This document shows, piece after piece, positions 1 through 64,000 of a DNA stretch of 64,000 nt. Both the position numbers and the translations under genes were made by a program. Position 1 is the first letter of the stretch. The number at the start of each line of letters is the position of its first letter. Source of the stretch: a virus; IMG/VR virus record IMGVR_UViG_3300042905_002309, positions 105,278-169,277 of that record; one strand, given 5' to 3'. Under the pieces are notes generated by a model, which was given only the letters and a program-made list of their open reading frames with translations, did not search any database and was not told the DNA's origin.

Positions 1-246
1 AAATGTGCAACAAAGATATTGCGTTTTGGAGAGAACGATAGATTTCCCAATCCGCAGTTCCCTAATGCCACCTCATCTAATGTACAGGATATTTCAGATG
101 AAATTGATGATTTAATTGGTGTTATGGTTCTTTTGAAGGATGAAGGTGTATTATTACGTAATCCAGATCAAGCTAAGATTTCTGCAAAGAAAATCAAAGT
201 GAAGAAGTACATGGATTATGCTAGAGAACATGGGTCATTAATATGA
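1..246 (+). CDS. 3' end of an unknown protein (partial)
   Basis: Open from the first base of the window in frame 1, so the true start is probably upstream. A TTG at 19 is the first possible start inside the window, but nothing resembling a ribosome site precedes it. The visible 81 residues are mixed and soluble, ending in a lysine-rich helix (KISAKKIKVKKYMDYAREHG). The stop overlaps the ATG of the next gene (ATGA), so it belongs to the same operon as the gp46-like gene. No family recognised. Confidence 0.6.
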   Translation, partial: KCATKILRFGENDRFPNPQFPNATSSNVQDISDEIDDLIGVMVLLKDEGVLLRNPDQAKISAKKIKVKKYMDYAREHGSLI

Positions 247-413
247 AAGCAACAGCAGTAATAACAATAGATTCGTATACAGATGTAGATGGCAAGATTT
301 TTGAGAAACTTATCAAATTGGCACATATCGAAGTATCTGAAGAGTTCTTCGATGATTTTAATGATCTAACTAGAGATAAGCAATTTAAAGTACATTTTGA
401 AAGAGAAACGTGA
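243..413 (+). CDS. Small unknown protein, 56 aa
   Basis: Starts ATG at 243, overlapping the previous stop, and ends TGA at 411-413, overlapping the GTG start of the gp46-like gene (GTGA). The tight double overlap in a recombination operon supports a real, translationally coupled gene. The product begins MKATAVITIDSYTD and is acidic, with no motif I recognise. Confidence 0.6.
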   Translation: MKATAVITIDSYTDVDGKIFEKLIKLAHIEVSEEFFDDFNDLTRDKQFKVHFERET

Positions 414-2512
414 AAAGAGTAACATTTAAAGAATTAGTCATTCAAAATTTCTTGTCTATCGGTAAACCTGTAATAATCCCTCTTACTGAGGGTATTACGG
501 TTATCACAGGTAAAAATCTTGATAAAGATGATGGCAATGGTGTAGGCAAAAGCACCATTTGTGACGCATTTTACTTCGCATTATTTGGAGAAACACTTCG
601 AAATATAACAAAAGAACGCATCGTCAATGAAATTGCCAAGAAGAATTGTGAAGTAAATCTTTATTTTGAAATTGATAAGAATGGTACAACTACCAAGTAT
701 CGTATTGAACGTGGATTAGCTCCTTCATTCTGTCGAATCTATGTCGATGATATCCTAGATGATGATAAAACTCGTTCCACAATTCCTGAAACCAATCTCT
801 ATATATTGAACCTTATTAACTCTACTAAAGCAGTATTTAAGAATACAATTACTACCAGTTTGAATAATTCCAAACCTTTCATGTCACAGAAAAAGAATGA
901 AAAACGTGAATTTATTGAGGGAATCTTACGTTTGGAAATCTTTAAAGCTATGACTAAGGTTGCTAAAGAGAAGTATGATGCAATTTTCAAGGAATATGAA
1001 CTCAATTTAAGATTAGCACAAGAAAATGAGGCTAATATTAAGCTTTATGAAATCCGTAAAGCTGACCATGACAAGAGTAATGACATTATTATCAAAGATA
1101 TCAACAATAAAATTGTAGATAAACGTGACATTATCGAATCAATTAAAAAGACTTTGGTTCCTACAGATGCCAGTAACTTAACTGAGATTACACAGAAGGA
1201 ACAAGAGAATGCGTCTATACTTGCAAATATTAAAGTTAAGTATAATAGTCTCTTAACTAATAATGGAATGTTAAACGGTAAAAAGATCGTTAATGATTCA
1301 CAAATTACTAAATTACAAGTCGCTGTACATGGATTTGATATAAATAAATTGGAATTTTCTTTAGAAAGTGATTATCATACTGCTATACATACTGAGGAAG
1401 ATAAAATAGAAACTGCTGAAAATTTTAAGCTTAATTTATTAGACGATACAAGAGATTTAGAAAAAGAAAATCGAATGTTGTTAAATCTTGGTGATAAATG
1501 TGTTACGTGTAAAAGACCTTATCCTGATCAAGATGTTCAGCAGAATCAGATCACTATTAAAAAGAATAATGATCAACTCTTAGCAAATAAAACCTTAATG
1601 CAGGAGAGTATTAAGACTATTACTAATTCTGAGAAACTTATTAAAGGTTACGAATTAACTATTAATTTATTTGGATATCAACAACAGTTGAAAGAGTTGG
1701 AACAGATTAATCAACAACAGATTAAGGCTATTAAAGATAATCAGACAGAATTAAAAGACCTTGAGGCGACATTGACTGATACTAATACTGCTATCAAAGC
1801 ACTTCAAGAACAGAAAACTAGTATCAAAATGGCAATTCAATCCTATAACTACGGATTAGAAACTATCAAAAACTACGAGAAAGAGATTATACATTGGGAA
1901 AATTCTATCATAAAAATAGAAGCTGTAAAGAATCCGTTTGATGATTTGATTAAAACCGCAGAAGCAAAGAAGATCGAATTAGCAGTTCTTATTGCAGGAT
2001 TCAAGGAAAAGATTGCAATCTATGATGTAATTAAACATATTGTTTCTGACGAAGGTATTAAGTCATTCATCATCAAAAAACTTTTGGGTGTATTGAATGA
2101 ACGTATTAATCATTATTTGGTTAAAATGGATGCAAATTGTACGTTAATGTTTGATGAACATTTTGAAGATAAGATCATTAATGACCGTGGAATTGAATGT
2201 GATTACGAAAGATTCTCAGGTGGTGAGCGTAAACGTATTGATCTTGCCATCCTATTTGCCTTTAGTGACCTACGAAGATTACAAGGTGATGTTAGCTTCA
2301 ACTTAGGGTTTTATGACGAATTATTGGACTCTGCTATCTCTGTAGAATGTTCTGCAAAAGTATTTGAAATCTTGAAGGAACGTTATACAGAGTACAATGA
2401 AAGTTCATATATCATAACTCATAAAACAGAAAACTTGAAAAACCCTAACATTGATGCTATAATATACCTTGTTAAAAGTGGTGGTATAACAAAAATAAAG
2501 GATAAGGTATGA
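410..2512 (+). CDS. 46: Recombination endonuclease ATPase subunit (T4 gp46 / SbcC / Rad50-like)
   Basis: 700 aa SMC-type ATPase that in T4 pairs with nuclease gp47 to resect DNA ends for recombination-dependent replication. Seen: an N-terminal Walker A (GNGVGKST, residues about 42-49), long coiled-coil arms on both sides of a zinc hook CVTC at 364-367, an ABC signature FSGGERKRIDLA near 602, and a Walker B/D-loop (LGFYDELLDSA) near 635. The start is GTG at 410, overlapping the upstream stop. No gp47 partner is present here; it probably lies upstream of the window. Slightly longer than T4 gp46 (560 aa). Confidence 0.95.
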   Translation: MKRVTFKELVIQNFLSIGKPVIIPLTEGITVITGKNLDKDDGNGVGKSTICDAFYFALFGETLRNITKERIVNEIAKKNCEVNLYFEIDKNGTTTKYRIERGLAPSFCRIYVDDILDDDKTRSTIPETNLYILNLINSTKAVFKNTITTSLNNSKPFMSQKKNEKREFIEGILRLEIFKAMTKVAKEKYDAIFKEYELNLRLAQENEANIKLYEIRKADHDKSNDIIIKDINNKIVDKRDIIESIKKTLVPTDASNLTEITQKEQENASILANIKVKYNSLLTNNGMLNGKKIVNDSQITKLQVAVHGFDINKLEFSLESDYHTAIHTEEDKIETAENFKLNLLDDTRDLEKENRMLLNLGDKCVTCKRPYPDQDVQQNQITIKKNNDQLLANKTLMQESIKTITNSEKLIKGYELTINLFGYQQQLKELEQINQQQIKAIKDNQTELKDLEATLTDTNTAIKALQEQKTSIKMAIQSYNYGLETIKNYEKEIIHWENSIIKIEAVKNPFDDLIKTAEAKKIELAVLIAGFKEKIAIYDVIKHIVSDEGIKSFIIKKLLGVLNERINHYLVKMDANCTLMFDEHFEDKIINDRGIECDYERFSGGERKRIDLAILFAFSDLRRLQGDVSFNLGFYDELLDSAISVECSAKVFEILKERYTEYNESSYIITHKTENLKNPNIDAIIYLVKSGGITKIKDKV

Positions 2513-2763
2513 CAACAATAGAAGAGGCTACAGAATTAAATGAAGAAATGATTAAAATGGACGGATTTGATGATTGCGTTTTAGGAATTTGTCATAGATA
2601 TGGGCAACCACCAATTCTTGCTTATGACTTTGATAAAGTAATTCTTAAACTTATGGATGATGGTATGACTTATGAAGAAGCTATCGAATATTGGGATTAT
2701 AATCAGATTGGTGCGTATATAGGTGAATCAACACCGTGTTTTGTTGAAAGGATTAAATTATGA
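2509..2763 (+). CDS. Conserved phage protein, 84 aa, unknown function
   Basis: Start ATG overlaps the stop of the gp46-like gene and its stop overlaps the kinase start. The body has the pattern GQPPILAYDFDKVI, then GMTYEEAIEYWDYN, then GAYIGESTPCFV. I recall this pattern from small hypothetical proteins in many unrelated phages. No function is assigned. Operon position suggests an early or replication role (inference). Confidence 0.75.
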   Translation: MTTIEEATELNEEMIKMDGFDDCVLGICHRYGQPPILAYDFDKVILKLMDDGMTYEEAIEYWDYNQIGAYIGESTPCFVERIKL

Positions 2764-3365
2764 GTTTTGTAGTAGTAGAAGGTCCAAATGGTGCAGGTAA
2801 GACCACTTTAATCAAGAATCTTGCTAAAGCAGGTATCAAAACCTTATCAAGTCCTAATGGAACTCCCTTGGCAAGTATGCTTCGTCCTGCTTGTAGAGGT
2901 ACAGACCCTTGGACTAAAATTGATAAACAAGTTCAATTCTTATTATTTTCCGCAGCACGACTAGATGAATACATAAATTTAGTTAAACCTTCCAAAGAGT
3001 TAATCGTTGCTGATCGTTGGCATACATCAACATTCGTCTATCAATGTTGTCTTGAAGGATTCAGTACTGAATTTCTTGAATATACTATTGCACCTGATGA
3101 AAAGATCGACTTATGCATCTTATTAGATGGTAATGATGATGTGTTGATTGAACGTGTTAGAGTAGAACGTGAAAAGAATTCGACACATGGTGTCTGTACT
3201 TGGACTCAAAATACTGATACCATGAAAGAATTAATCAATTTGTATCGTACTAAGTTACCAGAATTTTTGAATAGACGTAATATTACTCATGTGAGTATTG
3301 ATACGACATATCAGAATGCAGAACAAATTTTCGAAACAGTTAAAATATTGTTACCGAAAGGTTAA
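2760..3365 (+). CDS. tmk: Thymidylate (deoxynucleoside monophosphate) kinase-like
   Basis: 201 aa. P-loop EGPNGAGKTTLIKNL at residues about 6-20. DRWHTSTFVYQ near 82 matches the DR(Y/W)..S substrate-binding motif of dTMP kinases, and RVRVEREKN looks like the arginine-rich LID. It phosphorylates dTMP (or dNMP) to the diphosphate, feeding DNA synthesis. The acceptor specificity is inferred from overall similarity. Lies in the same overlapping operon as the gp46-like gene. Confidence 0.85.
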   Translation: MSFVVVEGPNGAGKTTLIKNLAKAGIKTLSSPNGTPLASMLRPACRGTDPWTKIDKQVQFLLFSAARLDEYINLVKPSKELIVADRWHTSTFVYQCCLEGFSTEFLEYTIAPDEKIDLCILLDGNDDVLIERVRVEREKNSTHGVCTWTQNTDTMKELINLYRTKLPEFLNRRNITHVSIDTTYQNAEQIFETVKILLPKG

Positions 3366-3366
3366 T

Positions 3367-4035
3367 ATGAAAGAAATTGAAGTCATATCCGCTACAAAGC
3401 ATGAAGCCGTAGGTGGTGGTAATTGTCTTATGGAGAAATATCAAAATAAGAAACAATGTTCAGTATACATTGAATACTACAACACTGACGCTTTAGCAAA
3501 GGTATATAACCGATTTATATGTGAAGAAAATCGTGATAAAATTATCGTGTTCTGTCATGATGATTGTATTATCGAAGATTTATTCTTGAAAGAGAAATTA
3601 AATCAGGCTATGCAAACATATGATATTGTTGGTCTAGCTGGAATCAAAGACCCAATCACCATCAAGAAACCCGCACTATGGCATCTCATGGGCGACAGGA
3701 GCCAATATTCAGGGGCAGTGGCACACTTCACTGGCACAGACGATAATGAACGCTTTATGACTCCTTTTGGCACCACTCCCTCAAGAGTTATAATGCTTGA
3801 TGGTGTGTTTTTAGCTGTCAACGTAGAGAAATGTCTTGAAACAGGCGTTAAGTTTGACGAATCAAATCCTGCACGATTCCATTATTATGATCTCGATTTC
3901 TGTTTAAATGCTAATAAGGCAGGATTAAAGTTAACAACATATCCTATATTTTGTAGTCACCGATCTCACGGATTAACTAAACCAGATGAAGAATTTTATA
4001 AAGGTCAAAAATGGTTTATCAATAAATGGACTTGA
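3367..4035 (+). CDS. Glycosyltransferase-like protein (GT-A type)
   Basis: 222 aa, starting at ATG 3367 one base after the kinase stop. An earlier in-frame ATG at 3298 lies inside the kinase gene and is unlikely. IIVFCHDDCIIEDLFL resembles the DxD region of GT-A transferases. FHYYDLDFCLNANKAGLK and the CSHRSHG tail resemble the acceptor-side ED/H motif of family-2-like phage glycosyltransferases. It probably transfers sugar to DNA bases, a virion protein or a host glycan; the substrate cannot be told. Paired with another glycosyltransferase just downstream. Confidence 0.65.
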   Translation: MKEIEVISATKHEAVGGGNCLMEKYQNKKQCSVYIEYYNTDALAKVYNRFICEENRDKIIVFCHDDCIIEDLFLKEKLNQAMQTYDIVGLAGIKDPITIKKPALWHLMGDRSQYSGAVAHFTGTDDNERFMTPFGTTPSRVIMLDGVFLAVNVEKCLETGVKFDESNPARFHYYDLDFCLNANKAGLKLTTYPIFCSHRSHGLTKPDEEFYKGQKWFINKWT

Positions 4036-4059
4036 TATTTAAGTAAAGTGTGGTAAATT
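4032..4059 (+). promoter_or_regulatory. Sigma70-like promoter for the second glycosyltransferase
   Basis: TTGATA (4032-4037), 16 bp, TAAATT (4054-4059), 21 bp before the ATG at 4081. The segment AAAGTGTGGTAAATTGTTAC recurs at the minus-strand promoter at 44167-44194, so this is a shared box. Confidence 0.6.
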
Positions 4060-4080
4060 GTTACAAAGGATTAATTAATT

Positions 4081-5346
4081 ATGGCTGAGAAGCAATACGG
4101 AAATTTAAATTACGAAGTTATTGATATAGGATATCCTTATTGTCCTTATTTACCTATTGGTGCTAAACCAATTACTAGAGCTTTAATGACCAGAACAAAT
4201 GTAGCTCCACCACCTTTAGCAATGCCGGGTTCTGATTTACCACGAGTTATTAACTATCTTGCAGATTATTCTGGTTGTGGTTACTGGCGTATCGGCGCAC
4301 CTGAAATGTTATTAAACTATGGTGGTAAGATGGTTGTGAATACTCTTACATCTATGGTTATCGATCCAAGATTTTATCTCACTGGTTATAAAGCTATCAA
4401 GATTCAAAGACAAGCTACTCCTGTACAAAAGGAATTTGCTAAATTCTTGAGAATGATGGGTAGTAATCACGATTTCAAAGTTATTTATGAAGTCGATGAT
4501 ATCGTCTTTGGTGAAGATATTCCTCTTTATAATCGTTGCAGAAGTGCTTTCGTTGATCCTGAAATTAGACAGAGTATTGAAGATATTATTCATATGTGTG
4601 GTGAAATGATGGTTGTTTCCGACTATATGAAGGAATATTACAAGAGTAAGTTAAATATCAAGAATGTTACAACTATTCCTAATTATGCTCCTAAATTCTG
4701 GTTTGATCGTTTCTACAATGAAGAAAAGATTTTAAAAGATTATCAGGCTAATAAAGCTCGTCCTAAGATTTTAATCACTGCATCCGGGACACACTTTGAT
4801 TGTGTAAATGCAACTGGACAAAAGGATGATTATTCTCATGTCTTACAAAGTATTATTAAATCACGTAAAGATTTTCAATGGATTTTTCTTGGTGGACACC
4901 CATTGTTATTACGTCCTTACATTGATAATGGAGACATTCAATTTGTACCTTGGGCGCAGTTGTTAGATTTCCCAAATACAATTAGTAAAATGTCGCCACA
5001 AATGACTATGGCTGCATTAGAATCCAATCACTTTAATAGAGCAAAAAGTAATATTAAATTAACGGAATCCTGTCATTTAGGTATCCCGTTTTTCGGACAA
5101 AAACTTGAACCTTATAAAGATGCTTTTCATCAATTCAATACAGGTAGCGAAATGATTGATCAGATGAAAAGTGTGGTAATTGATGTAGATACTTACATGG
5201 CTGATGTTAAACGTCATAGAGCGTTTGGTGATAATTTATGGTTGGACGACCATCTCCAGGAACACGTAGAAATGTACACACTACCATTTGGACACCAAGA
5301 TCGCAAGGCTATCATTAAACTTAATCCTGAACAGTTGATTAAATAA
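4081..5346 (+). CDS. Glycosyltransferase (GT-B-like), 421 aa
   Basis: Long soluble protein with GT-B-type hallmarks. VIYEVDDIVFGEDIP and MMVVSDYMKEYYKSKL lie in the N-terminal half. KARPKILITASGTHFD opens the second Rossmann domain, and FQWIFLGGHPLL and NIKLTESCHLGIPFFGQ resemble the sugar-nucleotide region of family-4-like enzymes. It has its own promoter. It converges on the HNH gene, overlapping by 8 bp. Likely role: sugar transfer to phage DNA or a surface structure; acceptor unknown. Confidence 0.65.
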   Translation: MAEKQYGNLNYEVIDIGYPYCPYLPIGAKPITRALMTRTNVAPPPLAMPGSDLPRVINYLADYSGCGYWRIGAPEMLLNYGGKMVVNTLTSMVIDPRFYLTGYKAIKIQRQATPVQKEFAKFLRMMGSNHDFKVIYEVDDIVFGEDIPLYNRCRSAFVDPEIRQSIEDIIHMCGEMMVVSDYMKEYYKSKLNIKNVTTIPNYAPKFWFDRFYNEEKILKDYQANKARPKILITASGTHFDCVNATGQKDDYSHVLQSIIKSRKDFQWIFLGGHPLLLRPYIDNGDIQFVPWAQLLDFPNTISKMSPQMTMAALESNHFNRAKSNIKLTESCHLGIPFFGQKLEPYKDAFHQFNTGSEMIDQMKSVVIDVDTYMADVKRHRAFGDNLWLDDHLQEHVEMYTLPFGHQDRKAIIKLNPEQLIK

Positions 5347-6064
5347 ATGGTGTTTGGTTATTAAAATTTATATCAAGTATCTTATTACTTTTCTGTATAT
5401 TTGTAGTTGCTAACATTGGTCTAGTATTTTGATAATTAAAACATTGAAACTGTTCAGTAGTATCAAGTAAATTGAAAAATGTTATCGGAATTATGTGGTC
5501 GATATGCCACACTTTACCATAATTTTCCCATGACATATTATCATTAAATTGTAATTCTAAATAATGTTTATAGTTGTTTATAGAAATACCAAGTAGTTGT
5601 AAACTATGACCAGATTTGATATTATTTTTTAATCCTTTATTTATTCTATCTCTAAGCGTTACAGAAAGTTTGAATGATACATCATTTTGTTTTCTAATTT
5701 TTTGATAATCTTTGTGATAATTAGGATTACGTTTATCCCAATTTTTATTATTCTGTTTTCTATTTATTGGATTATTTATTATCCAGCTTTTACTACGAGC
5801 TTTACATAAATCAGCATTTTCTGAATAATATTTTCTATTATAATTATCTTTATAATCAGGATTTAATTCGTGCCATCGATTTAAATTCTTTTGTATTTTC
5901 TCTGGATTATTTTTACGATATTGTATATTAGCAAGTTTACAACATTTTTTACACTCAGTACTTAAACCATCCCATTTGGATTTATTTTTATTAAATTCAC
6001 TAATCGGTTTAGAAATTTTACATTTAGAACAAACTTTAGTAACTTCTTGAATCTTCTCTTCCAT
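5339..6064 (-). CDS. HNH homing endonuclease, zinc-ribbon type
   Basis: 241 aa from the ATG at 6064, preceded by AAGGAG. A longer reading from 6103 exists but lacks a ribosome site. N-terminal zinc ribbon: CSKCKISKPISEF then CKKC. The middle is lysine/asparagine-rich and repetitive (NRK.YSEN, WDKRNPNY), followed by the HNH core WHIDHIIPITFFNL and NYQNTRPMLATTNIQKSNK. Free-standing endonuclease placed antisense between the glycosyltransferase and the replication genes. A late-like box CTAAATA lies at 6163-6169. One of five related loci in the window. Confidence 0.88.
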   Translation of the reverse strand: MEEKIQEVTKVCSKCKISKPISEFNKNKSKWDGLSTECKKCCKLANIQYRKNNPEKIQKNLNRWHELNPDYKDNYNRKYYSENADLCKARSKSWIINNPINRKQNNKNWDKRNPNYHKDYQKIRKQNDVSFKLSVTLRDRINKGLKNNIKSGHSLQLLGISINNYKHYLELQFNDNMSWENYGKVWHIDHIIPITFFNLLDTTEQFQCFNYQNTRPMLATTNIQKSNKILDINFNNQTPFI

Positions 6065-6178
6065 TTTGACATACTCCTTATAAATATTTGAGCAGGACAG
6101 CAAGTAGTTTACTCCGCTTGTTTCAAGGTGATTGCAAGTCCCTTGATTACTGCTCTTTTAATTATTTAGTAAAATGCC

Positions 6179-6206
6179 TTGCAATTCAAGTTAAGTATGA
6201 TAATCT
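6179..6206 (+). promoter_or_regulatory. Sigma70-like promoter
   Basis: TTGCAA (6179-6184), 16 bp ending in TGA, TAATCT (6201-6206), upstream of the small gene at 6232. Same 16-bp spacing and TGA extension as the other replication-region promoters. Confidence 0.45.
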
Positions 6207-6231
6207 TATATGAAGAAAGAGAAAATAAATT

Positions 6232-6372
6232 ATGACAACAATATATACACAAGACGAAAAAGATACTGATCTAAATAAAATGGAACGTTTAATAAATAAA
6301 TTGACGATTTTACAATTAGAAGATGAAATTCGTAGATTAGAAGGGTTGCGTAAATTAAACGATCCATCATGA
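6232..6372 (+). CDS. Small coiled-coil protein, 46 aa
   Basis: ATG at 6232, 26 bp after a promoter-like box. The product is charged and helical (MERLINKLTILQLEDEIR), consistent with a short coiled coil. No family recognised. Kept because it fills the space between promoter and next gene on the coding strand. Confidence 0.45.
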   Translation: MTTIYTQDEKDTDLNKMERLINKLTILQLEDEIRRLEGLRKLNDPS

Positions 6373-6396
6373 ATCCAGAACAGAAAGTAAATTAAT

Positions 6397-6705
6397 ATGA
6401 GTAGAATTTTCTATGATACAAGTGCAAATATGTGGAAAGTTGCTGATGCATTGTTAAACGATATTAAAAATTTACCAGAAACATCTGACACAAGACCATC
6501 ACCAAAAGATGATACACCTGTTACAGCCTTTGATGGTACGACAGCAATAAAAATATTAGTCACTATAAATAATGTTACATTATGTACGGAACTATCTATA
6601 GGAACAGTTCAGGATATGTTAGTCATGGATTCTACAATAGACCTAGAAAAGATGTTTGGTAAATGTGTACTTGAACATATTAATGCTTTGACGAAAAGAC
6701 ATTGA
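6397..6705 (+). CDS. Unknown protein, 102 aa
   Basis: Starts ATG 6397 and ends just before the DNA polymerase promoter. Soluble, mildly acidic, with a C-terminal helix (DLEKMFGKCVLEHINALTKRH). No motif recognised. The position between a promoter and the polymerase gene suggests an early or middle gene. Confidence 0.6.
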   Translation: MSRIFYDTSANMWKVADALLNDIKNLPETSDTRPSPKDDTPVTAFDGTTAIKILVTINNVTLCTELSIGTVQDMLVMDSTIDLEKMFGKCVLEHINALTKRH

Positions 6706-6729
6706 CACAACCCTATAATATGATATGAT
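6702..6729 (+). promoter_or_regulatory. 43: Promoter for DNA polymerase
   Basis: TTGACA (6702-6707), 16 bp, TATGAT (6724-6729). The -10 ends only 6 bp before the polymerase ATG at 6736, so a transcript from here would have almost no leader. Confidence 0.65.
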
Positions 6730-6735
6730 GTTCGT

Positions 6736-9294
6736 ATGTACAGAAATATAGTATACAGTAATTATAACAAAGATATCACACTTTGGACTTGGGATTCAGA
6801 AGGTAATAGGGTTATGGAAAAATACCCCTTTAAACCTTATCTTTATGTAGATGATCCCAATGGTAAAGATGGTGTGTCTTTATATGGAGCAACACTCCGC
6901 AAAATGGAATTTGCTGATAAAAGACTTCGTGATAAGTTTTGTTTATCAACTGCAAAAGTTTATGGTAAGCTTCCACCTGCCCAACAATTCCTCATTGATA
7001 AGTACAACGGTCAAAATAAAAAAGACGATTTCGATCTTTATCCATTGAAAATTTATTCAATCGATATTGAAACATATTCTGTCAATGGATTCCCCGATCC
7101 TAAATTAGCAAATGATCCAATCACTCTTATTAGTATACATAATTCAATTGATGATGGTATTTACACCTTCGCATTAGGTAATGATTATCATACATCTGAT
7201 GATAAGGTTATCTATAAGTGTTATGAGACAGAAGAAGAAATGTTAAAGGCGTTTATCAAATTCTGGCGTAAAGACTTTCCAGATGTCGTAACAGGTTGGT
7301 ATATTGATGGATTCGATATTCCATACATCTGTAATCGTATCAATAGAATTTATGGCGAAGATGATGCTTGTAATCGTTTATCACCAACTGGTAGAGCTTG
7401 GAAACAAGATAATGTTAAAAAGCGTTTGCAGGATTATGATCAACTTTGGACAATCGAAGGCATCAGTATTCTCGACTATCAATACGTTTATAAAGTATTC
7501 ACCAGAGAAAAACGTGAATCTTATTCATTAAATGCTATTGGTGAAGAAGAATTAGGTTCAGGTAAATTACAGTATGATGCTGTATCTTTAAGTGAACTTG
7601 CTACAAAAGATTGGCATAAATTCGTAGATTACAATATTCAAGATGTAAAACTTCTAGTAGAATTAGAGGCTAAATTGAAGTATTTGAAGACTTGTAGATC
7701 ACTTTCATATAAAGGATTGGCAGGTTTACCTGCTAGTGTAAGCACTATTGCCATTGTAGACGGTCTAGCGACACAACAAGCTTTACTTGATGGTAAGATA
7801 CTACCAACCTTCAAGAATGGTGGTAAAGAGGATTTTGGTGGTGGTTTCGTGCGTCCTACACAAGAAGGATTACATAAATCTATTCTTTATTACGATGCAG
7901 ATTCTTTGTATCCTAATACGATTGTAACGTTAAATATTTCACCTGAAACTAAATTGGGTAAAGTGCTTCGAATGGATGTTGAAAAAGATGAATACGAGTT
8001 CATGACTACATCTGGCAGAAAGCATACGTTCAATAAAATGCAGTTTGATGAATATATTAGACGAGAGGAAATTTGTATTTCTAAGTCCAATATTATGTTT
8101 ACACAGAAGACTAGAGGTATTTTCTCTGAAATTATTGAAGAGATTTATGCAGAACGTGTAAAAATCAAAACCGAAATGAAGCGTATTAGCGATCTAAACG
8201 CAACCCATCCTGATGATGTTATTAAGAATAACTACCAGATGGAACAGTTGGATACTGCACAATATACTATTAAGATTTTGCTTAATCGTATTTATGGTTA
8301 TTTCGCACAGGAACATGCAGCTTTATATGACATTGATCTAGCTTCCTCAGTTACTTTAACTGGTCAAGCAGGTATTAAAATTGCAGCAAAATTCGGTAAT
8401 GATTATCTAGTAGCCAAAGGTGGTTTGGAATATGATAGTGTAATCATGGGTGATACAGATAGCGTAGTGTTTGGTATTCAACCCATCCTAGATGCTAAGA
8501 AAGAACCATTCTTTATTGGTGATAAGATTAATCCATACGTCTTTGAACTTGCTGATGGACTTGGAAAAGAAATCGATACTGTTGTTAGAGCATGGGCTAA
8601 AGATGAATTACATTCAACCCATTGTACCTACCACTTTAAACGTGAAAACATTTCCAGTTCAGGTATCTTCTTGGGTAAGAAAATGTACATTTTGAATATT
8701 ATTCAAGACGATAAGTATAAAATCGTTGACAAATTCAAATATACTGGTGTAGCTGTTGTTAAAGTTGCTACCCCAAAGAAAGTTAAACCACTTATCAAGA
8801 AAGCTATTCAATCCATTATTAAAAGTGGTGATAAGAAGGCTGTAAATAAAATCATTAAAGATACATGGGAAACTTATCAGACGTTTTCAATTGAAGAGAT
8901 GTCTTCTGCTAAATCATTGAATAACTACGACAAATATTTAGAAAAGTCTTGTGATCTTGTTATGGGTAAGGGTACACCTGCACAAAATAAAGCTGCAATT
9001 GCATATAATTTGTTATTGAAACGTTATAAATTAGAAAATAAGTACGAATCTCTTAAAAGTGGGGATAAACTTAAATTCTTTTATGTACGATCTAATAAAT
9101 GGGGATTAAGTGCAATATCATTTCCTTACAAATTTCCAGAAGAGTTCAAGAAAGACTTTAATATTGATACACAGAAGATGTATATTAATACATTATTAAA
9201 TCCCATTAAGGCTGTTTTTGATGTAATTGGTTGGGAAATTAAAAATCCAACTAATGAAGAAAAAATTGATTTATTAGACTTGTTTGGGGCTTGA
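6736..9294 (+). CDS. 43: Family B DNA polymerase (T4 gp43-like)
   Basis: 852 aa replicative polymerase with proofreading. Exo I motif SIDIETYS (catalytic D and E near 110-112). Polymerase motif A YYDADSLYPNT near 386. Motif B KILLNRIYGYF near 514. Motif C MGDTDSVVFG near 572 with the two catalytic aspartates. Also KKMYILNI and KFKYTGV in the thumb/palm. Close to the 898 aa of T4 gp43. Works with the clamp, helicase and ssDNA-binding protein encoded downstream. The start MYRNIVYSNY is family-typical. Confidence 0.97.
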   Translation: MYRNIVYSNYNKDITLWTWDSEGNRVMEKYPFKPYLYVDDPNGKDGVSLYGATLRKMEFADKRLRDKFCLSTAKVYGKLPPAQQFLIDKYNGQNKKDDFDLYPLKIYSIDIETYSVNGFPDPKLANDPITLISIHNSIDDGIYTFALGNDYHTSDDKVIYKCYETEEEMLKAFIKFWRKDFPDVVTGWYIDGFDIPYICNRINRIYGEDDACNRLSPTGRAWKQDNVKKRLQDYDQLWTIEGISILDYQYVYKVFTREKRESYSLNAIGEEELGSGKLQYDAVSLSELATKDWHKFVDYNIQDVKLLVELEAKLKYLKTCRSLSYKGLAGLPASVSTIAIVDGLATQQALLDGKILPTFKNGGKEDFGGGFVRPTQEGLHKSILYYDADSLYPNTIVTLNISPETKLGKVLRMDVEKDEYEFMTTSGRKHTFNKMQFDEYIRREEICISKSNIMFTQKTRGIFSEIIEEIYAERVKIKTEMKRISDLNATHPDDVIKNNYQMEQLDTAQYTIKILLNRIYGYFAQEHAALYDIDLASSVTLTGQAGIKIAAKFGNDYLVAKGGLEYDSVIMGDTDSVVFGIQPILDAKKEPFFIGDKINPYVFELADGLGKEIDTVVRAWAKDELHSTHCTYHFKRENISSSGIFLGKKMYILNIIQDDKYKIVDKFKYTGVAVVKVATPKKVKPLIKKAIQSIIKSGDKKAVNKIIKDTWETYQTFSIEEMSSAKSLNNYDKYLEKSCDLVMGKGTPAQNKAAIAYNLLLKRYKLENKYESLKSGDKLKFFYVRSNKWGLSAISFPYKFPEEFKKDFNIDTQKMYINTLLNPIKAVFDVIGWEIKNPTNEEKIDLLDLFGA

Positions 9295-9318
9295 AAAACA
9301 CCAAACTGATGATAAGAT
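9291..9318 (+). promoter_or_regulatory. Sigma70-like promoter
   Basis: TTGAAA (9291-9296) overlaps the polymerase stop codon; 16 bp ending TGA; TAAGAT (9313-9318). The AAAGGA ribosome site and ATG at 9340 follow. Confidence 0.65.
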
Positions 9319-9339
9319 ATTGTAAAGGATAAATTAAGT

Positions 9340-9747
9340 ATGACAAAAGAAAATCATGTAATGTTTGTAGACACGTTGGGTAGATTATTGCTTGGTAAGT
9401 TACCCGTAACCGAAGGTGAAGAAGGTTCTGATATTGTGAAGATCAAGAATCCTGCTATTATTCATGCGACACATAAACAAGAGGGTGGATTGACTATTAC
9501 AGTTATTCCTATTGTTTTCCGTGAGTTCCTTGCCGATAAGGATGAAGCGACTATGTTTAATTATGCAAGATCATCAATCAGTATTGCCGATGCTCCTATT
9601 TTGGATGCAAGAATTATTGGACAGTATGAGAATATGTTTGCTCCTGTTAAAGATATGATCAATGTTCCTCAACTCGCCCCTCCACCTGCAAATCAGAGTG
9701 TAGTACCTAAGACTCAACCGATTATCAATTTATTTGATAAGAAGTAA
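9340..9747 (+). CDS. Conserved T4-like phage protein, 135 aa (possibly Sm-like fold)
   Basis: Short beta-rich protein: VMFVDTLGRLLLGKL, then KIKNPAIIHATHKQEGGLTI, then ITVIPIVFREFL, and a proline-rich tail. The same pattern (position in membrane-free beta barrel, 'NPA.IH') is one I recall from small hypothetical proteins of T4-like and cyanophages near replication genes. The Sm-like barrel idea is inference from strand pattern only. Acts in the cytoplasm; no catalytic motif seen. Confidence 0.7.
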   Translation: MTKENHVMFVDTLGRLLLGKLPVTEGEEGSDIVKIKNPAIIHATHKQEGGLTITVIPIVFREFLADKDEATMFNYARSSISIADAPILDARIIGQYENMFAPVKDMINVPQLAPPPANQSVVPKTQPIINLFDKK

Positions 9748-9755
9748 GGTGTATT

Positions 9756-9893
9756 ATGGCTTGTAAGACTTGTGGTAAAGGTAAACCGAAAGAGAAACCA
9801 AAGACCGTTAATACAAAGAACATCAAAGATATTGTTAAACAGATAAAAGAACAAAGAAATATACCCGAAGGTAAATGCGGGTTTTGTGACTAA
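9756..9893 (+). CDS. Small CxxC/CxxC protein, 45 aa
   Basis: ATG at 9756, 8 bp after the previous stop with GGTG nearby, and 9 bp before the uvsX start. Two cysteine pairs, CKTCGKGK at the N-terminus and CGFC at the C-terminus, flank a basic helix. The arrangement would make one zinc site. Function unknown; nucleic-acid or protein binding is plausible. Confidence 0.6.
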   Translation: MACKTCGKGKPKEKPKTVNTKNIKDIVKQIKEQRNIPEGKCGFCD

Positions 9894-9902
9894 AGGAAAA
9901 AT

Positions 9903-11045
9903 ATGGCTAAGAAAAAACAAGTAGAAGAAGAAGTAACAATGAGTGATAAAGAATCCGCTAAAATATTAGCTGATGCTATGGGATCAATCGATAAACTTAA
10001 TCCTGATGCAACTGAACTAAGTGAGGATTCTTTATCGAATGTTAATGATTGGATTGATACTGGATGTTATTCATTAAATGGTATCATATCTGGATCATTA
10101 TTTGGTGGTATTCCTGTAGGTCGTGTAACTGGTATCGTGGGTCTTTCTGGTACTGGTAAAACTCTTATCATGAATAAGATTATGGCTAACGCTATCAGAA
10201 AGGGTTACAAGCCTGTTTATTTTGATTCAGAGAGTGCATTAGACCATCTTACAGCAGAACGTCTTGGTTGTGATATTACTAAGATTAAACACTGTCCAAT
10301 TGAGTTCATTGAAGATTGTAAGAATCAAATTGTTACACTTTTAAGTAAACTTATTGAAGCTAATATGAAGCGTAAAGTTATCGTATTTATTGATTCTTTA
10401 GGCAATCTTGTAACAAGAAAAGAAGTTGACGATTCTCTTGAAAATAGTGGTGCTAGTGATATGGGTTCAAAGGCTAAGATGTTAGGTAGTCTTATTAGAC
10501 AAGTTACACATAAGGCAGCAAAAGCAGAAGTTCCTGTAATTTTTTCTAATCATTTAATTATGAATCCTGCTGAAAAGTTCCCTAATATTGTCAAATTACA
10601 ACCCGGTGGTTTGAAGTGTACCTACTTGCCATCTATTGTATTACAATTATCTACTACAACTGAAAAGGTTGAAGATATGGCAGAAGATAATAAAGCTTCC
10701 AAATTATCAGAAAATATTTCTGGTGTACACTTGAGAGCTTTGACTACTAAGAATCGTTTTGCCCCACCTTTTGTGGAAACTACTATGATGCTTAATTATA
10801 AGACAGGTTTAAGTAAGTATATCGGATTACTTGAAATGGCTAAGAAATTAGAGCTATTTACTAAAGATGGACATCAATACGTTATGGATGGAGTTAAGAT
10901 TGGATTCGCCAAGAACTTCCAAGACAGCGCAGAATTTTGGGAAAACGGCCCACTTCAAAAATTGGATGTTTTAATCAAAAAAGAACTTACTTATTCAAAT
11001 GAAAATCTTACAAAGATACAGGAAGAAGTGGAGAAGCAAGGATAA
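9903..11045 (+). CDS. uvsX: UvsX, RecA-like recombinase
   Basis: 380 aa (T4 UvsX 391 aa). Walker A GLSGTGKT at about 80-87, Walker B KVIVFIDSLGNLV near 158, and KGTKA-type loop region with NHLIMNP and QPGGLKCTYLPS. It forms filaments on ssDNA and drives strand invasion for recombination-dependent replication and repair. Starts at ATG 9903 after AAAGGAAAAAT. Confidence 0.95.
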   Translation: MAKKKQVEEEVTMSDKESAKILADAMGSIDKLNPDATELSEDSLSNVNDWIDTGCYSLNGIISGSLFGGIPVGRVTGIVGLSGTGKTLIMNKIMANAIRKGYKPVYFDSESALDHLTAERLGCDITKIKHCPIEFIEDCKNQIVTLLSKLIEANMKRKVIVFIDSLGNLVTRKEVDDSLENSGASDMGSKAKMLGSLIRQVTHKAAKAEVPVIFSNHLIMNPAEKFPNIVKLQPGGLKCTYLPSIVLQLSTTTEKVEDMAEDNKASKLSENISGVHLRALTTKNRFAPPFVETTMMLNYKTGLSKYIGLLEMAKKLELFTKDGHQYVMDGVKIGFAKNFQDSAEFWENGPLQKLDVLIKKELTYSNENLTKIQEEVEKQG

Positions 11046-11104
11046 CCCTTGCTTTTCTCTCCAATCTGTAGTATTGTATAAAGATATGAAATTTGAAAGG
11101 TTAC

Positions 11105-12529
11105 ATGATTAAACTAGACAAAAAGTTGTTCGAATATGTGATTTGTAAAAATGCCATGTTCGACGCAGAGTATTTGAGTTCCATCGTAGATCATTACAAT
11201 CCACTTTATTTCGATAATGAAGATGTTCGATGCATCTTATCGATTATTGTTGATTTCTTTGGTAAACACAACAAAATACCCAACATGACTGAAATCAAAG
11301 TCCTTTTGACTGATGATACACAAAAGGAACACATTAGAAGTCTTTTAGCTATTTTGAAGACCATTGATGATGCTAAAGATTATAACGGAGATGAATTGAT
11401 CGAAAATACCGAACAATTTCTTCGTGAACGTGCAGTTTATATGGCATTGTTACGTACCACTGAGAATTTATCAAACTCCAATATTATTGATACAAGTGCA
11501 ATCTTAGAGACTTTCAATCAAGCTTGTACGATTTCTTTAGTCGATGATCTTGGGTTTGATTACTTTGAACGTGTTGATGATCATCTTAATGATTTGAATA
11601 AACCAAATAATGTAATTCCTATTGGATGGAGTTTTATTGATGAACGTATTGGTGGTGGTATTCAGGCAGAAGGTAAGGCATTATATGTCTTTACGGGATT
11701 TACTAATGTAGGTAAATCAATCTTTCTTGGTAATATTGCTATGAATATCGTCAAACAAAATAAGGTAGTTTTACTTATAAGTCTTGAAATGTCTGAACAG
11801 ATGTATTCAAAACGTATTAGTAGTTCAATTTCACAAATACCTTATTCGATTATTCATGAACATGTGGACGAATTAAAGACCCACATTATGACGTTCAAAG
11901 ATAATCATAATGCTAAATTAATCATTAAGGAATTTCCTACCAAAGGTGTTACAGTTAATCATCTTAACAGTTATATCAGCAAATTAATCAAGCGTGGTAT
12001 CAAACCTGATGTATTGGTTGTAGATTATGTAAATCTTTTCAAGAGTAATAAGAAAAATGTCGGCCTTTATGATGAAGTAAAAGATATTGCCGAACAACTT
12101 AGAGGAACTACATACAAGTTTAAATGTCCTTGTATAACAGCTTCACAGTTAGGTAGAAGTGCGGCAGGTGTTTCAGAACCGGGTATGGAAAAGACTTCTG
12201 AATCTATTGGTTTACCTTTTACGGCTGATGCACAATTTTCTATTTGGAGTGAAGAGGGTGATAAACAAGCAGGATTAATCCATTTAGGTATTCAGAAGAA
12301 CCGATTTGGTGTTAATTTTGGTCATACCACATTAGATATTGTATATGAGACTTTAACAATTAAAGAACGTCCAATATTCACAACTATGACTAACGCTACT
12401 GTAAAATCATCTGATGATACAATTGATGATATTCAAAAAGCATTATCAGCTTCTAAGACTCCTATACCAGCGAAAGCCCCTACATCAGTATCAACTGATC
12501 CAACTGATCCCTTGGGTTTACCATATTAA
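11105..12529 (+). CDS. 41: Replicative DNA helicase (T4 gp41 / DnaB-like)
   Basis: 474 aa from ATG 11105, with GAAAGG 5 bp upstream; a TTG at 11093 is in frame but less likely. RecA-fold core: Walker A GFTNVGKS near 198, SLEMSEQM (motif H1a) near 230, Walker B DVLVVDYVNLF near 303, TASQLGRSAAG (H3-like glutamine) near 350. N-terminal helical domain as in DnaB. Hexameric 5'-3' helicase at the fork; gp61-like primase is not visible in this window. Confidence 0.93.
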   Translation: MIKLDKKLFEYVICKNAMFDAEYLSSIVDHYNPLYFDNEDVRCILSIIVDFFGKHNKIPNMTEIKVLLTDDTQKEHIRSLLAILKTIDDAKDYNGDELIENTEQFLRERAVYMALLRTTENLSNSNIIDTSAILETFNQACTISLVDDLGFDYFERVDDHLNDLNKPNNVIPIGWSFIDERIGGGIQAEGKALYVFTGFTNVGKSIFLGNIAMNIVKQNKVVLLISLEMSEQMYSKRISSSISQIPYSIIHEHVDELKTHIMTFKDNHNAKLIIKEFPTKGVTVNHLNSYISKLIKRGIKPDVLVVDYVNLFKSNKKNVGLYDEVKDIAEQLRGTTYKFKCPCITASQLGRSAAGVSEPGMEKTSESIGLPFTADAQFSIWSEEGDKQAGLIHLGIQKNRFGVNFGHTTLDIVYETLTIKERPIFTTMTNATVKSSDDTIDDIQKALSASKTPIPAKAPTSVSTDPTDPLGLPY

Positions 12530-12580
12530 ATTTATGATAAAAAGTACTTGAAAAGTGATGTAGAAAGTATAAATAGTTAC

Positions 12581-12979
12581 ATGGAAAAAGATAATGCTAT
12601 AAAGCCTTTTATGAAAGATTGTCCTGTCGTTCTTTTAAGTGAACGAGAGTACGAAAAATCATTAATGAAATTTGGCAGTTTCTTATACCTAATAAATAAT
12701 AAAAATATAAACCCAACGTTTATCTTCATAAATTTAGTAAAAGAAGAGAAACTACAAAAAATATTCATGGAAATTACAGGGGCAAACACCCTAACAGAAA
12801 TACTACAAAAGTTATTGACATTTTACCCGAATTTGATAAAGTCAAAGATGGTAAAGGAACAGTGTATAAAGATTGTTAAAAATAAACAACGAAATAAACA
12901 GAGAGCAAAAAATGCTAACAGACCTACAAAAAACTATTTACAACACGCATCTAGCAGCAAGTCGTTCACATCAAAATAA
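12581..12979 (+). CDS. Unknown protein, 132 aa
   Basis: The frame is open from 12548 (TTG), but the first ATG is 12581. TATAAATA at 12568-12575 lies just upstream, so this may be a late-type start with almost no leader. The product has hydrophobic and lysine-rich helices and a basic Ser/Lys tail (HASSSKSFTSK). Its 3' end overlaps the next gene by 68 bp in another frame, more than usual in this genome. T4 has small gp59/gp33 genes beside gene 32; I see no convincing match. Confidence 0.5.
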   Translation: MEKDNAIKPFMKDCPVVLLSEREYEKSLMKFGSFLYLINNKNINPTFIFINLVKEEKLQKIFMEITGANTLTEILQKLLTFYPNLIKSKMVKEQCIKIVKNKQRNKQRAKNANRPTKNYLQHASSSKSFTSK

Positions 12980-13589
12980 ACCGTTCACTATCCGCAAAGA
13001 TTTTGAGAATTTTGAAACAGAAAAATCAGAAGAATACTTAGCTATTCTAAAGATTGAACAGATTATCAAGACTAGTAATTTAAATACCAAGGTATACATT
13101 AACGCCCCTTATCTCGTTTATGCTGATACCAAATATTTTGATTTACCATTTTACACCACACAAAAAGCTATTAAAGCTTATACCGTTCATATTAAAAGTA
13201 TGCAATTTAAATTACCCGATGATAAGGAACAATTGGAATTTATTAAAGATTCTCTTATTTTCATTAAAGATTATTGCATCAAAGAAGGTATAGTATTAGA
13301 TAAGTATTTCTCACAAATGGAAGGCATTGCACCTGCATGGGCAAACCATATTGTGACATACAAACTATCAATCTATCTATTTATTGGTTTCGAACTTTTA
13401 GGGGTTCCTATACGAGATATCATGTATGATTTACATCCAGATGATAGAGAGATGTATCTAGGTAACATAGATGAAACGTACCCTAGATATAAAGCGAATA
13501 TAAACAATTCAATTATAGCTAAAAAATTGATAAAGGAAGGGGTGGCACGAATAAACACATTGATTAGTGCAGAATGTTTACCGTTCTAA
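12912..13589 (+). CDS. Unknown replication-region protein, 225 aa
   Basis: ATG 12912 follows GAGAGC, inside the 3' end of the preceding gene. Soluble and alpha-helical (KAYTVHIKSMQF, DDKEQLEFIKDSLIFIKDY). The gene sits between the helicase and the ssDNA-binding protein, where T4 groups its helicase loader gp59 with gene 32. Length (gp59 is 217 aa) and place fit a loader, but I see no diagnostic motif, so that is only a guess. Confidence 0.6.
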   Translation: MLTDLQKTIYNTHLAASRSHQNKPFTIRKDFENFETEKSEEYLAILKIEQIIKTSNLNTKVYINAPYLVYADTKYFDLPFYTTQKAIKAYTVHIKSMQFKLPDDKEQLEFIKDSLIFIKDYCIKEGIVLDKYFSQMEGIAPAWANHIVTYKLSIYLFIGFELLGVPIRDIMYDLHPDDREMYLGNIDETYPRYKANINNSIIAKKLIKEGVARINTLISAECLPF

Positions 13590-13617
13590 AAAGAACAAAA
13601 ATAAATAAAGTTTGGAC

Positions 13618-13645
13618 TTGAAAAGTCCTAAAAAAATGATATGAT
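13618..13645 (+). promoter_or_regulatory. 32: Promoter for the gp32-like gene
   Basis: TTGAAA (13618-13623), 16 bp ending TGA, TATGAT (13640-13645). The -35 is embedded in a small hairpin, GGACTT (13614-13619) pairing with AAGTCC (13623-13628). A purine-rich AAAGAAAAAGGAAATT leader precedes the ATG at 13700. Confidence 0.7.
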
Positions 13646-13699
13646 CTTAATATAGATCGAACAAGGTATAATAAAAGAAAGAAAAAGAAAAAGGAAATT

Positions 13700-14593
13700 A
13701 TGATTAATTACGAAGAAATGTTGAATAATATTGTTAGTATTAAAGAGAAGATGAACGATGGTATCACCAAGCATATCTTGAAAACAGATACAATTGGTAA
13801 TGTTATCACAGGAAGATTGCTTCCTAACATTAAAGATATAGACCCTGAAACAGGAGCAATTCCTACTGAATATTCTTACTACTGCCATTTCGTGCGAAGT
13901 AAGATTGACAATTCTAATATCTATGTGAATTGTTTAAATACTCTTGGTAATCCCTGCCCTATCTGTAAAAAGAGTATTGAAATGTGGAAAAGTGGTGACG
14001 AAAGTAAGAAGAAACGTTCCGAAGGTATTCGTCGTCAACACAACTTCGTTACTAACTTTTATGTTATTAATGATGTGAAGAATCCTGCTAATAATGGTAA
14101 GGTTATGTTGCTCAAGTATGGTAAACAGATCGATATGAAGATCAAGGGTGCGCTTGAGGGTGAACTTGCTGAGTTTTATGGTAAACGTATCTATAGACTT
14201 GATGAACAAGGTTGTACGTTTATGATTAAGGCTGAGAAGAATGCTGATAATAAGAATAGTAAAAATTCTTATGTCACGTATACAAATTCAACCTTCTTAC
14301 CTGCGGGTCCGATTGTTGGCATGACACCGGAGAAGATGAATGAGATTATGTCAGCTACTCATTGTTTGTCTGCACCTCACAAGGTTTGTAAGACTCCCCA
14401 AGAGCTTATTGATCTTTTGAATAAGCATTATTTCATTAATGATGTTCAACAGACATCAAATGCTGATGTTGAGACATTCACTGGTAATGTTGGCAGTTCT
14501 ACTGCAACTTCCACTGTAACCACAGAGAAAAAGAGTGATACAGTTAGTGTTGATGAAGCTACCTTAGATGATATGATTAAGGAATTGGGTTAA
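13700..14593 (+). CDS. 32: Single-stranded DNA-binding protein (T4 gp32-like)
   Basis: 297 aa (T4 gp32 301 aa). A zinc site is visible as H63, C78, C86 and C89 (CHFVRS, NCLNTLGNPCPICK), nearly the spacing of T4 H64/C77/C87/C90. N-terminal lysine-rich cooperativity segment and an acidic C-terminal tail (DEATLDDMIKELG) for protein contacts. It coats ssDNA at forks and recombination sites and organises UvsX, helicase and polymerase. It has its own strong promoter and purine leader, as expected for an abundant protein. Confidence 0.93.
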   Translation: MINYEEMLNNIVSIKEKMNDGITKHILKTDTIGNVITGRLLPNIKDIDPETGAIPTEYSYYCHFVRSKIDNSNIYVNCLNTLGNPCPICKKSIEMWKSGDESKKKRSEGIRRQHNFVTNFYVINDVKNPANNGKVMLLKYGKQIDMKIKGALEGELAEFYGKRIYRLDEQGCTFMIKAEKNADNKNSKNSYVTYTNSTFLPAGPIVGMTPEKMNEIMSATHCLSAPHKVCKTPQELIDLLNKHYFINDVQQTSNADVETFTGNVGSSTATSTVTTEKKSDTVSVDEATLDDMIKELG

Positions 14594-14595
14594 AT

Positions 14596-15171
14596 ATGAA
14601 CCAAGACGACCTAACTGATTTACTTGCTTTAGGTGGTGCTGTCAGTCAACAGATCAATGCTTCAAATAGCATGAGAATGGAATATGACAAAGCCATACCT
14701 AGATTAGACCCAAGAAGATTAATTCAGGACGCTACAGGGGGGTTTGGGCAACCAACCCCCTCTCATTATCAACATAATGGTAATTCTGTGCAAATGACTA
14801 ACGCACCTGCCATTATTAATGATGTTGACTTTAAAGAAGTGCGTGTATCTCCTATGATGGGATTAATACCCGTAGATGAGGCTTTAACGGATGATATGCG
14901 TAAGAGAGGCATCACTGGTGCAGATTTTGTTAATAGAGGCACCACAGGCACACCAGCCCACTTACAAGCTGCTAGAATAGCTGGTAATATACAACCTGTA
15001 ATTAAAGAAGATAAAGATCAAATGCAGTTTACTTTCTTGGAAAAACTTGATAATCCTCGTAAGCAAACCCAAATGGAATATTTTGATGAAAAATTCTTAT
15101 TACTCGATGTAAAACTTGATAAGATGATGGAAAAACTTAACATCTTACTTGGTAAGAAGAAAAAGATTTAA
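14596..15171 (+). CDS. Unknown protein with C-terminal coiled coil, 191 aa
   Basis: Starts two bases after the gp32 stop. The N-terminal two-thirds is low in structure (GGFGQPTPSHYQHNG). The C-terminus is a helix ending in LLLDVKLDKMMEKLNILLGKKKKI. The next gene also ends its core in a heptad helix. Position between the ssDNA-binding protein and the clamp suggests a replication accessory or late-transcription factor; no match to gp33 seen. Confidence 0.6.
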   Translation: MNQDDLTDLLALGGAVSQQINASNSMRMEYDKAIPRLDPRRLIQDATGGFGQPTPSHYQHNGNSVQMTNAPAIINDVDFKEVRVSPMMGLIPVDEALTDDMRKRGITGADFVNRGTTGTPAHLQAARIAGNIQPVIKEDKDQMQFTFLEKLDNPRKQTQMEYFDEKFLLLDVKLDKMMEKLNILLGKKKKI

Positions 15172-15172
15172 T

Positions 15173-15430
15173 ATGACACCCGATGTAACAAATCCAGAAG
15201 CAGATTTAGAAGCACTTTATCGAATTGCTGGAAGTCGATTGAAAAATCCACTAAAGCCACTTGATAAATCAGTAAAGCATGATATGATGGATATCAAAGT
15301 GATGAAGGAAAGTATCAAAGATTTAACTGAGCGTGTTGAAAATTTAGAAAGAATATTACGTAAATCTACAAAGAATGTAAAAGCAATGCAAGTTAACAAT
15401 CAAAATCCAACCCCAAAGAAGAAAGTTTAA
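15173..15430 (+). CDS. Small coiled-coil protein, 85 aa
   Basis: ATG 15173 is one base past the previous stop. The central heptad stretch (MKESIKDLTERVENLERIL) is a clear coiled coil, with a basic tail ending PTPKKKV. The stop is one base before the clamp ATG at 15432. Function unknown; possibly a partner of the similarly coiled upstream protein. Confidence 0.6.
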   Translation: MTPDVTNPEADLEALYRIAGSRLKNPLKPLDKSVKHDMMDIKVMKESIKDLTERVENLERILRKSTKNVKAMQVNNQNPTPKKKV

Positions 15431-15431
15431 A

Positions 15432-16169
15432 ATGGAAATCATTGTCAATAAGAAGACGATTCTTACGAAGTTTTTAATCCCTATTAGTAAATTTACCGAT
15501 CAGGCTACTTTAACGCTTACAAAAGACTCAATTCATTGTGTGTCATATTCTACAAGCGAAAAACAAACTGTAATTCTTTACACCAAATTAGATGTAAAGA
15601 CTGATACTACAGAAAATGAAATCATTCTTAATATTGGTAGCGTAAAACGCCTTATCAATGCTTTTAATTGTATTTCAGAAGATATTATAAAGCTTATTAT
15701 TGACAGTAATAGCATCAGTTATATATCAGCTAGTACGAACTTCAAGTTTCATTTGAAAGAAGATGGAACAATTGAAAAGGCTCCTATTAGTCTCGATAAG
15801 ATTGCTCAAATCCAATATAATACTTGGTTTACACTTACAAATGATAAGATCAATGAAATTCTTCAAGCATCTAACTTTAGTGCAGAAACCAATAAGGTTT
15901 ACATCTATCTCAAGGATAACAATCTTTATGGTGAAATGACAGATAAGACGATTCAGAATCTTGATAGTATGACAGTATTACTTAGTGATGCTGTTATGGG
16001 TGATAGATTGTCCGAAATGATTGCTTTGAAGATAGATATTTTCAAGATCATCAGCACACTTAAAATGCCTACATTAACTGTAAAGATCAATACTAAAGGC
16101 GTAATCATGTTTGAGATTAAAGAAGCAGATTTTTTACTTCAATATATAACCAGTTCGTTAGTAAAATAA
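15432..16169 (+). CDS. 45: Sliding clamp (T4 gp45-like)
   Basis: 245 aa (T4 gp45 228 aa). Beta-rich two-domain pattern: ILTKFLIPISKFTDQATLTL, FKFHLKEDGTI, and the C-terminal half YIYLKDNNLYGEMTDKT, VKINTKGVIMFEIK. A trimeric ring that tethers polymerase and, in T4, activates late promoters. That matters here because late-like boxes are abundant in the virion block. Clamp-loader genes 44/62 are not in this window. Confidence 0.85.
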   Translation: MEIIVNKKTILTKFLIPISKFTDQATLTLTKDSIHCVSYSTSEKQTVILYTKLDVKTDTTENEIILNIGSVKRLINAFNCISEDIIKLIIDSNSISYISASTNFKFHLKEDGTIEKAPISLDKIAQIQYNTWFTLTNDKINEILQASNFSAETNKVYIYLKDNNLYGEMTDKTIQNLDSMTVLLSDAVMGDRLSEMIALKIDIFKIISTLKMPTLTVKINTKGVIMFEIKEADFLLQYITSSLVK

Positions 16170-16176
16170 GGAATCT

Positions 16177-16464
16177 ATGATAACTAAAGAAGAAATATTA
16201 TGTGGTAGTAGAGATGAATTAATTGAGTATTTTCATAACAACTTCAAATTTAGTGATATTGTAAATCCTTTTGGTGTAATTTATTATTTTATGCCTGAAT
16301 TTGGTAGTATCGAAACCCAAGTTGATAGAATTAAAAACTCAGGAGTTATATTTTTTAATAAAGCTTATAAGAATCAAGATTACAGCATTGATGATGTCAT
16401 TATACAAAAATTTTGGGTGTTTGTAAGAACACCTAAGACAAACGATGCAGATGCATCACATTAA
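16177..16464 (+). CDS. Unknown protein, 95 aa
   Basis: ATG 16177 with AAGGAA upstream, 7 bp after the clamp gene, so cotranscribed. Soluble and aromatic-rich (FGVIYYFMPEFG, IQKFWVFVRTP). No family recognised. Confidence 0.6.
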   Translation: MITKEEILCGSRDELIEYFHNNFKFSDIVNPFGVIYYFMPEFGSIETQVDRIKNSGVIFFNKAYKNQDYSIDDVIIQKFWVFVRTPKTNDADASH

Positions 16465-16491
16465 ACATAAACCGCAAATAGAAAGATACAC

Positions 16492-16617
16492 ATGAAGACT
16501 ATAGTAAAAAAGACAGTTAGAAAGACACGCAAGATTGCTAAGAAGCATAATGTTAGAAATAGCATTGGTCGTTTTACCAAGCAATTGAAACGTGACCGTC
16601 TTGGTCGTTTCACTTAA
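16492..16617 (+). CDS. Very basic 41-aa protein with two GRFT motifs
   Basis: ATG 16492, GAAAG upstream. About 40% Lys/Arg. Two copies of a GRFT motif at the C-terminus (NSIGRFTKQ and RDRLGRFT). The RD..GRF pattern is common as a short DNA-contacting module in phage proteins (my recollection). Probably binds nucleic acid; function not known. Confidence 0.55.
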   Translation: MKTIVKKTVRKTRKIAKKHNVRNSIGRFTKQLKRDRLGRFT

Positions 16618-16650
16618 ACCATTAACCCCTAACAAAGAAAGGATAATATT

Positions 16651-16977
16651 ATGAGTAGTAAACCCACAACATGCGGATATTTTATGATGCGTATGAGAGA
16701 TAGTGGATACCGTGTTGAAAAGGTATTCGAAGACTATGCTCCAACTGATCCTAGATCATGGACAGTAGTGATTGATCCCGGTTTCGCCACAATCTTCTGT
16801 ACGTGTTTTATAAATCGTACTGACTTAGGTGATAATCACTTTGAGTTTTATGATGGTGGTCAATTCTTACCCAATATTAAAGTTAAGACAGCATCAATTG
16901 ATGTCTTGATTGAAACATTGGTTAAGTACGGCATTAATCATAAGGTTGGTAATTACGAAAAGTTTGCCAAAACCTGA
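16651..16977 (+). CDS. Unknown protein, 108 aa
   Basis: ATG 16651 after AAAGGATAATATT. Compact mixed protein (DPRSWTVVIDPGFATIFCTCF; FEFYDGGQFLPNI) with a C-terminal helix. No motif identified. Last gene of the replication-side operon before a late-type promoter. Confidence 0.6.
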   Translation: MSSKPTTCGYFMMRMRDSGYRVEKVFEDYAPTDPRSWTVVIDPGFATIFCTCFINRTDLGDNHFEFYDGGQFLPNIKVKTASIDVLIETLVKYGINHKVGNYEKFAKT

Positions 16978-16985
16978 TAGTAAAT

Positions 16986-16993
16986 GATAAATA
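16986..16993 (+). promoter_or_regulatory. T4-late-like promoter box
   Basis: GATAAATA, 17 bp before the ATG at 17011 with AAGGAG between. Same core as the boxes ahead of other virion genes. Confidence 0.5.
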
Positions 16994-17010
16994 GTTAAGG
17001 AGTAGGAGTT

Positions 17011-17370
17011 ATGAATATGACCAGAAAGAAAAAAATTTCTAAGGATGTAGTTAAGACTCCTATTCCTGCTATTACCGCTACAGATAAACCTAAACTATCT
17101 GATACTGAAATGAAATCTTTTACGGAATTTGTTAAGAAAATTAATCTTAAAACCCCTAAATCAGAAGAAGGTGAAATTAAACATCTTAATAACATGATAA
17201 AAGAATACACAAGTTGTTATCTATTATTAGGTTATAATACAAAACATGAGGCATTTGTGTTGTCACATGTGAACCATATGCAAGATTCCAATGCTATTGA
17301 TGAATTATTACGTCAAGTATTCATGAATAATATGGATGGTACTGATGGTAATCAAGAAGAAGACGAGTAA
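17011..17370 (+). CDS. Unknown late protein with acidic tail, 119 aa
   Basis: Preceded by a late-like box and AAGGAG. Basic N-terminus (MNMTRKKKISKDVVKT), helical core, very acidic C-terminus (GTDGNQEEDE). The gene is closed off by an intrinsic terminator. Probably a structural or assembly protein judging by promoter type. Confidence 0.6.
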   Translation: MNMTRKKKISKDVVKTPIPAITATDKPKLSDTEMKSFTEFVKKINLKTPKSEEGEIKHLNNMIKEYTSCYLLLGYNTKHEAFVLSHVNHMQDSNAIDELLRQVFMNNMDGTDGNQEEDE

Positions 17371-17398
17371 TCGTACTTACATTTTAATCAATTTTATT

Positions 17399-17429
17399 AA
17401 CTAGGTCGAGTAATTGACCTAGTTTTTTT
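17399..17429 (+). terminator. Intrinsic terminator
   Basis: Perfect 9-bp stem AACTAGGTC / GACCTAGTT (17399-17407 and 17416-17424) with an 8-base loop, running into seven T. Marks the end of the replication-side transcription unit. Confidence 0.9.
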
Positions 17430-17438
17430 GCTTTGGTG

Positions 17439-17446
17439 TATAAATA
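17439..17446 (+). promoter_or_regulatory. T4-late-like promoter box
   Basis: TATAAATA followed by ATTAC, 18 bp before the ATG at 17465 with AAGGAAT between, directly after the terminator. Matches the T4 late consensus exactly. Confidence 0.75.
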
Positions 17447-17464
17447 ATTACAAGGAATATTAAT

Positions 17465-20002
17465 ATGGAAAAGGATTTTGGAATATATGTAGGTGTTTGT
17501 GTGCAAAATAATGACCCCGAAATGCGTGGTCGTATTAAGATATATATTCCTCAATTATCACCAAATATTACAAGTTTGAATATAAATGTAGATAAATTCT
17601 TCAATTTTATTGATAAGAATAATCCAGATATTACCTCTGCACTTACAGATTTAAAAGAAATACTTCCTTGGGCTGAATATGCTGGACCAATGTTTGGTGG
17701 CTGTGCTAGTGGTCGTTTTAATGCCTCTAACGGACAAGCTACGACTTCTGATTCAAATGCTTGGGATGGTGACAAGGTTGCTGATGGGGCTAGACCTGCG
17801 AACAATTTTGTAGGTTCAGATACGTATCCTGATGCATTCACACAGACAATGGGACAACAAAACCGTAAAGTAAACGACTATGCCTACCAATACACACCAT
17901 CTAATTATTCAAATTTAGCTAGAGGTGTATTCAGTATTCCTAACGTAGGTTCCCATTTATACACCTTCTTTATTAATGGTGATAGAAATTTCCCTGTTTA
18001 TTTTGCATCAGCATATAGTGAAGAAGATGTTAAACGCATTTTTACTATGGCACAAGATGTTAATAATAATGCAAGTACTGATTATCCTCAATCCTACGAA
18101 AATAGAAAATTAAATCTAAGCGAATCATCCGACTCTAAAACTTTCAGATCAAAAAGCGTATTCAATAGTAATAAACATACAATTGAAATGATCGACACAG
18201 ATTTAAGAGAAATATTGAAATTTACACATTATTCTGGATCATTTAAAGAATTTAATAATTATTCCACAATTGAATTAGCGACTAATAATGATCAAAAAAT
18301 GGTTCTAGGTAATCAATTTTTAACAACACAGAAAAATAAGAGCGAGTTTGTAAAGTATGATAACGAACAAATTATTTTTGGCGATCATTATAAAACTGTT
18401 GGTAATCCTAAACCCGATGTAGTGAATAAGATTTTAACTATTCAGAAAAACATTCACGAATTAAAGATGTTGTTTGACATGCAAAGAACTTCGTATACAA
18501 CAATACCAACTAATTTAGATACTGCAACGATACCACAGAAATTTTTATCAATATATCAACAAAAACTTCCAATGATACATAATGTTGTATGTCCAGTTTG
18601 TAAAGGTTTGCCATATTTAGCTATCTTTCCTGATCCTTTATACAGATTTGCCCCATTTGGATTGACCACGAATCCAGACCCACTAGGATTAAATAACTGG
18701 AAAGAAAACGCAAGATATGGTGGATCGTGTTGGGATCGTACTACAAAACTTACTTTCGATGCAGACGGACATTTAGGATCATCAACCGAAGGTGTTGAAG
18801 GTTCTGGTATGACACTAGAAGATATGTTTGGTAGCGCAGAAGCAATGGCAGCAATTTTTGGTCCCGAAGGAGCTAATTCACAATTTATTCCGGGTTGTAA
18901 CACATACTTTATACCGGGTGTTTCTGATAGTCCATATAATATGTACGGACCACCCTTTACTTGTGAACCCATACCTACACACATTTTAGATGGTTGTTAT
19001 GGGGTATTTGCAGGACAATTTTGTAAATGTTGTAATCCAAAAGGTCAAATGGTTAAGAATCAATCCGCTGCATACGCACTTGGTATAGGATTATCACCAT
19101 CATCCGAAGGTACTACATTCTTACCTGAACCAAAGAAGTTACCAAATGGTGCATTAGATCAATTGATTATAACTACTGCACCAGCATTAACCGAATTGGA
19201 AAATAGTTTAGGTAGAGGTGGAGATGAGATTATACAAATTACATCTAATAAAATTGAAACTATTGGAACAGTAATGAACGATTTGAAATCCATCAGAATT
19301 GACCCTATCGGTAAATTAAAAATTGATGGATGTGTTGTAGCCGCACAAGGTACATATAATAATTTTAAACCTTCTCCACATGTTGAATATGTTGATGTAG
19401 TTGATTTACCAGGTGATTATATTTTAACTGCTATGAATAAATATAAATTACTAGTGGGGTCTAAAGGTGTAAATATTCAAACAACTGGACCAATTGATAT
19501 CTATGGCACAATTGTTAATATCACTGGTGAACAATTAAATATATCATCTGAAAATGAAATTATTGTTGATGGTGGTGAACGTTTAACATTAAGAGCTAGA
19601 AAAATAACATTATTACCAGTTGAACATAATGCTGTTGTAGTTGAAGGGCAATTACACGTAACAAGAAATACTATCATACAAGGTGGACTTATGTGTGAAG
19701 GGGAAGTTGGTTTATTACATGTTACTGCACCTATTGAATGGCAGAAAACTGAAATTGGTGCTTGGAATTTATTTCCTGATTGCGAACCTATTTTATGTAA
19801 GATTAATGGGGAATTTGCTACAGTAATATTACCTACACATTCACATTGGTTCAAAAATATTCCAATAAGATTTAAGCAACATAATGAAGCTGTACGTGAA
19901 GGTATGATTGAATTAGGTATTAATTCTAGAAATAAGACAGCAACTTTATTACCTGCTGAATTAGGAGAAGCATTAACCACCACAGGATGGCAGCTTTCAT
20001 AA
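17465..20002 (+). CDS. Baseplate spike/hub protein (gp5/VgrG-like), 845 aa
   Basis: The N-terminus MEKDFGIYVGVCVQNNDPE then MRGRIKIYIPQL is the OB-fold signature of gp5/VgrG-type spike proteins. The middle carries two cysteine clusters (CPVCKG; CKCCNPKGQM), possibly metal sites. The C-terminal third is a repetitive beta stretch (LLVGSKGVNIQ, GPIDIYGTIVNIT, NISSENEIIVDGGERLTLR) typical of a trimeric beta-helix needle. Unlike T4 gp5 I see no lysozyme domain. It would form the central membrane-piercing tip of the baseplate. Confidence 0.8.
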   Translation: MEKDFGIYVGVCVQNNDPEMRGRIKIYIPQLSPNITSLNINVDKFFNFIDKNNPDITSALTDLKEILPWAEYAGPMFGGCASGRFNASNGQATTSDSNAWDGDKVADGARPANNFVGSDTYPDAFTQTMGQQNRKVNDYAYQYTPSNYSNLARGVFSIPNVGSHLYTFFINGDRNFPVYFASAYSEEDVKRIFTMAQDVNNNASTDYPQSYENRKLNLSESSDSKTFRSKSVFNSNKHTIEMIDTDLREILKFTHYSGSFKEFNNYSTIELATNNDQKMVLGNQFLTTQKNKSEFVKYDNEQIIFGDHYKTVGNPKPDVVNKILTIQKNIHELKMLFDMQRTSYTTIPTNLDTATIPQKFLSIYQQKLPMIHNVVCPVCKGLPYLAIFPDPLYRFAPFGLTTNPDPLGLNNWKENARYGGSCWDRTTKLTFDADGHLGSSTEGVEGSGMTLEDMFGSAEAMAAIFGPEGANSQFIPGCNTYFIPGVSDSPYNMYGPPFTCEPIPTHILDGCYGVFAGQFCKCCNPKGQMVKNQSAAYALGIGLSPSSEGTTFLPEPKKLPNGALDQLIITTAPALTELENSLGRGGDEIIQITSNKIETIGTVMNDLKSIRIDPIGKLKIDGCVVAAQGTYNNFKPSPHVEYVDVVDLPGDYILTAMNKYKLLVGSKGVNIQTTGPIDIYGTIVNITGEQLNISSENEIIVDGGERLTLRARKITLLPVEHNAVVVEGQLHVTRNTIIQGGLMCEGEVGLLHVTAPIEWQKTEIGAWNLFPDCEPILCKINGEFATVILPTHSHWFKNIPIRFKQHNEAVREGMIELGINSRNKTATLLPAELGEALTTTGWQLS

Positions 20003-20004
20003 TT

Positions 20005-20547
20005 ATGAGTACAATTAAGAATAATTTTATACAAAGAAACAACAACAAAAACACTAACAGTTTTTTTGATGCGGGTAAATATATTGACGAAATATTAGCA
20101 AATGATAAATATGCATATATCATACCTAATTCTTCATTGTACAATCTAGCCGTTAAACAGTATAATACTAATATCGAAAATACATTAATTCGACCATCAG
20201 TACCATCTTGGTTTTGTGGTAAGATTAATCCAGCTACAGGAGAATTGATATCGACTTTAACGGACGAAGAACTTAGAGTTATTGGTGGGGTAAGTCCAAC
20301 TAATGCAAATACCCAACCACCTTTATCTTCCCTTATAAATTTATGGCCTGTTGATGAATGTTTAAGTACTGGATTACCCGGTTCTACTGGATATAGCACA
20401 TGTGAATCTGTGGATGAAATAATAGATTCTACTACTGACTACAATAGTTCAGTAGATTCCTATCCACACGAACCAATTTTTATTAAAGGTGATAAACGAC
20501 ATTTCGATGATGTAGTAGGTGATATCATCAGTGGAAATTGGTGGTAA
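20005..20547 (+). CDS. Unknown structural-region protein, 180 aa
   Basis: ATG 20005 is used here. An in-frame ATG at 19987 overlapping the spike gene is an alternative, and neither has a clear ribosome site. Rich in Asn, Ser and Thr, ending HFDDVVGDIISGNWW. Cotranscribed with the spike gene, so probably a baseplate accessory protein (inference). Confidence 0.6.
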   Translation: MSTIKNNFIQRNNNKNTNSFFDAGKYIDEILANDKYAYIIPNSSLYNLAVKQYNTNIENTLIRPSVPSWFCGKINPATGELISTLTDEELRVIGGVSPTNANTQPPLSSLINLWPVDECLSTGLPGSTGYSTCESVDEIIDSTTDYNSSVDSYPHEPIFIKGDKRHFDDVVGDIISGNWW

Positions 20548-20555
20548 GGAGAAAT

Positions 20556-21839
20556 ATGAGTACAGAAAAAGTAACACCAGTTGAACCAACCGAAGTAATA
20601 ACAACACCAGCAAAACCAGTTAATGCGACTGATAGACTTGGTTGTTTAAAAACTCTAGCAGGATTAAATCAAAGTAAAACTGTTACATTTAAAGAACGTG
20701 CAGTAATGTTACGAGATTTAGCAATTAAAAATGCTCAAGTTTATATCAAAGCTTTTGTTGAACAAGTAACTGCACCGATCAACGCAATTATAGATCAATT
20801 AGCTGCAAGTTGGGATCAAGCCAAAGCTTTATATCAAGGTAGAAATGAATTAGCTCAACAATTACAAAGAGATGCATTAGAAAAATTACCAGCCATCCCA
20901 CCAATGGCAAGTGGTGCTGCATCATGTTTAATCAACGGTACAATACCTTTATCTACTGATGTGATAAATCCTGTACAAGACCCTACTAAACCTGTTAATG
21001 TTGTCACTACAAGCATTGTAGGTACTATAGAAAGCACTCCACCTAGCAATAATCCAGCTAATATTGGTATATTATCATCTGCTGATTTAATTAAAAAACA
21101 ACAAGATAGTGATAGTAAATTATTAAAAAGTGAAAAAGCTACGGTTATCTTGAGTAGAATGACGGATTCGCTTAGTGGCTCTCCTAGTGATATGAGAGAT
21201 ACAATTGAATCTGTTAGCGGCAAACATCCTGATCTCGATAGTATTATAGCATTACATCCATTAGGACAACCATATTCAGAATATGCATCTTCTACCATTA
21301 CGTCATATACACCTGATAAACCATCTTTACCTTTAGGACAATGGAAACAGATAACTACACTATTAGGAGAAAAGGCAGCAAAACCAGAAGCTATTAAACG
21401 TAGTATGAGATTTAAATTACCACCAAAAATTTTAGTAGAAATTGACTATGCTTATGATAAAACAAACGAACAGTTATTGAGTAATTTACCTAACGAATTT
21501 CAAAAGGGTTCATCACGTATAACTGGTGGTGTAAATGTTAAAGGTGGTACAAAGGCATCAGGATTTCATTTACTAGGTGATAAATCTTACTTAGAAAATC
21601 ATATACAAAATCCACTATTTCTAACACCATATTTAACTAGTGTATTGGCTGCTATGGGACCAAAAATTTATTTGAATAGAGTATTAACTCCATCCACAGA
21701 TAATATTACAGTCTCAAAAAACCCATATCAAGATAATGTCGAATTATATCCATGTACTTTAGATGCTAGAGGTAATATTATTAGAGAACCTATTAAAACG
21801 GTTAATGAATCTAGTATTAAACCTGTAGTAACAAATTAA
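20556..21839 (+). CDS. Unknown baseplate-region protein, 427 aa
   Basis: ATG 20556 with AAGGAGAAAT upstream. Pro/Thr-rich N-terminal segment, a helical stretch (RDLAIKNAQVYIKAFVEQV) and a Ser-rich centre. The C-terminal domain contains GVNVKGGTKASGFHLLGDKS. No known family. It ends convergent with the hub-like gene, the two stops sharing the bases TTAA. Confidence 0.65.
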   Translation: MSTEKVTPVEPTEVITTPAKPVNATDRLGCLKTLAGLNQSKTVTFKERAVMLRDLAIKNAQVYIKAFVEQVTAPINAIIDQLAASWDQAKALYQGRNELAQQLQRDALEKLPAIPPMASGAASCLINGTIPLSTDVINPVQDPTKPVNVVTTSIVGTIESTPPSNNPANIGILSSADLIKKQQDSDSKLLKSEKATVILSRMTDSLSGSPSDMRDTIESVSGKHPDLDSIIALHPLGQPYSEYASSTITSYTPDKPSLPLGQWKQITTLLGEKAAKPEAIKRSMRFKLPPKILVEIDYAYDKTNEQLLSNLPNEFQKGSSRITGGVNVKGGTKASGFHLLGDKSYLENHIQNPLFLTPYLTSVLAAMGPKIYLNRVLTPSTDNITVSKNPYQDNVELYPCTLDARGNIIREPIKTVNESSIKPVVTN

Positions 21840-23383
21840 GCAACTGTTTTATCGATCTTCAAATCGTCATAACTGTGTAACTTAACTGCATAAACTTCGT
21901 TAACATATGAACCATCACCACGGAAGATGTGTTTTACATTTGTTGTAAACCATTGTCCTAAAAGCTTGTAATCCATTTTATTATCACTGAAAGACATACG
22001 ATCAATACCAATAAAACGTCCTGTTTGTCTAATAGGAAGACCTACAGCCTGAAAGCGCATACACTGGTTAAGGAATAAAGCCCAATGTAACATATCACCA
22101 ACACCATGACGGATAATAGCATCTTTATCACTTCGTGGGGAATATACAGGTCGGATTGTGCTGTTATCGGTCTTATTCTTATTAATGGTAATCAATGGGT
22201 ATAAACCTTTAACTAACAAGTTTTTATCGATATACATTGTCTTTACCTTATCAACTATTTTGGTAGGATTACTATCAGCTAAATTAATTGAGAACGTTTT
22301 ATTCTTAAAGTCATAACTATGTACAGGAGTAGAAACCATAAGACTTGTATTGATATCAGTAGACATATCAACAAATTGGTAAGCCTTAATAAGACCTGAA
22401 TGGAAATCTTTATCAGTCTGATATTCTTGTGATTTAGGTGCTTTTAATACTGATGTAGAGGGTTCACCAACAAGTTCTTCAAGATACATATGTTCTAGCT
22501 GATATTCTTTAGGAATATTCGGACTATTACCAGCACGTTTAAAAAATTCATTTATAGGTATAAAAGAAAATTCACCTGTATCACGTTCTTTATTAAAAAT
22601 ACAAATATCACGTTCATTTAATGGTGCTATTGTAGTGGATTTTTTACTCATATGATGTTGTAACAAATATTGAATATTCTGCCATATATTTTTATCACTA
22701 TAAGTCGAATAAAATAATTCAGTAGAACCTTCATCAAAATTAGATGAAATAGGAAATCCATGATCAGTTAAAATTGATTTAATTGCAATACCTGTTGGCA
22801 TTTTACGCTCATCATCTGATGCTTGTGCTGGATCATATGCATCACCCAATTTACGATATGTAGGATTTAGTGTAGATTTAGCTGTAGACCACTGTATTTT
22901 ATTATCAAGCATTTTTTGATAATCTGCATCCCAAAAATAAAACTTCTTTTTCTTTCCACCTACATCAGCAGAAGTTAAATCTTCTTTATCATAGATTACA
23001 CAGTGATGTGTCATTACCCATTGTTTCTTAGGTAATTTACCGTCAGGGTCTACAAGATTTATAGTTATATCAAGATAATCTCTACCATCATTTCTAAAAA
23101 CATAAGGTTTATTAGTTTCAGCATTAAGTTTAAGTTTGGCATCTGGAACTGAATTTGTTAAAGCAGTATTTGATTCCATAACTCGTTCAATTACTTCATG
23201 CGGATTTTGATAGATAAAAAAACCACGAATAGGCCAAAAGTGTAAATCATCTTCAATTTCGAGATGATCGATTGCGGCTATATTTAGATACCAAGTTTCA
23301 CCAGAGGGATTGAATATTTTCAAATCAACCATATAATGTTTACTATTATATTGTTTATAAATTTTACTATTATCTGTAGACAT
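21836..23383 (-). CDS. Baseplate hub protein candidate (gp27-like), 515 aa
   Basis: Starts at 23383. Beta-rich beginning (MVDLKIFNPSGETWYLNIA). The middle, with NIWQNIQYLLQHHM then ERDICIFNKERDTGEFSFIP, resembles the tail-tube-like hub fold of gp27-type proteins in which a labelled 'wide' loop precedes an FxxINxFF segment. Gene order (next to gp53-like and tube-cap-like genes) supports a baseplate hub. The family call is by pattern and context, so moderate. Confidence 0.5.
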   Translation of the reverse strand: MSTDNSKIYKQYNSKHYMVDLKIFNPSGETWYLNIAAIDHLEIEDDLHFWPIRGFFIYQNPHEVIERVMESNTALTNSVPDAKLKLNAETNKPYVFRNDGRDYLDITINLVDPDGKLPKKQWVMTHHCVIYDKEDLTSADVGGKKKKFYFWDADYQKMLDNKIQWSTAKSTLNPTYRKLGDAYDPAQASDDERKMPTGIAIKSILTDHGFPISSNFDEGSTELFYSTYSDKNIWQNIQYLLQHHMSKKSTTIAPLNERDICIFNKERDTGEFSFIPINEFFKRAGNSPNIPKEYQLEHMYLEELVGEPSTSVLKAPKSQEYQTDKDFHSGLIKAYQFVDMSTDINTSLMVSTPVHSYDFKNKTFSINLADSNPTKIVDKVKTMYIDKNLLVKGLYPLITINKNKTDNSTIRPVYSPRSDKDAIIRHGVGDMLHWALFLNQCMRFQAVGLPIRQTGRFIGIDRMSFSDNKMDYKLLGQWFTTNVKHIFRGDGSYVNEVYAVKLHSYDDLKIDKTVA

Positions 23384-23384
23384 T

Positions 23385-23735
23385 CTATACCTCAGTCAAT
23401 CTGGCTAATATACTTTTAACTGTATCAATACGTATGATTTTTAAAATGGTTCCACCTTCGGGTTGTTTGGTAGGATTATCTATTTGATTTGCTGCACACA
23501 CAATCCACCACAATTTAACATTTTTATAGGCTTTATATGCGATATTTGGATAAGTTTCATCTGGCAATGTCTGATAATAATCGAATACATCAGGGTCTAA
23601 TTCATTAGGAAAATCTACTTTCTTTAATAAATTGTAGTAATAAAAGTTATTTTCATCTGTATAAATGTTGAAAATATTCTCGTAATTTTCAGATGTTATC
23701 TGATCAGCTTTAGTTGTTATATCAGTTATTTTCAT
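23385..23735 (-). CDS. 53: Baseplate wedge protein (T4 gp53-like)
   Basis: 116 aa. The C-terminal two-thirds matches the LysM-like body of T4 gp53: DETYPNIAYKAYKNVKLWW, then IVCAANQIDNP, then GGTILKIIRIDTVKSILARL. gp53 clamps wedges together around the hub. Shorter than T4 gp53 (196 aa). Its start overlaps the upstream stop by 4 bp. Confidence 0.8.
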   Translation of the reverse strand: MKITDITTKADQITSENYENIFNIYTDENNFYYYNLLKKVDFPNELDPDVFDYYQTLPDETYPNIAYKAYKNVKLWWIVCAANQIDNPTKQPEGGTILKIIRIDTVKSILARLTEV

Positions 23736-24673
23736 TCTGTTTTAATTCCCAACATAGTCTTTACCTCAAATGTAGCAGCTTGACCCGCATGACCAACTTC
23801 TGCTAATGTTGACGCTACTCTGTTACTAGAATCAATTGCCATAATACGTCTATTGTTTACTGCCGCATCTAATAATTGTCTAGATTCTACTATCAATTCA
23901 GTTATAGTTATAGCAAATTTATAAGCATCTGGAACAATTTTACCCACACCATCAAGACTTATTTGATTCATCTGACCAACATTACTAACTACCATATTAG
24001 ATATTACCGCTGCTGGTGAATATCTAATACCGGGTATTTTAACTGTAAATAACGCTGGTGGTGAAATCATAGTTGCAGTTTGTTGATCATGTAATGCAGA
24101 CATTAAAAGTCTATTTCTTAATACCATATTAGCTTTAATTTGTTTATTGTCATTAGCAGTACCACCAATTGTGTTAAATAAATGAAAATTAAATGTGTAT
24201 GTAGCAGGGGCCGAACCTTGCCAGATTCTCTGTTGATTAATATTTGAACCGGGTGCCTTTTGCATCGCCTTTTGTACATTTTGTATAGTTGTTGCTATAG
24301 TACCAGCAATTTCACCTTCCAATAATCCCTTTGATACATCCCATGTCTGTGATACATTATGATCATATTCTTCAAAATAAGGAAATATAAATCGTGCTTT
24401 AGTTTCTTTTGCAGAATACAATCCCTGATAAGGATTATCGGACTCTGATAATGTTTTAGATTTAGCTGCTTGTGTATACCAATAATTCAAACTTGCATAT
24501 AACGTTGATACATCTTGTTCAAATTCAATTAATTCAATAACGGGTACATTGATTCTTTGTTTTGAAGGTGTTATAGTCCAAGGATAATCTTCTACAATAT
24601 TGTAATTAGTGTTACCACCACTCGCACTATTCCAATTTTTACCATCTAAATTTATTAGTTGTATAGTTGACAT
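23732..24673 (-). CDS. Baseplate-tail tube junction protein (gp48/gp54-like)
   Basis: 313 aa. Features of the T4 tube initiators: ARFIFPYFEEYDHN, YTFNFHLFNT, and PPALFTVKIPGIRYSPAAVISNMVV followed by FAITITELIVESRQ. These proteins cap the baseplate hub and start polymerisation of the tail tube. Lies between gp53-like and tape-measure genes, the expected neighbourhood. Whether it is gp48 or gp54 cannot be told; only one is seen here. Confidence 0.7.
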   Translation of the reverse strand: MSTIQLINLDGKNWNSASGGNTNYNIVEDYPWTITPSKQRINVPVIELIEFEQDVSTLYASLNYWYTQAAKSKTLSESDNPYQGLYSAKETKARFIFPYFEEYDHNVSQTWDVSKGLLEGEIAGTIATTIQNVQKAMQKAPGSNINQQRIWQGSAPATYTFNFHLFNTIGGTANDNKQIKANMVLRNRLLMSALHDQQTATMISPPALFTVKIPGIRYSPAAVISNMVVSNVGQMNQISLDGVGKIVPDAYKFAITITELIVESRQLLDAAVNNRRIMAIDSSNRVASTLAEVGHAGQAATFEVKTMLGIKTE

Positions 24674-24674
24674 A

Positions 24675-27272
24675 TTATCCTCTTAAACTGTTCTGTAAAA
24701 TCTTATTACGATAATCAAAAATTTCATCTCTTGAATGTGTTACATCTGGTTGTGCAGGTGAAGGTGCAGGTGCAGGAATTAAATTAGGCAACATTTTCAA
24801 TTGATCTCCATTCACATTAAGAAGATTATTGAAAATTTCCGTGTGACTCTTTATTATAGCATTCTGTTCTGTCATACTAGTATTTAAAGCTTTTAATCCC
24901 TTTTCAATGTTTTCGAAGGTTTTACCTAATGCATCATCTTTCTTAGCATAAGTATCACCAGAAGTACGTTTGTATAATTTATCATCTTTAGCTGACTGAT
25001 AAGTAACCGTCTTTGCCATATAATCATGTGCTACAAACTTAGTTGGAACTGGTGCAGTAGCACGTTCAGATTCTCTTTGTTGTTTAACCACTCTAATAGC
25101 ATCTGTATATTTCTCTTCAATTTTCTTTTTATCTTCTGGTGATTCTGCACGAGCGTATTCAGCCTTATATCTTCTTACACGAGCTTCATCATCCATTGCA
25201 GCAATTCTATATTTCTCATGAATGGCTTCTTGTTGTTCAGGAGTTTTACCCTGTAATTCAGCCGTTTTAGATGTCATTAATGATTTAGACGTTTTACCCT
25301 TACTTTGAGTCGCTTCATTAGGGAATAATTCTTCATCCTTTTTGGTAGCATCTAATCCCATCATAGCAAACGCAAATTGAACCCACTTTGGTTGTTTTCT
25401 TAACCAACCAACCATCATCTTTTTAATTGGTGATTCACCTTTAGCATAAGCCTTTTGAGCACCTGAATCTATTATTTCATCTAAAAATCCTAACCCACCT
25501 AACATTCCACCACCTAAAGCTAATCCTATTTTGGCTAAACCCAACTCCCACTGACCACTAAATAAAGCACCAAACCCCTCACTAAGAATAATTAAATTAC
25601 CAAGTATAGGTATATTTTTAGCCTTCTTCAAAAAGACATCTTTCCACCATTTATTCATTGAATCATTCTTGCGATTCTGCATACCACCAGCCTTAATATC
25701 TGCTCCAATATTCAACATATCAAGCATTATACTTATACCCATAGCAGCAGGGGTCATATTCCATCCGGGTATCATCATATTAATACCATTGACTAAATCT
25801 ATTAAACCACCAACCCAATCTTGATTAGCAAATCTTTTAAACATGGAATAAAAAGATATTCCTGATGAAACAAAAGGTATTCTCTTTAACAAACTCTTAC
25901 CAAGGGTGCTCCATATACCCTTTCCACCAATTCCAACAGCAAATTTCCAAACACTTTGAACAGTTTGTGTTGAAAGCACTTTACCAAAAATCGTACCCTT
26001 CTCAACAATCTTTAATAATATATCTTGTACAAAGGTACTCAACATATTTGTAAATCCTGTAAAGAATTTAGTTATTCCTGTGAATTTACTAAAACCACTT
26101 AAAACAGATTTACCGAAATCAGCAATATGTCCAAAGATACCTTTTGTTGCAACCATTACACGTTCACCAACACTTACAAATTCCTTTTGAGCCATTATAC
26201 TATAACCCTTTAAAAAAACGTTAAGTTTAAGACTTGCTGCATTTATCCCAAATTTTACAATACCAACGATACCTTTACCCATAGCAGGGAATACTGATGG
26301 ATGTAATAATCCAGCTATAATAATATCATCAAAAAGCTTTTTAATAGGAAAGAAATTTGGACTGTTTATGATATCACCAATTTTCTTACGATGAATCCAC
26401 GCCATTATACCACCAGCCACCAAACTAAGAGTAGCAATAGAACCAGCAACCAATATACCCTTTACAAGTTTCCACGCCATACCCAATATAGTATCATCCA
26501 CACCAGCAGGTAATACAGCATCTTTAGTTTTATTTACCTTATCCTTATGAGTTTTTTCATCCCACTTAGTTAATTCATCCAACGATTTCCTTGAAAATCC
26601 AGCAATCTTAACTTCTTGTAAATCTTCAAAAACAGTATCCTTTTTCTTTATTTCTTTATTGGACACCATTTCATGATATTTCTTAAACCAAACTGGTTCA
26701 CCTTTATTCTTCATTTCATCAGGTGTGTTCTTTAAGGATAATTTAGGACGTTCCTTTGTTTCTACCGTTGTAAATTTAGCCTCTGGATTTAAATTGGCTT
26801 CTTTAATATTCCCTTTACCCTCATCAAATGTAGCCATAGGCTTCTTAGAAGCTTTAAAATCTAAGAAAGAAAGATTCCAATCTTTGAACTTCTTAGTAAT
26901 CTTCTCAAAATTCTTCGTTAAGTCATTAGATAAATTCTCAAGTTTAGTCGTACTGGCAGAGGTAACAATACTCTTATTGTCAATCTTCAAATCCTTGAAA
27001 AGCTTCTTAATCTCTTTATCAACAGTCTCCTTGATGTTTACAGGTTCTGATTTGACTTGAAAAGCATCTTTAAGTTTCTGTTCGTAGTCTGTAGATATGT
27101 CAGAAGAAGAAACACCTTTGAATACATCAGAGATTTTAGATGCAAGTTCCTGTACTAAGGCAGGATTTTGATAAAACATCTCAGAAATGTAATTAGAGAT
27201 GTCTAATTGCCCATCACCAGTTAAAGTGATGTCAGGAGTGTCAAAAGTTAGATTAATTGTACCAGTACTCAT
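24675..27272 (-). CDS. Tape measure protein (gp29-like), 865 aa
   Basis: Largest minus-strand gene of the tail cluster. Long helical, lysine-rich stretches. Hydrophobic segments near residues 269-291 (GILVAGSIATLSLVAGGIMA) and 505-630 (GLALGGGMLGGLGFL), typical of tape measures that meet the host membrane. It sits directly downstream of the frameshifting tail chaperone gene, the classic position. Length sets tail length; T4 gp29 has 590 aa, so a longer tail is expected. TATAAATA lies at 27278-27285, 5 bp before the ATG. Confidence 0.8.
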   Translation of the reverse strand: MSTGTINLTFDTPDITLTGDGQLDISNYISEMFYQNPALVQELASKISDVFKGVSSSDISTDYEQKLKDAFQVKSEPVNIKETVDKEIKKLFKDLKIDNKSIVTSASTTKLENLSNDLTKNFEKITKKFKDWNLSFLDFKASKKPMATFDEGKGNIKEANLNPEAKFTTVETKERPKLSLKNTPDEMKNKGEPVWFKKYHEMVSNKEIKKKDTVFEDLQEVKIAGFSRKSLDELTKWDEKTHKDKVNKTKDAVLPAGVDDTILGMAWKLVKGILVAGSIATLSLVAGGIMAWIHRKKIGDIINSPNFFPIKKLFDDIIIAGLLHPSVFPAMGKGIVGIVKFGINAASLKLNVFLKGYSIMAQKEFVSVGERVMVATKGIFGHIADFGKSVLSGFSKFTGITKFFTGFTNMLSTFVQDILLKIVEKGTIFGKVLSTQTVQSVWKFAVGIGGKGIWSTLGKSLLKRIPFVSSGISFYSMFKRFANQDWVGGLIDLVNGINMMIPGWNMTPAAMGISIMLDMLNIGADIKAGGMQNRKNDSMNKWWKDVFLKKAKNIPILGNLIILSEGFGALFSGQWELGLAKIGLALGGGMLGGLGFLDEIIDSGAQKAYAKGESPIKKMMVGWLRKQPKWVQFAFAMMGLDATKKDEELFPNEATQSKGKTSKSLMTSKTAELQGKTPEQQEAIHEKYRIAAMDDEARVRRYKAEYARAESPEDKKKIEEKYTDAIRVVKQQRESERATAPVPTKFVAHDYMAKTVTYQSAKDDKLYKRTSGDTYAKKDDALGKTFENIEKGLKALNTSMTEQNAIIKSHTEIFNNLLNVNGDQLKMLPNLIPAPAPSPAQPDVTHSRDEIFDYRNKILQNSLRG

Positions 27273-27300
27273 GTAATTATTTATAATAAAAGGTATTTTT

Positions 27301-27522
27301 CTACTGGATTCTTATTGGTGAACCTATAGTTTGCGCTGGTTTACCTTCTGGTGGATTCTCTCGACTCTGTTCATCATCGTACATAGAAAGAAATACCTCA
27401 CGTTCAGCAGGGGGTAAATTCTCTATGTATTGTGAATCAAAACCCACTTTATGCGTTAATACATAAATGTCTTGAAACACCTGAGATAAATTCGAATTAA
27501 ACAGTGTTTTTAAGAGAGTGTA
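27301..27522 (-). CDS. -1 frame extension of the tail chaperone (gp51-like/T-like part)
   Basis: A 73-codon open stretch in the -1 frame, running from the slippery site to TAG at 27301-27303. It has no ATG, GTG or TTG near its beginning, so it is best expressed by frameshifting as the tail of the upstream protein. It reads VFQDIYVLTHKVGFDSQYI then ENLPPAEREVFLSMYDDEQS. This pattern of aromatic helix plus LP..ER is what the second halves of tail chaperones and small gp51-like proteins look like. Predicted fusion product about 362 aa. Confidence 0.75.
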   Translation of the reverse strand, partial: YTLLKTLFNSNLSQVFQDIYVLTHKVGFDSQYIENLPPAEREVFLSMYDDEQSRENPPEGKPAQTIGSPIRIQ

Positions 27523-28388
27523 AAAAAACTTGCATCAATTTTCAACCTCTCTTCAATTACTTTTCCGTTAAGGTTGTATTTAAATAACAAGATTTGTTCA
27601 ATTTCTTTATTAACTGTACCAATATAATCAATTACCTTCTTGATAACTAGTGATGGCAATTGTCCCAAAATCTGTATACGACTCTTTACATCGATGTTTT
27701 TAAGATCAATCTCAATAGTAGTACCAGCTTCAAGATCGTGAATATTAATAACCTTGATATATTTCACCAATTCATTAATAAACACATTACCAATAGTTTC
27801 ACGTAATTCACTCTCATTATTGATGTCAATCTGGTTATTATTCTTACGTAATTGATTCTCAAGATTAAATTCATCAGAAATGGTTGGTAATGAGCATAGA
27901 ACGTCGAAGATGCCCTTATCATCTGTAACCGTAATAGGTGCTATCTTAGCATGTTTAAGGGCTTCTACAGCCAAATTAGCTAGGTCTACGGTCAAAGTAA
28001 CAGGAACTTCTTTTACCTCAGTAGTTTCCTCATCCTTTTTAACTTCTGGTTTAGGAATATTAAAAGTAATCTTAAAGTCATTTCCAATAGATTTTGAACG
28101 CATTACCAAAGAGATGATCAACTTATCCATGATTGTAAAATCACCAACATTAAGTTTTTCAATACAATTCTCTTCAATAATCTGTTTCAAAGCAAAAATA
28201 AACTCAGTATTGTATGCAGGAGAGTCAATAATAGCTTTCAAAAGACGTTTCTGTTGAGAAGTATTGATCTGACGGAACATTACATTTCTATCCAAAGAAG
28301 GGATAAAAATCTCATACGCAAAGCCCTCGTTTGCACGATTCATAAGCTTTAAAATATCATTTACATTACCTGTTTTTGTTTGTTCCAT
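27510..28388 (-). CDS. Tail assembly chaperone, zero-frame product (gp26-like)
   Basis: 292 aa from the ATG at 28388, preceded by AGGAG; an in-frame upstream ATG (28415) lies before the late promoter's expected start and is rejected. N-terminal pattern FAYEIFIPSLDRNVMFRQIN then TSQQKRLLKAII, as in gp26-like/T4-type tail chaperones that ask for a conserved surface 'KEQK' helix. It sits immediately upstream of the tape measure gene. Likely wraps the tape measure during assembly. Terminates at 27510-27512 just after a T7 slippery run. Confidence 0.75.
   Translation of the reverse strand: MEQTKTGNVNDILKLMNRANEGFAYEIFIPSLDRNVMFRQINTSQQKRLLKAIIDSPAYNTEFIFALKQIIEENCIEKLNVGDFTIMDKLIISLVMRSKSIGNDFKITFNIPKPEVKKDEETTEVKEVPVTLTVDLANLAVEALKHAKIAPITVTDDKGIFDVLCSLPTISDEFNLENQLRKNNNQIDINNESELRETIGNVFINELVKYIKVINIHDLEAGTTIEIDLKNIDVKSRIQILGQLPSLVIKKVIDYIGTVNKEIEQILLFKYNLNGKVIEERLKIDASFFTLS
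27522..27528 (-). promoter_or_regulatory. Slippery heptamer for -1 ribosomal frameshift
   Basis: On the minus strand the codons read AGT TTT TTT ACA. The seven T form T TTT TTT in the zero frame, a perfect X XXY YYZ heptamer, 9 bp before the zero-frame stop. Slippage joins the gp26-like frame to the downstream 73-codon frame. Same logic as the gpG/gpGT genes of lambda. Confidence 0.75.
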
Positions 28389-28405
28389 AAGAATACTCCT
28401 ATAAT

Positions 28406-28412
28406 TATTTAA
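28406..28412 (-). promoter_or_regulatory. T4-late-like promoter box
   Basis: Minus strand TTAAATA followed by ATTATAGGAG, then the ATG at 28388. The box places the start of transcription so that AGGAG and ATG 28388 lie in the leader. Confidence 0.55.
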
Positions 28413-28436
28413 CAAGGTGGGTTAAATTGCAAGTGA

Positions 28437-30290
28437 TTACTTACTTCTTAGTACATCATTAGCAGGAGTTGGAATGTATACAAATTTAATCGTTTTACTT
28501 GGTTCTGTAACTTTAGTAGGATTTGGTTTAACGTTTCCAACTTGTTCTTTACCAGTTAAATGATCATTAGAATCAGGATTTGGTAAAATATTCTGTAAAT
28601 CATGTAAACCATCAGGTCTATCATTTTGATCGATTGATTTACCACCTACAATTATTTCACCATGTCTGACATCATTTATAGGTGGATTTGGTCTGACTAT
28701 ATATGATAACAACGCATTAGGTTTAATACCATTTATACCGATTGCATCCTTTGAATCAGTAAATACAGGTTTATAAGGAAGATTAGGATCAGAACCCACA
28801 GTACTTATATTAGGTGTATCGTTCTTTGGAGTTGCAATATTTGTGTTTGTATAAGAAGGATTACCCAATTCTCTACCAACACCATTTTGTACATGATGTG
28901 TAGCATCGTCATTTCTACCATTTGGATTAAGTTTTTCAAGAGTACTTGTAACAGCTACATTTAATCCTTCAATAGCAGTATTTAAAGGTTTTGTAACAGT
29001 TTGTTCACCCTTAACAATCCAACTCAAGGTAGTACCGTCCACAGCACCTAAAGTGTTATTAATAGCGGTTTGTACCATACCGATTGCTTGAGTTTCATAA
29101 CCCTTTAATTTAGAATCTAACATAGCTGTGAATTTATCCATAATTCCTGCTTTATTTTTTGTTGGGCCTTTTATAACACCCGCAGGAGATAATGTAGTCT
29201 CAGTCAATCCATTCATAATAGCATCAGCATAATTAATAGTTCTTACCATATCAGTTTCATTATTAGTTCTAGTTAAAAATCTACCAGTTATGTCGCCTAA
29301 TTGATTTTCAGTTCTCATTATACTTTCAAACAAAGTACCTTCACCATTTTTAATGGTATCCATAGTATAAGTTTTAAACCCAAATTTAACTGTACGTAAT
29401 GTTGGTGATGTGTCTTGAGTATAATTATATTCCATGTTATCAACATCCATAGGAACACAATCAGAATACGTGAAAATTTTTCTTGGTACAAATCCATTAC
29501 CTGTGGCTGTTTTTCCAAATCCACCTGTTCCCCCGTTACCACCAATTCTAGTTAATGCAATCATAGTGATATTTGCTTTTAATTTAGACTCTTTTAAACT
29601 TGCGTGTGATACAGCAACCATCCAAGGACGTAAAACATAATCTACAAATGAAGTATTATTTTCTAATATTTTAACATCTAAAGTATTAAACGGTGTTCTA
29701 CCCATACCCACAACACCTTGTATATAACCAGTATTCGTTGTACCAACTCTATTTAAAGTTCCACTATCACCAACCACACTAACGCCTTGGGCTAATAATA
29801 AATGTTTACCATTAAAACTATACTTATTCATTTCCTTTAAATCATATATAAATAAACCCTTTTCATAGGCATTTAAAACTTTACTTACATTTGCACAAAC
29901 GTCTTGAAAATCAATATCGATAAGCCATATATCATTTAATGATATACCACTAAATTTATTTAAAGTCGTCGTTAAAAATTGGTTATATAAATTGTAAAAT
30001 GCTGGATTAAATGGTGTAATAGCAGATTTTAAATCCATATTTTGATTCTGATTTTGAGCACGTTGTTCATATTTTACCCAATCAGGGTTTACTTTAACAG
30101 GAACATTATTTGGAGTTTCTTGAAATTGCGGAAAAGAATCAAGACCACGATCTGCTTCCATATCAAGTATAGGAGTAAATCCAGTATCCTTGAATAAGTC
30201 ATTTGGTGTATATTGAACTGGTGTTTCTTTTTTTAATAGATTAGCAATATTCAAATTCGCTGGTATGAGACTTCTAATTGTTGTTGACAT
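28437..30290 (-). CDS. Tail structural protein with tube-like domain, 617 aa
   Basis: Located between tube and tail chaperone genes. NGFVPRKIFTYSDCVPMD then VDNMEYNYTQDTSPTLRTVKFGFKTY has the 'dipping sheet then insertion loop' cadence of gp19-type tube proteins. A long low-complexity Pro/Asn C-terminal region follows (PPINDVRHGEIIVGGKS). No exact family. It has its own late box and an AAAGGTG ribosome site. Could be a tail terminator, a tube-related decoration or a baseplate part. Confidence 0.55.
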   Translation of the reverse strand: MSTTIRSLIPANLNIANLLKKETPVQYTPNDLFKDTGFTPILDMEADRGLDSFPQFQETPNNVPVKVNPDWVKYEQRAQNQNQNMDLKSAITPFNPAFYNLYNQFLTTTLNKFSGISLNDIWLIDIDFQDVCANVSKVLNAYEKGLFIYDLKEMNKYSFNGKHLLLAQGVSVVGDSGTLNRVGTTNTGYIQGVVGMGRTPFNTLDVKILENNTSFVDYVLRPWMVAVSHASLKESKLKANITMIALTRIGGNGGTGGFGKTATGNGFVPRKIFTYSDCVPMDVDNMEYNYTQDTSPTLRTVKFGFKTYTMDTIKNGEGTLFESIMRTENQLGDITGRFLTRTNNETDMVRTINYADAIMNGLTETTLSPAGVIKGPTKNKAGIMDKFTAMLDSKLKGYETQAIGMVQTAINNTLGAVDGTTLSWIVKGEQTVTKPLNTAIEGLNVAVTSTLEKLNPNGRNDDATHHVQNGVGRELGNPSYTNTNIATPKNDTPNISTVGSDPNLPYKPVFTDSKDAIGINGIKPNALLSYIVRPNPPINDVRHGEIIVGGKSIDQNDRPDGLHDLQNILPNPDSNDHLTGKEQVGNVKPNPTKVTEPSKTIKFVYIPTPANDVLRSK

Positions 30291-30305
30291 AATACACCTT
30301 TAAAG

Positions 30306-30313
30306 TATTTATA
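30306..30313 (-). promoter_or_regulatory. T4-late-like promoter box
   Basis: Minus strand TATAAATA then CTTTAAAGGTG and the ATG at 30290. It directly follows the terminator of the tube gene, starting a new unit. Confidence 0.7.
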
Positions 30314-30322
30314 AGAAAAGAC

Positions 30323-30358
30323 AAAAAAACACCGTCAAGTTATAAACCTAACGGTGTT
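30323..30358 (-). terminator. Intrinsic terminator after the tail tube gene
   Basis: 8-bp stem AACACCGT / ACGGTGTT (30328-30335 and 30351-30358), 15-base loop, followed on the minus strand by a run of seven T that begins in the stem. Confidence 0.85.
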
Positions 30359-30380
30359 TTCAATAATCTTAATGATGAAC

Positions 30381-30890
30381 TTAAACTTCGTTCCACCACT
30401 GATATGCCATCGTAGCATCAAATTCTCTTGGAGCACCAGCACCTTGAATGTCATAAGATACTTCACCCAACTTGACAATATAAATACCCTTGAGTTCGTA
30501 TGTACGAATTGCTGCAAGATTCTTATCAAGTAACTGTACGGTAGCAGTTTCCACTGGCACACCATACTTACCACTTGAGGTGTTGACATCAAACAACTCG
30601 GTCATCCAGGCACTTAATTTTGAACGAATATTATTCGCTTCATCTGAGTGGAATTTAACAGCCCATCCATCTGATCCTGTATACTTGACAGAACCTGGTA
30701 CGTTAAATTGTAAACCCATATAATTCACAGCCTGATTGGTGATTTCTTTTCCGGGTAAAGTAGCGGTCTTAATATAGACCATATCATCAGTTCCAAGTGG
30801 CCCTAATGTTACCACACGAAATTGAAAGTCTCTAGCGAATTCACGCTGTTGAGCGATGTCATAGAATTTTTGGATGCCAAGTTCTGCCAT
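30381..30890 (-). CDS. 19: Tail tube protein (T4 gp19-like)
   Basis: 169 aa from ATG 30890 (AAGGAG upstream); T4 gp19 has 163 aa. Begins MAELGIQKFYDIAQQREFAR. FQFRVVTLGPLGTDDMVYIKT and ATLPGKEITN match the tube fold's first sheet; FDVNTSSGKYGVP is the variable loop; LKGIYIVKLGEVSYDIQG then DATMAYQWWNEV closes it. Polymerises into the inner tail tube. In T4, gene 19 directly follows sheath gene 18; here an HNH gene sits between. Confidence 0.9.
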   Translation of the reverse strand: MAELGIQKFYDIAQQREFARDFQFRVVTLGPLGTDDMVYIKTATLPGKEITNQAVNYMGLQFNVPGSVKYTGSDGWAVKFHSDEANNIRSKLSAWMTELFDVNTSSGKYGVPVETATVQLLDKNLAAIRTYELKGIYIVKLGEVSYDIQGAGAPREFDATMAYQWWNEV

Positions 30891-30921
30891 AATTTTTCTC
30901 CTTATAAAGTGTTTCTTATAA

Positions 30922-31626
30922 TTATTTAGTATTTTGTCCGTCAATTCTATCGCTTTTTAAAATATTTTCTAATTGCCATAAAGGTTGAAGATTGGTATAA
31001 TGAAAGCATTTCTTTTGTTGTTCTGGATCACTTAAATCGAATGATGCACATGGTATAATGTGATCCATATTCCATTTATCTATACCAAAACCATAATTAT
31101 CCCAATTCATACCATTATTGAACTGTTGTTCTAAATGTAATTTTAATTGTTCCATAGTACAACCTAATAAGTCTAAAGTTTTCTTACACTTATTTTTACC
31201 CTTTAAAACATGATGTAATCGTCTACGAAGATTACAAATTAATTTAAAATTTATATCATTAACTCTACGTTGTTTTTGTTTTAAATAAATCTCAGATTTA
31301 TGATTTTCATAATATTTTTTAGTGAGTTTACTATGATGAGCTTTATTTTGCTGATACCATTCATCTCTATATTTTTCGTAATACTCACTGTGTTCTGTAT
31401 AATATTTCTTACGATTAATATCCATATGTTCTTTATTATCTTGATAATATTTCTGATTTTTAATCTTTAATCGTTCTTCGTGTTTTAATCTATAAGCTTC
31501 AATATTTGGTTTATTATTTTTATCGTGACATTCTTTACAGATAGTTCTATACTTATTCTGATCTTTTCTAAAATAAAATTCTGTAGTATCTTTTTCTAAT
31601 TTACATCGTTTACATATTTGTTTCAT
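30922..31626 (-). CDS. HNH homing endonuclease, zinc-ribbon type
   Basis: 234 aa, inserted between sheath and tube genes. Zinc ribbon CKRCKLEKDTTEFYF then CKECHDK; helical repeats rich in Tyr, Lys and His (YYTEHSEYYEKYRDEWY); HNH core KWNMDHIIPCASFDLSD and HYTNLQPLWQLENILKS. Its stop codon lies in ACT AAA TAA, which is also the late box of the tube gene. A TATAAATA box sits 6 bp before its own ATG. Confidence 0.88.
   Translation of the reverse strand: MKQICKRCKLEKDTTEFYFRKDQNKYRTICKECHDKNNKPNIEAYRLKHEERLKIKNQKYYQDNKEHMDINRKKYYTEHSEYYEKYRDEWYQQNKAHHSKLTKKYYENHKSEIYLKQKQRRVNDINFKLICNLRRRLHHVLKGKNKCKKTLDLLGCTMEQLKLHLEQQFNNGMNWDNYGFGIDKWNMDHIIPCASFDLSDPEQQKKCFHYTNLQPLWQLENILKSDRIDGQNTK
30923..30929 (-). 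promoter_or_regulatory. Late-like box of the tail tube gene, inside the HNH stop
   Basis: Minus strand CTAAATA then ATTATAAG, about 33 bp before the tube ATG at 30890 with AAGGAG between. The TAA of the HNH gene is part of the box. Confidence 0.6.
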
Positions 31627-31632
31627 AAAATT

Positions 31633-31640
31633 TATTTATA
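31633..31640 (-). promoter_or_regulatory. T4-late-like promoter box before the HNH gene
   Basis: Minus strand TATAAATA, ending 6 bp before the ATG at 31626, so it would give a nearly leaderless HNH message. It may be the remnant of the tube gene's original promoter. Confidence 0.5.
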
Positions 31641-31654
31641 CCTTTCAAGTTACG

Positions 31655-31682
31655 AAAAAGACGAGCTTTTACACTCGTCTTT
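31655..31682 (-). terminator. Intrinsic terminator after the sheath gene
   Basis: 9-bp stem AAAGACGAG / CTCGTCTTT (31657-31665 and 31674-31682) with an 8-base loop. On the minus strand it runs into T5. Confidence 0.85.
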
Positions 31683-31691
31683 CTCTTTTTA

Positions 31692-34151
31692 TTAACCAGC
31701 CAATTCCTTAAAGTTAGCATCAGTACGAGTTGCATAGAAAGTACAGATGATGAACTCAGCAGTTCTAACAGGCTTCAAGTAAATATCCACAGCCAATTCA
31801 TTGTTATCAATTGTTTGTGGGGTGTTATTCTTTTCAGAACAGATTAACAAGTAATCATAAACACCTTCATTATTCTTAGCCAAGTCGAATAAAGGCTTCA
31901 ATGTGTTGATAACTCTAGTACGTGTAAACACAGTATTAGGTTCAGCAACGAAATATCTCATTGTCTTCATTGTAGCACGTTCCAAAGTCAAGAACAATCT
32001 ACGTACATTGATTCTGTCAAAGGCAGAAGGCTTAGTTTGAAGAGTCTTTTGACCCCAAACTGTAATGCCATCACCAGTGAAGAACACTACAGGATTGATA
32101 CCAATCTTATAGATAGCGTCCTGTTGTTTTTGATTTGTACGAACAGCAATGTTTGTAACACTTCTTACGATACCGTTGTTCAAGCCCATAGGAGCAGCCC
32201 AAGGATACAATAAAGAATCTAACTTAGCCATAATTGCGGCTTGATATCCTGAGAATGGCATCCAGATATACTTCTTAGCAGAGGCATCATAAATCTGTAC
32301 CCAATTTGCATAAGCACAAGAATAACTAGAATTTGCACCATTATAAAGATTCTTCAATGGTGTCATAACATGTTGAGGGAAGTTACGACTCTTGCTATCC
32401 AATGTCTTACTATTCTGACCTTGTACGAAAATACCACGAACAGGATCGGAAATATGAAGACAATCTTTACGAGTATCTTGACAGAACGTATTGAATATGT
32501 TATATACCGTTCTATGAGCAGAGGCAAAAGGTCCAAGATTACCATCAGTTGAGTTGCCTAAATCACCCATGATATCAACAGTATTTCTAGCATCATCGAA
32601 TACCATATCACCCGGAGGAGTAGCATCATATGTGTATGTCCAAATTGTGCTTAAACCACCATCAAGTACAAGGTCGATATCCATATCAAGAACACTATCA
32701 ACAAGCAATAATGCTCTATCAAGTTTCTTAGGAATATCACCCGTATAAGTAGCAACACTATCGGTCTTCTTACATGGTTTGTAATTACCAAGAGGATTCA
32801 AAACCTTATCTGCATCAGTATTAATAACTTCCTTAACATTACCAATTTCAGCAATATTAGGGTTTACATACATATTAAGATATGTAGAATCAGTCTTAAC
32901 TTTATCAGCAATATAGAAACTCTGAGTTGTCTTTGTAACTGCATCTGTACGAAGATCAGTAGCCATTAAACCACCAGCAAAACGTTCAACTGGTGTGAAA
33001 TAAAGCTTGTTAGGATCATCAGCATATACTGATGTTCTCAAACGGAATACATAAACAATAAGAGAGTCATCGAATGTTGGATCACTAAAATCATAAGGGA
33101 AAGCAGTTTCAACAACTTGAGAAATGCTTCCGTTAGAATTAGAATCGCCAGTTAAGGTAAATCCAAGAACTGATGAAGCAAGAGGTGAAAGAACCGTGGT
33201 ATTACTCTTAAAGGTGTTTACACCAAGAATTGAGTTATAACCACTAAGAATGTTATCCTTCATGGTTGAGTTATCAGCTACAACAACATAGTAACCCTCT
33301 TGTTTCTCGTCAATTGTGGTCTTACCCTTATTAACGATAATCATACCAGCGTTACCAATATTACCAATACCTGTTACAGCCTGTCCAGCAGTAGCGTTCC
33401 AAGTAATATTATTAACTTGTAAATCTTCGTATTGTGATTCGGTTAAAGGAATAACTGTAGGAGCACCAATCTCAAGTGAGGTTGTTGTCTGGAACATTGT
33501 TTCATTACTATAAGTGTAATTATACGTAGCAAAAATCTTATTTGCAGAAATAGATACATTTGAAGTAAGTGTCCAAGCACCTGTACTACCAATAACTGAT
33601 GAGCTTAATGATGTAAATTCTGGAGCATAACTACCAACTGCACTACCAATATAAAATGAAGGTGTAGGTACACCATTTACAGATAATTTATTAATATCTG
33701 CAATAAATGTTGGCAAAAATCCAGCAAAAGCCACATTAGCAGATGTTGCAGAACTTGAAGTAAATACTAGTTCATCTGTTACTGTAGCGGTAAGAACTGG
33801 CGTTAAACCTGTCTTAGCCATAGAATAGCAAAGAGCAGTATACTCACCATCGAATCCAACACCAGTACCAGAACCATAAGGTAAACGGGTCGTATACAAT
33901 GTTGCAGGTGAATTCAAAATTTCTGCGGCTGCATTATAAAAATAACGTTCAGCAGGATTAGTAGGACCAGCATCAGGTCCACCGAAATAAATGTTGTCTA
34001 AATCTTCCTTAGAAGAGATTAACAATAATTCGTTTGTTGGGCCTTGACTTGCAAAACCGTGTAATAACACCTTAGTTCCAACTGGTGTATTAACTCTCAA
34101 ACTTAAATCAATTTCTTTAATTTCAACTCCCGGGCTGTCTATGGTTCTCAT
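31692..34151 (-). CDS. 18: Tail sheath protein (T4 gp18-like)
   Basis: 819 aa, longer than T4 gp18 (659 aa); extra length probably lies in the variable surface domains in the first half. Start MRTIDSPGVEIKEIDLSLRV is the family's N-terminal linker. The C-terminal polymerisation domain has GINPVVFFTGDGITVWGQKT, INVRRLFLTLERATMKTMRY and DIYLKPVRTAEFIICTFYA. Contracts to drive the tube through the envelope. Own late box and terminator, as expected for a major virion protein. Confidence 0.95.
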   Translation of the reverse strand: MRTIDSPGVEIKEIDLSLRVNTPVGTKVLLHGFASQGPTNELLLISSKEDLDNIYFGGPDAGPTNPAERYFYNAAAEILNSPATLYTTRLPYGSGTGVGFDGEYTALCYSMAKTGLTPVLTATVTDELVFTSSSATSANVAFAGFLPTFIADINKLSVNGVPTPSFYIGSAVGSYAPEFTSLSSSVIGSTGAWTLTSNVSISANKIFATYNYTYSNETMFQTTTSLEIGAPTVIPLTESQYEDLQVNNITWNATAGQAVTGIGNIGNAGMIIVNKGKTTIDEKQEGYYVVVADNSTMKDNILSGYNSILGVNTFKSNTTVLSPLASSVLGFTLTGDSNSNGSISQVVETAFPYDFSDPTFDDSLIVYVFRLRTSVYADDPNKLYFTPVERFAGGLMATDLRTDAVTKTTQSFYIADKVKTDSTYLNMYVNPNIAEIGNVKEVINTDADKVLNPLGNYKPCKKTDSVATYTGDIPKKLDRALLLVDSVLDMDIDLVLDGGLSTIWTYTYDATPPGDMVFDDARNTVDIMGDLGNSTDGNLGPFASAHRTVYNIFNTFCQDTRKDCLHISDPVRGIFVQGQNSKTLDSKSRNFPQHVMTPLKNLYNGANSSYSCAYANWVQIYDASAKKYIWMPFSGYQAAIMAKLDSLLYPWAAPMGLNNGIVRSVTNIAVRTNQKQQDAIYKIGINPVVFFTGDGITVWGQKTLQTKPSAFDRINVRRLFLTLERATMKTMRYFVAEPNTVFTRTRVINTLKPLFDLAKNNEGVYDYLLICSEKNNTPQTIDNNELAVDIYLKPVRTAEFIICTFYATRTDANFKELAG

Positions 34152-34166
34152 ATTTTGTTTTCTCCT

Positions 34167-34174
34167 TATTTATA
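34167..34174 (-). promoter_or_regulatory. T4-late-like promoter box for the sheath gene
   Basis: Minus strand TATAAATA running directly into AAGGAGAAAAC and the ATG at 34151. Exact match to the T4 late consensus. Confidence 0.75.
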
Positions 34175-34211
34175 AAATCAGTAAAGTTTTACTAAAACTC
34201 ATTCTTTTCAA

Positions 34212-34870
34212 TTATTTAGTTTTTTTAAAACCGAATCCTTTGTTTTTCTTCAAATTATCTTTCCACCATAAAGGTTGAAGATTTGTGTACCAAAAGGCAA
34301 TTTTAACTTGTTCGGGATCAGATAAGTCAAATACACGTAATGGTTGAATATGGTCAAAATGCCAACCAAACTTGCCATGATTTTCCCATGTCATACCATC
34401 TTTAAACTGGTTTTCTATATATTCTTTTAATTTTAATGGTGTGCAACCTAAATAATCTAAAGTTTTACGATCTTTAATATATTTATTACGTTTTAATACT
34501 TGTCTAATACGACTACGTTGACTACCAATACATTTCTGAATTGGATCAGTATTTCTTCGTAATTTATTTAATTCACGACGTTTTTCTCTATTTTTTCTCT
34601 AGACTTCCTCTTTAATTCATTAACATGATCAGGCATTTCTTCACGACGGGTTCTTGCATACTCAGATTTTTCTTGTATATGATTTAAATAATATTGTTTA
34701 TTATACACATTACGATGATTATTATCATTTAATCTAGCATTATTATCACACCAATATCTGATTAACGCTTTACTTACATTAAGTATATTACCAATTTCAC
34801 CATAAGATTTACCTTCTTCTCTTAGAGTTTTTGCTAATATCTTTTCTTCATTTGTATGTATTATTTTCAT
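34212..34870 (-). pseudogene. Broken HNH endonuclease (single frameshift)
   Basis: Two pieces of one gene. 34870 down to 34568 encodes a helix-turn-helix-like N-terminus (EEGKSYGEIGNILNVSKALIR) and the start of the basic middle. The remaining frame, from about 34596 to 34212, holds REKRRELNKLRRN, LDYLGCTPLKLKEYIENQF, and the HNH core GKFGWHFDHIQPLRVFDLSD with WYTNLQPLWWKDN. One extra A in the A6 run near 34600 restores a single reading frame of about 219 codons. It starts ATGA-overlapped with the tube-like gene. Confidence 0.8.
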
Positions 34871-35529
34871 GTTGGTGGATCAACTAAACTCACCTGCACC
34901 TGACCATAAGCAAAATCAAACGAACAAGGGATATCTTCACTACTTTGATAATCGTAATCAAATCCACCTAATTGCGTAATAAATGCATGTTTATAATCAA
35001 ATTTAATTATATTCACATTATATTCATCTTTAGCATACAATGTCATAGTTGTTTGATATGCATCGTATGGTTTTTGCATTTTAATTTCTTTATAGCGTAT
35101 TGGATTATTTTTCGAGTCTTTTCTCATAGCATCAATAACTTTTTGTGGATCATTATCAAATTCTGCAAATCTAGGGTCCATACCACTTGTATCAGGATTA
35201 TTTAAAATGTATAACCACTTCCAGAGGTAAAAATAGTTATTATAACGGTTATCAATTGTAAATTTAACCTTTGTTGTAGGATATCTAGAACGTGTTTGAC
35301 TAGTAATATGCATAGTTTGTCCCATAAAACTCATGGGAATTTCACTAATAGTGTGTGTAGGTAGATTTATACTAGCTACAGAATATTGCATACTATCTTG
35401 ATTTAAAAAATCTTTACCACGTTCACAACGAGTTAATTCATTTAATAAAATTGGTGGTGTTGTAATAATTAAAATAAATTTATCAATTTTTGACTTATTG
35501 AGTACTGTTTGTGGTGTATTTTCTAACAT
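34867..35529 (-). CDS. Tube-like tail protein (second gp19-type), 220 aa
   Basis: Contains the gp19-type pattern: TRCERGKDFLNQDSMQYSV then ASINLPTHTISEI; TTKVKFTIDNRYNNYFYLWK; and YKHAFITQLGGFDYDYQSS then CSFDFAYGQVQVSLVDP. T4-like phages have several such tube-fold proteins (tube, terminator or baseplate). Driven by the minus half of a palindromic late promoter. Function within the tail is not resolved. Confidence 0.6.
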   Translation of the reverse strand: MLENTPQTVLNKSKIDKFILIITTPPILLNELTRCERGKDFLNQDSMQYSVASINLPTHTISEIPMSFMGQTMHITSQTRSRYPTTKVKFTIDNRYNNYFYLWKWLYILNNPDTSGMDPRFAEFDNDPQKVIDAMRKDSKNNPIRYKEIKMQKPYDAYQTTMTLYAKDEYNVNIIKFDYKHAFITQLGGFDYDYQSSEDIPCSFDFAYGQVQVSLVDPPT

Positions 35530-35547
35530 GATCCATTTCCTTTGAAG

Positions 35548-35561
35548 TATTTAGCTAAATA
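35548..35561. promoter_or_regulatory. Palindromic pair of late promoter boxes
   Basis: TATTTAGCTAAATA is a perfect 14-bp palindrome. Read either way it gives GCTAAATA, the late-type core, pointing at the tube-like gene (minus, ATG 35529) and at the leader-bearing protein (plus, ATG 35575). A single site may serve two divergent late transcripts. Confidence 0.6.
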
Positions 35562-35574
35562 ATTAGAAATAACA

Positions 35575-36153
35575 ATGAAAACATTCAAACAATTTATTTT
35601 AGAATCAGAAGCAGATGTAAATGAGCGTTGGTTAGAACTTCGTAGCGAAGAATTAGCGAATATTATTGGAGAATTTAGACACAGAAAACCAAATACAACA
35701 CAAGGTTGGACAGTTGTACCAGCAGCCAGATTGATTAAAATTTGGAATGATTATGCCAAAACAGGGGTAATTCGTGATACTAGAGGTTTAGATGTAATCG
35801 TAGATAGAATGATTAGAAATACAATAAGATTGAGTATAAATACAGAATTATTAGGACATACCCAAAACGAACCAAAATATCTATTTGATGAATATGATGA
35901 TGAACACCCCATGACACCAGAAGAAGATGAAGCTTTAGGTGATTTTATTGTAGATCAAAATGGTGCTTGGAGATTAAGTGATTATGGTTTACCAAAATTA
36001 GGGAAAATTTTATTTTCACTTATGTCAGCTACAGGTGATGTTGAGAAATTGTTATTGGTAGATCAGATGCTTAATGTTGTCCACGCTAGATCAGATTTAG
36101 CTGGTATGTTTGTAGAGGGTGGACAAAAAACCTTGAATAAATTAGCGAGTTAA
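35575..36153 (+). CDS. Putative capsid-targeted internal protein, 192 aa
   Basis: N-terminus MKTFKQFILESE closely matches the T4 capsid-targeting leader (MKTYQEFIAEA of IPIII), with I-L-E fitting the prohead protease cut after x-E. The body has IKIWNDYAKTGVIRDTRG, then LDVIVDRMIRNTIRLSINTE, and a C-terminal LLVDQMLNVVHARSDLAGMF. I recall this body from conserved proteins of other large phages and viruses, function unknown. First of three adjacent late genes, two of which begin with the same leader. Confidence 0.7.
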   Translation: MKTFKQFILESEADVNERWLELRSEELANIIGEFRHRKPNTTQGWTVVPAARLIKIWNDYAKTGVIRDTRGLDVIVDRMIRNTIRLSINTELLGHTQNEPKYLFDEYDDEHPMTPEEDEALGDFIVDQNGAWRLSDYGLPKLGKILFSLMSATGDVEKLLLVDQMLNVVHARSDLAGMFVEGGQKTLNKLAS

Positions 36154-36154
36154 T

Positions 36155-36535
36155 ATGAAAACATTCAAACAATTTATGCTAGAGAGTCAGAATCTATCTG
36201 ATGAACTATTCCATATGAGAACTCGTTGGAAAGAAATGGGCGTAGATGTCTATATCCATGCAAGAACAGATGAATTAAATTTATCAACTATTAAGGTAGA
36301 TAAAGATAAACGTGGACAAGGACTTGGAACTACGGTTATGAAGGAAATATTGGATTTTGCACAAAAACATAACTTGAGAGTAACTTTAACACCTTCAAAA
36401 GATTTGGGTGCAACATCTGTAGGAAGATTAGTTAAATTTTATCGAAGTTTTGGGTTTGTACCTAATAAAGGAAGAAATAAAGATTATCGTATAAGTGATA
36501 CTATGATTTGGACACCAAAAGGGATAAATAATTAA
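36155..36535 (+). CDS. GNAT acetyltransferase with capsid-targeting leader
   Basis: 126 aa. Leader MKTFKQFMLESQ is encoded by DNA identical for its first 23 bases to that of the preceding gene. The body is a GNAT fold: IKVDKDKRGQGLGTTVMKEI is motif A with the acetyl-CoA loop R-G-Q-G-L-G, and GRLVKFYRSFGFVPNKG is motif B. The fusion suggests packaging into the head and injection with DNA. Acceptor unknown; host RNA, ribosomal or RNA polymerase proteins are possibilities. Compare T4 Alt, also packaged. Confidence 0.8.
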   Translation: MKTFKQFMLESQNLSDELFHMRTRWKEMGVDVYIHARTDELNLSTIKVDKDKRGQGLGTTVMKEILDFAQKHNLRVTLTPSKDLGATSVGRLVKFYRSFGFVPNKGRNKDYRISDTMIWTPKGINN

Positions 36536-36536
36536 T

Positions 36537-37097
36537 ATGAAAACTGACATGAGACAAAACGAATTTTACAAGAATTATAAAGAAGTAATTGAAGAAGACT
36601 GGAAATCAACTTTAGGTAAAGGTCTTGCAATGGGCGCAATAGGAGCATCAACGGCTTTAGGTGGAATGTCTGCACCGCATACTAAAGAAGTAAATAGAAA
36701 AGAACTCAGCATCATTGATAATCAAATAAAACAAAAAATTGATAACCTTATACAGGCTATTGCACAACAAGAATCAGGGCATTTAAATAACCCTAATTAT
36801 GCCGTTGGTGATAATGGTAGAGCATTTGGAAAATATCAAATACATGTGGAAGTAATTAAAGATGTTAATAAAGTATTTAAAACTAATTATAAACATAAAG
36901 ATATGTTTGATCCATATAAAGCAGAAAAGGTTTTAAAATTATATCTAGAACATTATGGTAGAATATTCGTAAAAAAACACAAAAGACTTCCTACAAATAA
37001 AGAACTTGCAGCAATATGGAATGGTGGACCTAATGGATATAAGAAAAGTAAAGCAAGAATTTATGCAGATAAAGTATTGAAGTTTTTAAATGTATAA
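36537..37097 (+). CDS. Lytic transglycosylase (SLT-type), 186 aa
   Basis: Residues about 64-185 form a soluble-lytic-transglycosylase domain: LIQAIAQQESGHLN with catalytic Glu, GRAFGKYQIHVEVI, KHKDMFDPYKAEKVLKLYL and AAIWNGGPNGYKKS. Ahead of it lie MKTDMRQNEFYKNYKEVIEE, possibly a divergent capsid or virion leader, and a small-residue hydrophobic stretch (GLAMGAIGASTALGG). Cleaves peptidoglycan glycan strands. May be a virion enzyme for DNA entry rather than a lysis enzyme. Follows the GNAT gene by one base. Confidence 0.8.
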   Translation: MKTDMRQNEFYKNYKEVIEEDWKSTLGKGLAMGAIGASTALGGMSAPHTKEVNRKELSIIDNQIKQKIDNLIQAIAQQESGHLNNPNYAVGDNGRAFGKYQIHVEVIKDVNKVFKTNYKHKDMFDPYKAEKVLKLYLEHYGRIFVKKHKRLPTNKELAAIWNGGPNGYKKSKARIYADKVLKFLNV

Positions 37098-37129
37098 TAG
37101 GTTACAAACTTTTTAAGGGATTAGACTAA

Positions 37130-37537
37130 ATGATGAAAAAGGAAATAGAATTAGAGATTGTAGCACAAACGCTCTATGCTGAGGCGCGTGGAGAAGGGGA
37201 GGAAGGTTTAAGAGCAGTTGGTACGGTTATTATGAATCGTTCTAAAACTCACAAACTACCCTTATCCAATGTGTGTCTACAACCTAAAGCTTTTTCTTGT
37301 TGGAATTCTGGTAGCACAGATATCCCAATTGATGAACCTGATGTCTATGAAATTTGTGTTCAAATAGCTGATGAAATGGTATCAGAATTATTTGAACCTT
37401 ATCCATTCAAACACATCAATCCAACTAATTATATTACTGTAAAATTATACAATTCTAGAAGCTGTCCGACTTGGGCTAAAGATCAAATAGGCGAAGTAGT
37501 TGGTAATCACATCTTCTTCGAATTGCAATACTGGTAA
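37130..37537 (+). CDS. SleB-type cell wall hydrolase (probable endolysin)
   Basis: 135 aa. Hydrolase_2/SleB pattern: LYAEARGEGEEGLRAVGTVI then MNRSKTH, and LPLSNVCLQPKAFSCWNSG, with late YNSRSCPTWAKDQIGEVVGN then HIFFE. The Glu of EARGEG is the expected catalytic residue. No signal peptide, so a holin would be needed for export; none recognised nearby. Start ATG 37130 (or 37133). It converges on the terminase gene with no gap. Confidence 0.85.
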   Translation: MMKKEIELEIVAQTLYAEARGEGEEGLRAVGTVIMNRSKTHKLPLSNVCLQPKAFSCWNSGSTDIPIDEPDVYEICVQIADEMVSELFEPYPFKHINPTNYITVKLYNSRSCPTWAKDQIGEVVGNHIFFELQYW

Positions 37538-39247
37538 TTAACGTAATTGATTCTGGTCAAACATACTCCAGCCATCGCATAACATATCTTCCATTTCGAT
37601 ATTAGTTCCCATACCACTTTTAGTACCAATAAATACTGGTGTTAATTCATCATCTCCATAACTTCGTTTATATTGATCTAATGCAAAATTAGCATCTTCA
37701 TCATAATAACCTTTTGAAATTTTTAATGGTTTACCATTATCATCATATTGAACAACTTCAAATATACTCTCGGCAATTACATTAAATAATGCGAATAATG
37801 CCCACACTAAAGCCATTACCCTATCATCATAAATACCAGTACTACTTATTTTACTCCAAGTACCATTAGGACGCTTTGTAAAGGTTTCCAACTCTTGAAC
37901 AGTAGCTACATCATATAAACTTACGGCTTTAAGTGAATTCATCCAATAACGCATATTAGATACACCATCATACTTAACATTTGTAGAACTAACAATACCC
38001 CTTTTCTCATAATCAATAGATTTATCAGAACTATAAGAAACAATACGTTCATAATTATAAGGAGCATTTGATAAACCGTTTAATATCTCACCTCCCATAT
38101 TATTGCGTTCAATTAATAGATATGGCATACCCCACTGTTTAGCAATACTGAAAATTTCTCTAGTAAAAGTAGTCGTATCAACATATTTATTATTGTACAC
38201 GAAGACTTGTTTAATATTCGTAAGATCGGTAATATCTAAACCTTGAATACAAGATGCCGCACTACCAACACCATCAGCTACGTCAACACCCATTACATAA
38301 ATCTTCTTAGCATCAGGAGTTTCCCAAACTTTATATTCAGGTGAATTAATAATGTCAGGAGTTCGTGTATATGATCTAAGCTCCTTCAAAAAGGCTCCAT
38401 CAATAGCACTTTCACCAGTTTCCAAGAACTTACAATCATATTCTTGATCCCATTTTTGTAAATCACCATTTAAGTCAGAAAGTGCTTGTTTTTTGAAAAC
38501 AGCATCTCTACCAGGGAATTCATCCCACTTAATCTTCTCATGATGCCATTCATTTTCGTTACGTTCTGCTCCTGAATAAGCTTTATAAAAGAAGTTACCT
38601 GTTCCATTGGCAGTAGAAATCATAATTACCTTGGAATTCATAGAAGATGAAATAACAGGTAAAACAGATGTAAAGAATTGTTCTGCCATATGACCTTCAA
38701 CGTGGGCAGCTTCATCAATCAACAATACATTAATAGCAGAACCACGACCAGCAGATGATGCAGTTGTACTTACAAAGATACGACTATCATTACTAAACAC
38801 CATATTAGTCTTAGCATAGTCTTTAACTCCGGGTTTTAACCAGTTAGGCAAATATTCATAAGCTGTTCTTACACGACCTAAGATTTCGATAGCTGTCTTT
38901 TCCTTGTTAGCGACAATTAAAACACTCTTATCCTTCTGGAAACAAGTGTACCAGAGTGCGAAAATAGTAATAATGGTAGATTTACCAATCTGACGAGAAG
39001 CTAATAATACAACACGATTATGTTTTGCGAAGCTTTTAAGTACTCTTTTTTGGGATTTGTACAATTTAATAACTTCTTTACCACGATCCAAGTTTACGAT
39101 TGTGAAGAAGTTTTCGGCAAAGTAGACAATATCTTTTCTAGCTTTGTCTAACATTTTTGTACGTTCAGGTGTCCATTCACACTCATAATTACCTGTAGGA
39201 AGGTTCTGATTATTTAAATAAAATTGATTTGATTCTGTTTTTTCCAT
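37538..39247 (-). CDS. 17: Terminase large subunit (T4 gp17-like)
   Basis: 569 aa from ATG 39247, which has GAGAG upstream and lies downstream of a late box. A start at 39268 would add 7 residues but overlaps the promoter. ATPase: Walker A variant LASRQIGKSTI, Walker B INVLLIDEAAHVEG, and VIMISTANGTGNFF as coupling motif. Nuclease: YVMGVDVADGVG with the first catalytic Asp, then LIERNNMGG and DDRVMALVWALFA. Packages DNA into proheads and cuts concatemers. Small subunit not recognised. Confidence 0.95.
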   Translation of the reverse strand: MEKTESNQFYLNNQNLPTGNYECEWTPERTKMLDKARKDIVYFAENFFTIVNLDRGKEVIKLYKSQKRVLKSFAKHNRVVLLASRQIGKSTIITIFALWYTCFQKDKSVLIVANKEKTAIEILGRVRTAYEYLPNWLKPGVKDYAKTNMVFSNDSRIFVSTTASSAGRGSAINVLLIDEAAHVEGHMAEQFFTSVLPVISSSMNSKVIMISTANGTGNFFYKAYSGAERNENEWHHEKIKWDEFPGRDAVFKKQALSDLNGDLQKWDQEYDCKFLETGESAIDGAFLKELRSYTRTPDIINSPEYKVWETPDAKKIYVMGVDVADGVGSAASCIQGLDITDLTNIKQVFVYNNKYVDTTTFTREIFSIAKQWGMPYLLIERNNMGGEILNGLSNAPYNYERIVSYSSDKSIDYEKRGIVSSTNVKYDGVSNMRYWMNSLKAVSLYDVATVQELETFTKRPNGTWSKISSTGIYDDRVMALVWALFALFNVIAESIFEVVQYDDNGKPLKISKGYYDEDANFALDQYKRSYGDDELTPVFIGTKSGMGTNIEMEDMLCDGWSMFDQNQLR

Positions 39248-39265
39248 TGATTTAACTCTCGTTTT

Positions 39266-39279
39266 CATAAATATTTAGG
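39266..39279. promoter_or_regulatory. Overlapping divergent late boxes
   Basis: CATAAATATTTAGG holds CATAAATA on the plus strand (toward the HNH gene) and CCTAAATA on the minus strand (toward the terminase). The minus box gives a transcript that includes the ribosome site for ATG 39247. Confidence 0.55.
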
Positions 39280-39308
39280 TAAAGTAAATACAGTTTGCAA
39301 CTTTTTTT

Positions 39309-39926
39309 ATGAAAACGCTTGAAAATAAAGAAAAATTAAGAATTTGTCGTCAAAATTGGCGATTAAAAAATAAAGAACATATCAAAAAATATAATAAAAA
39401 ATATCAAAAAGAACATCCAGAATATTTTAAGAAATATCAAGATGAGCATTCTGAATATTATAACGAACAAACAAAAGAGTGGAAATTACATAATAAAGAA
39501 CATATTAAATTATATAATAAAAAGTGGCAGATAGATAATCCTGATTATCAAAAGAATTATAAAAAGGAACTTCGTAAAAATAATCCAAATTTTAAATTGT
39601 ATAGTAATATGAGAAGTGTGTTATGGCAATTTTTAAAATCTGAAAAAACACTATCCACAAACGAATATCTTTGTTGTACACAAGAACAACTTTGGACTTA
39701 TTTAGAAACACAATTCAGAGATGGTATGACTAGAGAAAATTATGGTTCAATATGGCATGTAGATCATATAATACCACTACAATTCTTTATAGATAATGAC
39801 CTTATGGATGAAACCAGTAAGAAGATTGCTTGTCATTATGGTAATTTACAACCGTTATTTGCACAAGAGAACTTTTCAAAAGGCAATAAAATACCAGAAA
39901 AGAAGAATTTTAATATTTTTTATTGA
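39309..39926 (+). CDS. HNH homing endonuclease lacking a zinc ribbon
   Basis: 205 aa. Unlike its relatives here, it starts directly with basic helical repeats (NKEHIKKYNKKYQKEHPEYF; NKEHIKLYNKKW), without the N-terminal CxxC ribbon. HNH core IWHVDHIIPLQFF and YGNLQPLFAQENFSKGN. A CCTQEQLW segment recurs in the 31 kb and 54 kb copies. Inserted between terminase and the acidic late protein. Probably target-specific and mobile. Confidence 0.85.
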   Translation: MKTLENKEKLRICRQNWRLKNKEHIKKYNKKYQKEHPEYFKKYQDEHSEYYNEQTKEWKLHNKEHIKLYNKKWQIDNPDYQKNYKKELRKNNPNFKLYSNMRSVLWQFLKSEKTLSTNEYLCCTQEQLWTYLETQFRDGMTRENYGSIWHVDHIIPLQFFIDNDLMDETSKKIACHYGNLQPLFAQENFSKGNKIPEKKNFNIFY

Positions 39927-39943
39927 AATGATTATAGAAAATA

Positions 39944-39950
39944 CTAAATA
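39944..39950 (+). promoter_or_regulatory. T4-late-like promoter box
   Basis: CTAAATA then TTTG, 26 bp before the ATG at 39977, with AGGAG between. Confidence 0.55.
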
Positions 39951-39976
39951 TTTGAAGAAATAGGAGAAAACAATTT

Positions 39977-40849
39977 ATGGACAAAAATAATGACGCATTG
40001 GCAGCAGCTTATGGATTAGTATTAGAAAGTAAAGATAGTACTACAGTTGGTAATCTTAAAGTCGGACAAACATTTGATGGTGCCGATAAGAAAGCCAAGG
40101 ACGAAACAACGAAGAATGTAAAGCTAGACAAGCCTGTAGCTGGACCTTCCCAAGGCGACTCAACGGTTGCTGATGGTAAAGGTAAGCCATTGAAGAAGGC
40201 TGAGAAGAAGGTTGAAGAGAATAAGGGAATCCCAACCACATTTGATAAACTTTACGCTTCTGTCTTAAATGAAGAAGAAGGTTTGGGTGATATTGCTCCA
40301 TCAACTGATATCGAAGATTCTTCATTTGATGAAGATACTGGTGACTTTCCAGAAGGCGAACTTGAAGATGAAGAAGGTCTTGGAGAAGAGGGTGCCGAAG
40401 GTTTTGATGCAGTCGCAGCTTTCAGTGAATTAGCAGCCGCTATTCAGGGTATTGCTGACAAACTTGCTGGTAGTTCTCCTATGGGCGAAGAAGGTCTTGG
40501 AGAAGAAGATGAGTTTGGTGCAGAAGGTGGAGAAGAAGGAACCGAAGAGGATTTTGGTGCAGAACCTACCGCTGAAACACCTTTCAAGGAATCCGCATCA
40601 ATTGGTAAAATCCCTGCTCCTACAACCCCAAAGGTTGCTAAGAAGACATCATTTAACCCAAAGATGACAAAGACTCCTAAGAACAGTATTGGTAAGTCTG
40701 GTGCTGGTAAAGCTGGTCTTCCCGCTGGTAAAGATCGTTCAGGAACACTTTCAAAGGCTCCTGCAACCAAGTTTGGCCCTAAGATGAGTCAAACTGTTGG
40801 TGGTGCTGGACCAATCGCCAAGGGTGGTAACGAATCCTTAATTAAGTAA
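39977..40849 (+). CDS. Acidic late protein, candidate prohead core/scaffold, 290 aa
   Basis: Low-complexity, rich in Glu, Gly, Ala and Lys, with repeats of EEGLGE/EDEEGLGEE around residues 95-200 and a basic Lys/Gly/Pro C-terminal third. Leader-like segments AAAYGLVLESK (11-20) and FDKLYASVLNEEEGLGD (about 84-100) fit a prohead-protease x-E cut. Such acidic, cleavable proteins fill T4 proheads. Own late promoter and terminator imply high expression. Function inferred from composition only. Confidence 0.55.
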   Translation: MDKNNDALAAAYGLVLESKDSTTVGNLKVGQTFDGADKKAKDETTKNVKLDKPVAGPSQGDSTVADGKGKPLKKAEKKVEENKGIPTTFDKLYASVLNEEEGLGDIAPSTDIEDSSFDEDTGDFPEGELEDEEGLGEEGAEGFDAVAAFSELAAAIQGIADKLAGSSPMGEEGLGEEDEFGAEGGEEGTEEDFGAEPTAETPFKESASIGKIPAPTTPKVAKKTSFNPKMTKTPKNSIGKSGAGKAGLPAGKDRSGTLSKAPATKFGPKMSQTVGGAGPIAKGGNESLIK

Positions 40850-40874
40850 AAAACAAATTAAAAACAAATGTTTT

Positions 40875-40902
40875 AAGCCCCACAATAAATGTGGGGTTTT
40901 TT
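40875..40902 (+). terminator. Intrinsic terminator
   Basis: 7-bp stem CCCCACA / TGTGGGG (40878-40884 and 40890-40896), 5-base loop, then T6. Confidence 0.9.
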
Positions 40903-40927
40903 GTTGGTGGAATTCTGACCACACAAT

Positions 40928-40935
40928 GATAAATA
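40928..40935 (+). promoter_or_regulatory. T4-late-like promoter box
   Basis: GATAAATA followed by CTTATAC and the ATG at 40943. Only 7 bp separate the box from the start codon, so the message would be nearly leaderless. Confidence 0.5.
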
Positions 40936-40942
40936 CTTATAC

Positions 40943-42586
40943 ATGAAAACATTTTCCGAATTTATCAACGAATCAGCCATAGACTTACCAAAAAATAGTC
41001 TCGATCCTACAGTCTTCGATTTCTTTGATGATAGATTACCTGTACTTAAAGCTGGTATTAAATACCAAATAGCCAAAGATGTTGACGTTATCGAAGAAAT
41101 TCTTCATATAAAAAGATTCTATATCGTAGGAAGCATCCTCTCACGTAAATATTCGAAAAATGCCGATATCGATGTTACTGTCGAAGTAGATGAAAGAAAT
41201 ATCGACGAAATGCTAGAAGCTAAAGCTTTTAAACTCGTAGAAAAAATGAACGGTAAATTAGCCGTTGGTACTACACATCCTATTAATTACTACATCTTTG
41301 TAAAAGAAGATGAAGAAATTGAAGAAGGTCGCTTCGAAGGTATCTATGACGTAATCAATGACAAATGGATCAAACAACCTAAAGACTTACAATTTAATAT
41401 CAATAACTACTTAAATAAATTTGAGAACACTGTTTCAAGAGCAGATTTAATGACAGCAAAACTTCGTAGAGATATTATCGACTTTAAAGAGCTAACCACA
41501 TTTTCTAAAGATGAAATTAAAGACTTACACGAATTACTACAGATCAAACTCTATAAGATTAATACTGATATCGAAGCATTGATTGATTTTAAGAAAACAA
41601 TTAAGCGTAAACGTGATGAAGCCTTTAACCGTCCATTAGACCCTGACGAAATTGAGAAATTCCAAACTCGTAATCATCTTCCAGATAATGTCGTATACAA
41701 AATGTTGGAAAAGTATTACTATTGGGATTTTATTCAACGTCTTGAAGCAATCATAGGTGAAGATGCCAAACTCACTGCAAAGGATGTACGTAAAGTATCA
41801 CACGCAGAAAAAGAATTCATGGAAGAAAGTTTTAAAACACCTAAACAAACAGATGAATTTTACCAAGCTAATCTAGTTGTATTTGGTGCTTATATGGCTG
41901 ATACACACGAAGTCATTTTAAAATTAGGATTAAAACAACATTCTCATATGAGTTTACATTTTCCGATCTATAATCAGAATTGTATAATGTTCAGATATTT
42001 ACCTTCTACCCAAACTATTTATTGGTGGTTTAAACGAATGTCACCTAAAGCAGGATTAGTTGCCGCCAAAGAAGCTTTAGAGAAAAAGGGATACAAGGTT
42101 CGAAAACAAGTAGATATGGATGTTGGGAGTGGTTATGAAGACACTCATAATAGAGTTGAGGTTAAAGGTGATTCAGAAGATCGTACACTTATGCCTGAAT
42201 CTTTCAAACACTTTATGTTCTTAGAAGACGCTAAACCTGTTAAAGCTAAAGAGAAAATGAAAGTAGATATGCCAGAAACTCCTACATGGAAGATACGTAG
42301 TAGAGCCGATGGTAAGGTTGTTCCTGAATATAAAAAGGTTGACCCTGCACGAGCAGATTTGAATAATTTTTTGAAACCTTACTTGGCATTAGATTCTTTT
42401 AAACCTGTAAAGTTAGGGTTAGTTAAGCTCGTTGGTGGTAAGACTGTAAATGCTGTAGAGATGCTTATAAATGGATTTCCACCTACTAAACCATTAACTG
42501 ACCAAGAACCTTACAAGTGGTTAGGTAATACTCAGATAATGGTTTACAAAGATGTAGATGGTAATTATTGGATGAAGAAGGGTTAA
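40943..42586 (+). CDS. Nucleotidyltransferase-fold protein with capsid-targeting leader, 547 aa
   Basis: Leader MKTFSEFINESA (cut expected after I-N-E). Then a polymerase-beta-type NTase signature at 61-78: IVGSILSRKYSKNADIDV, matching hG(G/S)x10 DhDh with D75 and D77. A helical middle follows. Near residue 413 a second leader-like segment (ESFKHFMFLEDA) starts a distinct C-terminal domain of about 130 aa. Probable head-packaged effector adding nucleotides to host RNA or protein, by analogy with T4 Alt; substrate unknown. Stop shares TTAA with the converging gene. Confidence 0.7.
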   Translation: MKTFSEFINESAIDLPKNSLDPTVFDFFDDRLPVLKAGIKYQIAKDVDVIEEILHIKRFYIVGSILSRKYSKNADIDVTVEVDERNIDEMLEAKAFKLVEKMNGKLAVGTTHPINYYIFVKEDEEIEEGRFEGIYDVINDKWIKQPKDLQFNINNYLNKFENTVSRADLMTAKLRRDIIDFKELTTFSKDEIKDLHELLQIKLYKINTDIEALIDFKKTIKRKRDEAFNRPLDPDEIEKFQTRNHLPDNVVYKMLEKYYYWDFIQRLEAIIGEDAKLTAKDVRKVSHAEKEFMEESFKTPKQTDEFYQANLVVFGAYMADTHEVILKLGLKQHSHMSLHFPIYNQNCIMFRYLPSTQTIYWWFKRMSPKAGLVAAKEALEKKGYKVRKQVDMDVGSGYEDTHNRVEVKGDSEDRTLMPESFKHFMFLEDAKPVKAKEKMKVDMPETPTWKIRSRADGKVVPEYKKVDPARADLNNFLKPYLALDSFKPVKLGLVKLVGGKTVNAVEMLINGFPPTKPLTDQEPYKWLGNTQIMVYKDVDGNYWMKKG

Positions 42587-42891
42587 GCGTAAACCGATCT
42601 AAGTATTAATGCTTTTCCAAATTTTCTGTGTGGGTGTTTGGCTTCTACATTATCAAAAAAGTTCTGTGTTACTCGATTACGAATATTTTGCATAGTCTTG
42701 TTATTCTCATACACTTCCTCTTTTACTTGCATTAACTTAATCATATCGATTGTTTCACTCATATAATGCTTAATAGCGGGAATCTTAATTTCAATATTAT
42801 CAAAGTCTTTATTATTTTCTGTGCAAAATCTATCTAGTGTATCTATAGCTGATAAAAGAGATATCCAACGTGCTTCTGTTTCTTTATTCAT
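42583..42891 (-). CDS. Unknown helical protein, 102 aa
   Basis: Starts at 42891, one base after the upstream gene's stop. Helical (WISLLSAIDTLDRFC; ETIDMIKLMQVKEEVYENN) with a basic C-terminus. No family. Last of a run of small minus-strand genes from 44160 down. Confidence 0.6.
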   Translation of the reverse strand: MNKETEARWISLLSAIDTLDRFCTENNKDFDNIEIKIPAIKHYMSETIDMIKLMQVKEEVYENNKTMQNIRNRVTQNFFDNVEAKHPHRKFGKALILRSVYA

Positions 42892-42892
42892 A

Positions 42893-43315
42893 TTATTTAC
42901 CTTTCGTTTTTAGTTCAATTATTACTTCTTCAAAAAATGGTATTCCTCTTAGTATAATACCTTTCAAGTCGTTCTCACTTGTTATAAAATCATACTCTTT
43001 TATATGTCGTTTGTCAAGGATAATTTTAACATTTTCAATAAAATTACCTCTGGCTATAGGATCATTTATACCACGTTTAATATAATTGTTTACCTCTTGT
43101 TGGAGTAAGAATTTTAATCTACGATAAGGGCCAGATACTTTTAAATACTCTGGTGTATCAAATAAACGTTTGATCTTTCTACAGATAGTACAAAGATAGA
43201 CATTATCTAATTGTTTGCGAGTGGTCACACCGTATTTTTTAAGATTACTACGATATGGTCTATTACGCATGTTAATAGACTTCCCACAGAAATGACATCT
43301 AACTAATTTAGCCAT
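42893..43315 (-). CDS. Zinc-finger protein, 140 aa
   Basis: RCHFCGKSINMRNRPY and, about 30 residues on, VYLCTICRKIKRLF give a treble-clef or ribbon-like CxxC...CxxC site. The rest is basic and helical. Possibly nucleic-acid binding. The start overlaps the upstream stop by 8 bp. Confidence 0.65.
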   Translation of the reverse strand: MAKLVRCHFCGKSINMRNRPYRSNLKKYGVTTRKQLDNVYLCTICRKIKRLFDTPEYLKVSGPYRRLKFLLQQEVNNYIKRGINDPIARGNFIENVKIILDKRHIKEYDFITSENDLKGIILRGIPFFEEVIIELKTKGK

Positions 43316-43754
43316 TTTGAACTTTTCCTGTAAAGGCGTTTACAAATCCGTGTAGTGTTGCTAAGATTCGATTATTGTCACAGGTTACATCAGTCTTTTT
43401 AAGTTTCTGTATGATGTTATTGTATGTGTGTTCAAGAATTTTGAAATCGTCCTTAAACTCTTCGGAAGTTTTTTCTTTTTGGTTTAATTCTGTACGGATA
43501 ATCTCTTCCATTGTCTTTTTAAATAACTTCATGAAAGCTTCTAAATCTGTTTGTGATGTACCTACAGTCCCAAGCATAACACCTTTATTATAAGAACTAT
43601 GCGATCCTAATTTAGTCCAATATTCTTCTGCTGGTAAATTAGTTACTTGTAATGGGGTTGGTGTAGTGATATTACTTCTATTACCCGTAATCATTTGGGT
43701 GTGTTTAGTGACATCAGTAATAAAATCTAATGGAAGAATTGGATTATCAGACAT
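43308..43754 (-). CDS. Unknown protein, 148 aa
   Basis: ATG 43754 lies inside the 3' end of the upstream gene (8-bp overlap). N-terminal disordered stretch (NRSNITTPTPLQVTN), then helices (EAFMKLFKKTMEEIIRTEL; FKILEHTYNNIIQKLKK). A helical packing of this size could suit a small terminase, but no motif supports it. Unknown. Confidence 0.55.
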   Translation of the reverse strand: MSDNPILPLDFITDVTKHTQMITGNRSNITTPTPLQVTNLPAEEYWTKLGSHSSYNKGVMLGTVGTSQTDLEAFMKLFKKTMEEIIRTELNQKEKTSEEFKDDFKILEHTYNNIIQKLKKTDVTCDNNRILATLHGFVNAFTGKVQNG

Positions 43755-44160
43755 GGGTATTAGCTCCAATTTGACCAAGTTTTAGTGGTTCTGTGACAAT
43801 AGCGGTAGTAAAATTAAATACGATTAAATTAGGTTGTTGACATGAACTACAGGGGAAGGTATTACGTAAACTTAATCTTACAGGTACAATATTTCTCGTT
43901 TTACAATATGCACAACTCACTTCGACACTTTGTTCTGTATCGGCAAGTTTCTTTTTCAAATCCAACAAAGCTATGGTTTTGATGGTATGACTATGTATCC
44001 AATTATTAGATACTATACCGATTAGAAAAATTAATGCAAAACATACTAAAAATGTTGCAAGATAATGACCTGTCATTAATCCAATACCTAAAGATAGAAT
44101 TAATGCTGGTATAGTTACGTAAGAGAGACTTGTGAGAATTGCTTTTATAATTTGTTTCAT
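43747..44160 (-). CDS. Membrane protein with cytoplasmic zinc ribbon, 137 aa
   Basis: Two adjacent hydrophobic helices (residues about 8-28 and 33-52) followed by a charged linker and a ribbon SCAYCKTRNIVPVRLSLR then FPCSSCQQPN. I recall similar small membrane proteins in T4-like phages. Reads from its own sigma70-like promoter, unlike the neighbouring late genes. Could act at the inner membrane during infection or lysis. Confidence 0.65.
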   Translation of the reverse strand: MKQIIKAILTSLSYVTIPALILSLGIGLMTGHYLATFLVCFALIFLIGIVSNNWIHSHTIKTIALLDLKKKLADTEQSVEVSCAYCKTRNIVPVRLSLRNTFPCSSCQQPNLIVFNFTTAIVTEPLKLGQIGANTHV

Positions 44161-44166
44161 AGTAAC

Positions 44167-44194
44167 AATTTACCACACTTTTCTAGATTGTCAA
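44167..44194 (-). promoter_or_regulatory. Sigma70-like promoter
   Basis: Minus strand TTGACA (44194-44189), 16 bp, TAAATT (44172-44167). The AAGTGTGGTAAATTGTTAC portion is shared with the promoter at 4032-4059. Confidence 0.65.
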
Positions 44195-44195
44195 G

Positions 44196-44588
44196 TTAAA
44201 TCATCATTGATTCTATATCACTTGAAATTTTCTTGATGGCATTGATACATTGATTAATATATGAAATATCCTTCTTGAGTGTTTCCTTTTGTGCTTTATC
44301 AAGTGTTGCACATGTTTTTAAAGTCTGTTTTAATGTAAAACGAGTTTTAACTAAGGTTTCGTAATTATCCCCAAGTTGATTAACAATTCTATCTAAAGGA
44401 TAAGGAAGAAATTTGGTGTCATGTGACTTACGATTTTCTTCTTCTGGAATAGCATCTGCAACCGATGAAAAAAGATCGTTATGATTACTTTTAGCAGGGC
44501 CAACGGACGCTGCCCCCGATGAGGCAGACTGTCCGAAAGACTTTGACATTTGAAAATCTTCTTTTAATGCTGTTCGGAATTTATTCAT
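44196..44588 (-). CDS. Small late protein with leader-like N-terminus, 130 aa
   Basis: MNKFRTALKEDFQM resembles a capsid-targeting helix less closely than the MKTF set. Then a Ser/Ala/Gly-rich stretch and a C-terminal helical hairpin (YETLVKTRFTLKQTLKT; YINQCINAIKKISSDIESMM). One base after the upstream acidic protein, so cotranscribed with it. Candidate internal or core protein. Confidence 0.55.
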   Translation of the reverse strand: MNKFRTALKEDFQMSKSFGQSASSGAASVGPAKSNHNDLFSSVADAIPEEENRKSHDTKFLPYPLDRIVNQLGDNYETLVKTRFTLKQTLKTCATLDKAQKETLKKDISYINQCINAIKKISSDIESMMI

Positions 44589-44589
44589 G

Positions 44590-45243
44590 TTATTTCTTTA
44601 TGCCACTTTTCTTTTTGACATCTAATACACACTTTTCGAACTTGCTACCAGCTTTTTTCTTACCACCCGTAGATGCATTACAAACGGCCCAAGGATTCAC
44701 TTTTTTAGCTTCGGTAAAAGGATTCTTCTTTCCTTCTTCTTCATCCTCTTCCGACTCTGATTCATTTTCTTCTGATCCACCTTCTGCGTGTTCAGCTTCT
44801 TCTTCGGCAGGACTTTCAGATTCTTCGTGTTCTACATTTTCCTCGTCGGCAGAACCTTCTTCTTGTCCTTCTTCATTACGTTCAAATCCCTTGATAGCGT
44901 CCACTACATTAACAGGAAGTGTAAAGGTCATACCATTAAATTTGATTTGTAACCCTTCTTCACCCATACATGTTAATTCGACACCATCTGAACCTTCTGA
45001 TTCAATTTCACCAGCTTCACCTACACCATCAGTAGGTTGCATAATATCTTCGGAACCTTCGGCTCCTGCTTCGCCTTCAATGCCCATATCTTTCATAAAA
45101 TCATCTGTGGCCGCATTAAACATATCTTTTGGTTTATCTCCACAAGCATCACATTGTTCAACAGGAGATACTGCATCACTATTTGGTACAGGTATAATCT
45201 TTGCTACTAAAACAGCTTCCATAAATTGGTTAAATTTCTTCAT
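44590..45243 (-). CDS. Acidic late protein with leader-like N-terminus, 217 aa
   Basis: Begins MKKFNQFMEAVLVA (leader-like). CDACGDKPKD is a possible half zinc site. LQIKFNGMTFTLPVNVVDAI is a short structured core. A very acidic tract of Glu/Ser follows (residues about 125-175), then a basic C-terminal motif NPWAVCNASTGGKKKAGSKF then EKCVLDVKKKSG. I recall the NPWAVC...CV..VKK motif from many phage proteins. Likely prohead core or internal protein. Preceded by a late box within the upstream stop codon. Confidence 0.6.
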   Translation of the reverse strand: MKKFNQFMEAVLVAKIIPVPNSDAVSPVEQCDACGDKPKDMFNAATDDFMKDMGIEGEAGAEGSEDIMQPTDGVGEAGEIESEGSDGVELTCMGEEGLQIKFNGMTFTLPVNVVDAIKGFERNEEGQEEGSADEENVEHEESESPAEEEAEHAEGGSEENESESEEDEEEGKKNPFTEAKKVNPWAVCNASTGGKKKAGSKFEKCVLDVKKKSGIKK

Positions 45244-45260
45244 ATTGAGTTTCCTTTCAA

Positions 45261-45554
45261 TTATTTAGTACTTTTAATCAACTTATATTCCTTTTCACAT
45301 TCACGATACATTGGTCGCTTAATTGTGTCTACATAAGTTAATAAGCCTTTATTAATACCTTCGATCATATCCTTTTCAGGTATTTCTAAAGCTTTTGGGT
45401 TTTCTTGGTCTAATCTGCACCCCAAAACCTGATATCTCTTTTGGGTTTCATCAAATTTAATCACAGTTAAAAAATATCCTAATAAAAATCCTGATTCAAC
45501 TGCATACACTTTTCTCGTAATATCCTTTTTCTTGAATATATTCAATAATTTCAT
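45261..45554 (-). CDS. Unknown protein, 97 aa
   Basis: MKLLNIFKKKDITRKVYAVE start; mixed beta pattern (AVESGFLLGYFLTVIKFDE) and a basic end. Its last codons ACT AAA TAA also form the late box of the next gene. Function unknown. Confidence 0.6.
   Translation of the reverse strand: MKLLNIFKKKDITRKVYAVESGFLLGYFLTVIKFDETQKRYQVLGCRLDQENPKALEIPEKDMIEGINKGLLTYVDTIKRPMYRECEKEYKLIKSTK
45262..45268 (-). promoter_or_regulatory. Late-like box within a stop codon
   Basis: Minus strand CTAAATA then ATTGAAAGGAAAC, ahead of the ATG at 45243. The TAA of the upstream gene lies within the box. Confidence 0.6.
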
Positions 45555-45564
45555 AGTAATCCTA

Positions 45565-46035
45565 TTAAAGGTTCATTGCGCTGGTGTTAGTTCCTACTAC
45601 AGAATCAACTAAATCCGTTTTAGCATCATCTTCGGATTCACCAAGTTCTTCAAGTTCTTTCTTGTAGTAATTTAAGATTTGTGAAGGGGTGGTACGAAAC
45701 CACTTAGCAGTTTCAACATTAGGTATCTCTTTTGGAGTTATATGGAACCCTTCACTCTTTAAGTTTAAATCTGATAAACGCTCACGAGCGAGTTCTTCAA
45801 TCTTTTCAATAAGATTACGCTTAATCTGTGCATAAGGAGTGTGTGCATCAAGATCAGCTTTAAATTCATCCATTCCATACACCTCTTGAATATCCTCTTG
45901 TGTTATAGAAAAATCAATTCTTGCTGGAATAATAAATCTCACCACATTGTTCTCAATTCCGAGAGCTTCTGTAATTGGAGTCTGTTCTCTACAAATATCC
46001 AAATATCGTTCAATTAAACTAATATCTTCACCCAT
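45565..46035 (-). CDS. Unknown protein, 156 aa
   Basis: ATG 46035 after AAGGAGAAATAT. Soluble and acidic; helical N-terminus, VVRFIIPARIDFSI strand, then DLDAHTPYAQIKRNLIEKIE and NYYKKELEELGESEDD. No family. Preceded by a combined sigma70-like and late-like promoter. Confidence 0.6.
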   Translation of the reverse strand: MGEDISLIERYLDICREQTPITEALGIENNVVRFIIPARIDFSITQEDIQEVYGMDEFKADLDAHTPYAQIKRNLIEKIEELARERLSDLNLKSEGFHITPKEIPNVETAKWFRTTPSQILNYYKKELEELGESEDDAKTDLVDSVVGTNTSAMNL

Positions 46036-46054
46036 ATATTTCTCCTTTGTGTAA

Positions 46055-46128
46055 TATCTTATCAGATTTTAATTATTTATCAACTTTTTATTGAATGTTT
46101 GACAAAATGATATAAATAGTTCTATAAT
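46055..46128. promoter_or_regulatory. Divergent promoter region with overlapping sigma70-like and late-like boxes
   Basis: Minus strand: TTGATA (46082-46077), 16 bp, TAAGAT (46060-46055), with late-like GATAAATA at 46080-46073 overlapping the -35. Plus strand: late-like TATAAATA (46111-46118) lying between TTGACA (46099-46104) and TATAAT (46123-46128, 18-bp spacing). Both divergent genes could be read at more than one stage of infection. Confidence 0.6.
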
Positions 46129-46148
46129 GTGCGTATTAGGAGTAAATT

Positions 46149-48098
46149 ATGACCCTTTCAGAAAAAGATAAAACAAATTTAATGCGATTGTATGAGAATG
46201 TTAACCGTTTCGCTGGTATCGATCCCGCTAAAGCAGCTATTATTAAAGACGCAGAACGCAAAATGGATCAGGCTTATAACCTCGTTGACCAAGTAGACCC
46301 ATTCTATTACAGCACTTTAACCAAAATGCTTCCTGATAATCGTAACATCATGGCTCAATTCGGTATCCAAACTATGCAAACCGATGGTAAACTTCTTTAC
46401 TATAATCCTGTCTTTGTAAATAAATTACCAGTTGATGCAGTATTCACTATTGTAGTACACGAAATTATGCACGTTGCTTTTGGACATCATATCCTTTTTG
46501 CTGATATCGATCCTAAAAATCAAAACTTATGGCATATTGTCAATATCGCTTGTGACTTGTCTATTAATGATCTTTTAAAGAATCGTAGCGGTTTTATCAG
46601 TGGTGGATTAATCTTAGCTGGTCAAGGTACGTATAAAGATTTGCCAAGTGGTTTAGATGCACGACAATATTATGACCTATTAGTTAAAAAGTATTCTGGT
46701 GAGGATAAAAATCAGGAACCCCCACAAGAACCTCAAGATGGTGAAGATGAAGAAGATTCTGGCGACCAAGAAGGTGAACAAGATGGTGGCGATCAGGGTG
46801 GTGACGAAGGTGAAGATGGTGAAGGTGATTCAGAAGGTCAAGAAGGTGGCGAGGAAGGCCAAGAAGACGGTGATGGAAGTGGTGAGGGTGAAGGTGAAGG
46901 TGAACCTTCTGACGGTTCTGGAAGCGGTTCTGGTAAAGGAAAAGGTAAGGGTAAAGGTAGTTCTGGTGGAGCAGGTGGTGGCGAGGGTGATGAAGAGGGT
47001 GTAGAGTCAACGGATATTAATGTACCATCTTTCAAAGACTTCGTAAAACAAGCTGATGCTAATAATAAAGCAGATATCGAAAAGGGTAAAGCAGCTAAAG
47101 GTGCTCCTGCTGAGAAACACCAAGACCAAATTGAAAAAGAATTAGATATTCCTACTAAAGATATTATAGATTATCAAAAAACTGGTGCATTCAAACCTGA
47201 TCCTAATGTTACAGAGAAAAATCAACGTAATGCTATGGCAGAACACGAGAAACAAGTTGAAGAAGAACGTCATGACGCTGAAATGAAAGAAGCTTCCGCA
47301 GCTAAACATGGTGTAAGCTATGGTGATGCTAGAAGTAAATTAGGTGTAGGTGATTGGAAAGAATCTTTGGAGAAGACTACTCAACTTAATTGGAGAGAGA
47401 TTTTACGTGAATTTATTAATACCCCAAGTCCAGAACGTCCAACTTATAATAGACCACCACCAAGATTCGTAGATGAATATGGTAAACAAGGACTTATACC
47501 TCGTGGTATGACAGGTCAAACTATTAAGGAATTAGATTTCCTTGTAGATGTATCTGGTTCTATGCCTGATGCAGTAGTTGCAAAAGTATTCGGGGAAATT
47601 GCAGATATCGGAACTGAGTTAAAAGGTAAATGTAATGTACGCTTATCTACCTTCAATACTCGTATCCAATCTGAAAGAATGTTTACCAATAGTGGTGAAT
47701 CTTTCGAATCTATTCAAGCTTTGGAATCTGGTATGAGAGCTATGTTACCAAGAGATGAAGAACATATGATGCGTTTCGATGAAATGCCTATATCTTTCGC
47801 TAACTTTAAGTTTGTAAAAACTGGTGGTGGAACTGATGTAACGTCTGCTCTTACCGCTACTAAACACTTGAAACCAAGACCAGCTTTGGTAATCGTATTC
47901 ACAGATGGTGACTTTATGGAAAATGAATACGCTAGTTTACGTAGTTTTACTGATGATGGTATGAAAATTGTATTCTTGCTTACTACAGAAGATACTTCTC
48001 ATATCAAAAATAATGCATACTTTGATCCAGTTAAATATAGCATATTCGCAAACGTAGGTACTGTATATAACTTGTTGGATTACTCTGCATATACCTGA
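46149..48098 (+). CDS. Metallopeptidase-like / VWA domain protein (DUF2201-like), 649 aa
   Basis: N-terminal zincin-like domain: FTIVVHEIMHVAFGHHILFA with HEIMH at 104-108, then WHIVNIACDLSINDLL. A long acidic Gly/Glu/Asp/Ser linker follows (residues about 185-285). The C-terminal von Willebrand A domain has MIDAS residues DVSGS near 466, GGGTDVTSAL near 559 and VFTDGDF near 582. This architecture is known as the partner of MoxR-type AAA+ ATPases in bacteria (from memory, DUF2201). The matching ATPase is at 56920-58017. Expressed from a late/sigma70 double promoter. Confidence 0.85.
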   Translation: MTLSEKDKTNLMRLYENVNRFAGIDPAKAAIIKDAERKMDQAYNLVDQVDPFYYSTLTKMLPDNRNIMAQFGIQTMQTDGKLLYYNPVFVNKLPVDAVFTIVVHEIMHVAFGHHILFADIDPKNQNLWHIVNIACDLSINDLLKNRSGFISGGLILAGQGTYKDLPSGLDARQYYDLLVKKYSGEDKNQEPPQEPQDGEDEEDSGDQEGEQDGGDQGGDEGEDGEGDSEGQEGGEEGQEDGDGSGEGEGEGEPSDGSGSGSGKGKGKGKGSSGGAGGGEGDEEGVESTDINVPSFKDFVKQADANNKADIEKGKAAKGAPAEKHQDQIEKELDIPTKDIIDYQKTGAFKPDPNVTEKNQRNAMAEHEKQVEEERHDAEMKEASAAKHGVSYGDARSKLGVGDWKESLEKTTQLNWREILREFINTPSPERPTYNRPPPRFVDEYGKQGLIPRGMTGQTIKELDFLVDVSGSMPDAVVAKVFGEIADIGTELKGKCNVRLSTFNTRIQSERMFTNSGESFESIQALESGMRAMLPRDEEHMMRFDEMPISFANFKFVKTGGGTDVTSALTATKHLKPRPALVIVFTDGDFMENEYASLRSFTDDGMKIVFLLTTEDTSHIKNNAYFDPVKYSIFANVGTVYNLLDYSAYT

Positions 48099-48108
48099 AA
48101 GGACTAAT

Positions 48109-48891
48109 ATGAATTTATTTGAACAAATGTATAAAGATGTGTTGTTAAATGAGAGTATGATACAAATTCCTTCTAACTCAGAAGTTATATCATTATTGAA
48201 TACTGTTATAGCAGAAGAAAATCAAAGAGAAATTGATAATCATAAAAACGCTTTTGCAACTATGCAAAAAGAATTCCCTAAAGCACCTAAAGATGCTATC
48301 ATTAGAAGACTTCCAAAACCTAAAGTAAATATCTTTGAACCAGATCAACCAGCTTTTATTCTTGAAGCTGTAAAAGCTGCAATAAGAATTTATGAAAAAT
48401 TCTATTCTATTGCATCTAATCCTAACAGCAAGGTCGAAGATTATAAAGTTGCTAAACATCAAATCGCTAAAGATTGGTATCCTATCAGAGGTGAAGCAAA
48501 AGTCGGTGGAAAACAACCAGCATCTATAGCCGTTATTCGCTTATTGAATACTGCATTAGGTTTCAAACATGATGATATCTTTAAAATACCTCTTTACCCT
48601 AATCCAGAAGGTTATATGATGCCACGCTTAGACTTAATCCCTTATGTCATAGCACGTAAAGCTGTTATGGATGCTTTCAAAGCTGGTAAAATTACAGAAG
48701 AACGATCAAAACAAATGATTCGTGACTTATCCAAATTGGTGCGAACTGATGTACAAAACGTTGAGGATGCCGATATCAATAAGTATCATGAAGATCATAA
48801 TACAGAAGCACCTTTAATGAAAACTGAACCTGAGATCGGTCCATCAGAAGTGGCTACAGCATTAAATCAAATTCCTAAACGTTACAAATAA
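48109..48891 (+). CDS. Unknown protein with leader-like N-terminus, 260 aa
   Basis: MNLFEQMYKDVLLNESMIQ resembles a capsid-targeting helix with L-N-E as a possible prohead protease site. The rest is helical and basic (LEAVKAAIRIYEKFYSIASN; LIPYVIARKAVMDAFKAGKI). Starts 10 bp after the VWA gene with AAAGGA before it, so cotranscribed. Could be packaged, or a partner of the VWA protein; no family. Confidence 0.6.
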   Translation: MNLFEQMYKDVLLNESMIQIPSNSEVISLLNTVIAEENQREIDNHKNAFATMQKEFPKAPKDAIIRRLPKPKVNIFEPDQPAFILEAVKAAIRIYEKFYSIASNPNSKVEDYKVAKHQIAKDWYPIRGEAKVGGKQPASIAVIRLLNTALGFKHDDIFKIPLYPNPEGYMMPRLDLIPYVIARKAVMDAFKAGKITEERSKQMIRDLSKLVRTDVQNVEDADINKYHEDHNTEAPLMKTEPEIGPSEVATALNQIPKRYK

Positions 48892-48892
48892 C

Positions 48893-49066
48893 TTAATACG
48901 AATTGAGTAAGATGTCACCATAAGGAGTGTGGAAATGTGGTTCAGTTACACCAAATCCATAATCTATTGACCATCCACACTTCTTTGCATATACTTTATC
49001 TGCCTTGAACTTCTTAGCTATTTTCAAAGCGTATAAATGATATAAAGGTAGTTTGCGCTTCTTCAT
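48893..49066 (-). CDS. Small unknown protein, 57 aa
   Basis: ATG 49066 to TAA 48893-48895. Basic N-terminus MKKRKLPLYHLYALKIAKKF, then VYAKKCGWSIDYGFGVTEPH. It ends convergent with the previous gene. Coding-like codon use and no other feature in this stretch. Confidence 0.5.
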   Translation of the reverse strand: MKKRKLPLYHLYALKIAKKFKADKVYAKKCGWSIDYGFGVTEPHFHTPYGDILLNSY

Positions 49067-49095
49067 AGAATACTACTGTGGATGGTTGATGCATG

Positions 49096-49257
49096 TTAAT
49101 AGCGTCTATTAGGTTTAGCTACTTCATTAAGAATTGCTAAAACTAATAACAAGATAATAAACGGAAAGAATATAGCTATTGCAATCGATAGTGTAATAGC
49201 CATAATAAGAATAAATAATGTCACACCAATAAATTTAGAAATAAATCCGTTTTTCAT
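49096..49257 (-). CDS. Small membrane protein, 53 aa
   Basis: ATG 49257, overlapping the HAD gene's last bases (stop at 49254). Two hydrophobic segments (FIGVTLFILIMAITLSIAIA; IFFPFIILLLVLAIL) and a short basic tail. Could be a holin-like or inner membrane protein; no family. Confidence 0.6.
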   Translation of the reverse strand: MKNGFISKFIGVTLFILIMAITLSIAIAIFFPFIILLLVLAILNEVAKPNRRY

Positions 49258-49748
49258 ATTTTTTCTCCATTCAAAAGTTTAATAGCTTTGTCAGCTAACT
49301 CATCTGTAAGTCCAGTTTTATATGGATTAGTTTCAATAAATTCTTTATGGAAATAATCTTTAACTGAAAGATCATCATCTAAAATTACAAAGTTTTTATA
49401 AGGATTTAATTGTAAATAATCATAAATCTCTTTACCACGATATGCACAACCCGGTTCTACTGGCGTATCACCAATATAACGTTCTTTAACTTCTTTACCT
49501 AATTGTTTCCACATGTAATCCTGCATTTCTTCATGATGTCTCCATGTGGAACTTAATACCAATTTTGCACCAGTTTCTCTTAAAATTCGAATTAGAATAT
49601 CTACCTTATAAGGTTCAATACCTGTATATCGACGTTTTTGCATTCCCCAACCTGTATTTATATAATACGTAGGTGTACGCTCTTTGGTAAGATCGGTATT
49701 CAAAACTCCATCAATATCTAAAAAAACTATCTTATCTGTATCGGTCAT
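49254..49748 (-). CDS. HAD-superfamily phosphatase-like protein
   Basis: 164 aa. HAD motif I IVFLDIDGVLN with nucleophile D, motif II LVLSSTWRHHEE, motif III region GKEIYDYLQ, motif IV FVILDDDLSVKDYF. The single small domain resembles the HAD part of 'Swiss Army knife' RNA repair proteins and other phage polynucleotide phosphatases. Acts on phosphorylated ends or nucleotides (inference). First recognisable enzyme of the minus-strand accessory operon. Confidence 0.8.
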   Translation of the reverse strand: MTDTDKIVFLDIDGVLNTDLTKERTPTYYINTGWGMQKRRYTGIEPYKVDILIRILRETGAKLVLSSTWRHHEEMQDYMWKQLGKEVKERYIGDTPVEPGCAYRGKEIYDYLQLNPYKNFVILDDDLSVKDYFHKEFIETNPYKTGLTDELADKAIKLLNGEKI

Positions 49749-50133
49749 TTAATTGTCCTCTTTTATAAACTTCTTTAAGTACATTTTCAGCAAGTCTATC
49801 ACACAAACGTTTATAAATCAAGCGAATATACTCATCATTATTTATAGCTTCATATCGATTTGGCAACTCAATAGTAATAGAATCTTCCATACTATTAATC
49901 GAATATTTGACTAATAACTTATCCTGAAAACACAAATGATCTTTATACACTTCGGCAACAAAATTAAAACTATTATCCTGAACCCTAATCTCTGATACAA
50001 TCTTTTTTAATGCAGCTTCTTCCATCTCTTTCAATAATCTTACTGAATCAGATGTAGGTGCTCTATTTACATTTATCGTATCTGGTAAATTATAATACTC
50101 AGTTGTTTTATGTGTGTCTATGTAGTCAAACAT
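49732..50133 (-). CDS. Unknown protein, 133 aa
   Basis: ATG 50133; its stop overlaps the start of the HAD gene by 17 bp. MFDYIDTHKTTEYYNLPDTI, a central beta sheet pattern (NFVAEVYKDHLCFQDKLLVK) and a helical end. No motif. Member of the accessory operon. Confidence 0.6.
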   Translation of the reverse strand: MFDYIDTHKTTEYYNLPDTINVNRAPTSDSVRLLKEMEEAALKKIVSEIRVQDNSFNFVAEVYKDHLCFQDKLLVKYSINSMEDSITIELPNRYEAINNDEYIRLIYKRLCDRLAENVLKEVYKRGQLNDRYR

Positions 50134-50146
50134 TATATCACTCTCG

Positions 50147-50245
50147 CTATCTGTTGTCTACAATCTCCTGAACATTATCACCAGCCCATTTTACAGCTTC
50201 AATAACTATTGCTCTTTTTCTATAACTTCTATTACATCTTCTCAT
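50147..50245 (-). CDS. 32-aa peptide resembling the start of a PGDYG-type phage protein
   Basis: ATG 50245 to TAG 50147-50149. YRKRAIVIEAVKWAGDNVQE then IVDN matches the opening of small phage proteins that begin 'RKKPVVIEAVQWTG.N..EI'. Those proteins are normally longer, so this looks like a truncated relative or a short functional form. Placed in step with its neighbours. Confidence 0.45.
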   Translation of the reverse strand: MRRCNRSYRKRAIVIEAVKWAGDNVQEIVDNR

Positions 50246-50247
50246 AT

Positions 50248-50523
50248 TTATTCCTCTATTATTACGTTAAACAATTTCTTAGCACATTCCTCACAAGCAG
50301 TATGATAATTTAGTAGTGGAAATCGTGAATCAACCATCTTAGCATCTTTAGTGCAACAGTGTCTACACTTTAGAATAATTAACCGTTTTTCTTTTGCATC
50401 TGTATAAGTACTCTTATGTGCATCAGCATCCATACCACTTTCACCAGCTATACATTCGTGTAACTTTACTGTATAAAATAATGGTTCTTTTCCTCGACAA
50501 CTTGGTGGTAATTGTATATTCAT
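50248..50523 (-). CDS. Cys-rich protein, tandem copy A, 91 aa
   Basis: MNIQLPPSCRGKEPLFYTVK; CRHCCTKDAKMVDSRFPLL; ACEECAKKLFNVIIEE. The two CxxC groups suggest a zinc site. Clear paralogue of the neighbouring gene: same LPPSC start, 'KDAKM' centre and identical ending LFNVIIEE. Stop one base from the small gene below. Confidence 0.65.
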   Translation of the reverse strand: MNIQLPPSCRGKEPLFYTVKLHECIAGESGMDADAHKSTYTDAKEKRLIILKCRHCCTKDAKMVDSRFPLLNYHTACEECAKKLFNVIIEE

Positions 50524-50820
50524 TTATTCCTCTATTATTACGTTAAACAACTCTTTCGCATGATCTTCACACGCAGTATATTTATTTAAAACCGGAACCC
50601 AAACATCCAACATTTTTGCATCCTTTTCACAATAATTACACTTCTTAGTGTAATATACAGGTCTACCTTCGAATAATGTATTCGTTACCTTTTCAACAGG
50701 GTTAATCCTATAGACATTATGTGCGGTAGATTCATCACCTGTAAAACATTCACACATACGCACTTTAATATAACTTGGGGTTTGTATGTTGCAACTTGGT
50801 GGTAATTCCATTATCCCCAT
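50524..50820 (-). CDS. Cys-rich protein, tandem copy B, 98 aa
   Basis: ATG 50820 (with ATG 50811 as alternative), overlapping the upstream gene's last codons; GAGGGG precedes. MGIMELPPSCNIQTPSYIKV; CNYCEKDAKMLDVWVPVLNK; ACEDHAKELFNVIIEE. One cysteine of copy A's second pair is His here, still compatible with zinc. Evident tandem duplication. Confidence 0.65.
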   Translation of the reverse strand: MGIMELPPSCNIQTPSYIKVRMCECFTGDESTAHNVYRINPVEKVTNTLFEGRPVYYTKKCNYCEKDAKMLDVWVPVLNKYTACEDHAKELFNVIIEE

Positions 50821-51041
50821 ATACCCCTCTTTATCTTTGCTTTTCTTAGAATGGGATAATATGCACCAACCCATTCAATAGGCTTTTCATCTAAAGTTTT
50901 ATTAAGTACCAAAGGTCCAATAAAATCTCTCCATGTCTTACAACGATTCTTAGCCTTCTTCTCAGTATCATATAATCCCAATATCTCAAGCCTTCCGCTT
51001 TTATGATACCTACATGCTAACCAATTAATTTGCTTTTTCAT
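50811..51041 (-). CDS. Small basic protein, 76 aa
   Basis: ATG 51041 with GAGG upstream is preferred to 51062. MKKQINWLACRYHKSGRLEI, then ILGLYDTEKKAKNRCKTW, ending ILRKAKIKRGIWG. Aromatic and basic; no family. Overlaps copy B by 10 bp. Confidence 0.55.
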   Translation of the reverse strand: MKKQINWLACRYHKSGRLEILGLYDTEKKAKNRCKTWRDFIGPLVLNKTLDEKPIEWVGAYYPILRKAKIKRGIWG

Positions 51042-51042
51042 A

Positions 51043-51264
51043 TTAGACCTCTGTATCCTCATCTAATTCAACAAAATTTTCAATATGATAACCAACCTTT
51101 ATATTGCCACATGAATCTGCTATTACACAGTGTCCTCGCATATTTGGAATCTCTCCAAGAAATATAATACTGCCCCATAAACTTGTGTTTTCCTTTAAGG
51201 ATTCATCATTAAGTTTCACTAATGAATATTGTCTAGGAATTTTAATCTTCTTTTTTCTTTTCAT
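51043..51264 (-). CDS. Small unknown protein, 73 aa
   Basis: MKRKKKIKIPRQYSLVKLND start, then GSIIFLGEIPNMRGHCVIAD, acidic end ELDEDTEV. Resembles a short beta barrel (protein made of a few strands around GxVxxGEIPN). Overlaps the upstream stop by 4 bp. Confidence 0.55.
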   Translation of the reverse strand: MKRKKKIKIPRQYSLVKLNDESLKENTSLWGSIIFLGEIPNMRGHCVIADSCGNIKVGYHIENFVELDEDTEV

Positions 51265-51533
51265 TTATTCTCCTGTTGTGCTTTCAACTCTTTCAACATC
51301 TCTGTATACTCTTTGCAAATATCTTCATCAGCCATTTTAATCTCATACTTACTCATATCTAATTTACCAAATTCTTCATCACTTTGTAATTCTTCTAATA
51401 GATGTTCATAATCACTAAAGGTAGGCTTTTTCTCATATCCACAGAAATGTACAATGTTTTGAAGACCTTCGGAAGTCTTTTCTTTCTCAACAACTATATA
51501 TCCATAATTAAACTTCATATCAAAATTTGCCAT
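51261..51533 (-). CDS. Small unknown protein, 90 aa
   Basis: ATG 51533 with GGAG upstream. A longer in-frame reading from 51575 would run through the real gene at 51535-51708 and is rejected. MANFDMKFNYGYIVVEKEKT; helical acidic C-terminal half (YTEMLKELKAQQENK). No family. Confidence 0.6.
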   Translation of the reverse strand: MANFDMKFNYGYIVVEKEKTSEGLQNIVHFCGYEKKPTFSDYEHLLEELQSDEEFGKLDMSKYEIKMADEDICKEYTEMLKELKAQQENK

Positions 51534-51534
51534 A

Positions 51535-51708
51535 TTATGCTCCACTTCCATCCCATTCTTCTTGTAATACTTCATACTTCTTTAGGTAATCACTGCGCTT
51601 TAATAACTCCCAAACACCATCCGAATGCTTAATAACTATATCACGTTCTTCGATAATGTCAACTATATTGCCATGACCATCATAAAATAATCCACCATAG
51701 AAATACAT
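51535..51708 (-). CDS. Small unknown protein, 57 aa
   Basis: ATG 51708 to TAA 51535-51537, placed exactly between its neighbours. MYFYGGLFYDGHGNIVDIIE, then VWELLKRSDYLKKYEVLQEE. No family, but the reading frame fits the spacing of the operon. Confidence 0.55.
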   Translation of the reverse strand: MYFYGGLFYDGHGNIVDIIEERDIVIKHSDGVWELLKRSDYLKKYEVLQEEWDGSGA

Positions 51709-52569
51709 TCATGTTTCTCCTAACTTCTTAACATTTAAAAACACCTTAGAAATATCCTTAACATACTTCGGGGGCGCAGGATGATCTTCCAAAAACTCCC
51801 CAATACCCTTTATAACCTTACGCTTATCCGTCATATACCACCCACTTGAATGAAAATCCCCACACTCCATAATACTAAGCGTACCATTTAATTCACATAC
51901 GTCCATTACAAATACATCTGACGGAACCCAAATCTTACACATCTCTCGTACAAATTCATACACTCTCTCAGGTACATCAGCAGAAATTTTCAAATTGTGA
52001 CTAACTCTGTACTGACTTCCACTAATAGGTTCACCATTAATTACAAAAATACGCCACTCTGTATTAATATTAGACGCAGTAGCTACTATAATCTCTGTTT
52101 CATCGTTTACCCCATAGTCCTGTCCCTTTATAAGACTGTACCAAGACATGAAATTAACTGTATCTATCGTCAACCCTGCAAACTCTTTCAAATCTTTGTC
52201 AGGTCTTATAAATAAAGTCTCTATACCCTTGAAACAACTAGGACTGAAATCACGCATCTTCATATGAATTCCATCAGAATTAAACATGTGTGTACCATAA
52301 TTCTTCATGTAAATGTGATATCGGAAATTCTCGTTAAACCATATACACCAATCCTTTGTAACACGACACTTCTCGATAAAATTCGTTCCACCATAAGGAA
52401 TAACATGATAAGACTCTGTATCATAATCTGGTATGTTGTCGTATACAAAAGGTTTAATGTCTACTAACGCATACATATGTCCAGAAGAATTGATAGCAAA
52501 TCTTAAATCAGCAGTATCATCCTGATTCAAAAGATTAGCTTGTATCAAAAATAATGGAACTTTATTCAT
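51709..52569 (-). CDS. ATP-grasp-like ligase (R2K-type), 286 aa
   Basis: C-terminal two-thirds has the small phage ATP-grasp pattern: IETLFIRPDKDLKEFAG (nucleotide-binding K/R), EIIVATASNINTEWRIFVIN, GSQYRVSHN, then SDVFVMDVCELNGTLSIMEC and FHSSGWY (metal-binding E/N equivalents). R2K ATP-grasps are predicted amide-bond ligases that modify proteins or peptides in phages (family knowledge). Partner of a second such enzyme 0.5 kb upstream. Confidence 0.7.
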   Translation of the reverse strand: MNKVPLFLIQANLLNQDDTADLRFAINSSGHMYALVDIKPFVYDNIPDYDTESYHVIPYGGTNFIEKCRVTKDWCIWFNENFRYHIYMKNYGTHMFNSDGIHMKMRDFSPSCFKGIETLFIRPDKDLKEFAGLTIDTVNFMSWYSLIKGQDYGVNDETEIIVATASNINTEWRIFVINGEPISGSQYRVSHNLKISADVPERVYEFVREMCKIWVPSDVFVMDVCELNGTLSIMECGDFHSSGWYMTDKRKVIKGIGEFLEDHPAPPKYVKDISKVFLNVKKLGET

Positions 52570-52768
52570 CCTTTTCCCTCACTGTACATATGTTATAACC
52601 CTCTTCGTTTAAAGATGTTACAAAGATGGGAAAGAATGGTGAAAGATATCCGCCTTGAGGCATACTTTTAATATTCTCAAATATATACCCAAATCCACAG
52701 TTAGAAGCATCTGCACAAATATCACGTTCTGGACACACATGACCTACAAATTTAATGTTCTTACTCAT
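52562..52768 (-). CDS. Small Cys-containing protein, 68 aa
   Basis: MSKNIKFVGHVCPERDICAD, then ASNCGFGYIFENIKSMPQGG. Three cysteines near the N-terminus could hold a metal. Overlaps the ATP-grasp start by 8 bp. No family. Confidence 0.55.
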   Translation of the reverse strand: MSKNIKFVGHVCPERDICADASNCGFGYIFENIKSMPQGGYLSPFFPIFVTSLNEEGYNICTVREKDE

Positions 52769-52901
52769 CTTTAAGCATTCCTTCTAATATCTTTATGTGT
52801 CTCTTATAATGTAATATTAACCGTTTGATATTAATTCTCTCTAAGGTTGATTGATTATTTTGAAGTGTCTTTTGACCCCAAACTAGTTTCTTTTTACTCA
52901 T
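52761..52901 (-). CDS. Small basic protein, 46 aa
   Basis: ATG 52901 with AGGAGAAAG upstream; stop TAA 52761-52763, overlapping the next gene by 8 bp. MSKKKLVWGQKTLQNNQSTL then a basic amphipathic helix (KRLILHYKRHIKILEGMLK). Not seen in known families. Confidence 0.5.
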   Translation of the reverse strand: MSKKKLVWGQKTLQNNQSTLERINIKRLILHYKRHIKILEGMLKDE

Positions 52902-53091
52902 CTTTCTCCTTATTCCTGTTAGCCTTCTCACTCGCACTCACAGCCGTTTTAATTATCCCAAGCATAGCATATTCCTTGAAATTGTCCACAGCTATTATTC
53001 GTTCCTCTTCCATTAACTCAAACATGTACCTAGCCCTTAACGTTCTATCAGGATTTACCACAGCTTCCCGTATCTTTTCCCATCGCTTCAT
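52894..53091 (-). CDS. Small helical protein, 65 aa
   Basis: ATG 53091, 5 bp after the ATP-grasp-like gene stop, overlapping the next gene's start by 8 bp. MKRWEKIREAVVNPDRTLRA; YMFELMEEERIIAVDNFK; ends in a charged KNRNKEKDE-like tail. Helical; no family. Confidence 0.5.
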   Translation of the reverse strand: MKRWEKIREAVVNPDRTLRARYMFELMEEERIIAVDNFKEYAMLGIIKTAVSASEKANRNKEKDE

Positions 53092-53094
53092 ATT

Positions 53095-53778
53095 TTATTC
53101 CTTTACTTTAGACTTTACCATATCCGCATACCCATATGCAATCCATTTCGCATACTTCTCTCCATCCTTAATTCCCTTCCCATACCACCCACATGAAAAA
53201 GCATGTTGATACTCTATCAAAACAATACTCCCATCTTCACACTCCCCCATATCTAAACATCCATATAACCCACTGAAATCTATCCCAAAACTTTCCAAAG
53301 CTGGTGAATCCTTGCACTCATCTTGTCCAGCATACCAAAACCCCTGCTCCAATTCGCTTCCTAAATAATACCTCCACTCATTCTTAACCTTTATAACATC
53401 TGAACATACATATGGTCCACGCTTCTTACGCCTATACCCACCATTCGTTACAAACCCTGTAAACCTCTTATACTCATCAGCAGGTTTAATGAATACTTTT
53501 CTACCTAAAGGCCATTCATCCGTATACCATATGTTTCGCTTTAATAAACTTTCAAAAGTATAATAATTCGGCTTCACCTTATATCCTAATACCCCCTGTA
53601 TAAACTTAATGTCACCTACTGGTATCATATCACTTTTAACGTCTTTTTCCGACGAAACCACAACATATGGTATACTTGCCAAAGAAGCTGACACAAGAAC
53701 AGTACTTTCTTCATACGCATGTAGGTTCTTTTTGTGAATGGCGAAGCCACGGTAATCTGTCGGTATTAGGTTATTCAT
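53095..53778 (-). CDS. Second ATP-grasp-like protein, 227 aa
   Basis: Same core pattern as the 51.7 kb enzyme but clearly divergent: RKVFIKPADEYKRFTGFV, SDVIKVKNEWRYYLG, then YGCLDMGECEDGSIVLIEYQ and HAFSCGWYG. The N-terminal part differs. Two ATP-grasp paralogues in one operon suggest successive ligations or a pair of substrates (inference). Stop overlaps nothing; start overlaps the nuclease stop by 4 bp. Confidence 0.65.
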   Translation of the reverse strand: MNNLIPTDYRGFAIHKKNLHAYEESTVLVSASLASIPYVVVSSEKDVKSDMIPVGDIKFIQGVLGYKVKPNYYTFESLLKRNIWYTDEWPLGRKVFIKPADEYKRFTGFVTNGGYRRKKRGPYVCSDVIKVKNEWRYYLGSELEQGFWYAGQDECKDSPALESFGIDFSGLYGCLDMGECEDGSIVLIEYQHAFSCGWYGKGIKDGEKYAKWIAYGYADMVKSKVKE

Positions 53779-54314
53779 ATCTTTACTATAACTGGTTGTA
53801 TATCTTCCATAATATCACCCAACTTTACTAAAGTCAATACATCTTTTCTGTCTCGCCTTTGATAAAGCTTATAACCAGCCTCTTCCTTACTTACAAAAGT
53901 CTTGGTCACTCTTTTAGCTATAAAATCCACTAACTTTTGACGATTTATTAACCACATCGAATTGTTAAATATATAAGCAATATACACGGCTTTACCATAT
54001 AACCACCCAAGACGACCTGCTACATTTTTAAGCTCTATCCATACCCATTCTTCCATTAAATCTTTAGAATCACCCGAAAATGTTAACGTGCGCTTTGAAC
54101 TCTTAATGTCAATGGGAAACCTTATACCCTTATATGTAAGATAATAATCAATGTGATCATACATGTCTTCCTCAAATGAAGTCTTCTCAATACCCATACC
54201 ACGAACCTTTGCTATACTTCTAAAGATTTCATCAGAACTTAATGCAGTATTATAACACCTCTCAGGTACATTCTTATTAGCCTTAACTTGTTCTAAAATA
54301 TTTTCCATATCCAT
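53775..54314 (-). CDS. Probable PD-(D/E)XK nuclease-like protein, 179 aa
   Basis: ATG 54314 with AGGA upstream; a longer frame to 54344 is less likely. SFEEDMYDHIDYYLTYKGIR then FPIDIKSSKRTL has the E...DhD...(D/E)xK arrangement of the PD-(D/E)XK fold as seen in small phage endonuclease-like proteins. WVWIELKNVAGRLGWLYGKA and NNSMWLINRQKLVDFI follow. Could cleave host or mobile DNA, or process phage DNA. First gene of the minus-strand operon. Confidence 0.65.
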   Translation of the reverse strand: MDMENILEQVKANKNVPERCYNTALSSDEIFRSIAKVRGMGIEKTSFEEDMYDHIDYYLTYKGIRFPIDIKSSKRTLTFSGDSKDLMEEWVWIELKNVAGRLGWLYGKAVYIAYIFNNSMWLINRQKLVDFIAKRVTKTFVSKEEAGYKLYQRRDRKDVLTLVKLGDIMEDIQPVIVKI

Positions 54315-54346
54315 AAATCCTACCATAAATATCCAAAAAGTCAACC

Positions 54347-54374
54347 TTGCTTTTTCAAAATACTGTGATAAGAT
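54347..54374 (+). promoter_or_regulatory. Sigma70-like promoter
   Basis: TTGCTT (54347-54352), 16 bp ending TGA, TAAGAT (54369-54374), 7 bp before the ATG at 54381. Same form as the replication-region promoters. Confidence 0.55.
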
Positions 54375-54380
54375 ATTTAC

Positions 54381-54560
54381 ATGATTAACTTAATACTATT
54401 TTTCTACTTCTACTTCGGTATAACCTTCGGCATATTCTCCTATGGTAAACAAATCGAAATGTACGGCTTCTACCCTCGTAGAAATATTTCCGCACTATTA
54501 CTCAATATGTTCCTATGGCCTATAACTTACCCTTTAGCTCTCTTTAAAGGTTATATATGA
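54381..54560 (+). CDS. Small membrane protein, 59 aa
   Basis: ATG 54381. MINLILFFYFYFGITFGIFS, a polar loop with KQIEMYGFYPRRN, then a second hydrophobic helix (ALLLNMFLWPITYPLALF). Predicted two-span membrane protein. The stop overlaps the next ATG (ATGA). Confidence 0.6.
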   Translation: MINLILFFYFYFGITFGIFSYGKQIEMYGFYPRRNISALLLNMFLWPITYPLALFKGYI

Positions 54561-54661
54561 ACCCTATGAACTTACTAGGTTATGTAATCTTAATAATAGC
54601 TGTATCCACTGCTGATATCTATCTATTACCTCTAGCTGTCGTTCTAATCTTACTCTGGTAA
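54557..54661 (+). CDS. Very small membrane peptide, 34 aa
   Basis: ATG 54557, ATGA overlap with the previous gene. MNPMNLLGYVILIIAVSTAD then YLLPLAVVLILLW: two short hydrophobic stretches. Probably cotranscribed and cotranslated with the 59-aa membrane protein. Confidence 0.5.
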   Translation: MNPMNLLGYVILIIAVSTADIYLLPLAVVLILLW

Positions 54662-54666
54662 ACATT

Positions 54667-55458
54667 ATGACTAAAATCTGCTCCAAGTGCCACATCGAGA
54701 AACCTTTAGAAGAGTTTTATAAAGATAAATCTAAAATTGATGGAATTGATATATACTGTAAAATTTGTAATAAAGAGAAAAATAAAAATTATAGACAAGA
54801 AAACACCGAAAAAAGAAAATTAATAAATAAAAAATACTATAAAGAAAATAATAAAATTTTAAGAGAAAAACGTAAAAAACGATATAACAAAAATCCAGAA
54901 CAAGAAAAAATATCACATAAAAAATATCGTGAAGAAAATATAGAGAAAGAAAAACTTAGATGTCAAATTTATCACCAAAAGAATTTAGAAGTACAACATG
55001 AACGTCATAAGAATTACAGACAAGAGAATACCGAAAAAACTCGTACAAGACATAAAAAATACTATAAAGAAAATTCAAAAAAAATTTTAGAAGTTGGTTA
55101 TAAACGTAAAAGAGTAAGATTAAAGAATGACTCTTATTTTAAATTTAAAGAAGGTGTTCGGTCTATGTGTTATAGATTTAGTAAACACCCATCAACCCAT
55201 ACACATGATTACATTTGTTGTAGTTATAAAGAATTGTGGGAACATTTACAAAAACATTTTAAAGATGGTATGACTAAAGAAAACCAAGGAAAGGTTTGGC
55301 ACATAGATCATATTATACCGTTATCATTCTTTGATTTGAATGATCTAACAGAAGCTAAAATTGCTAACCATTGGGGTAATCTACAACCACTTTTTAAAGA
55401 AGAGAATCTTTCTAAACATGATAAAATTCCTGATAAACAAAATTTTCTATATATATAA
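54667..55458 (+). CDS. HNH homing endonuclease, zinc-ribbon type with repeats
   Basis: 263 aa, the longest of the five. CSKCHIEKPLEEFYKDKSK then YCKICNKEKN is the zinc ribbon. The middle is an expanded series of YRQENTEK / YYKENNK-like repeats, unlike the shorter spacers of its relatives. HNH core VWHIDHIIPLSFFDLND and HWGNLQPLFKEENLSKHD. Sits between the small membrane genes and the G+C-rich region. Confidence 0.87.
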   Translation: MTKICSKCHIEKPLEEFYKDKSKIDGIDIYCKICNKEKNKNYRQENTEKRKLINKKYYKENNKILREKRKKRYNKNPEQEKISHKKYREENIEKEKLRCQIYHQKNLEVQHERHKNYRQENTEKTRTRHKKYYKENSKKILEVGYKRKRVRLKNDSYFKFKEGVRSMCYRFSKHPSTHTHDYICCSYKELWEHLQKHFKDGMTKENQGKVWHIDHIIPLSFFDLNDLTEAKIANHWGNLQPLFKEENLSKHDKIPDKQNFLYI

Positions 55459-55599
55459 TTTAGAAAAAATAATAAAAAAAATTTTTTAAAGCTATGCTAA
55501 TGTCCAGAACACCTAGTGGGTTACTAGGGTATATCTAATTATTTTTCACTGCTTGTCAAGCTTTTTATTGAAATACTTAACATTTCTTTTAAAGATAAT
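55459..55599. other. A/T-rich spacer
   Basis: Between the HNH gene and the terminator of the next minus-strand gene. A 6-bp hairpin CCTAGT/ACTAGG at 55512-55528 without a T run, and homopolymer-rich DNA. No gene seen. Confidence 0.5.
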
Positions 55600-55627
55600 A
55601 AAAAAGGCGAGGGGGTTAGCCTCGCCT
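55600..55627 (-). terminator. Intrinsic terminator of the 55.65 kb gene
   Basis: 8-bp stem AGGCGAGG / CCTCGCCT (55605-55612 and 55620-55627), 7-base loop, running into T5 on the minus strand. Confidence 0.85.
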
Positions 55628-55649
55628 GTCAAGTCTTATCTCCTGTGGG

Positions 55650-56162
55650 TCAGACCACTAAGAACTCTTCCCCGTTCATGCGTACCGCTTTGATACGGTC
55701 AACCTTGTAGGTACGCACTACCACTTCCTTGTCAGTCCCCTGTGACTTGTTGACACTCTTAGCAGGTAGGTAGGGGGCGAGTACTGCCTTGTCAACCACT
55801 ACACCATTGACACGATACACTATCTCACTAGGCGCATTGGGGATGGAGAGTTGAATGGACACCTCACCATTCTTGGGGTTGAGGATGATGCCCTTGCCAA
55901 GGTTCTCACCCCATGTGCGACCCTGTGCCTCAAACGACCCTTCCTTGCCCTCACGAACCAATTGGCGATTGACACCTGCCTCATAGTCGAAACCAAACTG
56001 CCCTGTCAAGCTGGTGGTCTTTGTGACCTCATCCCCCGCCATGAGATAGGGGTTGCCTGTCTTCTTCATCTCGACAGGTGCGGTGTAATCCAAACCCACG
56101 AATGTATTGCCAACAACCGCTTCGAACATTCCAACCAACTCAACCTTGCTAATCGTCTTCAT
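55650..56162 (-). CDS. Unknown beta-rich protein, 170 aa, unusual base composition
   Basis: ATG 56162 with AAGGAG upstream. GQFGFDYEAGVNRQLVREGK; NGEVSIQLSIPNAPSEIVYR; ends RIKAVRMNGEEFLVV. Hand-counted stretches here are 52-55% G+C against about 37% in a polymerase stretch. No family recognised. Oriented with the MoxR-like gene but separated by non-coding DNA and a terminator, so it must have its own promoter. Confidence 0.7.
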   Translation of the reverse strand: MKTISKVELVGMFEAVVGNTFVGLDYTAPVEMKKTGNPYLMAGDEVTKTTSLTGQFGFDYEAGVNRQLVREGKEGSFEAQGRTWGENLGKGIILNPKNGEVSIQLSIPNAPSEIVYRVNGVVVDKAVLAPYLPAKSVNKSQGTDKEVVVRTYKVDRIKAVRMNGEEFLVV

Positions 56163-56815
56163 CTTTATAACTCCTTCTTACTTTGTTTTTACTCGTATCG
56201 CTTTCGATGTGAATACTATCTCATATCCTTAAACTTTATGCAACATTTATTTTAAAGTTTTCTTTTGTGTGGCAAGATGTGGTCGTCTATAGCTCATCCC
56301 TATTAAATAGTCAACAGACTTCACTTTTTCTAATGAAATATATAATTTGATTTCAACGCTTCACTACGCTATAGAAGATCGTATGCAACTTTTTGAATAT
56401 GTGGCAGGATTGTCGTCTATAACACATCTTTGAAAATTCTCCTAACATTCATTTCGAAATTTTAATGTTTTTTATTGAAGTCTTTGGAACGCTTCTCTAT
56501 AACAAAAAAGCTTTGAAACACCTACAGAAATCTTTTGAAATTTTAATGTTTTTTATTCAAGCGTTTTAAAGCTTTCTATAACACTTCACCCATACATCTG
56601 TCAACAATATACCACACAAATTGTATAAGTTTCTTTTGCTTTTCTCAACTTTTAGAATCGTCAGGAAGGTGTCTAGAATGCCTTGTGGTGGGTCTTTTAG
56701 TCGAACCTTCATCAGGGTAGGGGTAAACGTAAAAACAGCGTTTTATAAGGGGTATTCAAGTATTCTTAAAATTATGTTAAAGCTTTGTAGGGCATCCTAG
56801 AGGGTCTTTTTGAAG
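56163..56815. repeat. Non-coding region with diverged repeats (left array)
   Basis: No convincing gene in 650 bp. Units: GTGGCA.GAT.GTCGTCTATA (56269 and 56401 regions), a CTATAAC-initiated unit at 56497-56555 of the form CTATAACA..AAAGCTTT then AACACCTA and ending in TTTTAATGTTTTTT, and a TTTTAATG TTTTTTATT motif at 56461 and 56541. The same units recur at 59361-59560. They frame the AAA+ gene and its neighbour. Confidence 0.55.
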
Positions 56816-56849
56816 TGTCTCAAAGATGTCTCAGGTGATATGTGAGACA
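56816..56849. promoter_or_regulatory. Direct and inverted operator-like repeats
   Basis: TGTCTCA at 56816-56822 and 56827-56833 (11 bp apart), with inverted TGAGACA at 56843-56849. Lies just past the end of the MoxR transcript and upstream of the 55.65 kb gene, a plausible repressor or activator site for it. Confidence 0.4.
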
Positions 56850-56863
56850 GATGTGATACAGAC

Positions 56864-56895
56864 GCAAAAAATCCCCAACCTTTCGGAAGGGGATT
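56864..56895 (-). terminator. Intrinsic terminator of the MoxR-like gene
   Basis: 7-bp stem AATCCCC / GGGGATT (56870-56876 and 56889-56895), extended by T6 on the minus strand. Confidence 0.85.
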
Positions 56896-56919
56896 GTCTA
56901 CTAGTTCAGTAGAGGTACA

Positions 56920-58017
56920 TCAGGCTTTATGTCTACTGATCCACTTGATATACTCAGAGCTTCGAACGATTTCGGGAAAGTCCATCACAAGCTTATCCAT
57001 TGCATAACGTGCGATCTCGTTTGGAAAGCGTGAGATATAGGTAACAAGTGAAGGTGCAAGTTCAGTCTTTGTACGTGCATCATTAACCAGTACAGTTAAG
57101 AATCTATGACGTAGTGACAAGTCATCTGGGATAATGGCTTGTAGGGGATTTGAAGCCACTTCTTGAAGGGTTGGCAAGTCTTTCATCTCTTCCAAACGGA
57201 TGACTTCAATGGCACGATCTTTACCGATGACACCTGCTAGACAAGCTAATAGAACATCACCAAAATCTGAACCAGCTATTTTCAAAGCTTTGTAAGCCTT
57301 CAAAATGGCATTGGCAAACACTGCTGTACGCTTGTTACATACAGCCGATTCCACAAATTCATCACGAGTTTTAATCGGGTCAGCCTGAAACATTCGAATG
57401 ATGGATTCTTCAACACCTGTTGAACGCATATATTCGACATGATCATCATGAGCAGAGGCGACATTTTCAGACACATACAAGTGACAGAAACGACCTTTTG
57501 CATGTTCTGAAAGTTCCTGCGTATTGGTATCACTTCGACCATTACCCATACCCAAAACAAACATCCCATGAGGAAGGTTATGCCTATGGTCTGTACGATC
57601 AATGGCATACTTCATCATTTCAATCAAAGTCTGGTAATAAGCAGGGCGATCAATTTCATCCAACCGGAAAATGCCTTTTGCATCAGAAGGAAGCTGAATT
57701 GAAGAAAAATACTTCAAAACTTCCTCAGACGTTTTGACATCTAAACGAATGGCAGGAACACCATGAATATCTTCCGGTGACATCCCTGAAAGATTGACAT
57801 CCATTTGACACCACATATCACCAGTTGCCTTTGTCAAATCAACGCCTAAGTTGTTGGTAATGCCATTCTTACCGATACCAGATTGACCCCAAAGAATCGC
57901 CCCAAACCGTTCCTTTTGTCCACCTTTGTACTCAGGCATATAGGACTGAGCCATGACGCACAAGACAATGGCTTTTTTCGCTTTCGGCAGTGAGAGGTAT
58001 ATAACATTCGATTTCAT
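56920..58017 (-). CDS. MoxR-type AAA+ ATPase
   Basis: 365 aa from ATG 58017, GGAG upstream. Walker A AILWGQSGIGKNGITNNLG with K50 followed by N51, where S/T is normal. Walker B GIFRLDEIDRPAYYQTL near 118. Sensor 1 FVLGMGNGRSDTNTQELS near 152, arginine-rich end of AAA (AKGRFCHLYVSEN). Family knowledge: MoxR ATPases work with VWA-domain proteins to remodel or insert metals into target complexes. Here the likely VWA partner is at 46149-48098. Above-average G+C compared with phage core genes. Confidence 0.82.
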   Translation of the reverse strand: MKSNVIYLSLPKAKKAIVLCVMAQSYMPEYKGGQKERFGAILWGQSGIGKNGITNNLGVDLTKATGDMWCQMDVNLSGMSPEDIHGVPAIRLDVKTSEEVLKYFSSIQLPSDAKGIFRLDEIDRPAYYQTLIEMMKYAIDRTDHRHNLPHGMFVLGMGNGRSDTNTQELSEHAKGRFCHLYVSENVASAHDDHVEYMRSTGVEESIIRMFQADPIKTRDEFVESAVCNKRTAVFANAILKAYKALKIAGSDFGDVLLACLAGVIGKDRAIEVIRLEEMKDLPTLQEVASNPLQAIIPDDLSLRHRFLTVLVNDARTKTELAPSLVTYISRFPNEIARYAMDKLVMDFPEIVRSSEYIKWISRHKA

Positions 58018-58159
58018 TTTGCTGACTCCGTTTTCTCGTTGGCGTTATTGCCTCCGATTCATCAAGACTACCAGAAACTAAGCTTTGTACAAGATTTATT
58101 TCAACTATTTTCAAAAGACAGTGGGCTACTTTCACAACCCACTGCTTTGCAACAACTTA

Positions 58160-59053
58160 TCAATCTGCAAACATCCCTGCAAACTTCGTCGCAACATCAC
58201 TTGCAACTGTCACAGCGTTTTTACGCTTGATTTCATCATGTTTGAATTCGTATTCCTGAATGCTTCCAAGTTTTTCTTTCATTTCAGCAATTACAGCATC
58301 AACAGCAGGGTTGTTAGTGACGTTGTAGGTCGGGAGTTCCGCAATAAGGTCACTGATATGCTTCACAACGGTCTTCCATTGCGTCCCCTTGGTATCGGTG
58401 GCAGTACACTTTTTAATGAGGTCTACAGACCATTCTTGAACCTTTTCAGCCATTACTTTGACAGGTGCATTTTGAGCATCCTTTTTTGCCATTTCAATAG
58501 CCTTAACATGTTCATCCTCAATCATTTGTACCGTATCCGTTCCAAGGATTGCCAACGCTTCATCAATATTCATGCAATTGGTATTTTTTTGCAAGATTGT
58601 GGTGACTGAAAAAGTACGATCAACATCTTTGACATTAAGATCGTTTTCAGATTTGTAAAGCGTTCCCTGTTGTGCTTCTGCAATACGTGCCAATTCACCC
58701 GTTTGAACCGCATCACGAAGATGTGAAACTTGAAGGTTGAAGGTTGAAACCGCTTCTTTCAAATCGGCCTGAAACTTCACAAACTTCTTGATCGGAATGG
58801 CATACATACCTGCCAAACGAATGCCATGCTTTTTATAAACGTCATACACCTTAGTACCTGCTGACGAAATAGGCTTCGAAAAACTGTCAGGAAACTTTTT
58901 GACCAATGCCGTAACCGTTCCAGATTCAGCATCATGAGAATCAGAAACCTCATTCCCCAGTTCCTTATCCTGTTTCTTCATGGACAGACCAGAAATCTTG
59001 ACGTTACCAAAAACAACCTGCATCCCAATACCAACTTTGACTTCGTTATTCAT
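58160..59053 (-). CDS. DUF3150-like protein, 297 aa
   Basis: ATG 59053. Long helical protein: EVKVGIGMQVVFGNVKISGL, then KFVKFQADLKEAVSTFNLQV, NVTNNPAVDAVIAEMKEKLG. I recall proteins of this build (DUF3150) next to MoxR/CbbQ-type ATPases and VWA proteins on plasmids and phages, but I cannot verify the match. Located 143 bp upstream of the MoxR-like gene in the same direction, probably one operon. Would be the third member of the ternary set. Confidence 0.55.
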   Translation of the reverse strand: MNNEVKVGIGMQVVFGNVKISGLSMKKQDKELGNEVSDSHDAESGTVTALVKKFPDSFSKPISSAGTKVYDVYKKHGIRLAGMYAIPIKKFVKFQADLKEAVSTFNLQVSHLRDAVQTGELARIAEAQQGTLYKSENDLNVKDVDRTFSVTTILQKNTNCMNIDEALAILGTDTVQMIEDEHVKAIEMAKKDAQNAPVKVMAEKVQEWSVDLIKKCTATDTKGTQWKTVVKHISDLIAELPTYNVTNNPAVDAVIAEMKEKLGSIQEYEFKHDEIKRKNAVTVASDVATKFAGMFAD

Positions 59054-60113
59054 GACTTTGCTTCTTTCAGTTACACAGAGACTTGATTGCCTCCGATGTC
59101 AATTACTTTGCACTATTCCCCATTTAAGATCAACATTTATCTTAAACTTTATTTCACTCAGTACTTTAAGTATTTCTTGCTTATCCGTATCAACATCTGC
59201 TATAGACTCAAATCCCTACTGCGTCATTTTGTCACACCTTTAAAAAACATTAAAATTTGTTTCAAAGCTGTTGACAGATTTTTAAATGTGTGTTATATCG
59301 CGCACACCCGCATCCTACTTAACATGTTACACCGCTTTCCACCCTTCCACCCTTCCACCACCTATAACACATCTTTTTAAGTCGTCTACAAATACTTGGT
59401 TTTTTTATTCACCTGCAAAACCCTTCTCTATAACATAAACCTTTTAAAACACCTATCGAAAACTTTGAAAATTTTAATGTTTTCTTAAACCTTCTCCCTA
59501 TAACAAAAAAGCTTTAAAACACCTATCGAAAACTTTGAAAATACTTGGTTTTTTTATTGAATAAAATGTTTCTAAGATTTGAGAACTTTTCAATAAACTT
59601 TATGTTCAAAGCTTTTTTCAGTCGTCGTACATTGCCTTAATTTATTTTGCAAATTCCTCAACTTTTAGACAAATATTACTTTAAAACATTTTTTCAGTCG
59701 TCGTACATTGGCACTTGTCAAGTTTTAAAAATCGTGGAAAGCATTTAAAAGACTTGACAAGATGTTTCAAAAATTGTAAAGATGGGACTCCTGTAATAAT
59801 AGCTTTGGTACATTAAATATTATTCTGTACAATCTCTTAACTTTTTGGTATATTCATCATTTCTTTACATCTTTATAACACTGCGTCAGATTGTCACAGT
59901 AAGGTATGAATAGATATTTTAATTATAAGTCCTTATCTTTGAAACACTTAGGAAGATATATGAATAGATTATGAAGATATGAGTGAAGATGTAAGTGAGT
60001 AAGAGGGTGACAACTTGGCATAATAATGTGACAATTTGGCGCAAAAGTGTGGGTCTTTTCGCATAGTTGAGAAACACTATCAAAAAATAATGAATAATGG
60101 TCGAACAAACCTA
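59054..60113. repeat. Non-coding region with repeat array (right array)
   Basis: No supported gene in about 1.1 kb. CTATAAC units at 59361, 59428-59485 and 59498-59560 match the unit near 56497. A 22-base segment containing TTTTTTCAGTCGTCGTACAT occurs exactly twice, at 59613-59634 and 59689-59710. AATACTTGGTTTTTTTATT occurs at 59391 and 59541. Such A/T-rich phased repeats between divergent units could be a replication origin or control region. Confidence 0.55.
60007..60040. promoter_or_regulatory. Phased direct repeat, operator-like
   Basis: GTGACAACTTGGC (60007-60019) and GTGACAATTTGGC (60028-60040), starts 21 bp apart (two helical turns), one mismatch. About 75 bp upstream of the early promoter at 60114. 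Confidence 0.45.
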
Positions 60114-60142
60114 TTGACATGTTGATAGGGATGTGGGAAGAT
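60114..60142 (+). promoter_or_regulatory. Right-end early promoter 1
   Basis: TTGACA (60114-60119), 17 bp, GAAGAT (60137-60142). Shares flanking GGGATGTG with the promoter at 60633. Confidence 0.6.
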
Positions 60143-60173
60143 ATTAATCACTTAGGGAGAAAAGGGGAATAAG

Positions 60174-60410
60174 ATGTATACGGAAGCTTTTAGGACGGTG
60201 CAAGGAAATTACGAATTGTATATTAGTTTTTTGAATCGTAGATATTTTCCACCTATTGAAACGATATGTAAGAAAGGTGATAGGGTTTTGGTTGAAGGTA
60301 ATACTATAGAATTTGGCAACACAATTACGATGGATGGGGAGGATAGTTGTAAGGTTGGATTTTTGGGTGAGCGTAGAGATGTTAAAGAGGTTTGGAGAGT
60401 TAGAGCATGA
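60174..60410 (+). CDS. Small unknown early protein, 78 aa
   Basis: ATG 60174 after GGGGAATAAG. MYTEAFRTVQGNYELYISFL; CKKGDRVLVEGNTIEFGNTI suggests a small beta barrel (SH3-like). Ends overlapping the next ATG by 4 bp. Confidence 0.6.
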   Translation: MYTEAFRTVQGNYELYISFLNRRYFPPIETICKKGDRVLVEGNTIEFGNTITMDGEDSCKVGFLGERRDVKEVWRVRA

Positions 60411-60598
60411 AAGCTACATCTAAAACATTACAAGAGTTTGCTAAATTTAAGGTAAAATGTATAGGTAGGGTTGAAGATAGATGGTCTGATGGTAGATTTC
60501 ATCGTTATGAATGTGGTATAAGTCAAAGGGTAGGTTATGTCTGTAGGAAACCTAATTGTATATTATTCAATGCGTCAGAAATAGATTATCAAATTTAG
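60407..60598 (+). CDS. Small unknown early protein, 63 aa
   Basis: MKATSKTLQEFAKFKVKCIG, CGISQRVGYVCRKPNCILFN; cysteine-containing and basic. ATGA overlap with the previous gene, same operon. No family. Confidence 0.55.
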   Translation: MKATSKTLQEFAKFKVKCIGRVEDRWSDGRFHRYECGISQRVGYVCRKPNCILFNASEIDYQI

Positions 60599-60632
60599 CA
60601 CAAAAGAAACTTTAAGTATTTGATACAGCCTA

Positions 60633-60661
60633 TTGACAAGTCATATGGGATGTGAGAGACT
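60633..60661 (+). promoter_or_regulatory. Right-end early promoter 2
   Basis: TTGACA (60633-60638), 17 bp, GAGACT (60656-60661). The upstream 25 bp (TTAAGTATTTGAT...) is also repeated at the 62578 promoter. Gene starts at 60692 after AAAGGAG. Confidence 0.65.
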
Positions 60662-60691
60662 TATTGAAGTTGAAACACAAAGGAGATATTT

Positions 60692-61147
60692 ATGTGGATT
60701 GAAAAGGGTAGTAATGTTCGGGTGATATGTTTATCAACATTTCCTAAGATTGAAGGAGAATTTCCATATCAGAGGGTTGAGCGTTTTTATTCATCTTTAG
60801 GTATTAGTTCCCATCATTTGCAGACGGTTGGAATGTGTGTTGAAGTGGTTGAAGGTGGGTACATGTTTATTGATTGGCAGAGTACTTTGAAGAGTCCTGT
60901 CTTTATACCTAAAGCACATCTTGTACCTGAATACAATCTTGATAAGAATGATGTACCGTTGACTAAGGGTGAGAAGGTATATATAGCGGTTAAGAATGAG
61001 ATAAAGGAGTTTACTTATATTGGTCAAAGTAAGTGGAAACATCATGGTTATGGGTGTGTTGCATTAGGGGCGCAGTTTATTGGTGAAGATGGCAAGAAGT
61101 TTTCACATTTTCATGCGAATGGGCGAGTTTGTGTAAAAGCGGATTAA
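60692..61147 (+). CDS. Unknown early protein, 151 aa
   Basis: ATG 60692, AAAGGAGATATTT upstream. Two similar beta domains (GSNVRVICLSTFPKIEGEFP; GEKVYIAVKNEIKEFTYIG) with GxKVxI-type starts, perhaps SH3/KOW-like modules. Ends HFHANGRVCVKAD. No family. Confidence 0.6.
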   Translation: MWIEKGSNVRVICLSTFPKIEGEFPYQRVERFYSSLGISSHHLQTVGMCVEVVEGGYMFIDWQSTLKSPVFIPKAHLVPEYNLDKNDVPLTKGEKVYIAVKNEIKEFTYIGQSKWKHHGYGCVALGAQFIGEDGKKFSHFHANGRVCVKAD

Positions 61148-61151
61148 AATT

Positions 61152-61427
61152 ATGAAAGAAAACATTAATGTAGTACTGGAAGATGCTTTTGACGGATTTT
61201 ATCGTAAGCAACGTCTTGGTAAAGCTTATCGATATACGGAATGGCGTCGCCAAATGCGGTCAGAGATTGTCAATGTAACTTCAAACAACATTGATACGAA
61301 TGGTTTCATTATTGTGCGTATTGTCGATCATTGGCCTAATGCCAGAACCTTTGATGTAATTGGTCATGATAGTAAGATGGTAGAGATTGTAGAGAATATT
61401 GTAAGTGAGTGGTTGAAGCAGGAATAA
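61152..61427 (+). CDS. Unknown early protein, 91 aa
   Basis: ATG 61152 after GGATTAAAATT. DAFDGFYRKQRLGKAYRYTE; NVTSNNIDTNGFIIVRIVDH; helical end VEIVENIVSEWLKQE. Unknown. Confidence 0.55.
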   Translation: MKENINVVLEDAFDGFYRKQRLGKAYRYTEWRRQMRSEIVNVTSNNIDTNGFIIVRIVDHWPNARTFDVIGHDSKMVEIVENIVSEWLKQE

Positions 61428-61431
61428 AATT

Positions 61432-61560
61432 ATGATATTAGACCTAATTGAAAAGTTGTTATTAAGTATATTGTTACTTTTACTAACAATGGCTACGGTA
61501 TTATCAGCGGGGTTACTTGTTATTGCATGTAAACTTTCTTGGAGAATGATGTTTAACTAG
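61432..61560 (+). CDS. Small membrane protein, 42 aa
   Basis: ATG 61432. MILDLIEKLLLSILLLLLTM then a second hydrophobic patch (VLSAGLLVIACKLSW). Single or double span; same-strand spacing of 4 bp after the previous gene supports coding. Confidence 0.5.
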   Translation: MILDLIEKLLLSILLLLLTMATVLSAGLLVIACKLSWRMMFN

Positions 61561-61570
61561 GATTAAAATT

Positions 61571-61984
61571 ATGACAATTCGTGAGTACATTTTAGGGTTG
61601 AAGGTAGGGGAACGAGTTATAGAGACTAGCAACAGTTGTCTATATGGGCGTTGTGGAACTGTTTATCATTCTAAAGAGGGTTACACTTGTATCATGTGGG
61701 ATAGAGTGCAAGGTGATGAAAATACTGGACACATGGGAACGAGTGTAACAGGTGGTGTAAGGCGAGTGAGTGAGGTATTAAACAGGGTGGATGTATTGAA
61801 TGGAATGGATTTAAAGCATGGGATAAAGACCTTCACATTAATTGTAGCAGAATGTGGTGAGTGTGGTCGGTATGATTTGAATAGTGGTGGTGAGGTTTTA
61901 TTTAAGTGTCCTATTTGCAAGTGTGATATGGACAAGGTTGGAACGGCTGTAATTGTTAAGCCGAATGATAACGATGATTTTTAA
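61571..61984 (+). CDS. Zinc-ribbon protein, 137 aa
   Basis: ATG 61571. N-terminal SH3-like stretch (LKVGERVIETSNSCLYGRCG, GYTCIMWDRVQGD) and a C-terminal ribbon VAECGECGRYDL then FKCPICKCDMD (CxxC...CxxC). Ends with an acidic tail. Probably an early regulatory or binding protein; family not recognised. Confidence 0.6.
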   Translation: MTIREYILGLKVGERVIETSNSCLYGRCGTVYHSKEGYTCIMWDRVQGDENTGHMGTSVTGGVRRVSEVLNRVDVLNGMDLKHGIKTFTLIVAECGECGRYDLNSGGEVLFKCPICKCDMDKVGTAVIVKPNDNDDF

Positions 61985-62000
61985 TAAAATGAGGTGAATT

Positions 62001-62303
62001 ATGAACTATTTTAAAGGTGAGACAATTGAACCTGAGATTAAGGTTACAAGGATTGGAAAGCGATGGCATTCCAGATTAATTTTATCTGGTAAAGTTATTG
62101 ATGAAATGGCTTGTAGTAATTCTTTGGATATTGGTTGGATATGTCGTGAGATGTTACGATGGCATTCAAAATTAGGATATATCAGTAATCGGGCAGAGTT
62201 TGCGAGGGATGCTAAGAGGGAGTCAAGGGTGCGTAAGGCAAATCCTGTAGGACAAGTATGGTACAGGAACAGATTACCGATTAAGAAAGGTATTAAGGTA
62301 TGA
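62001..62303 (+). CDS. Small basic protein, 100 aa
   Basis: ATG 62001, GAGGTG upstream. IKVTRIGKRWHSRLILSGKV; AREFARDAKRESRVRKANPV; strongly basic C-terminal half. The opening resembles a small DNA-mimic or dsRBD-like strand-loop, but no family is assigned. Confidence 0.55.
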   Translation: MNYFKGETIEPEIKVTRIGKRWHSRLILSGKVIDEMACSNSLDIGWICREMLRWHSKLGYISNRAEFARDAKRESRVRKANPVGQVWYRNRLPIKKGIKV

Positions 62304-62560
62304 TTAAATTTATTAAGAAGCTTGTGAATGTGTTAGGGACAATGATTGTCGGTGCTATTGGTATAATTACTATTATTTTAGGGTTAAAGTTATGTGTATA
62401 TCTTTATGAATATCTTGCAATAATTGCGGTTGCATTCTGTGTTGTGATGCTTTTTGGTGGTACGTATTTTGTTGGTTGGTTGGTCATAGGTACGTGTGGC
62501 GAGATACGGCACAACATTCAAAAACATAAGCTTATAAATAAGCGTCAAAAGAAAAGTTAA
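62300..62560 (+). CDS. Membrane protein, 86 aa
   Basis: ATGA overlap with the previous gene. Two strong spans (MIVGAIGIITIILGLKLCVY; IAVAFCVVMLFGGTYFVGWL) and a basic cytoplasmic tail (KHKLINKRQKKS). Unknown function; possibly a small inner-membrane modulator. Confidence 0.6.
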   Translation: MIKFIKKLVNVLGTMIVGAIGIITIILGLKLCVYLYEYLAIIAVAFCVVMLFGGTYFVGWLVIGTCGEIRHNIQKHKLINKRQKKS

Positions 62561-62577
62561 GTATTTCATCAGGCGTA

Positions 62578-62606
62578 TTGACAAGTTAATGGTGATATGA
62601 GAGACT
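62578..62606 (+). promoter_or_regulatory. Right-end early promoter 3
   Basis: TTGACA (62578-62583), 17 bp, GAGACT (62601-62606). Upstream bases match promoter 2 (TTAAGTATTT.AT...). It drives the tRNA-like segment and the gene at 62839. Confidence 0.65.
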
Positions 62607-62723
62607 ATTTGAAGTACGAGAGAAAGACACTGGTTGCGGAACGTGTGAAAACAAGATGGGTTCGAATCCCTACGGTGGAAAAGGGTAAACAGGACGCTGT
62701 TTTTATTGAAATCCTTTCGTATA

Positions 62724-62802
62724 GTTTAACTTGATGTAACGGTAGCATACGAGTCAACTCAAAAGGACTCAGAGGATTTGGTTCAATTCCAATTAGTTAA
62801 AC
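62724..62802 (+). tRNA. tRNA-like sequence, degenerate (Leu-CAA-like)
   Basis: Acceptor TTTAACT/AGTTAAA (62725-62731 and 62795-62801), G24-C102 flanking. D-arm ATGT-AACGGTA-GCAT with the invariant GG and A residues. T-arm with TTCAATT loop and 4-5 bp stem. The anticodon arm is abnormal: GAGTC/GACTC closes a 10-base loop containing CTCAAAA, the pattern of a Leu(CAA) anticodon with an AA insertion. No CCA encoded. A second T-arm-like motif (GGGTTCGAATCCC) lies at 62656-62668 without a partner stem. Confidence 0.4.
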
Positions 62803-62838
62803 GCATGTTATTTAATCTTTAAAACTAGGAGAAACGTT

Positions 62839-63018
62839 ATGCAAATTTCTGATTATGTATGTGGTGTGAAGGTATCGGTTGGTGAACCTTCTAAGAATCA
62901 TCTACGGATTGAGGCAAAGCACGATAAAATAATTTCCACGATGGAAATGAGTTTTATGCAATGGCAAGAATTTAAAGCTAAAATTGACAGGATTGGACTC
63001 CTTCAAAGGGTTTATTAG
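62839..63018 (+). CDS. Small unknown protein, 59 aa
   Basis: ATG 62839, AGGAGAAACGTT upstream. MQISDYVCGVKVSVGEPSKN; IISTMEMSFMQWQEFKAKID. Soluble. No family; kept for the good ribosome site and operon position. Confidence 0.55.
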   Translation: MQISDYVCGVKVSVGEPSKNHLRIEAKHDKIISTMEMSFMQWQEFKAKIDRIGLLQRVY

Positions 63019-63050
63019 TAAGATGTTTGAAATGTCGAAAGGGTTTTAAC

Positions 63051-63278
63051 ATGATAACGCTATTTGATCAGGTTTATATTAATGCGAAGCAGTTCAAGGG
63101 TCAGCGCAAAGGTCAGGCTTTGATGAATGCCTTGTTCGGGATTAACCAGAATCTTTACAATAAAATTAATCAGACAGAGGCAGATTGTTTTTACAATGAT
63201 GCCAACATTCCAAGGTTTGATACAGTTGTACAGGAAGTTAGTTCAAAAGAAATGTTGAGTATTTTGGGAGAAGGTTGA
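63051..63278 (+). CDS. Conserved small phage protein, 75 aa
   Basis: ATG 63051, AAAGGG upstream. ITLFDQVYINAKQFKGQRKG then QALMNALFGINQNL, and FYNDANIPRFDTVVQEV. The R.GQALMNAL...PFYND..IP cadence is one I recall from small proteins in many phages and related mobile elements; function unknown. Confidence 0.65.
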   Translation: MITLFDQVYINAKQFKGQRKGQALMNALFGINQNLYNKINQTEADCFYNDANIPRFDTVVQEVSSKEMLSILGEG

Positions 63279-63303
63279 CAAGTCACAGGGTATAGTGCAT
63301 ACT
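63275..63303 (+). promoter_or_regulatory. Right-end early promoter 4
   Basis: TTGACA (63275-63280) overlapping the previous stop, 17 bp, CATACT (63298-63303). AAAGGAGAACGGT then ATG 63337. Confidence 0.55.
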
Positions 63304-63336
63304 TATTGACAGTTGAACAACACAAAGGAGAACGGT

Positions 63337-63516
63337 ATGAATGAGAATGACGATGTTCTGATTGATCTTGCGAGAGAGTACATTGGGATTGATTACAACC
63401 AGTTCACGAAGGTACAGGATGCTATTGTAGCTGAATTGGTTACAGAGGGTTATTTGAAGAAGAGTAACACACGTTCAATTTTCATAGCGGGTAAGAAGTT
63501 TTTGGAAGGGGTTTGA
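63337..63516 (+). CDS. Small unknown protein, 59 aa
   Basis: ATG 63337 after AAAGGAG. MNENDDVLIDLAREYIGIDY; AIVAELVTEGYLKKSNTRSI; IFIAGKKFLEGV. Acidic N-terminus, helical. No family. Confidence 0.6.
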   Translation: MNENDDVLIDLAREYIGIDYNQFTKVQDAIVAELVTEGYLKKSNTRSIFIAGKKFLEGV

Positions 63517-63530
63517 TATTAACAATTTTA

Positions 63531-63717
63531 TTGAACCTTCTCCCATGCTAATAGTGCGCCTACACAATACCGTAGTATTGGTGAGGGAGAGGGTTCAAAC
63601 GTTTTAAGGATTTGACGAGGATAGACGACTGTGTAACATAGGTGCAACTCCCTTCGCCAGAGTATGGTATGTGATAGGTTGGAATAGGTTAGCTACCTGT
63701 ATGTGAAATCCCTTGTC
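63531..63717 (+). ncRNA. Candidate structured RNA (no ORF)
   Basis: Coding-empty but strongly base-paired. Stem 1: 63531-63544 pairs with 63585-63598 over 14 bp (one G-T), enclosing CAATAC/GTATTG (63565-63580, CGTA loop). Stem 2: 63614-63620 pairs with 63711-63717 (GACGAGG/CCTTGTC). Inner hairpin AGGT/ACCT at 63686-63698. No known RNA family recognised; not a tRNA. Could be a riboregulator or attenuator upstream of the gene at 63763. Confidence 0.4.
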
Positions 63718-63762
63718 AGGCTTGTGTGGTAGTAGGATTGAATTAAATTTAAAGGAGAAACT

Positions 63763-64000
63763 ATGAACGGATATTTAGGTGAAGTTGATGTACCGAAACA
63801 GGATACGCCATTTAAGAGGTATACTAAAGTAGATTGGGCAATGTATTATATTCTAATGTATGGTGGCATTGACGGAGATCATCACAAGACTTGGGTACTA
63901 GATCAGGTTGCAAGGGTGTTGAAGGGTACGCCAGTAGTCATTAAGAAAGCTACATGGGATAATGGTACTGTTAATTGGCGTGTGAATACTGGTGAACCAT
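63763..64000 (+). CDS. Conserved phage protein (5' part, runs off the window)
   Basis: ATG 63763 after AAAGGAGAAACT. YTKVDWAMYYILMYGGIDGD then HHKTWVLDQVARVLKGTPVV. The DWAMYYI.MYGGIDGDHHK.W..DQVARILKG block is one I recall from conserved hypothetical proteins of many tailed phages. Function unknown; the 3' end is outside the window. Confidence 0.7.
   Translation, partial: MNGYLGEVDVPKQDTPFKRYTKVDWAMYYILMYGGIDGDHHKTWVLDQVARVLKGTPVVIKKATWDNGTVNWRVNTGEP

Follow-up and report, generated by a model that had tools for sequence, protein, structure and literature searches.

A T4-type gp26-like gene very probably gives rise to two tail assembly chaperones in the manner of lambda G/GT, the long one being made by programmed -1 ribosomal frameshifting on a run of seven Ts. 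The gene lies in the window, by which is meant the whole 64,000-nt stretch analyzed, which comes from a virus record of 248 kb in IMG/VR. We infer the slippage itself, its rate and the chaperone function, as follows. The majority of ribosomes would complete the gp26-like frame and yield a 292-aa short chaperone, while a smaller share, with both the P and the A site occupied by tRNA-Phe on T_TTT_TTT, would slip back by one base, bypass the TAA and yield a 362-aa protein that carries a helical domain of the gp51-like kind. On the model of lambda G/GT, the tape measure protein would be coated by many copies of the short form and few of the long one, which would direct assembly of the tube.

The overlapping frames and their surroundings

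The features of the locus and its neighbors are as follows (window coordinates).

28396-28400, minus strand: Shine-Dalgarno (SD) sequence AGGAG of the gp26-like gene
28388, minus strand: start codon ATG of the gp26-like gene
28388-27510, minus strand: gp26-like ORF in the 0 frame, 292 aa, putative short tail assembly chaperone
27528-27522, minus strand: slippery heptamer T_TTT_TTT, in-phase X_XXY_YYZ, with the same position, phase and spacing in contigs L212 and L230
27512-27510, minus strand: 0-frame stop TAA, 9 nt past the heptamer
27301-27522, minus strand: gp51-like -1 extension, 73 codons plus TAG, matching phrog_634 and aligning with the C-terminal domain of fused homologues
27303-27301, minus strand: -1-frame stop TAG
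24675-27272, minus strand: 865-aa ORF in the tape measure position, from its position, length, hydrophobic stretches and a weak phrog_23178 match
28437-30290, minus strand: 617-aa ORF with a match to tail tube family phrog_45 (E 0.0034, over about 110 residues only)
30381-30944, minus strand: match to tail tube family phrog_45 (E 1.1e-20)
34867-35529, minus strand: match to tail tube family phrog_45 (E 1.2e-12)
27278-27285, 30306-30313, 31633-31640 and 34167-34174, minus strand: TATAAATA sites, T4 late promoter motif

The 3' end of the gp26-like gene reads GCA AGT TTT TTT ACA CTC TCT TAA, with the heptamer three codons before TAA, which confirms the earlier sequence-only reading that this frame stops 9 bp after the T7 at 27522-27528. 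The 73 codons which that reading assigned to the -1 frame (post-slip residues YTLLK...IRIQ of the 362-aa product) also stand. Its claim that the frame has no start codon of its own is correct for plausible starts only, as it contains a GTG at 27480 and, roughly 53 codons into the frame, an ATG, with no such start-type codon close to its beginning. A 73-codon open stretch in a random frame has P of about 0.005. Among 92 stop-to-stop ORFs of at least 100 codons within the window, the gp26-like ORF is the only one to have both a heptamer in phase close to its stop and a -1 extension exceeding 22 codons (here 69, counted from the stop).

The two frames are directly upstream of the putative tape measure ORF, with a gap of 28 nt from the TAG of the -1 frame to the 865-aa ORF. 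The family weakly matched by this ORF, phrog_23178, is named 'peptidase', and an ORF with the same name follows gp51 in phage C48C1. T4-type genes are present for DNA polymerase (phrog_262), gp32-like, RecA-like and DnaB-like proteins, terminase, tail sheath and tail tubes. Neither a second gp26/gp51 locus nor a T4-style separate gene for the long form was found in the 248-kb record, which may be partial. The motif TATAAATA occurs just 5' of several ORFs of the tail region, and its total in the window is 17 versus 13.4 by chance, which is no excess. A 234-aa cysteine-rich, HNH-endonuclease-like ORF between the sheath and tube genes (30922-31626, minus strand) is, judged by its sequence, probably a homing endonuclease.

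The 0 frame matches PF12322 with 25.1 bits, above the curated Pfam cut-off of 24.5, and phrog_150 in a profile search (E 3.1e-6). The -1 extension has a significant profile match to phrog_634, 'baseplate hub assembly catalyst' (E 2.5e-5). A profile of the window's clade and nearest outgroup, built without cyanophage or pelagiphage rows, matches the cyano/pelagiphage gp26 profile with a probability of 98.8 (E 9.6e-17). No named phage was matched by blastn (distant) of the region or by tblastn of the whole gp26-like protein. The AlphaFold2 model of the window protein has a pLDDT of 88, and the predicted fold of the long form of a relative (L103) is like those predicted for viral hub/gp26-like proteins. 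Fold searches of the PDB gave no significant match, with the HK97 tail assembly chaperone 2ob9 at probability 0.47 (E 0.64). T4 genes 26 and 51 have domains homologous to those of the window, and the C-terminal stretch of T4 gp51 (YQINH...MIPAER) resembles the -1 extension; however, the T4 genes are separate and on opposite strands, whereas the window has one locus with overlapping frames.

The layout in cyanophage- and pelagiphage-type relatives

An in-phase T6-T7 near the gp26-like stop, followed by an open -1 frame with the same domain, is found in 171/174 homologous matches. These matches come from 169 distinct contigs (five contigs twice), some of them near-identical, and 166/169 contigs have the layout. 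It is present in 80/80 IMG/VR cyanophage-type loci and in 82/85 matches of a second divergent group, the other three of which comprise one C_TTT_TTC with an open extension and two match ORFs without extension. Named phages with a T6-T8 run ending gp26 and an open -1 gp51 frame are pelagiphages HTVC008M and Mosig, Methylophilales phage Melnitz, C48C1, Caulobacter phage Cr30 and cyanophage S-ShM2. In phages of this type (S-ShM2, HTVC008M, Mosig, Melnitz), as in the window, the in-phase run and the -1 gp51 domain precede the tape measure gene. However, the gp26-like proteins share only about 20-25% identity with that of the window, the heptamer is mostly T_TTT_TTC rather than T_TTT_TTT, and the distance from slip to stop is 0-3 nt rather than 9 nt. 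Over all 171 sites this distance is 0-9 nt with one exception (24 nt). Thus, the layout is not unusual for a T4-type phage, as had been supposed from the sequence alone, but is the rule in cyanophage/pelagiphage-type phages. The sequence-only reading had proposed conservation of the T7 and -1 frame as a check; an in-phase T6-T7 with an open -1 frame is conserved in these 171/174 matches and, together with in-frame fusions in 29 relatives, strongly supports both its gp26/gp51 assignment and its programmed -1 frameshift.

The pattern of substitution follows the -1 frame. Entropy at its codon positions 1, 2 and 3 is 0.95, 0.73 and 1.34, respectively, in 86 cyano-type loci, with variability tracking this frame from just past the slip; among the window, L212 and L230, position 2 also has the fewest changes. 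With a cyanophage extension as the query, 488 named phage records were matched, and in the 60 of these that were listed the extension falls on the 'baseplate hub' gene plus any separate 'assembly catalyst' or hypothetical gene.

It is very improbable that the gp51-like part is instead a separate small gene, translated from GTG 27480 or by reinitiation past the gp26-like stop. A 59-aa ORF does begin at this GTG, and cyanophage records annotate gp51 as a gene of its own. However, inspection of the sequence upstream of the GTG revealed no SD, and the extension is without any ATG in 8/82 loci of the second group. Additionally, the conserved -1 frame starts at the slip, which in all six named phages precedes the annotated gp51 start, and relatives with two genes carry the gp51-like domain solely as a fusion. 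In the cyano/pelagiphage-type records examined, the 'separate' gp51 gene is a shortened -1 frame, which suggests that the small gp51 genes of cyanophage records are cut-down pieces of the frameshift product.

The heptamers are T_TTT_TTC at 156 of the 171 sites, T_TTT_TTT at 12, T_TTT_TTA at two and T_TTT_TTG at one. RNA polymerase slippage on the T7, in which some transcripts would gain a U that joins the frames, is very unlikely: seven identical bases are close to the minimum for this process, but the 156 T_TTT_TTC sites have six Ts only. The ribosomal phase X_XXY_YYZ, which polymerase slippage does not need, is found at 171/171 sites, in a scan that required this phase and in which L265 was the only layout-bearing locus to fail it. 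A sequencing or assembly error that split one continuous gene, an alternative that the sequence-only reading had itself raised, carries the classic signature of a split at a homopolymer but can be practically dismissed, given identical DNA in three more IMG/VR contigs, each assembled from a different metagenome than the window, a T7 of equal phase and spacing (9 nt) in the divergent L212 and L230, and the layout in other related loci.

Ribosomal frameshifting accords with what is known of tail chaperones. In lambda, the slip sequence is GGGAAAG, and in the G/GT type the long product is a few percent of the short, both being needed for tails. The window shares with this type overlapping frames, a conserved in-phase heptamer and a conserved second-frame domain that in relatives is fused to the first. 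Tail chaperones made by frameshifting are a classic finding (Xu et al. 2004, as cited in PMC8785237), and the chaperones of T4-like phages were identified by Vladimirov et al. 2022 (Virology 566:9), as referred to in PMC10885494 and PMC12846349. In some T4-like phages, the long form has a fused gene of its own (PMC10885494, citing Vladimirov et al. 2022). According to PMC12846349, TAC-N genes of T4-like phages are known to carry poly-T slippery sites, and Vandenendeviridae/Andersonviridae have -1 frameshift chaperones with a GTTTTT motif. In lambda G/GT and in these two families, as in the window, the -1 shift is near the end of the short frame and upstream of the tape measure gene; the likeness is one of layout, with sequence relationship forming no part of it. 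Thus, the chaperone frameshift layout is already known and is common in marine T4-type phages, and the window is a divergent example of it.

Candidate frameshift stimulators

All results on stimulators are computational. Most cyano/pelagiphage-type loci have an SD-like element upstream of the slip, whereas in the window it is absent from the usual 10-14 nt upstream. No significant RNA structure was found downstream in the window (z -0.67; +0.46 versus synonymous shuffles). Thus, on sequence grounds, the shift in the window may depend on the T7 run alone.

An SD-like motif 4-20 nt upstream of the slip is present in 59/86 cyano-type loci versus a background of 1.4%. Shortly before the slip, an EG motif has GAG as its Glu codon in 59/84 cyano-type loci versus 30% elsewhere in gp26 (Fisher p 1.4e-13). 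The SD-like GGAGGG is seen in L014-L019 and L022-L101 and is absent from the window and the second group; with the GAG preference, it resembles E. coli dnaX-type frameshift stimulators.

For 85 cyano-type extensions, folding is more stable than for within-sequence synonymous shuffles (-35.0 versus -29.1 kcal/mol), although a weaker folding excess is also present in gp26-internal controls, and only the first 48 nt past the slip stand out (z -1.04 versus about -0.3). RNAalifold on codon-aligned extensions found no consensus structure, so no common hairpin is claimed. A compact hairpin is predicted after the slip in Cr30 (L018) and L230, and a long-range stem of ~10 bp in Melnitz (L015), Mosig (L016) and C48C1 (L017), pairing CCCUCUC just after the slip with GAGAGGG ~95 nt downstream (WERE codons).

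Probable frameshift and two-gene solutions in one clade

Membership of the window's clade was defined by tail sheath. Besides L212 and L230, which are of the frameshift type, 29 genomes of this clade have two tandem genes and no frameshift layout; the first gene is a gp26-like domain fused in frame to a gp51-like domain, and the second is a short gp26-like gene. These relatives (L103, L218, L192 and others) have the same two domains as the window, between the tube genes and the tape measure gene, but their long form is an in-frame gene of its own with no need for a frameshift. Both forms have separate genes in T4 itself and in most close relatives of the window. Translated in silico through the slip, the window locus gives a product that aligns across the junction with 20/29 of the fused proteins (3.5e-10 for the L103 fusion), and these junction-spanning alignments are the strongest argument for the two parts being a single protein.

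At L103:16770-18352, where the long (fused) and short genes are in tandem, the short gene still ends in TTT TTT, with a -1 frame that stops immediately. This end resembles a vestigial slip site. At L230:16004-16878, the gp26-like N-terminal frame is broken near 16664 and resumes in another frame (sequencing error or damage).

In the gene tree, the long genes form a single clade (SH-aLRT 99), and the frameshift genes of the window, L212 and L230 are placed among the short genes. An alternative tree, with long and short genes together to the exclusion of the frameshift genes, is not rejected (AU p 0.43). In the sheath tree, the three frameshift phages group together (95/98), but the tree does not fix their position, and the two-gene phages are monophyletic in 32% of bootstraps. 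Thus, AU tests and sheath trees do not decide whether the frameshift or the two genes came first within this clade. Since distant groups frameshift, this state probably predates the two-gene one in the family. On a tentative and rather doubtful reading, the frameshift and the tandem long and short genes are interchangeable within one T4-type clade, with the window lineage having kept or regained frameshifting after duplication. On that reading, because the window gene is nested among short genes of relatives with two genes, its ancestor may already have carried a distinct long gene, later lost.

Programmed frameshifting in the window would extend the short/long chaperone logic of lambda to very divergent T4-type jumbo phages. 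The coexistence of frameshift and two-gene solutions in the window's clade is of added interest; we found no description of both in one clade, in a literature that is incomplete on this point. As one clade has both routes to the two proteins, the evolution of chaperone ratio control is testable by comparison.

Follow-up and report, generated by a model that had tools for sequence, protein, structure and literature searches.

A dispersed MoxR-type ATPase, zincin-VWA and DUF3150-like gene set in a large bacterial virus

The question raised by this locus is whether three genes that lie scattered in a large bacterial virus encode the parts of one remodelling machine and, if so, what such a machine would act on. 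The window, i.e., the whole stretch of 64,000 nucleotides that was analysed (positions 105,278 to 169,277 of IMG/VR record IMGVR_UViG_3300042905_002309), carries a predicted zincin-VWA protein (V), a predicted MoxR-like AAA+ ATPase (M) and, upstream of the latter, a long protein that the original prediction took to be DUF3150-like (T). All three reading frames were found to be open. Together, V, M and T are perhaps best read as a MoxR/VWA-type remodelling machine that would be completed late by V.

Three protein families encoded in the window

The coding features considered are the following:

46149..48098, plus strand: V, DUF2201 protein of 649 aa (Pfam DUF2201_N and DUF2201; conserved residues over 213 sequences)
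46458..46487, plus strand: HExxHxxxxH zincin motif of V (H104, E105, H108, H113; conservation over 213 sequences)
47547..47561, plus strand: DVSGS MIDAS motif of V (D467 to S471), with T562 and D586 further on (conservation over 213 sequences)
48109..48891, plus strand: 260-aa protein from the ORF list, 10 bp 3' of V
56920..58017, minus strand: M, MoxR-type AAA+ ATPase of 365 aa (phrog_1297, phage MoxR alignment and HMM, AlphaFold model)
57865..57888, minus strand: Walker A motif of M, GQSGIGKN, with Asn in place of the Ser/Thr of its relatives
58160..59053, minus strand: T, DUF3150-like protein of 297 aa, upstream of M on the same strand (phmmer, family-level DUF3150 matches, Foldseek)

On its sequence, V is a member of the DUF2201 zincin-VWA family with a predicted peptidase or metal-handling domain. 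An N-terminal zincin-like domain, a long acidic and Gly-rich linker and a C-terminal VWA domain follow one another in a single chain, where DUF2201_N (2.7e-25) and DUF2201 (the VWA part, 1.9e-7) both scored above their curated Pfam cut-offs. The HEIMH and DVSGS motifs on which the prediction had relied are both present. The wider zincin pattern is intact (H104 conserved in 208, E105 in 205, H108 in 211 and H113 in 210 of 213 sequences, plus D136), and so is the MIDAS set, with D467, S469 and S471 each conserved in 212/213 (a gap in the remaining one), T562 in 209/213 and D586 in 206/213. V was also considered as the missing prohead protease, a role that was ruled out because the record encodes a gp21-type protease, so that V is not needed for this step. 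The neighbouring 260-aa gene is possibly co-transcribed with V; its product had no Pfam match below 0.05, no PHROGs match and no homologue in the part of the fetched loci that was compared.

The MoxR-like assignment of M was borne out by a match to phrog_1297 ('ATPase') at 7e-32, by its alignment with phage MoxR proteins (alignment and HMM) and by an AlphaFold model (pLDDT 90.8) whose PDB chain matches were MCM, NorQ and CbbQ (CbbQ2). Pfam detected no MoxR or AAA family in M, the one match listed being RsgA_GTPase at 0.17. With motif columns assigned by reading the alignment, M keeps the Walker B DE, the sensor-1 Asn and the Arg-finger position. It fails the Walker A rule of GxxGxGK followed by Ser or Thr: in the column after the Lys (n = 216), Ser occurs 183 times, Thr 27 times and Asn once, in M, with five gaps, so that all 210 other aligned residues are Ser or Thr. 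The Asn may impair ATP hydrolysis. Since homology is clear and this residue is changed, we file M as a divergent MoxR homologue, a candidate rather than a proven active member. The terminal branch of M in the tree measures 3.83 changes per column, which makes its position unsure. Its score leaned towards the type found in three-gene sets in 4/4 resamplings (2.3 to 24.3 bits; held-out accuracy 93/100). The corresponding scores of V, three-gene against two-gene type, were 14.3, 2.1, 10.5 and -13.3 bits (held-out accuracy 89/100), and because their sign changes between resamplings they do not prove that V shares its descent with T and M.

For T, the original prediction of a DUF3150-like protein held up, and T belongs, by sequence comparison, with the DUF3150 family as a DUF3150-like protein and not with an unrelated family, which had been set beforehand as a refuting outcome. 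The assignment runs through relatives. Pfam found no match to PF11348 (DUF3150) in the window T, nor in a second copy described below (T2). Phmmer showed that T is homologous to phage genes adjoining M and V elsewhere, at 1.3e-10 to the T of locus L031, which itself matches PF11348 at 4.7e-5, under the curated cut-off. PF11348 matches (at most 0.01; best 1.2e-9) were found in 39 of the 75 members of the T-family alignment, and no other Pfam family was matched by more than one of them. With Foldseek, T matched a phage protein named DUF3150 at 7.7e-12, yet with TM-scores of only 0.46–0.47; likewise, its viral fold matches had good E-values, yet TM-scores of only 0.29–0.50 and an rmsd near 20. 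A PDB fold search with T gave nothing below 1e-3. VIA-align returned helical-bundle resemblances only, mostly over residues 170–297, the best Z of 10.8 being inside the tool's range for helical models. Pairwise BLASTP of T against three plasmid proteins gave no match, a comparison that needs larger searches and profiles. For V, M and T alike, NCBIfam and PADLOC gave no family above cut-off or no match whatever.

T2 is a paralogue of T encoded in another region of the genome, outside the window (G000:C1:190841-191731). Two T copies were found in this genome and in its near-copy, while 41/41 other records have one each.

Linkage of the set elsewhere and its dispersal in this phage

Fetching with T only gave 97 loci (80 viral and 17 genome loci), and M and V were both there in 94; each of the remaining three has T at the end of its contig. 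Under common gene orders the contig end accounts for the missing genes in two of these (L180 and L186), while in the third (L153) neither gene follows T over 10 kb, so that both would have to lie upstream. In the reverse direction, the co-occurrence of the MoxR and VWA genes, whose absence was to refute the original prediction, was found in 73 of 77 V-fetched loci, not counting the copies of the window and a locus known beforehand; V or T stands at the contig start in the four without M. These locus counts are partly non-independent, several loci being on contigs fetched twice. Across the loci examined, which come from uncultured phages and some bacterial contigs, T thus almost always accompanies MoxR and VWA genes; the three-gene set was found on plasmids too. 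When 36 records were searched for T, only two matched (L021 and L065), both being three-gene loci; the remaining 34, of which 31 have M and V in their locus and three have M at a contig end, gave none, a weak absence as many are fragments.

The split layout that had been noted proved singular. All 153 other loci with the three genes, which contain 129 distinct T, have them on one strand and separated by no more than 3,443 bp, whereas in this phage V lies 8.8 kb off on the strand opposite T and M, the sole such case in 154 loci; locus flanks stop at 10 kb, and wider splits in other phages would appear as a missing gene. A second contig (161,045 bases) encodes V, M and T at 100% protein identity, with V again opposite T and M, so the split is not an error of one assembly. 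All components of the three-gene set are present in this phage, but dispersed.

Over 99 loci, pairwise distances rose together (r = 0.73 for M–T, 0.79 for M–V and 0.76 for T–V; 0/999 permutations as high), and this phage was the most divergent for each of the three proteins. Such correlated distances, along with top divergence of all three, are expected if V, M and T kept evolving together after the split. That they are unrelated here and resemble a triplet by chance, as their separation on opposite strands might suggest, is very improbable and already disfavoured, since the families co-occur in nearly all loci examined and co-diverge.

The same features bear on a further reading, in which the system is degenerating, M having lost catalysis, the cluster being broken up and the parts drifting or serving in separate jobs. 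We consider this unlikely. The Walker A Asn (1/211 aligned residues), the long branch of M, the extreme divergence of all three proteins, the 8.8-kb split across strands and the extra T copy all agree with it. However, decay normally leaves broken genes, and here none of the three frames is interrupted or shortened, the proteins are identical on two contigs, M keeps its other motifs and V its zincin and MIDAS residues, and M is modelled with high confidence.

Candidate control sequences and the putative target

The non-coding features are the following:

46111..46118, plus strand: T4-type late promoter motif TATAAATA of V, 38 bp before its ATG
56488..56552, minus strand: third copy of a 65-nt repeat, upstream of the gene at 55650-56162 (repeat comparison of regions)
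58047..58057, minus strand: leader motif TCGGAGGCAAT upstream of M (exact copy)
59086..59096, minus strand: leader motif TCGGAGGCAAT upstream of T (exact copy)
59419..59553, minus strand: two tandem copies of the 65-nt repeat with TGTTATAG, upstream of T (repeat comparison of regions)

In line with the late promoter foreseen for V, the TATAAATA octamer also precedes a tail sheath gene, a baseplate-hub-like gene and others. Of its 17 sites in the window, six are followed within 45 bp by a gene on their own strand (binomial P = 4e-6, with the 45-bp limit chosen after the distances were seen). No late promoter motif was found in the T/M region, where a sigma-70 scan gave little excess (16 sites versus a shuffle mean of 11.1, sd 3.3). 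The tandem 65-nt repeats are possible regulatory sites of T. A 26-mer of the repeat matches solely 59498-59523 and 56497-56522, and TGTTATAG has six minus-strand sites in the window, all at 59.37–59.51 or 56.42–56.58 kb. Two exact copies of TCGGAGGCAAT occur in the window; at least two matches, one mismatch allowed, arose in 6/100 shuffles. A 484-kb phage record sharing the 55650 protein (LR756508) contains no V, no T and weak M-like matches only (2.8e-10 and 1.4e-6), so that only the shared upstream repeats tie that protein to the system.

M had also been placed in a patch of unusual composition. The GC3 values of T (0.391) and M (0.364) are indeed second and third highest among the 43 ORFs that reach 450 bp (mean 0.250, sd 0.085), with V at a typical 0.223; T2, in another region, is also high (0.351, in DNA of 36.7% GC), so the patch may be regional and not foreign.

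Our favoured reading, held tentatively and at somewhat less than even probability, is that T, M and V form one ATP-driven remodelling machine, split in the genome, completed late by V and aimed at a virion protein. M would form a MoxR-type AAA+ ring, on which V would dock through its VWA domain in a physical interaction that brings the zincin-like domain, for peptidase or metal-handling activity, to the target. T, a predicted small alpha/beta part plus helical bundle, would be the third subunit, probably an adaptor; it lies with M in a region that carries upstream repeats of its own but lacks a late promoter motif. Because V has a T4-type late promoter, the machine would be complete only in the late phase, which would make its likeliest target a phage protein that is being built into the virion or processed for it. 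What the sequences show is the three families, their close linkage in other loci, the split, the late promoter motif and the second T; the physical interaction, the late activation, the peptidase activity and the virion target are inferred. ATV p618/p892, the jumbo-phage pair and NorQD, described below, serve as precedents.

The same three-part machine may instead be aimed at host or replication proteins, in early or middle takeover or in loading or clearing replication proteins, a possibility to which we give a lower but appreciable probability. The late promoter would in that case merely top up the V level. Within 6 kb of the set elsewhere (102 dereplicated of 153 loci, with 10 of 30 listed clusters scanned), the commonest identified neighbours were terminase (14 loci), DNA polymerase III beta (12), DUF4942 (10), DNA polymerase A (8), a DUF5906 protein (7) and DnaB (6); greedy ORF calling and dereplication make these counts rough. 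The neighbours identified thus serve mainly packaging or replication, not the tail, and none is present in more than a small fraction of loci. Such neighbours agree with a host or replication target and count against a virion target, as does the description of N4 gp24/gp25 as middle genes (PMC4193335). Also in line with it are sets on plasmids, where no virion need be built, though bacterial and plasmid sets may themselves be on prophages or other mobile elements, and the setting of T2 near RNA ligase and SprT-like genes, with 15 kb there free of TATAAATA (weak, about two sites being expected by chance). Against it, the sole promoter motif found at V is late, and the composition of V is typical of the window.

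A variant that we regard as rather unlikely is a staged, combinatorial machine, in which T and M are under their own control, T2 is an alternative or mixed adaptor and late V is the completing switch; it may include an Asn-bearing ring that retains nucleotide and turns over only with V or T. If true, the arrival of a partner, and not ATP, would time the work, a phage-specific timing of an AAA+ chaperone-protease.

Relation to known MoxR–VWA systems

MoxR rings with a VWA partner are familiar from NorQ/NorD and CbbQ/CbbO, two-component remodellers whose enzyme targets are nitric oxide reductase and Rubisco, respectively. To our knowledge, these have neither a zincin domain nor a T. Their NorQ and CbbQ2 chains match the M model. 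In NorQD, the VWA finger enters the AAA+ pore (PMC13036017).

The phage M–V pair is already known. The window proteins match PHROGs 1297 and 1314, which, judging from matching record labels, contain N4 gp24 and gp25, listed as function unknown among the core genes of 25 N4-like phages (PMC4193335). Four N4-like records have the AAA+ ATPase beside a DUF2201 zincin-VWA gene (DUF2201 domains confirmed in two), but adjacent, on one strand and at about 20–25% identity to the window proteins; searched whole, the four contained no T. As far as its accessible text goes, a 2021 jumbo-phage survey (PMC7824862) describes, for group 2.2, a chaperone pair made up of MoxR and metallopeptidase-VWA proteins, with the same two domain architectures in large phages and a proposed virion-assembly role, and mentions no third component, split or duplication.

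The closest annotated set is that of Synechococcus phage MinM2 (65,014-bp record), whose MoxR, DUF3150 and VWA-like genes are all so annotated; unlike here, they lie on one strand within 4.5 kb of a 65 kb genome, and the record gives no function. Planktothrix phages Pag-Yong1 and Pra-JY27 (same-length records) match the same T queries. A full-text search for DUF3150 returned no paper in the collection searched, which includes PMC7824862.

In the archaeal virus ATV, the ATPase activity of the MoxR protein p618 is raised by its interaction partner, the VWA protein p892, and p618 is assigned a chaperone role in tail development (available part of the review PMC4124505, where a DUF3150-type partner is not mentioned). 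This likeness, a virus-encoded MoxR ATPase stimulated by a VWA partner, is by description and not by sequence, and the pair lacks a peptidase domain according to PMC7824862. MoxR–vWA ternary conflict systems share the three-part logic of MoxR, vWA and a third protein, but that protein is VMAP, iSTAND, FtsH or a beta-propeller and not DUF3150 (PMC7159879); T had no Pfam or PADLOC match to their third components, using general profiles rather than one per class.

The claim that a virus-encoded version lacked a functional description was therefore too strong for the M–V pair, given the work on ATV, and its novelty is likewise narrowed by the virion-assembly proposal and the N4 core genes. What is new here is the second T, the most divergent V, M and T of 99 loci, and a Walker A Asn alone among 211 ATPases. 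All three genes are scattered and one is duplicated in a large bacterial virus, while they stand side by side in the related viruses examined. V, M and T together would be a defined complex open to making and testing; the split set and doubled part separate the roles of its subunits, perhaps in time, and make the target and timing of the machine directly testable.

Three genes and their protein families

All three genes of a MoxR-type system placed here by the original prediction have open reading frames at the predicted coordinates:

46149-48098 (+), V, DUF2201 zincin-VWA protein
56920-58017 (-), M, MoxR-type AAA+ ATPase
58160-59053 (-), T, DUF3150-like protein

The window spans bases 105278-169277 of an IMG/VR virus record of 248,016 bases. 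It carries T4-type myovirus genes for tail sheath, tail tube, large terminase and DNA polymerase; the large terminase matched 2,505 phage records, every one below 60% identity.

Judged by sequence, V is a DUF2201 protein, with Pfam matches to DUF2201_N (2.7e-25) and the DUF2201 VWA domain (1.9e-7). In PHROGs it matched phrog_1314 (8.9e-47), labelled 'HNH endonuclease', although Pfam detected no HNH domain in V; this label is probably wrong. Two RefSeq phage genes aligning with DUF2201 proteins (5854-6990 and 5508-6734 of their loci) bear the same name. V has the full set of zincin residues (H104, E105, H108, H113 and D136) and of MIDAS residues; among 213 sequences, each of the former was conserved in 205 to 211 and each of the latter in 206 to 212. 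At 649 aa, V was the longest of 176 relatives measured (median 392). It contains a long acidic, Gly-rich linker, and its VWA region has additional residues compared with five relatives, possibly the site of a pore-entering finger.

M matched no MoxR/AAA family in Pfam, where the one listed match was RsgA_GTPase (0.17), and hit phrog_1297 'ATPase' (7e-32) in PHROGs. Its AlphaFold model (68 sequences, mean pLDDT 90.8) matched MCM, NorQ and CbbQ2 chains in the PDB, and Walker B, the sensor-1 Asn and the Arg-finger position were retained in the alignment. In Walker A, Asn follows Lys; this column held Ser in 183, Thr in 27, a gap in 5 and Asn in one (M itself) of 216 aligned sequences. P-loop proteins generally use this Ser/Thr to coordinate the Mg ion, so hydrolysis by M may be impaired.

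Neither Pfam nor PHROGs placed T in a family (a few chance-like matches at 0.006-0.06), and DUF3150 (PF11348) was not matched. A single-sequence phmmer search with T over the 5,515 ORFs of the loci fetched by then, ignoring position in the locus, returned 12 relatives besides the window copies (E 1.3e-10, 2.4e-8, 4.3e-7, 1.8e-6, the rest weaker), one of which, at 3.3e-4, is a plasmid gene. All of them lay between M and V or at most 2.3 kb before M. PF11348 was matched below its cut-off (4.7e-5 to 4.3e-3) by five of ten relatives scanned, and in the family alignment by 39 of 75 members (best 1.2e-9), where no other family matched more than one member. The T model (pLDDT 87.1, pTM 0.67) matched viral models down to 2.8e-12, one named DUF3150, with TM-scores below 0.51, and no solved structure below 1e-3. 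Given these matches of relatives and model, 'DUF3150-like' was the right description at family level.

Linkage and gene order

A scan with T relatives alone yielded 80 viral and 17 genome loci, and both M and V were present in 94 of these 97. In the three exceptions T lay at a contig end; one showed 10 kb downstream of T without M or V, and its missing genes would have to be upstream. The scan with V gave 80 loci, some on contigs already sampled, or 77 once the two window copies and one further locus were left out. M was found in 73 of them, as expected if M and V co-occur in related phages, and T in 43; the four loci lacking M have V or T at the contig start.

Including the window, 154 loci (130 distinct T) carried all three genes, ordered M-T-V (109), T-M-V (39), V-M-T (3) or M-V-T (2), plus the window. 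The 153 others kept the trio on a single strand, with gaps of up to 3,443 bp, whereas the window has V on the opposite strand across 8,822 bp, the sole such case; the predicted split layout was thus borne out.

Many loci contained M and V without T. In a whole-record search of 36 records, T was absent elsewhere from all 34 whose loci showed none, including four named N4-like records and cyanophage S-TIM5; the remaining two, with T, were trio loci that had been included. Trio and pair types clustered on the M tree (5 changes vs 26.9 when shuffled). MoxR and DUF2201-type pairs were also detected by HMM on Priestia megaterium plasmid pFDU301A and on a Thermus plasmid, the latter with a leucine-rich-variant/HEAT-like repeat protein upstream, in place of T.

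Two R2K-clade ATP-grasp proteins, weakly similar to each other, lie close together between V and M (51709-52569 (-), R2K_3, 5.6e-16; 53095-53778 (-), R2K_2, 6.1e-12; Pfam). Also in the window are four freestanding HNH / endonuclease VII-like genes, paralogues of one another and probably homing-type (5339-6103 (-), 30922-31626 (-), 39309-39926 (+) and 54667-55458 (+)), with 34-36% identity to the first. One sits between V and M, and the one scanned matched phrog_1035.

A second T, divergence and composition

Outside the window, the record encodes a second, paralogous T of 296 aa, T2 (190841-191731 of the record), with 29% identity to T across 290 residues (E 1e-37). Both are also carried by a second contig with identical M, T and V proteins. 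The duplication looks lineage-specific from sequence comparison, because the best match of T2 among the sequences compared was T (115 bits; next 43). Each of 41 other trio records had exactly one T, and the record search found no second M or V. Near T2 are an RNA ligase gene and, 1.8 kb upstream, a SprT-like metallopeptidase (188687-189064 of the record, 4688-5065 of the fetched locus; 5.4e-15); SprT-like zincins have been reported in jumbo phages (PMC7824862).

Across 99 dereplicated loci, mean distance was highest in this phage for every one of the three proteins, whose distance matrices correlated at 0.73-0.79. This supports joint evolution but does not prove contact, since shared inheritance gives the same pattern.

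GC3 was high in T and M, in line with the unusual composition originally described, but recent gain need not follow, because T2 is similar (0.351). The 170-aa protein at 55650-56162 (-) (52% GC) has the highest GC3, 0.62, among the 43 ORFs of 450 bp or longer; its sole match in phage records was a 484-kb uncultured phage, and plasmids gave none.

Expression signals, putative target and known systems

TATAAATA lies 38 bp before the V start, at the predicted late promoter. Five other genes, including tail sheath and a baseplate-hub-like gene, have this octamer at most 45 bp away, and 6 of 17 sites are so placed (binomial P 4e-6, the 45-bp limit having been chosen after the distances were seen). 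No copy was found before T or M. V is probably late. The region before T holds 65-nt repeats with TGTTATAG cores that also occur upstream of 55650-56162. T and M have an 11-base leader motif in common, and 6 of 100 shuffles reached its number of matches. The 1.1-kb intergenic region at 59054-60173, with many direct repeats (51-nt, 48-nt and 65-nt families), lies near a switch of gene strand and GC skew and may contain an origin or regulatory sites.

In NorQD, the VWA protein inserts a finger into the pore of the AAA+ ring, whose movement twists the partner (PMC13036017). By analogy, V would be the arm of an M ring, its zincin domain forming the working end, and T would be an additional subunit. 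From the late promoter of V, the ATV precedent and the jumbo-phage proposal, we infer a virion protein as target. Evidence from other phages argues against this: the trio neighbours identified there are mainly packaging and replication genes, and N4 gp24/gp25 are middle genes (PMC4193335).

The original prediction held a virus-encoded version with a split layout to be functionally undescribed. For the M-V pair this is too strong: phage 0305phi8-36 was reported in 2007 to have a MoxR subunit with a second subunit linked to it (PMC2147016), the pair belongs to the N4 core genes (PMC4193335) and occurs in roseophages (PMC2784036), cyanophage S-CREM1 has a MoxR gene (PMC9964418), and in jumbo phages the pair, with a metallopeptidase-VWA fusion, was proposed to act in virion assembly (PMC7824862). 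In MinM2, genes annotated as MoxR, DUF3150 and VWA-like stand together; three T queries against 50,697 phage records returned MinM2 and two records of the same length, and no others. In open-licence full text, no paper was found for DUF3150, for MoxR with N4-like, S-TIM5 or Schitoviridae, or for any two of Pag-Yong1, MoxR and DUF3150. The parts and the M-V pair are already known, and the third part, T, is hardly described; the split layout and the duplication of T were seen nowhere else in this sample.
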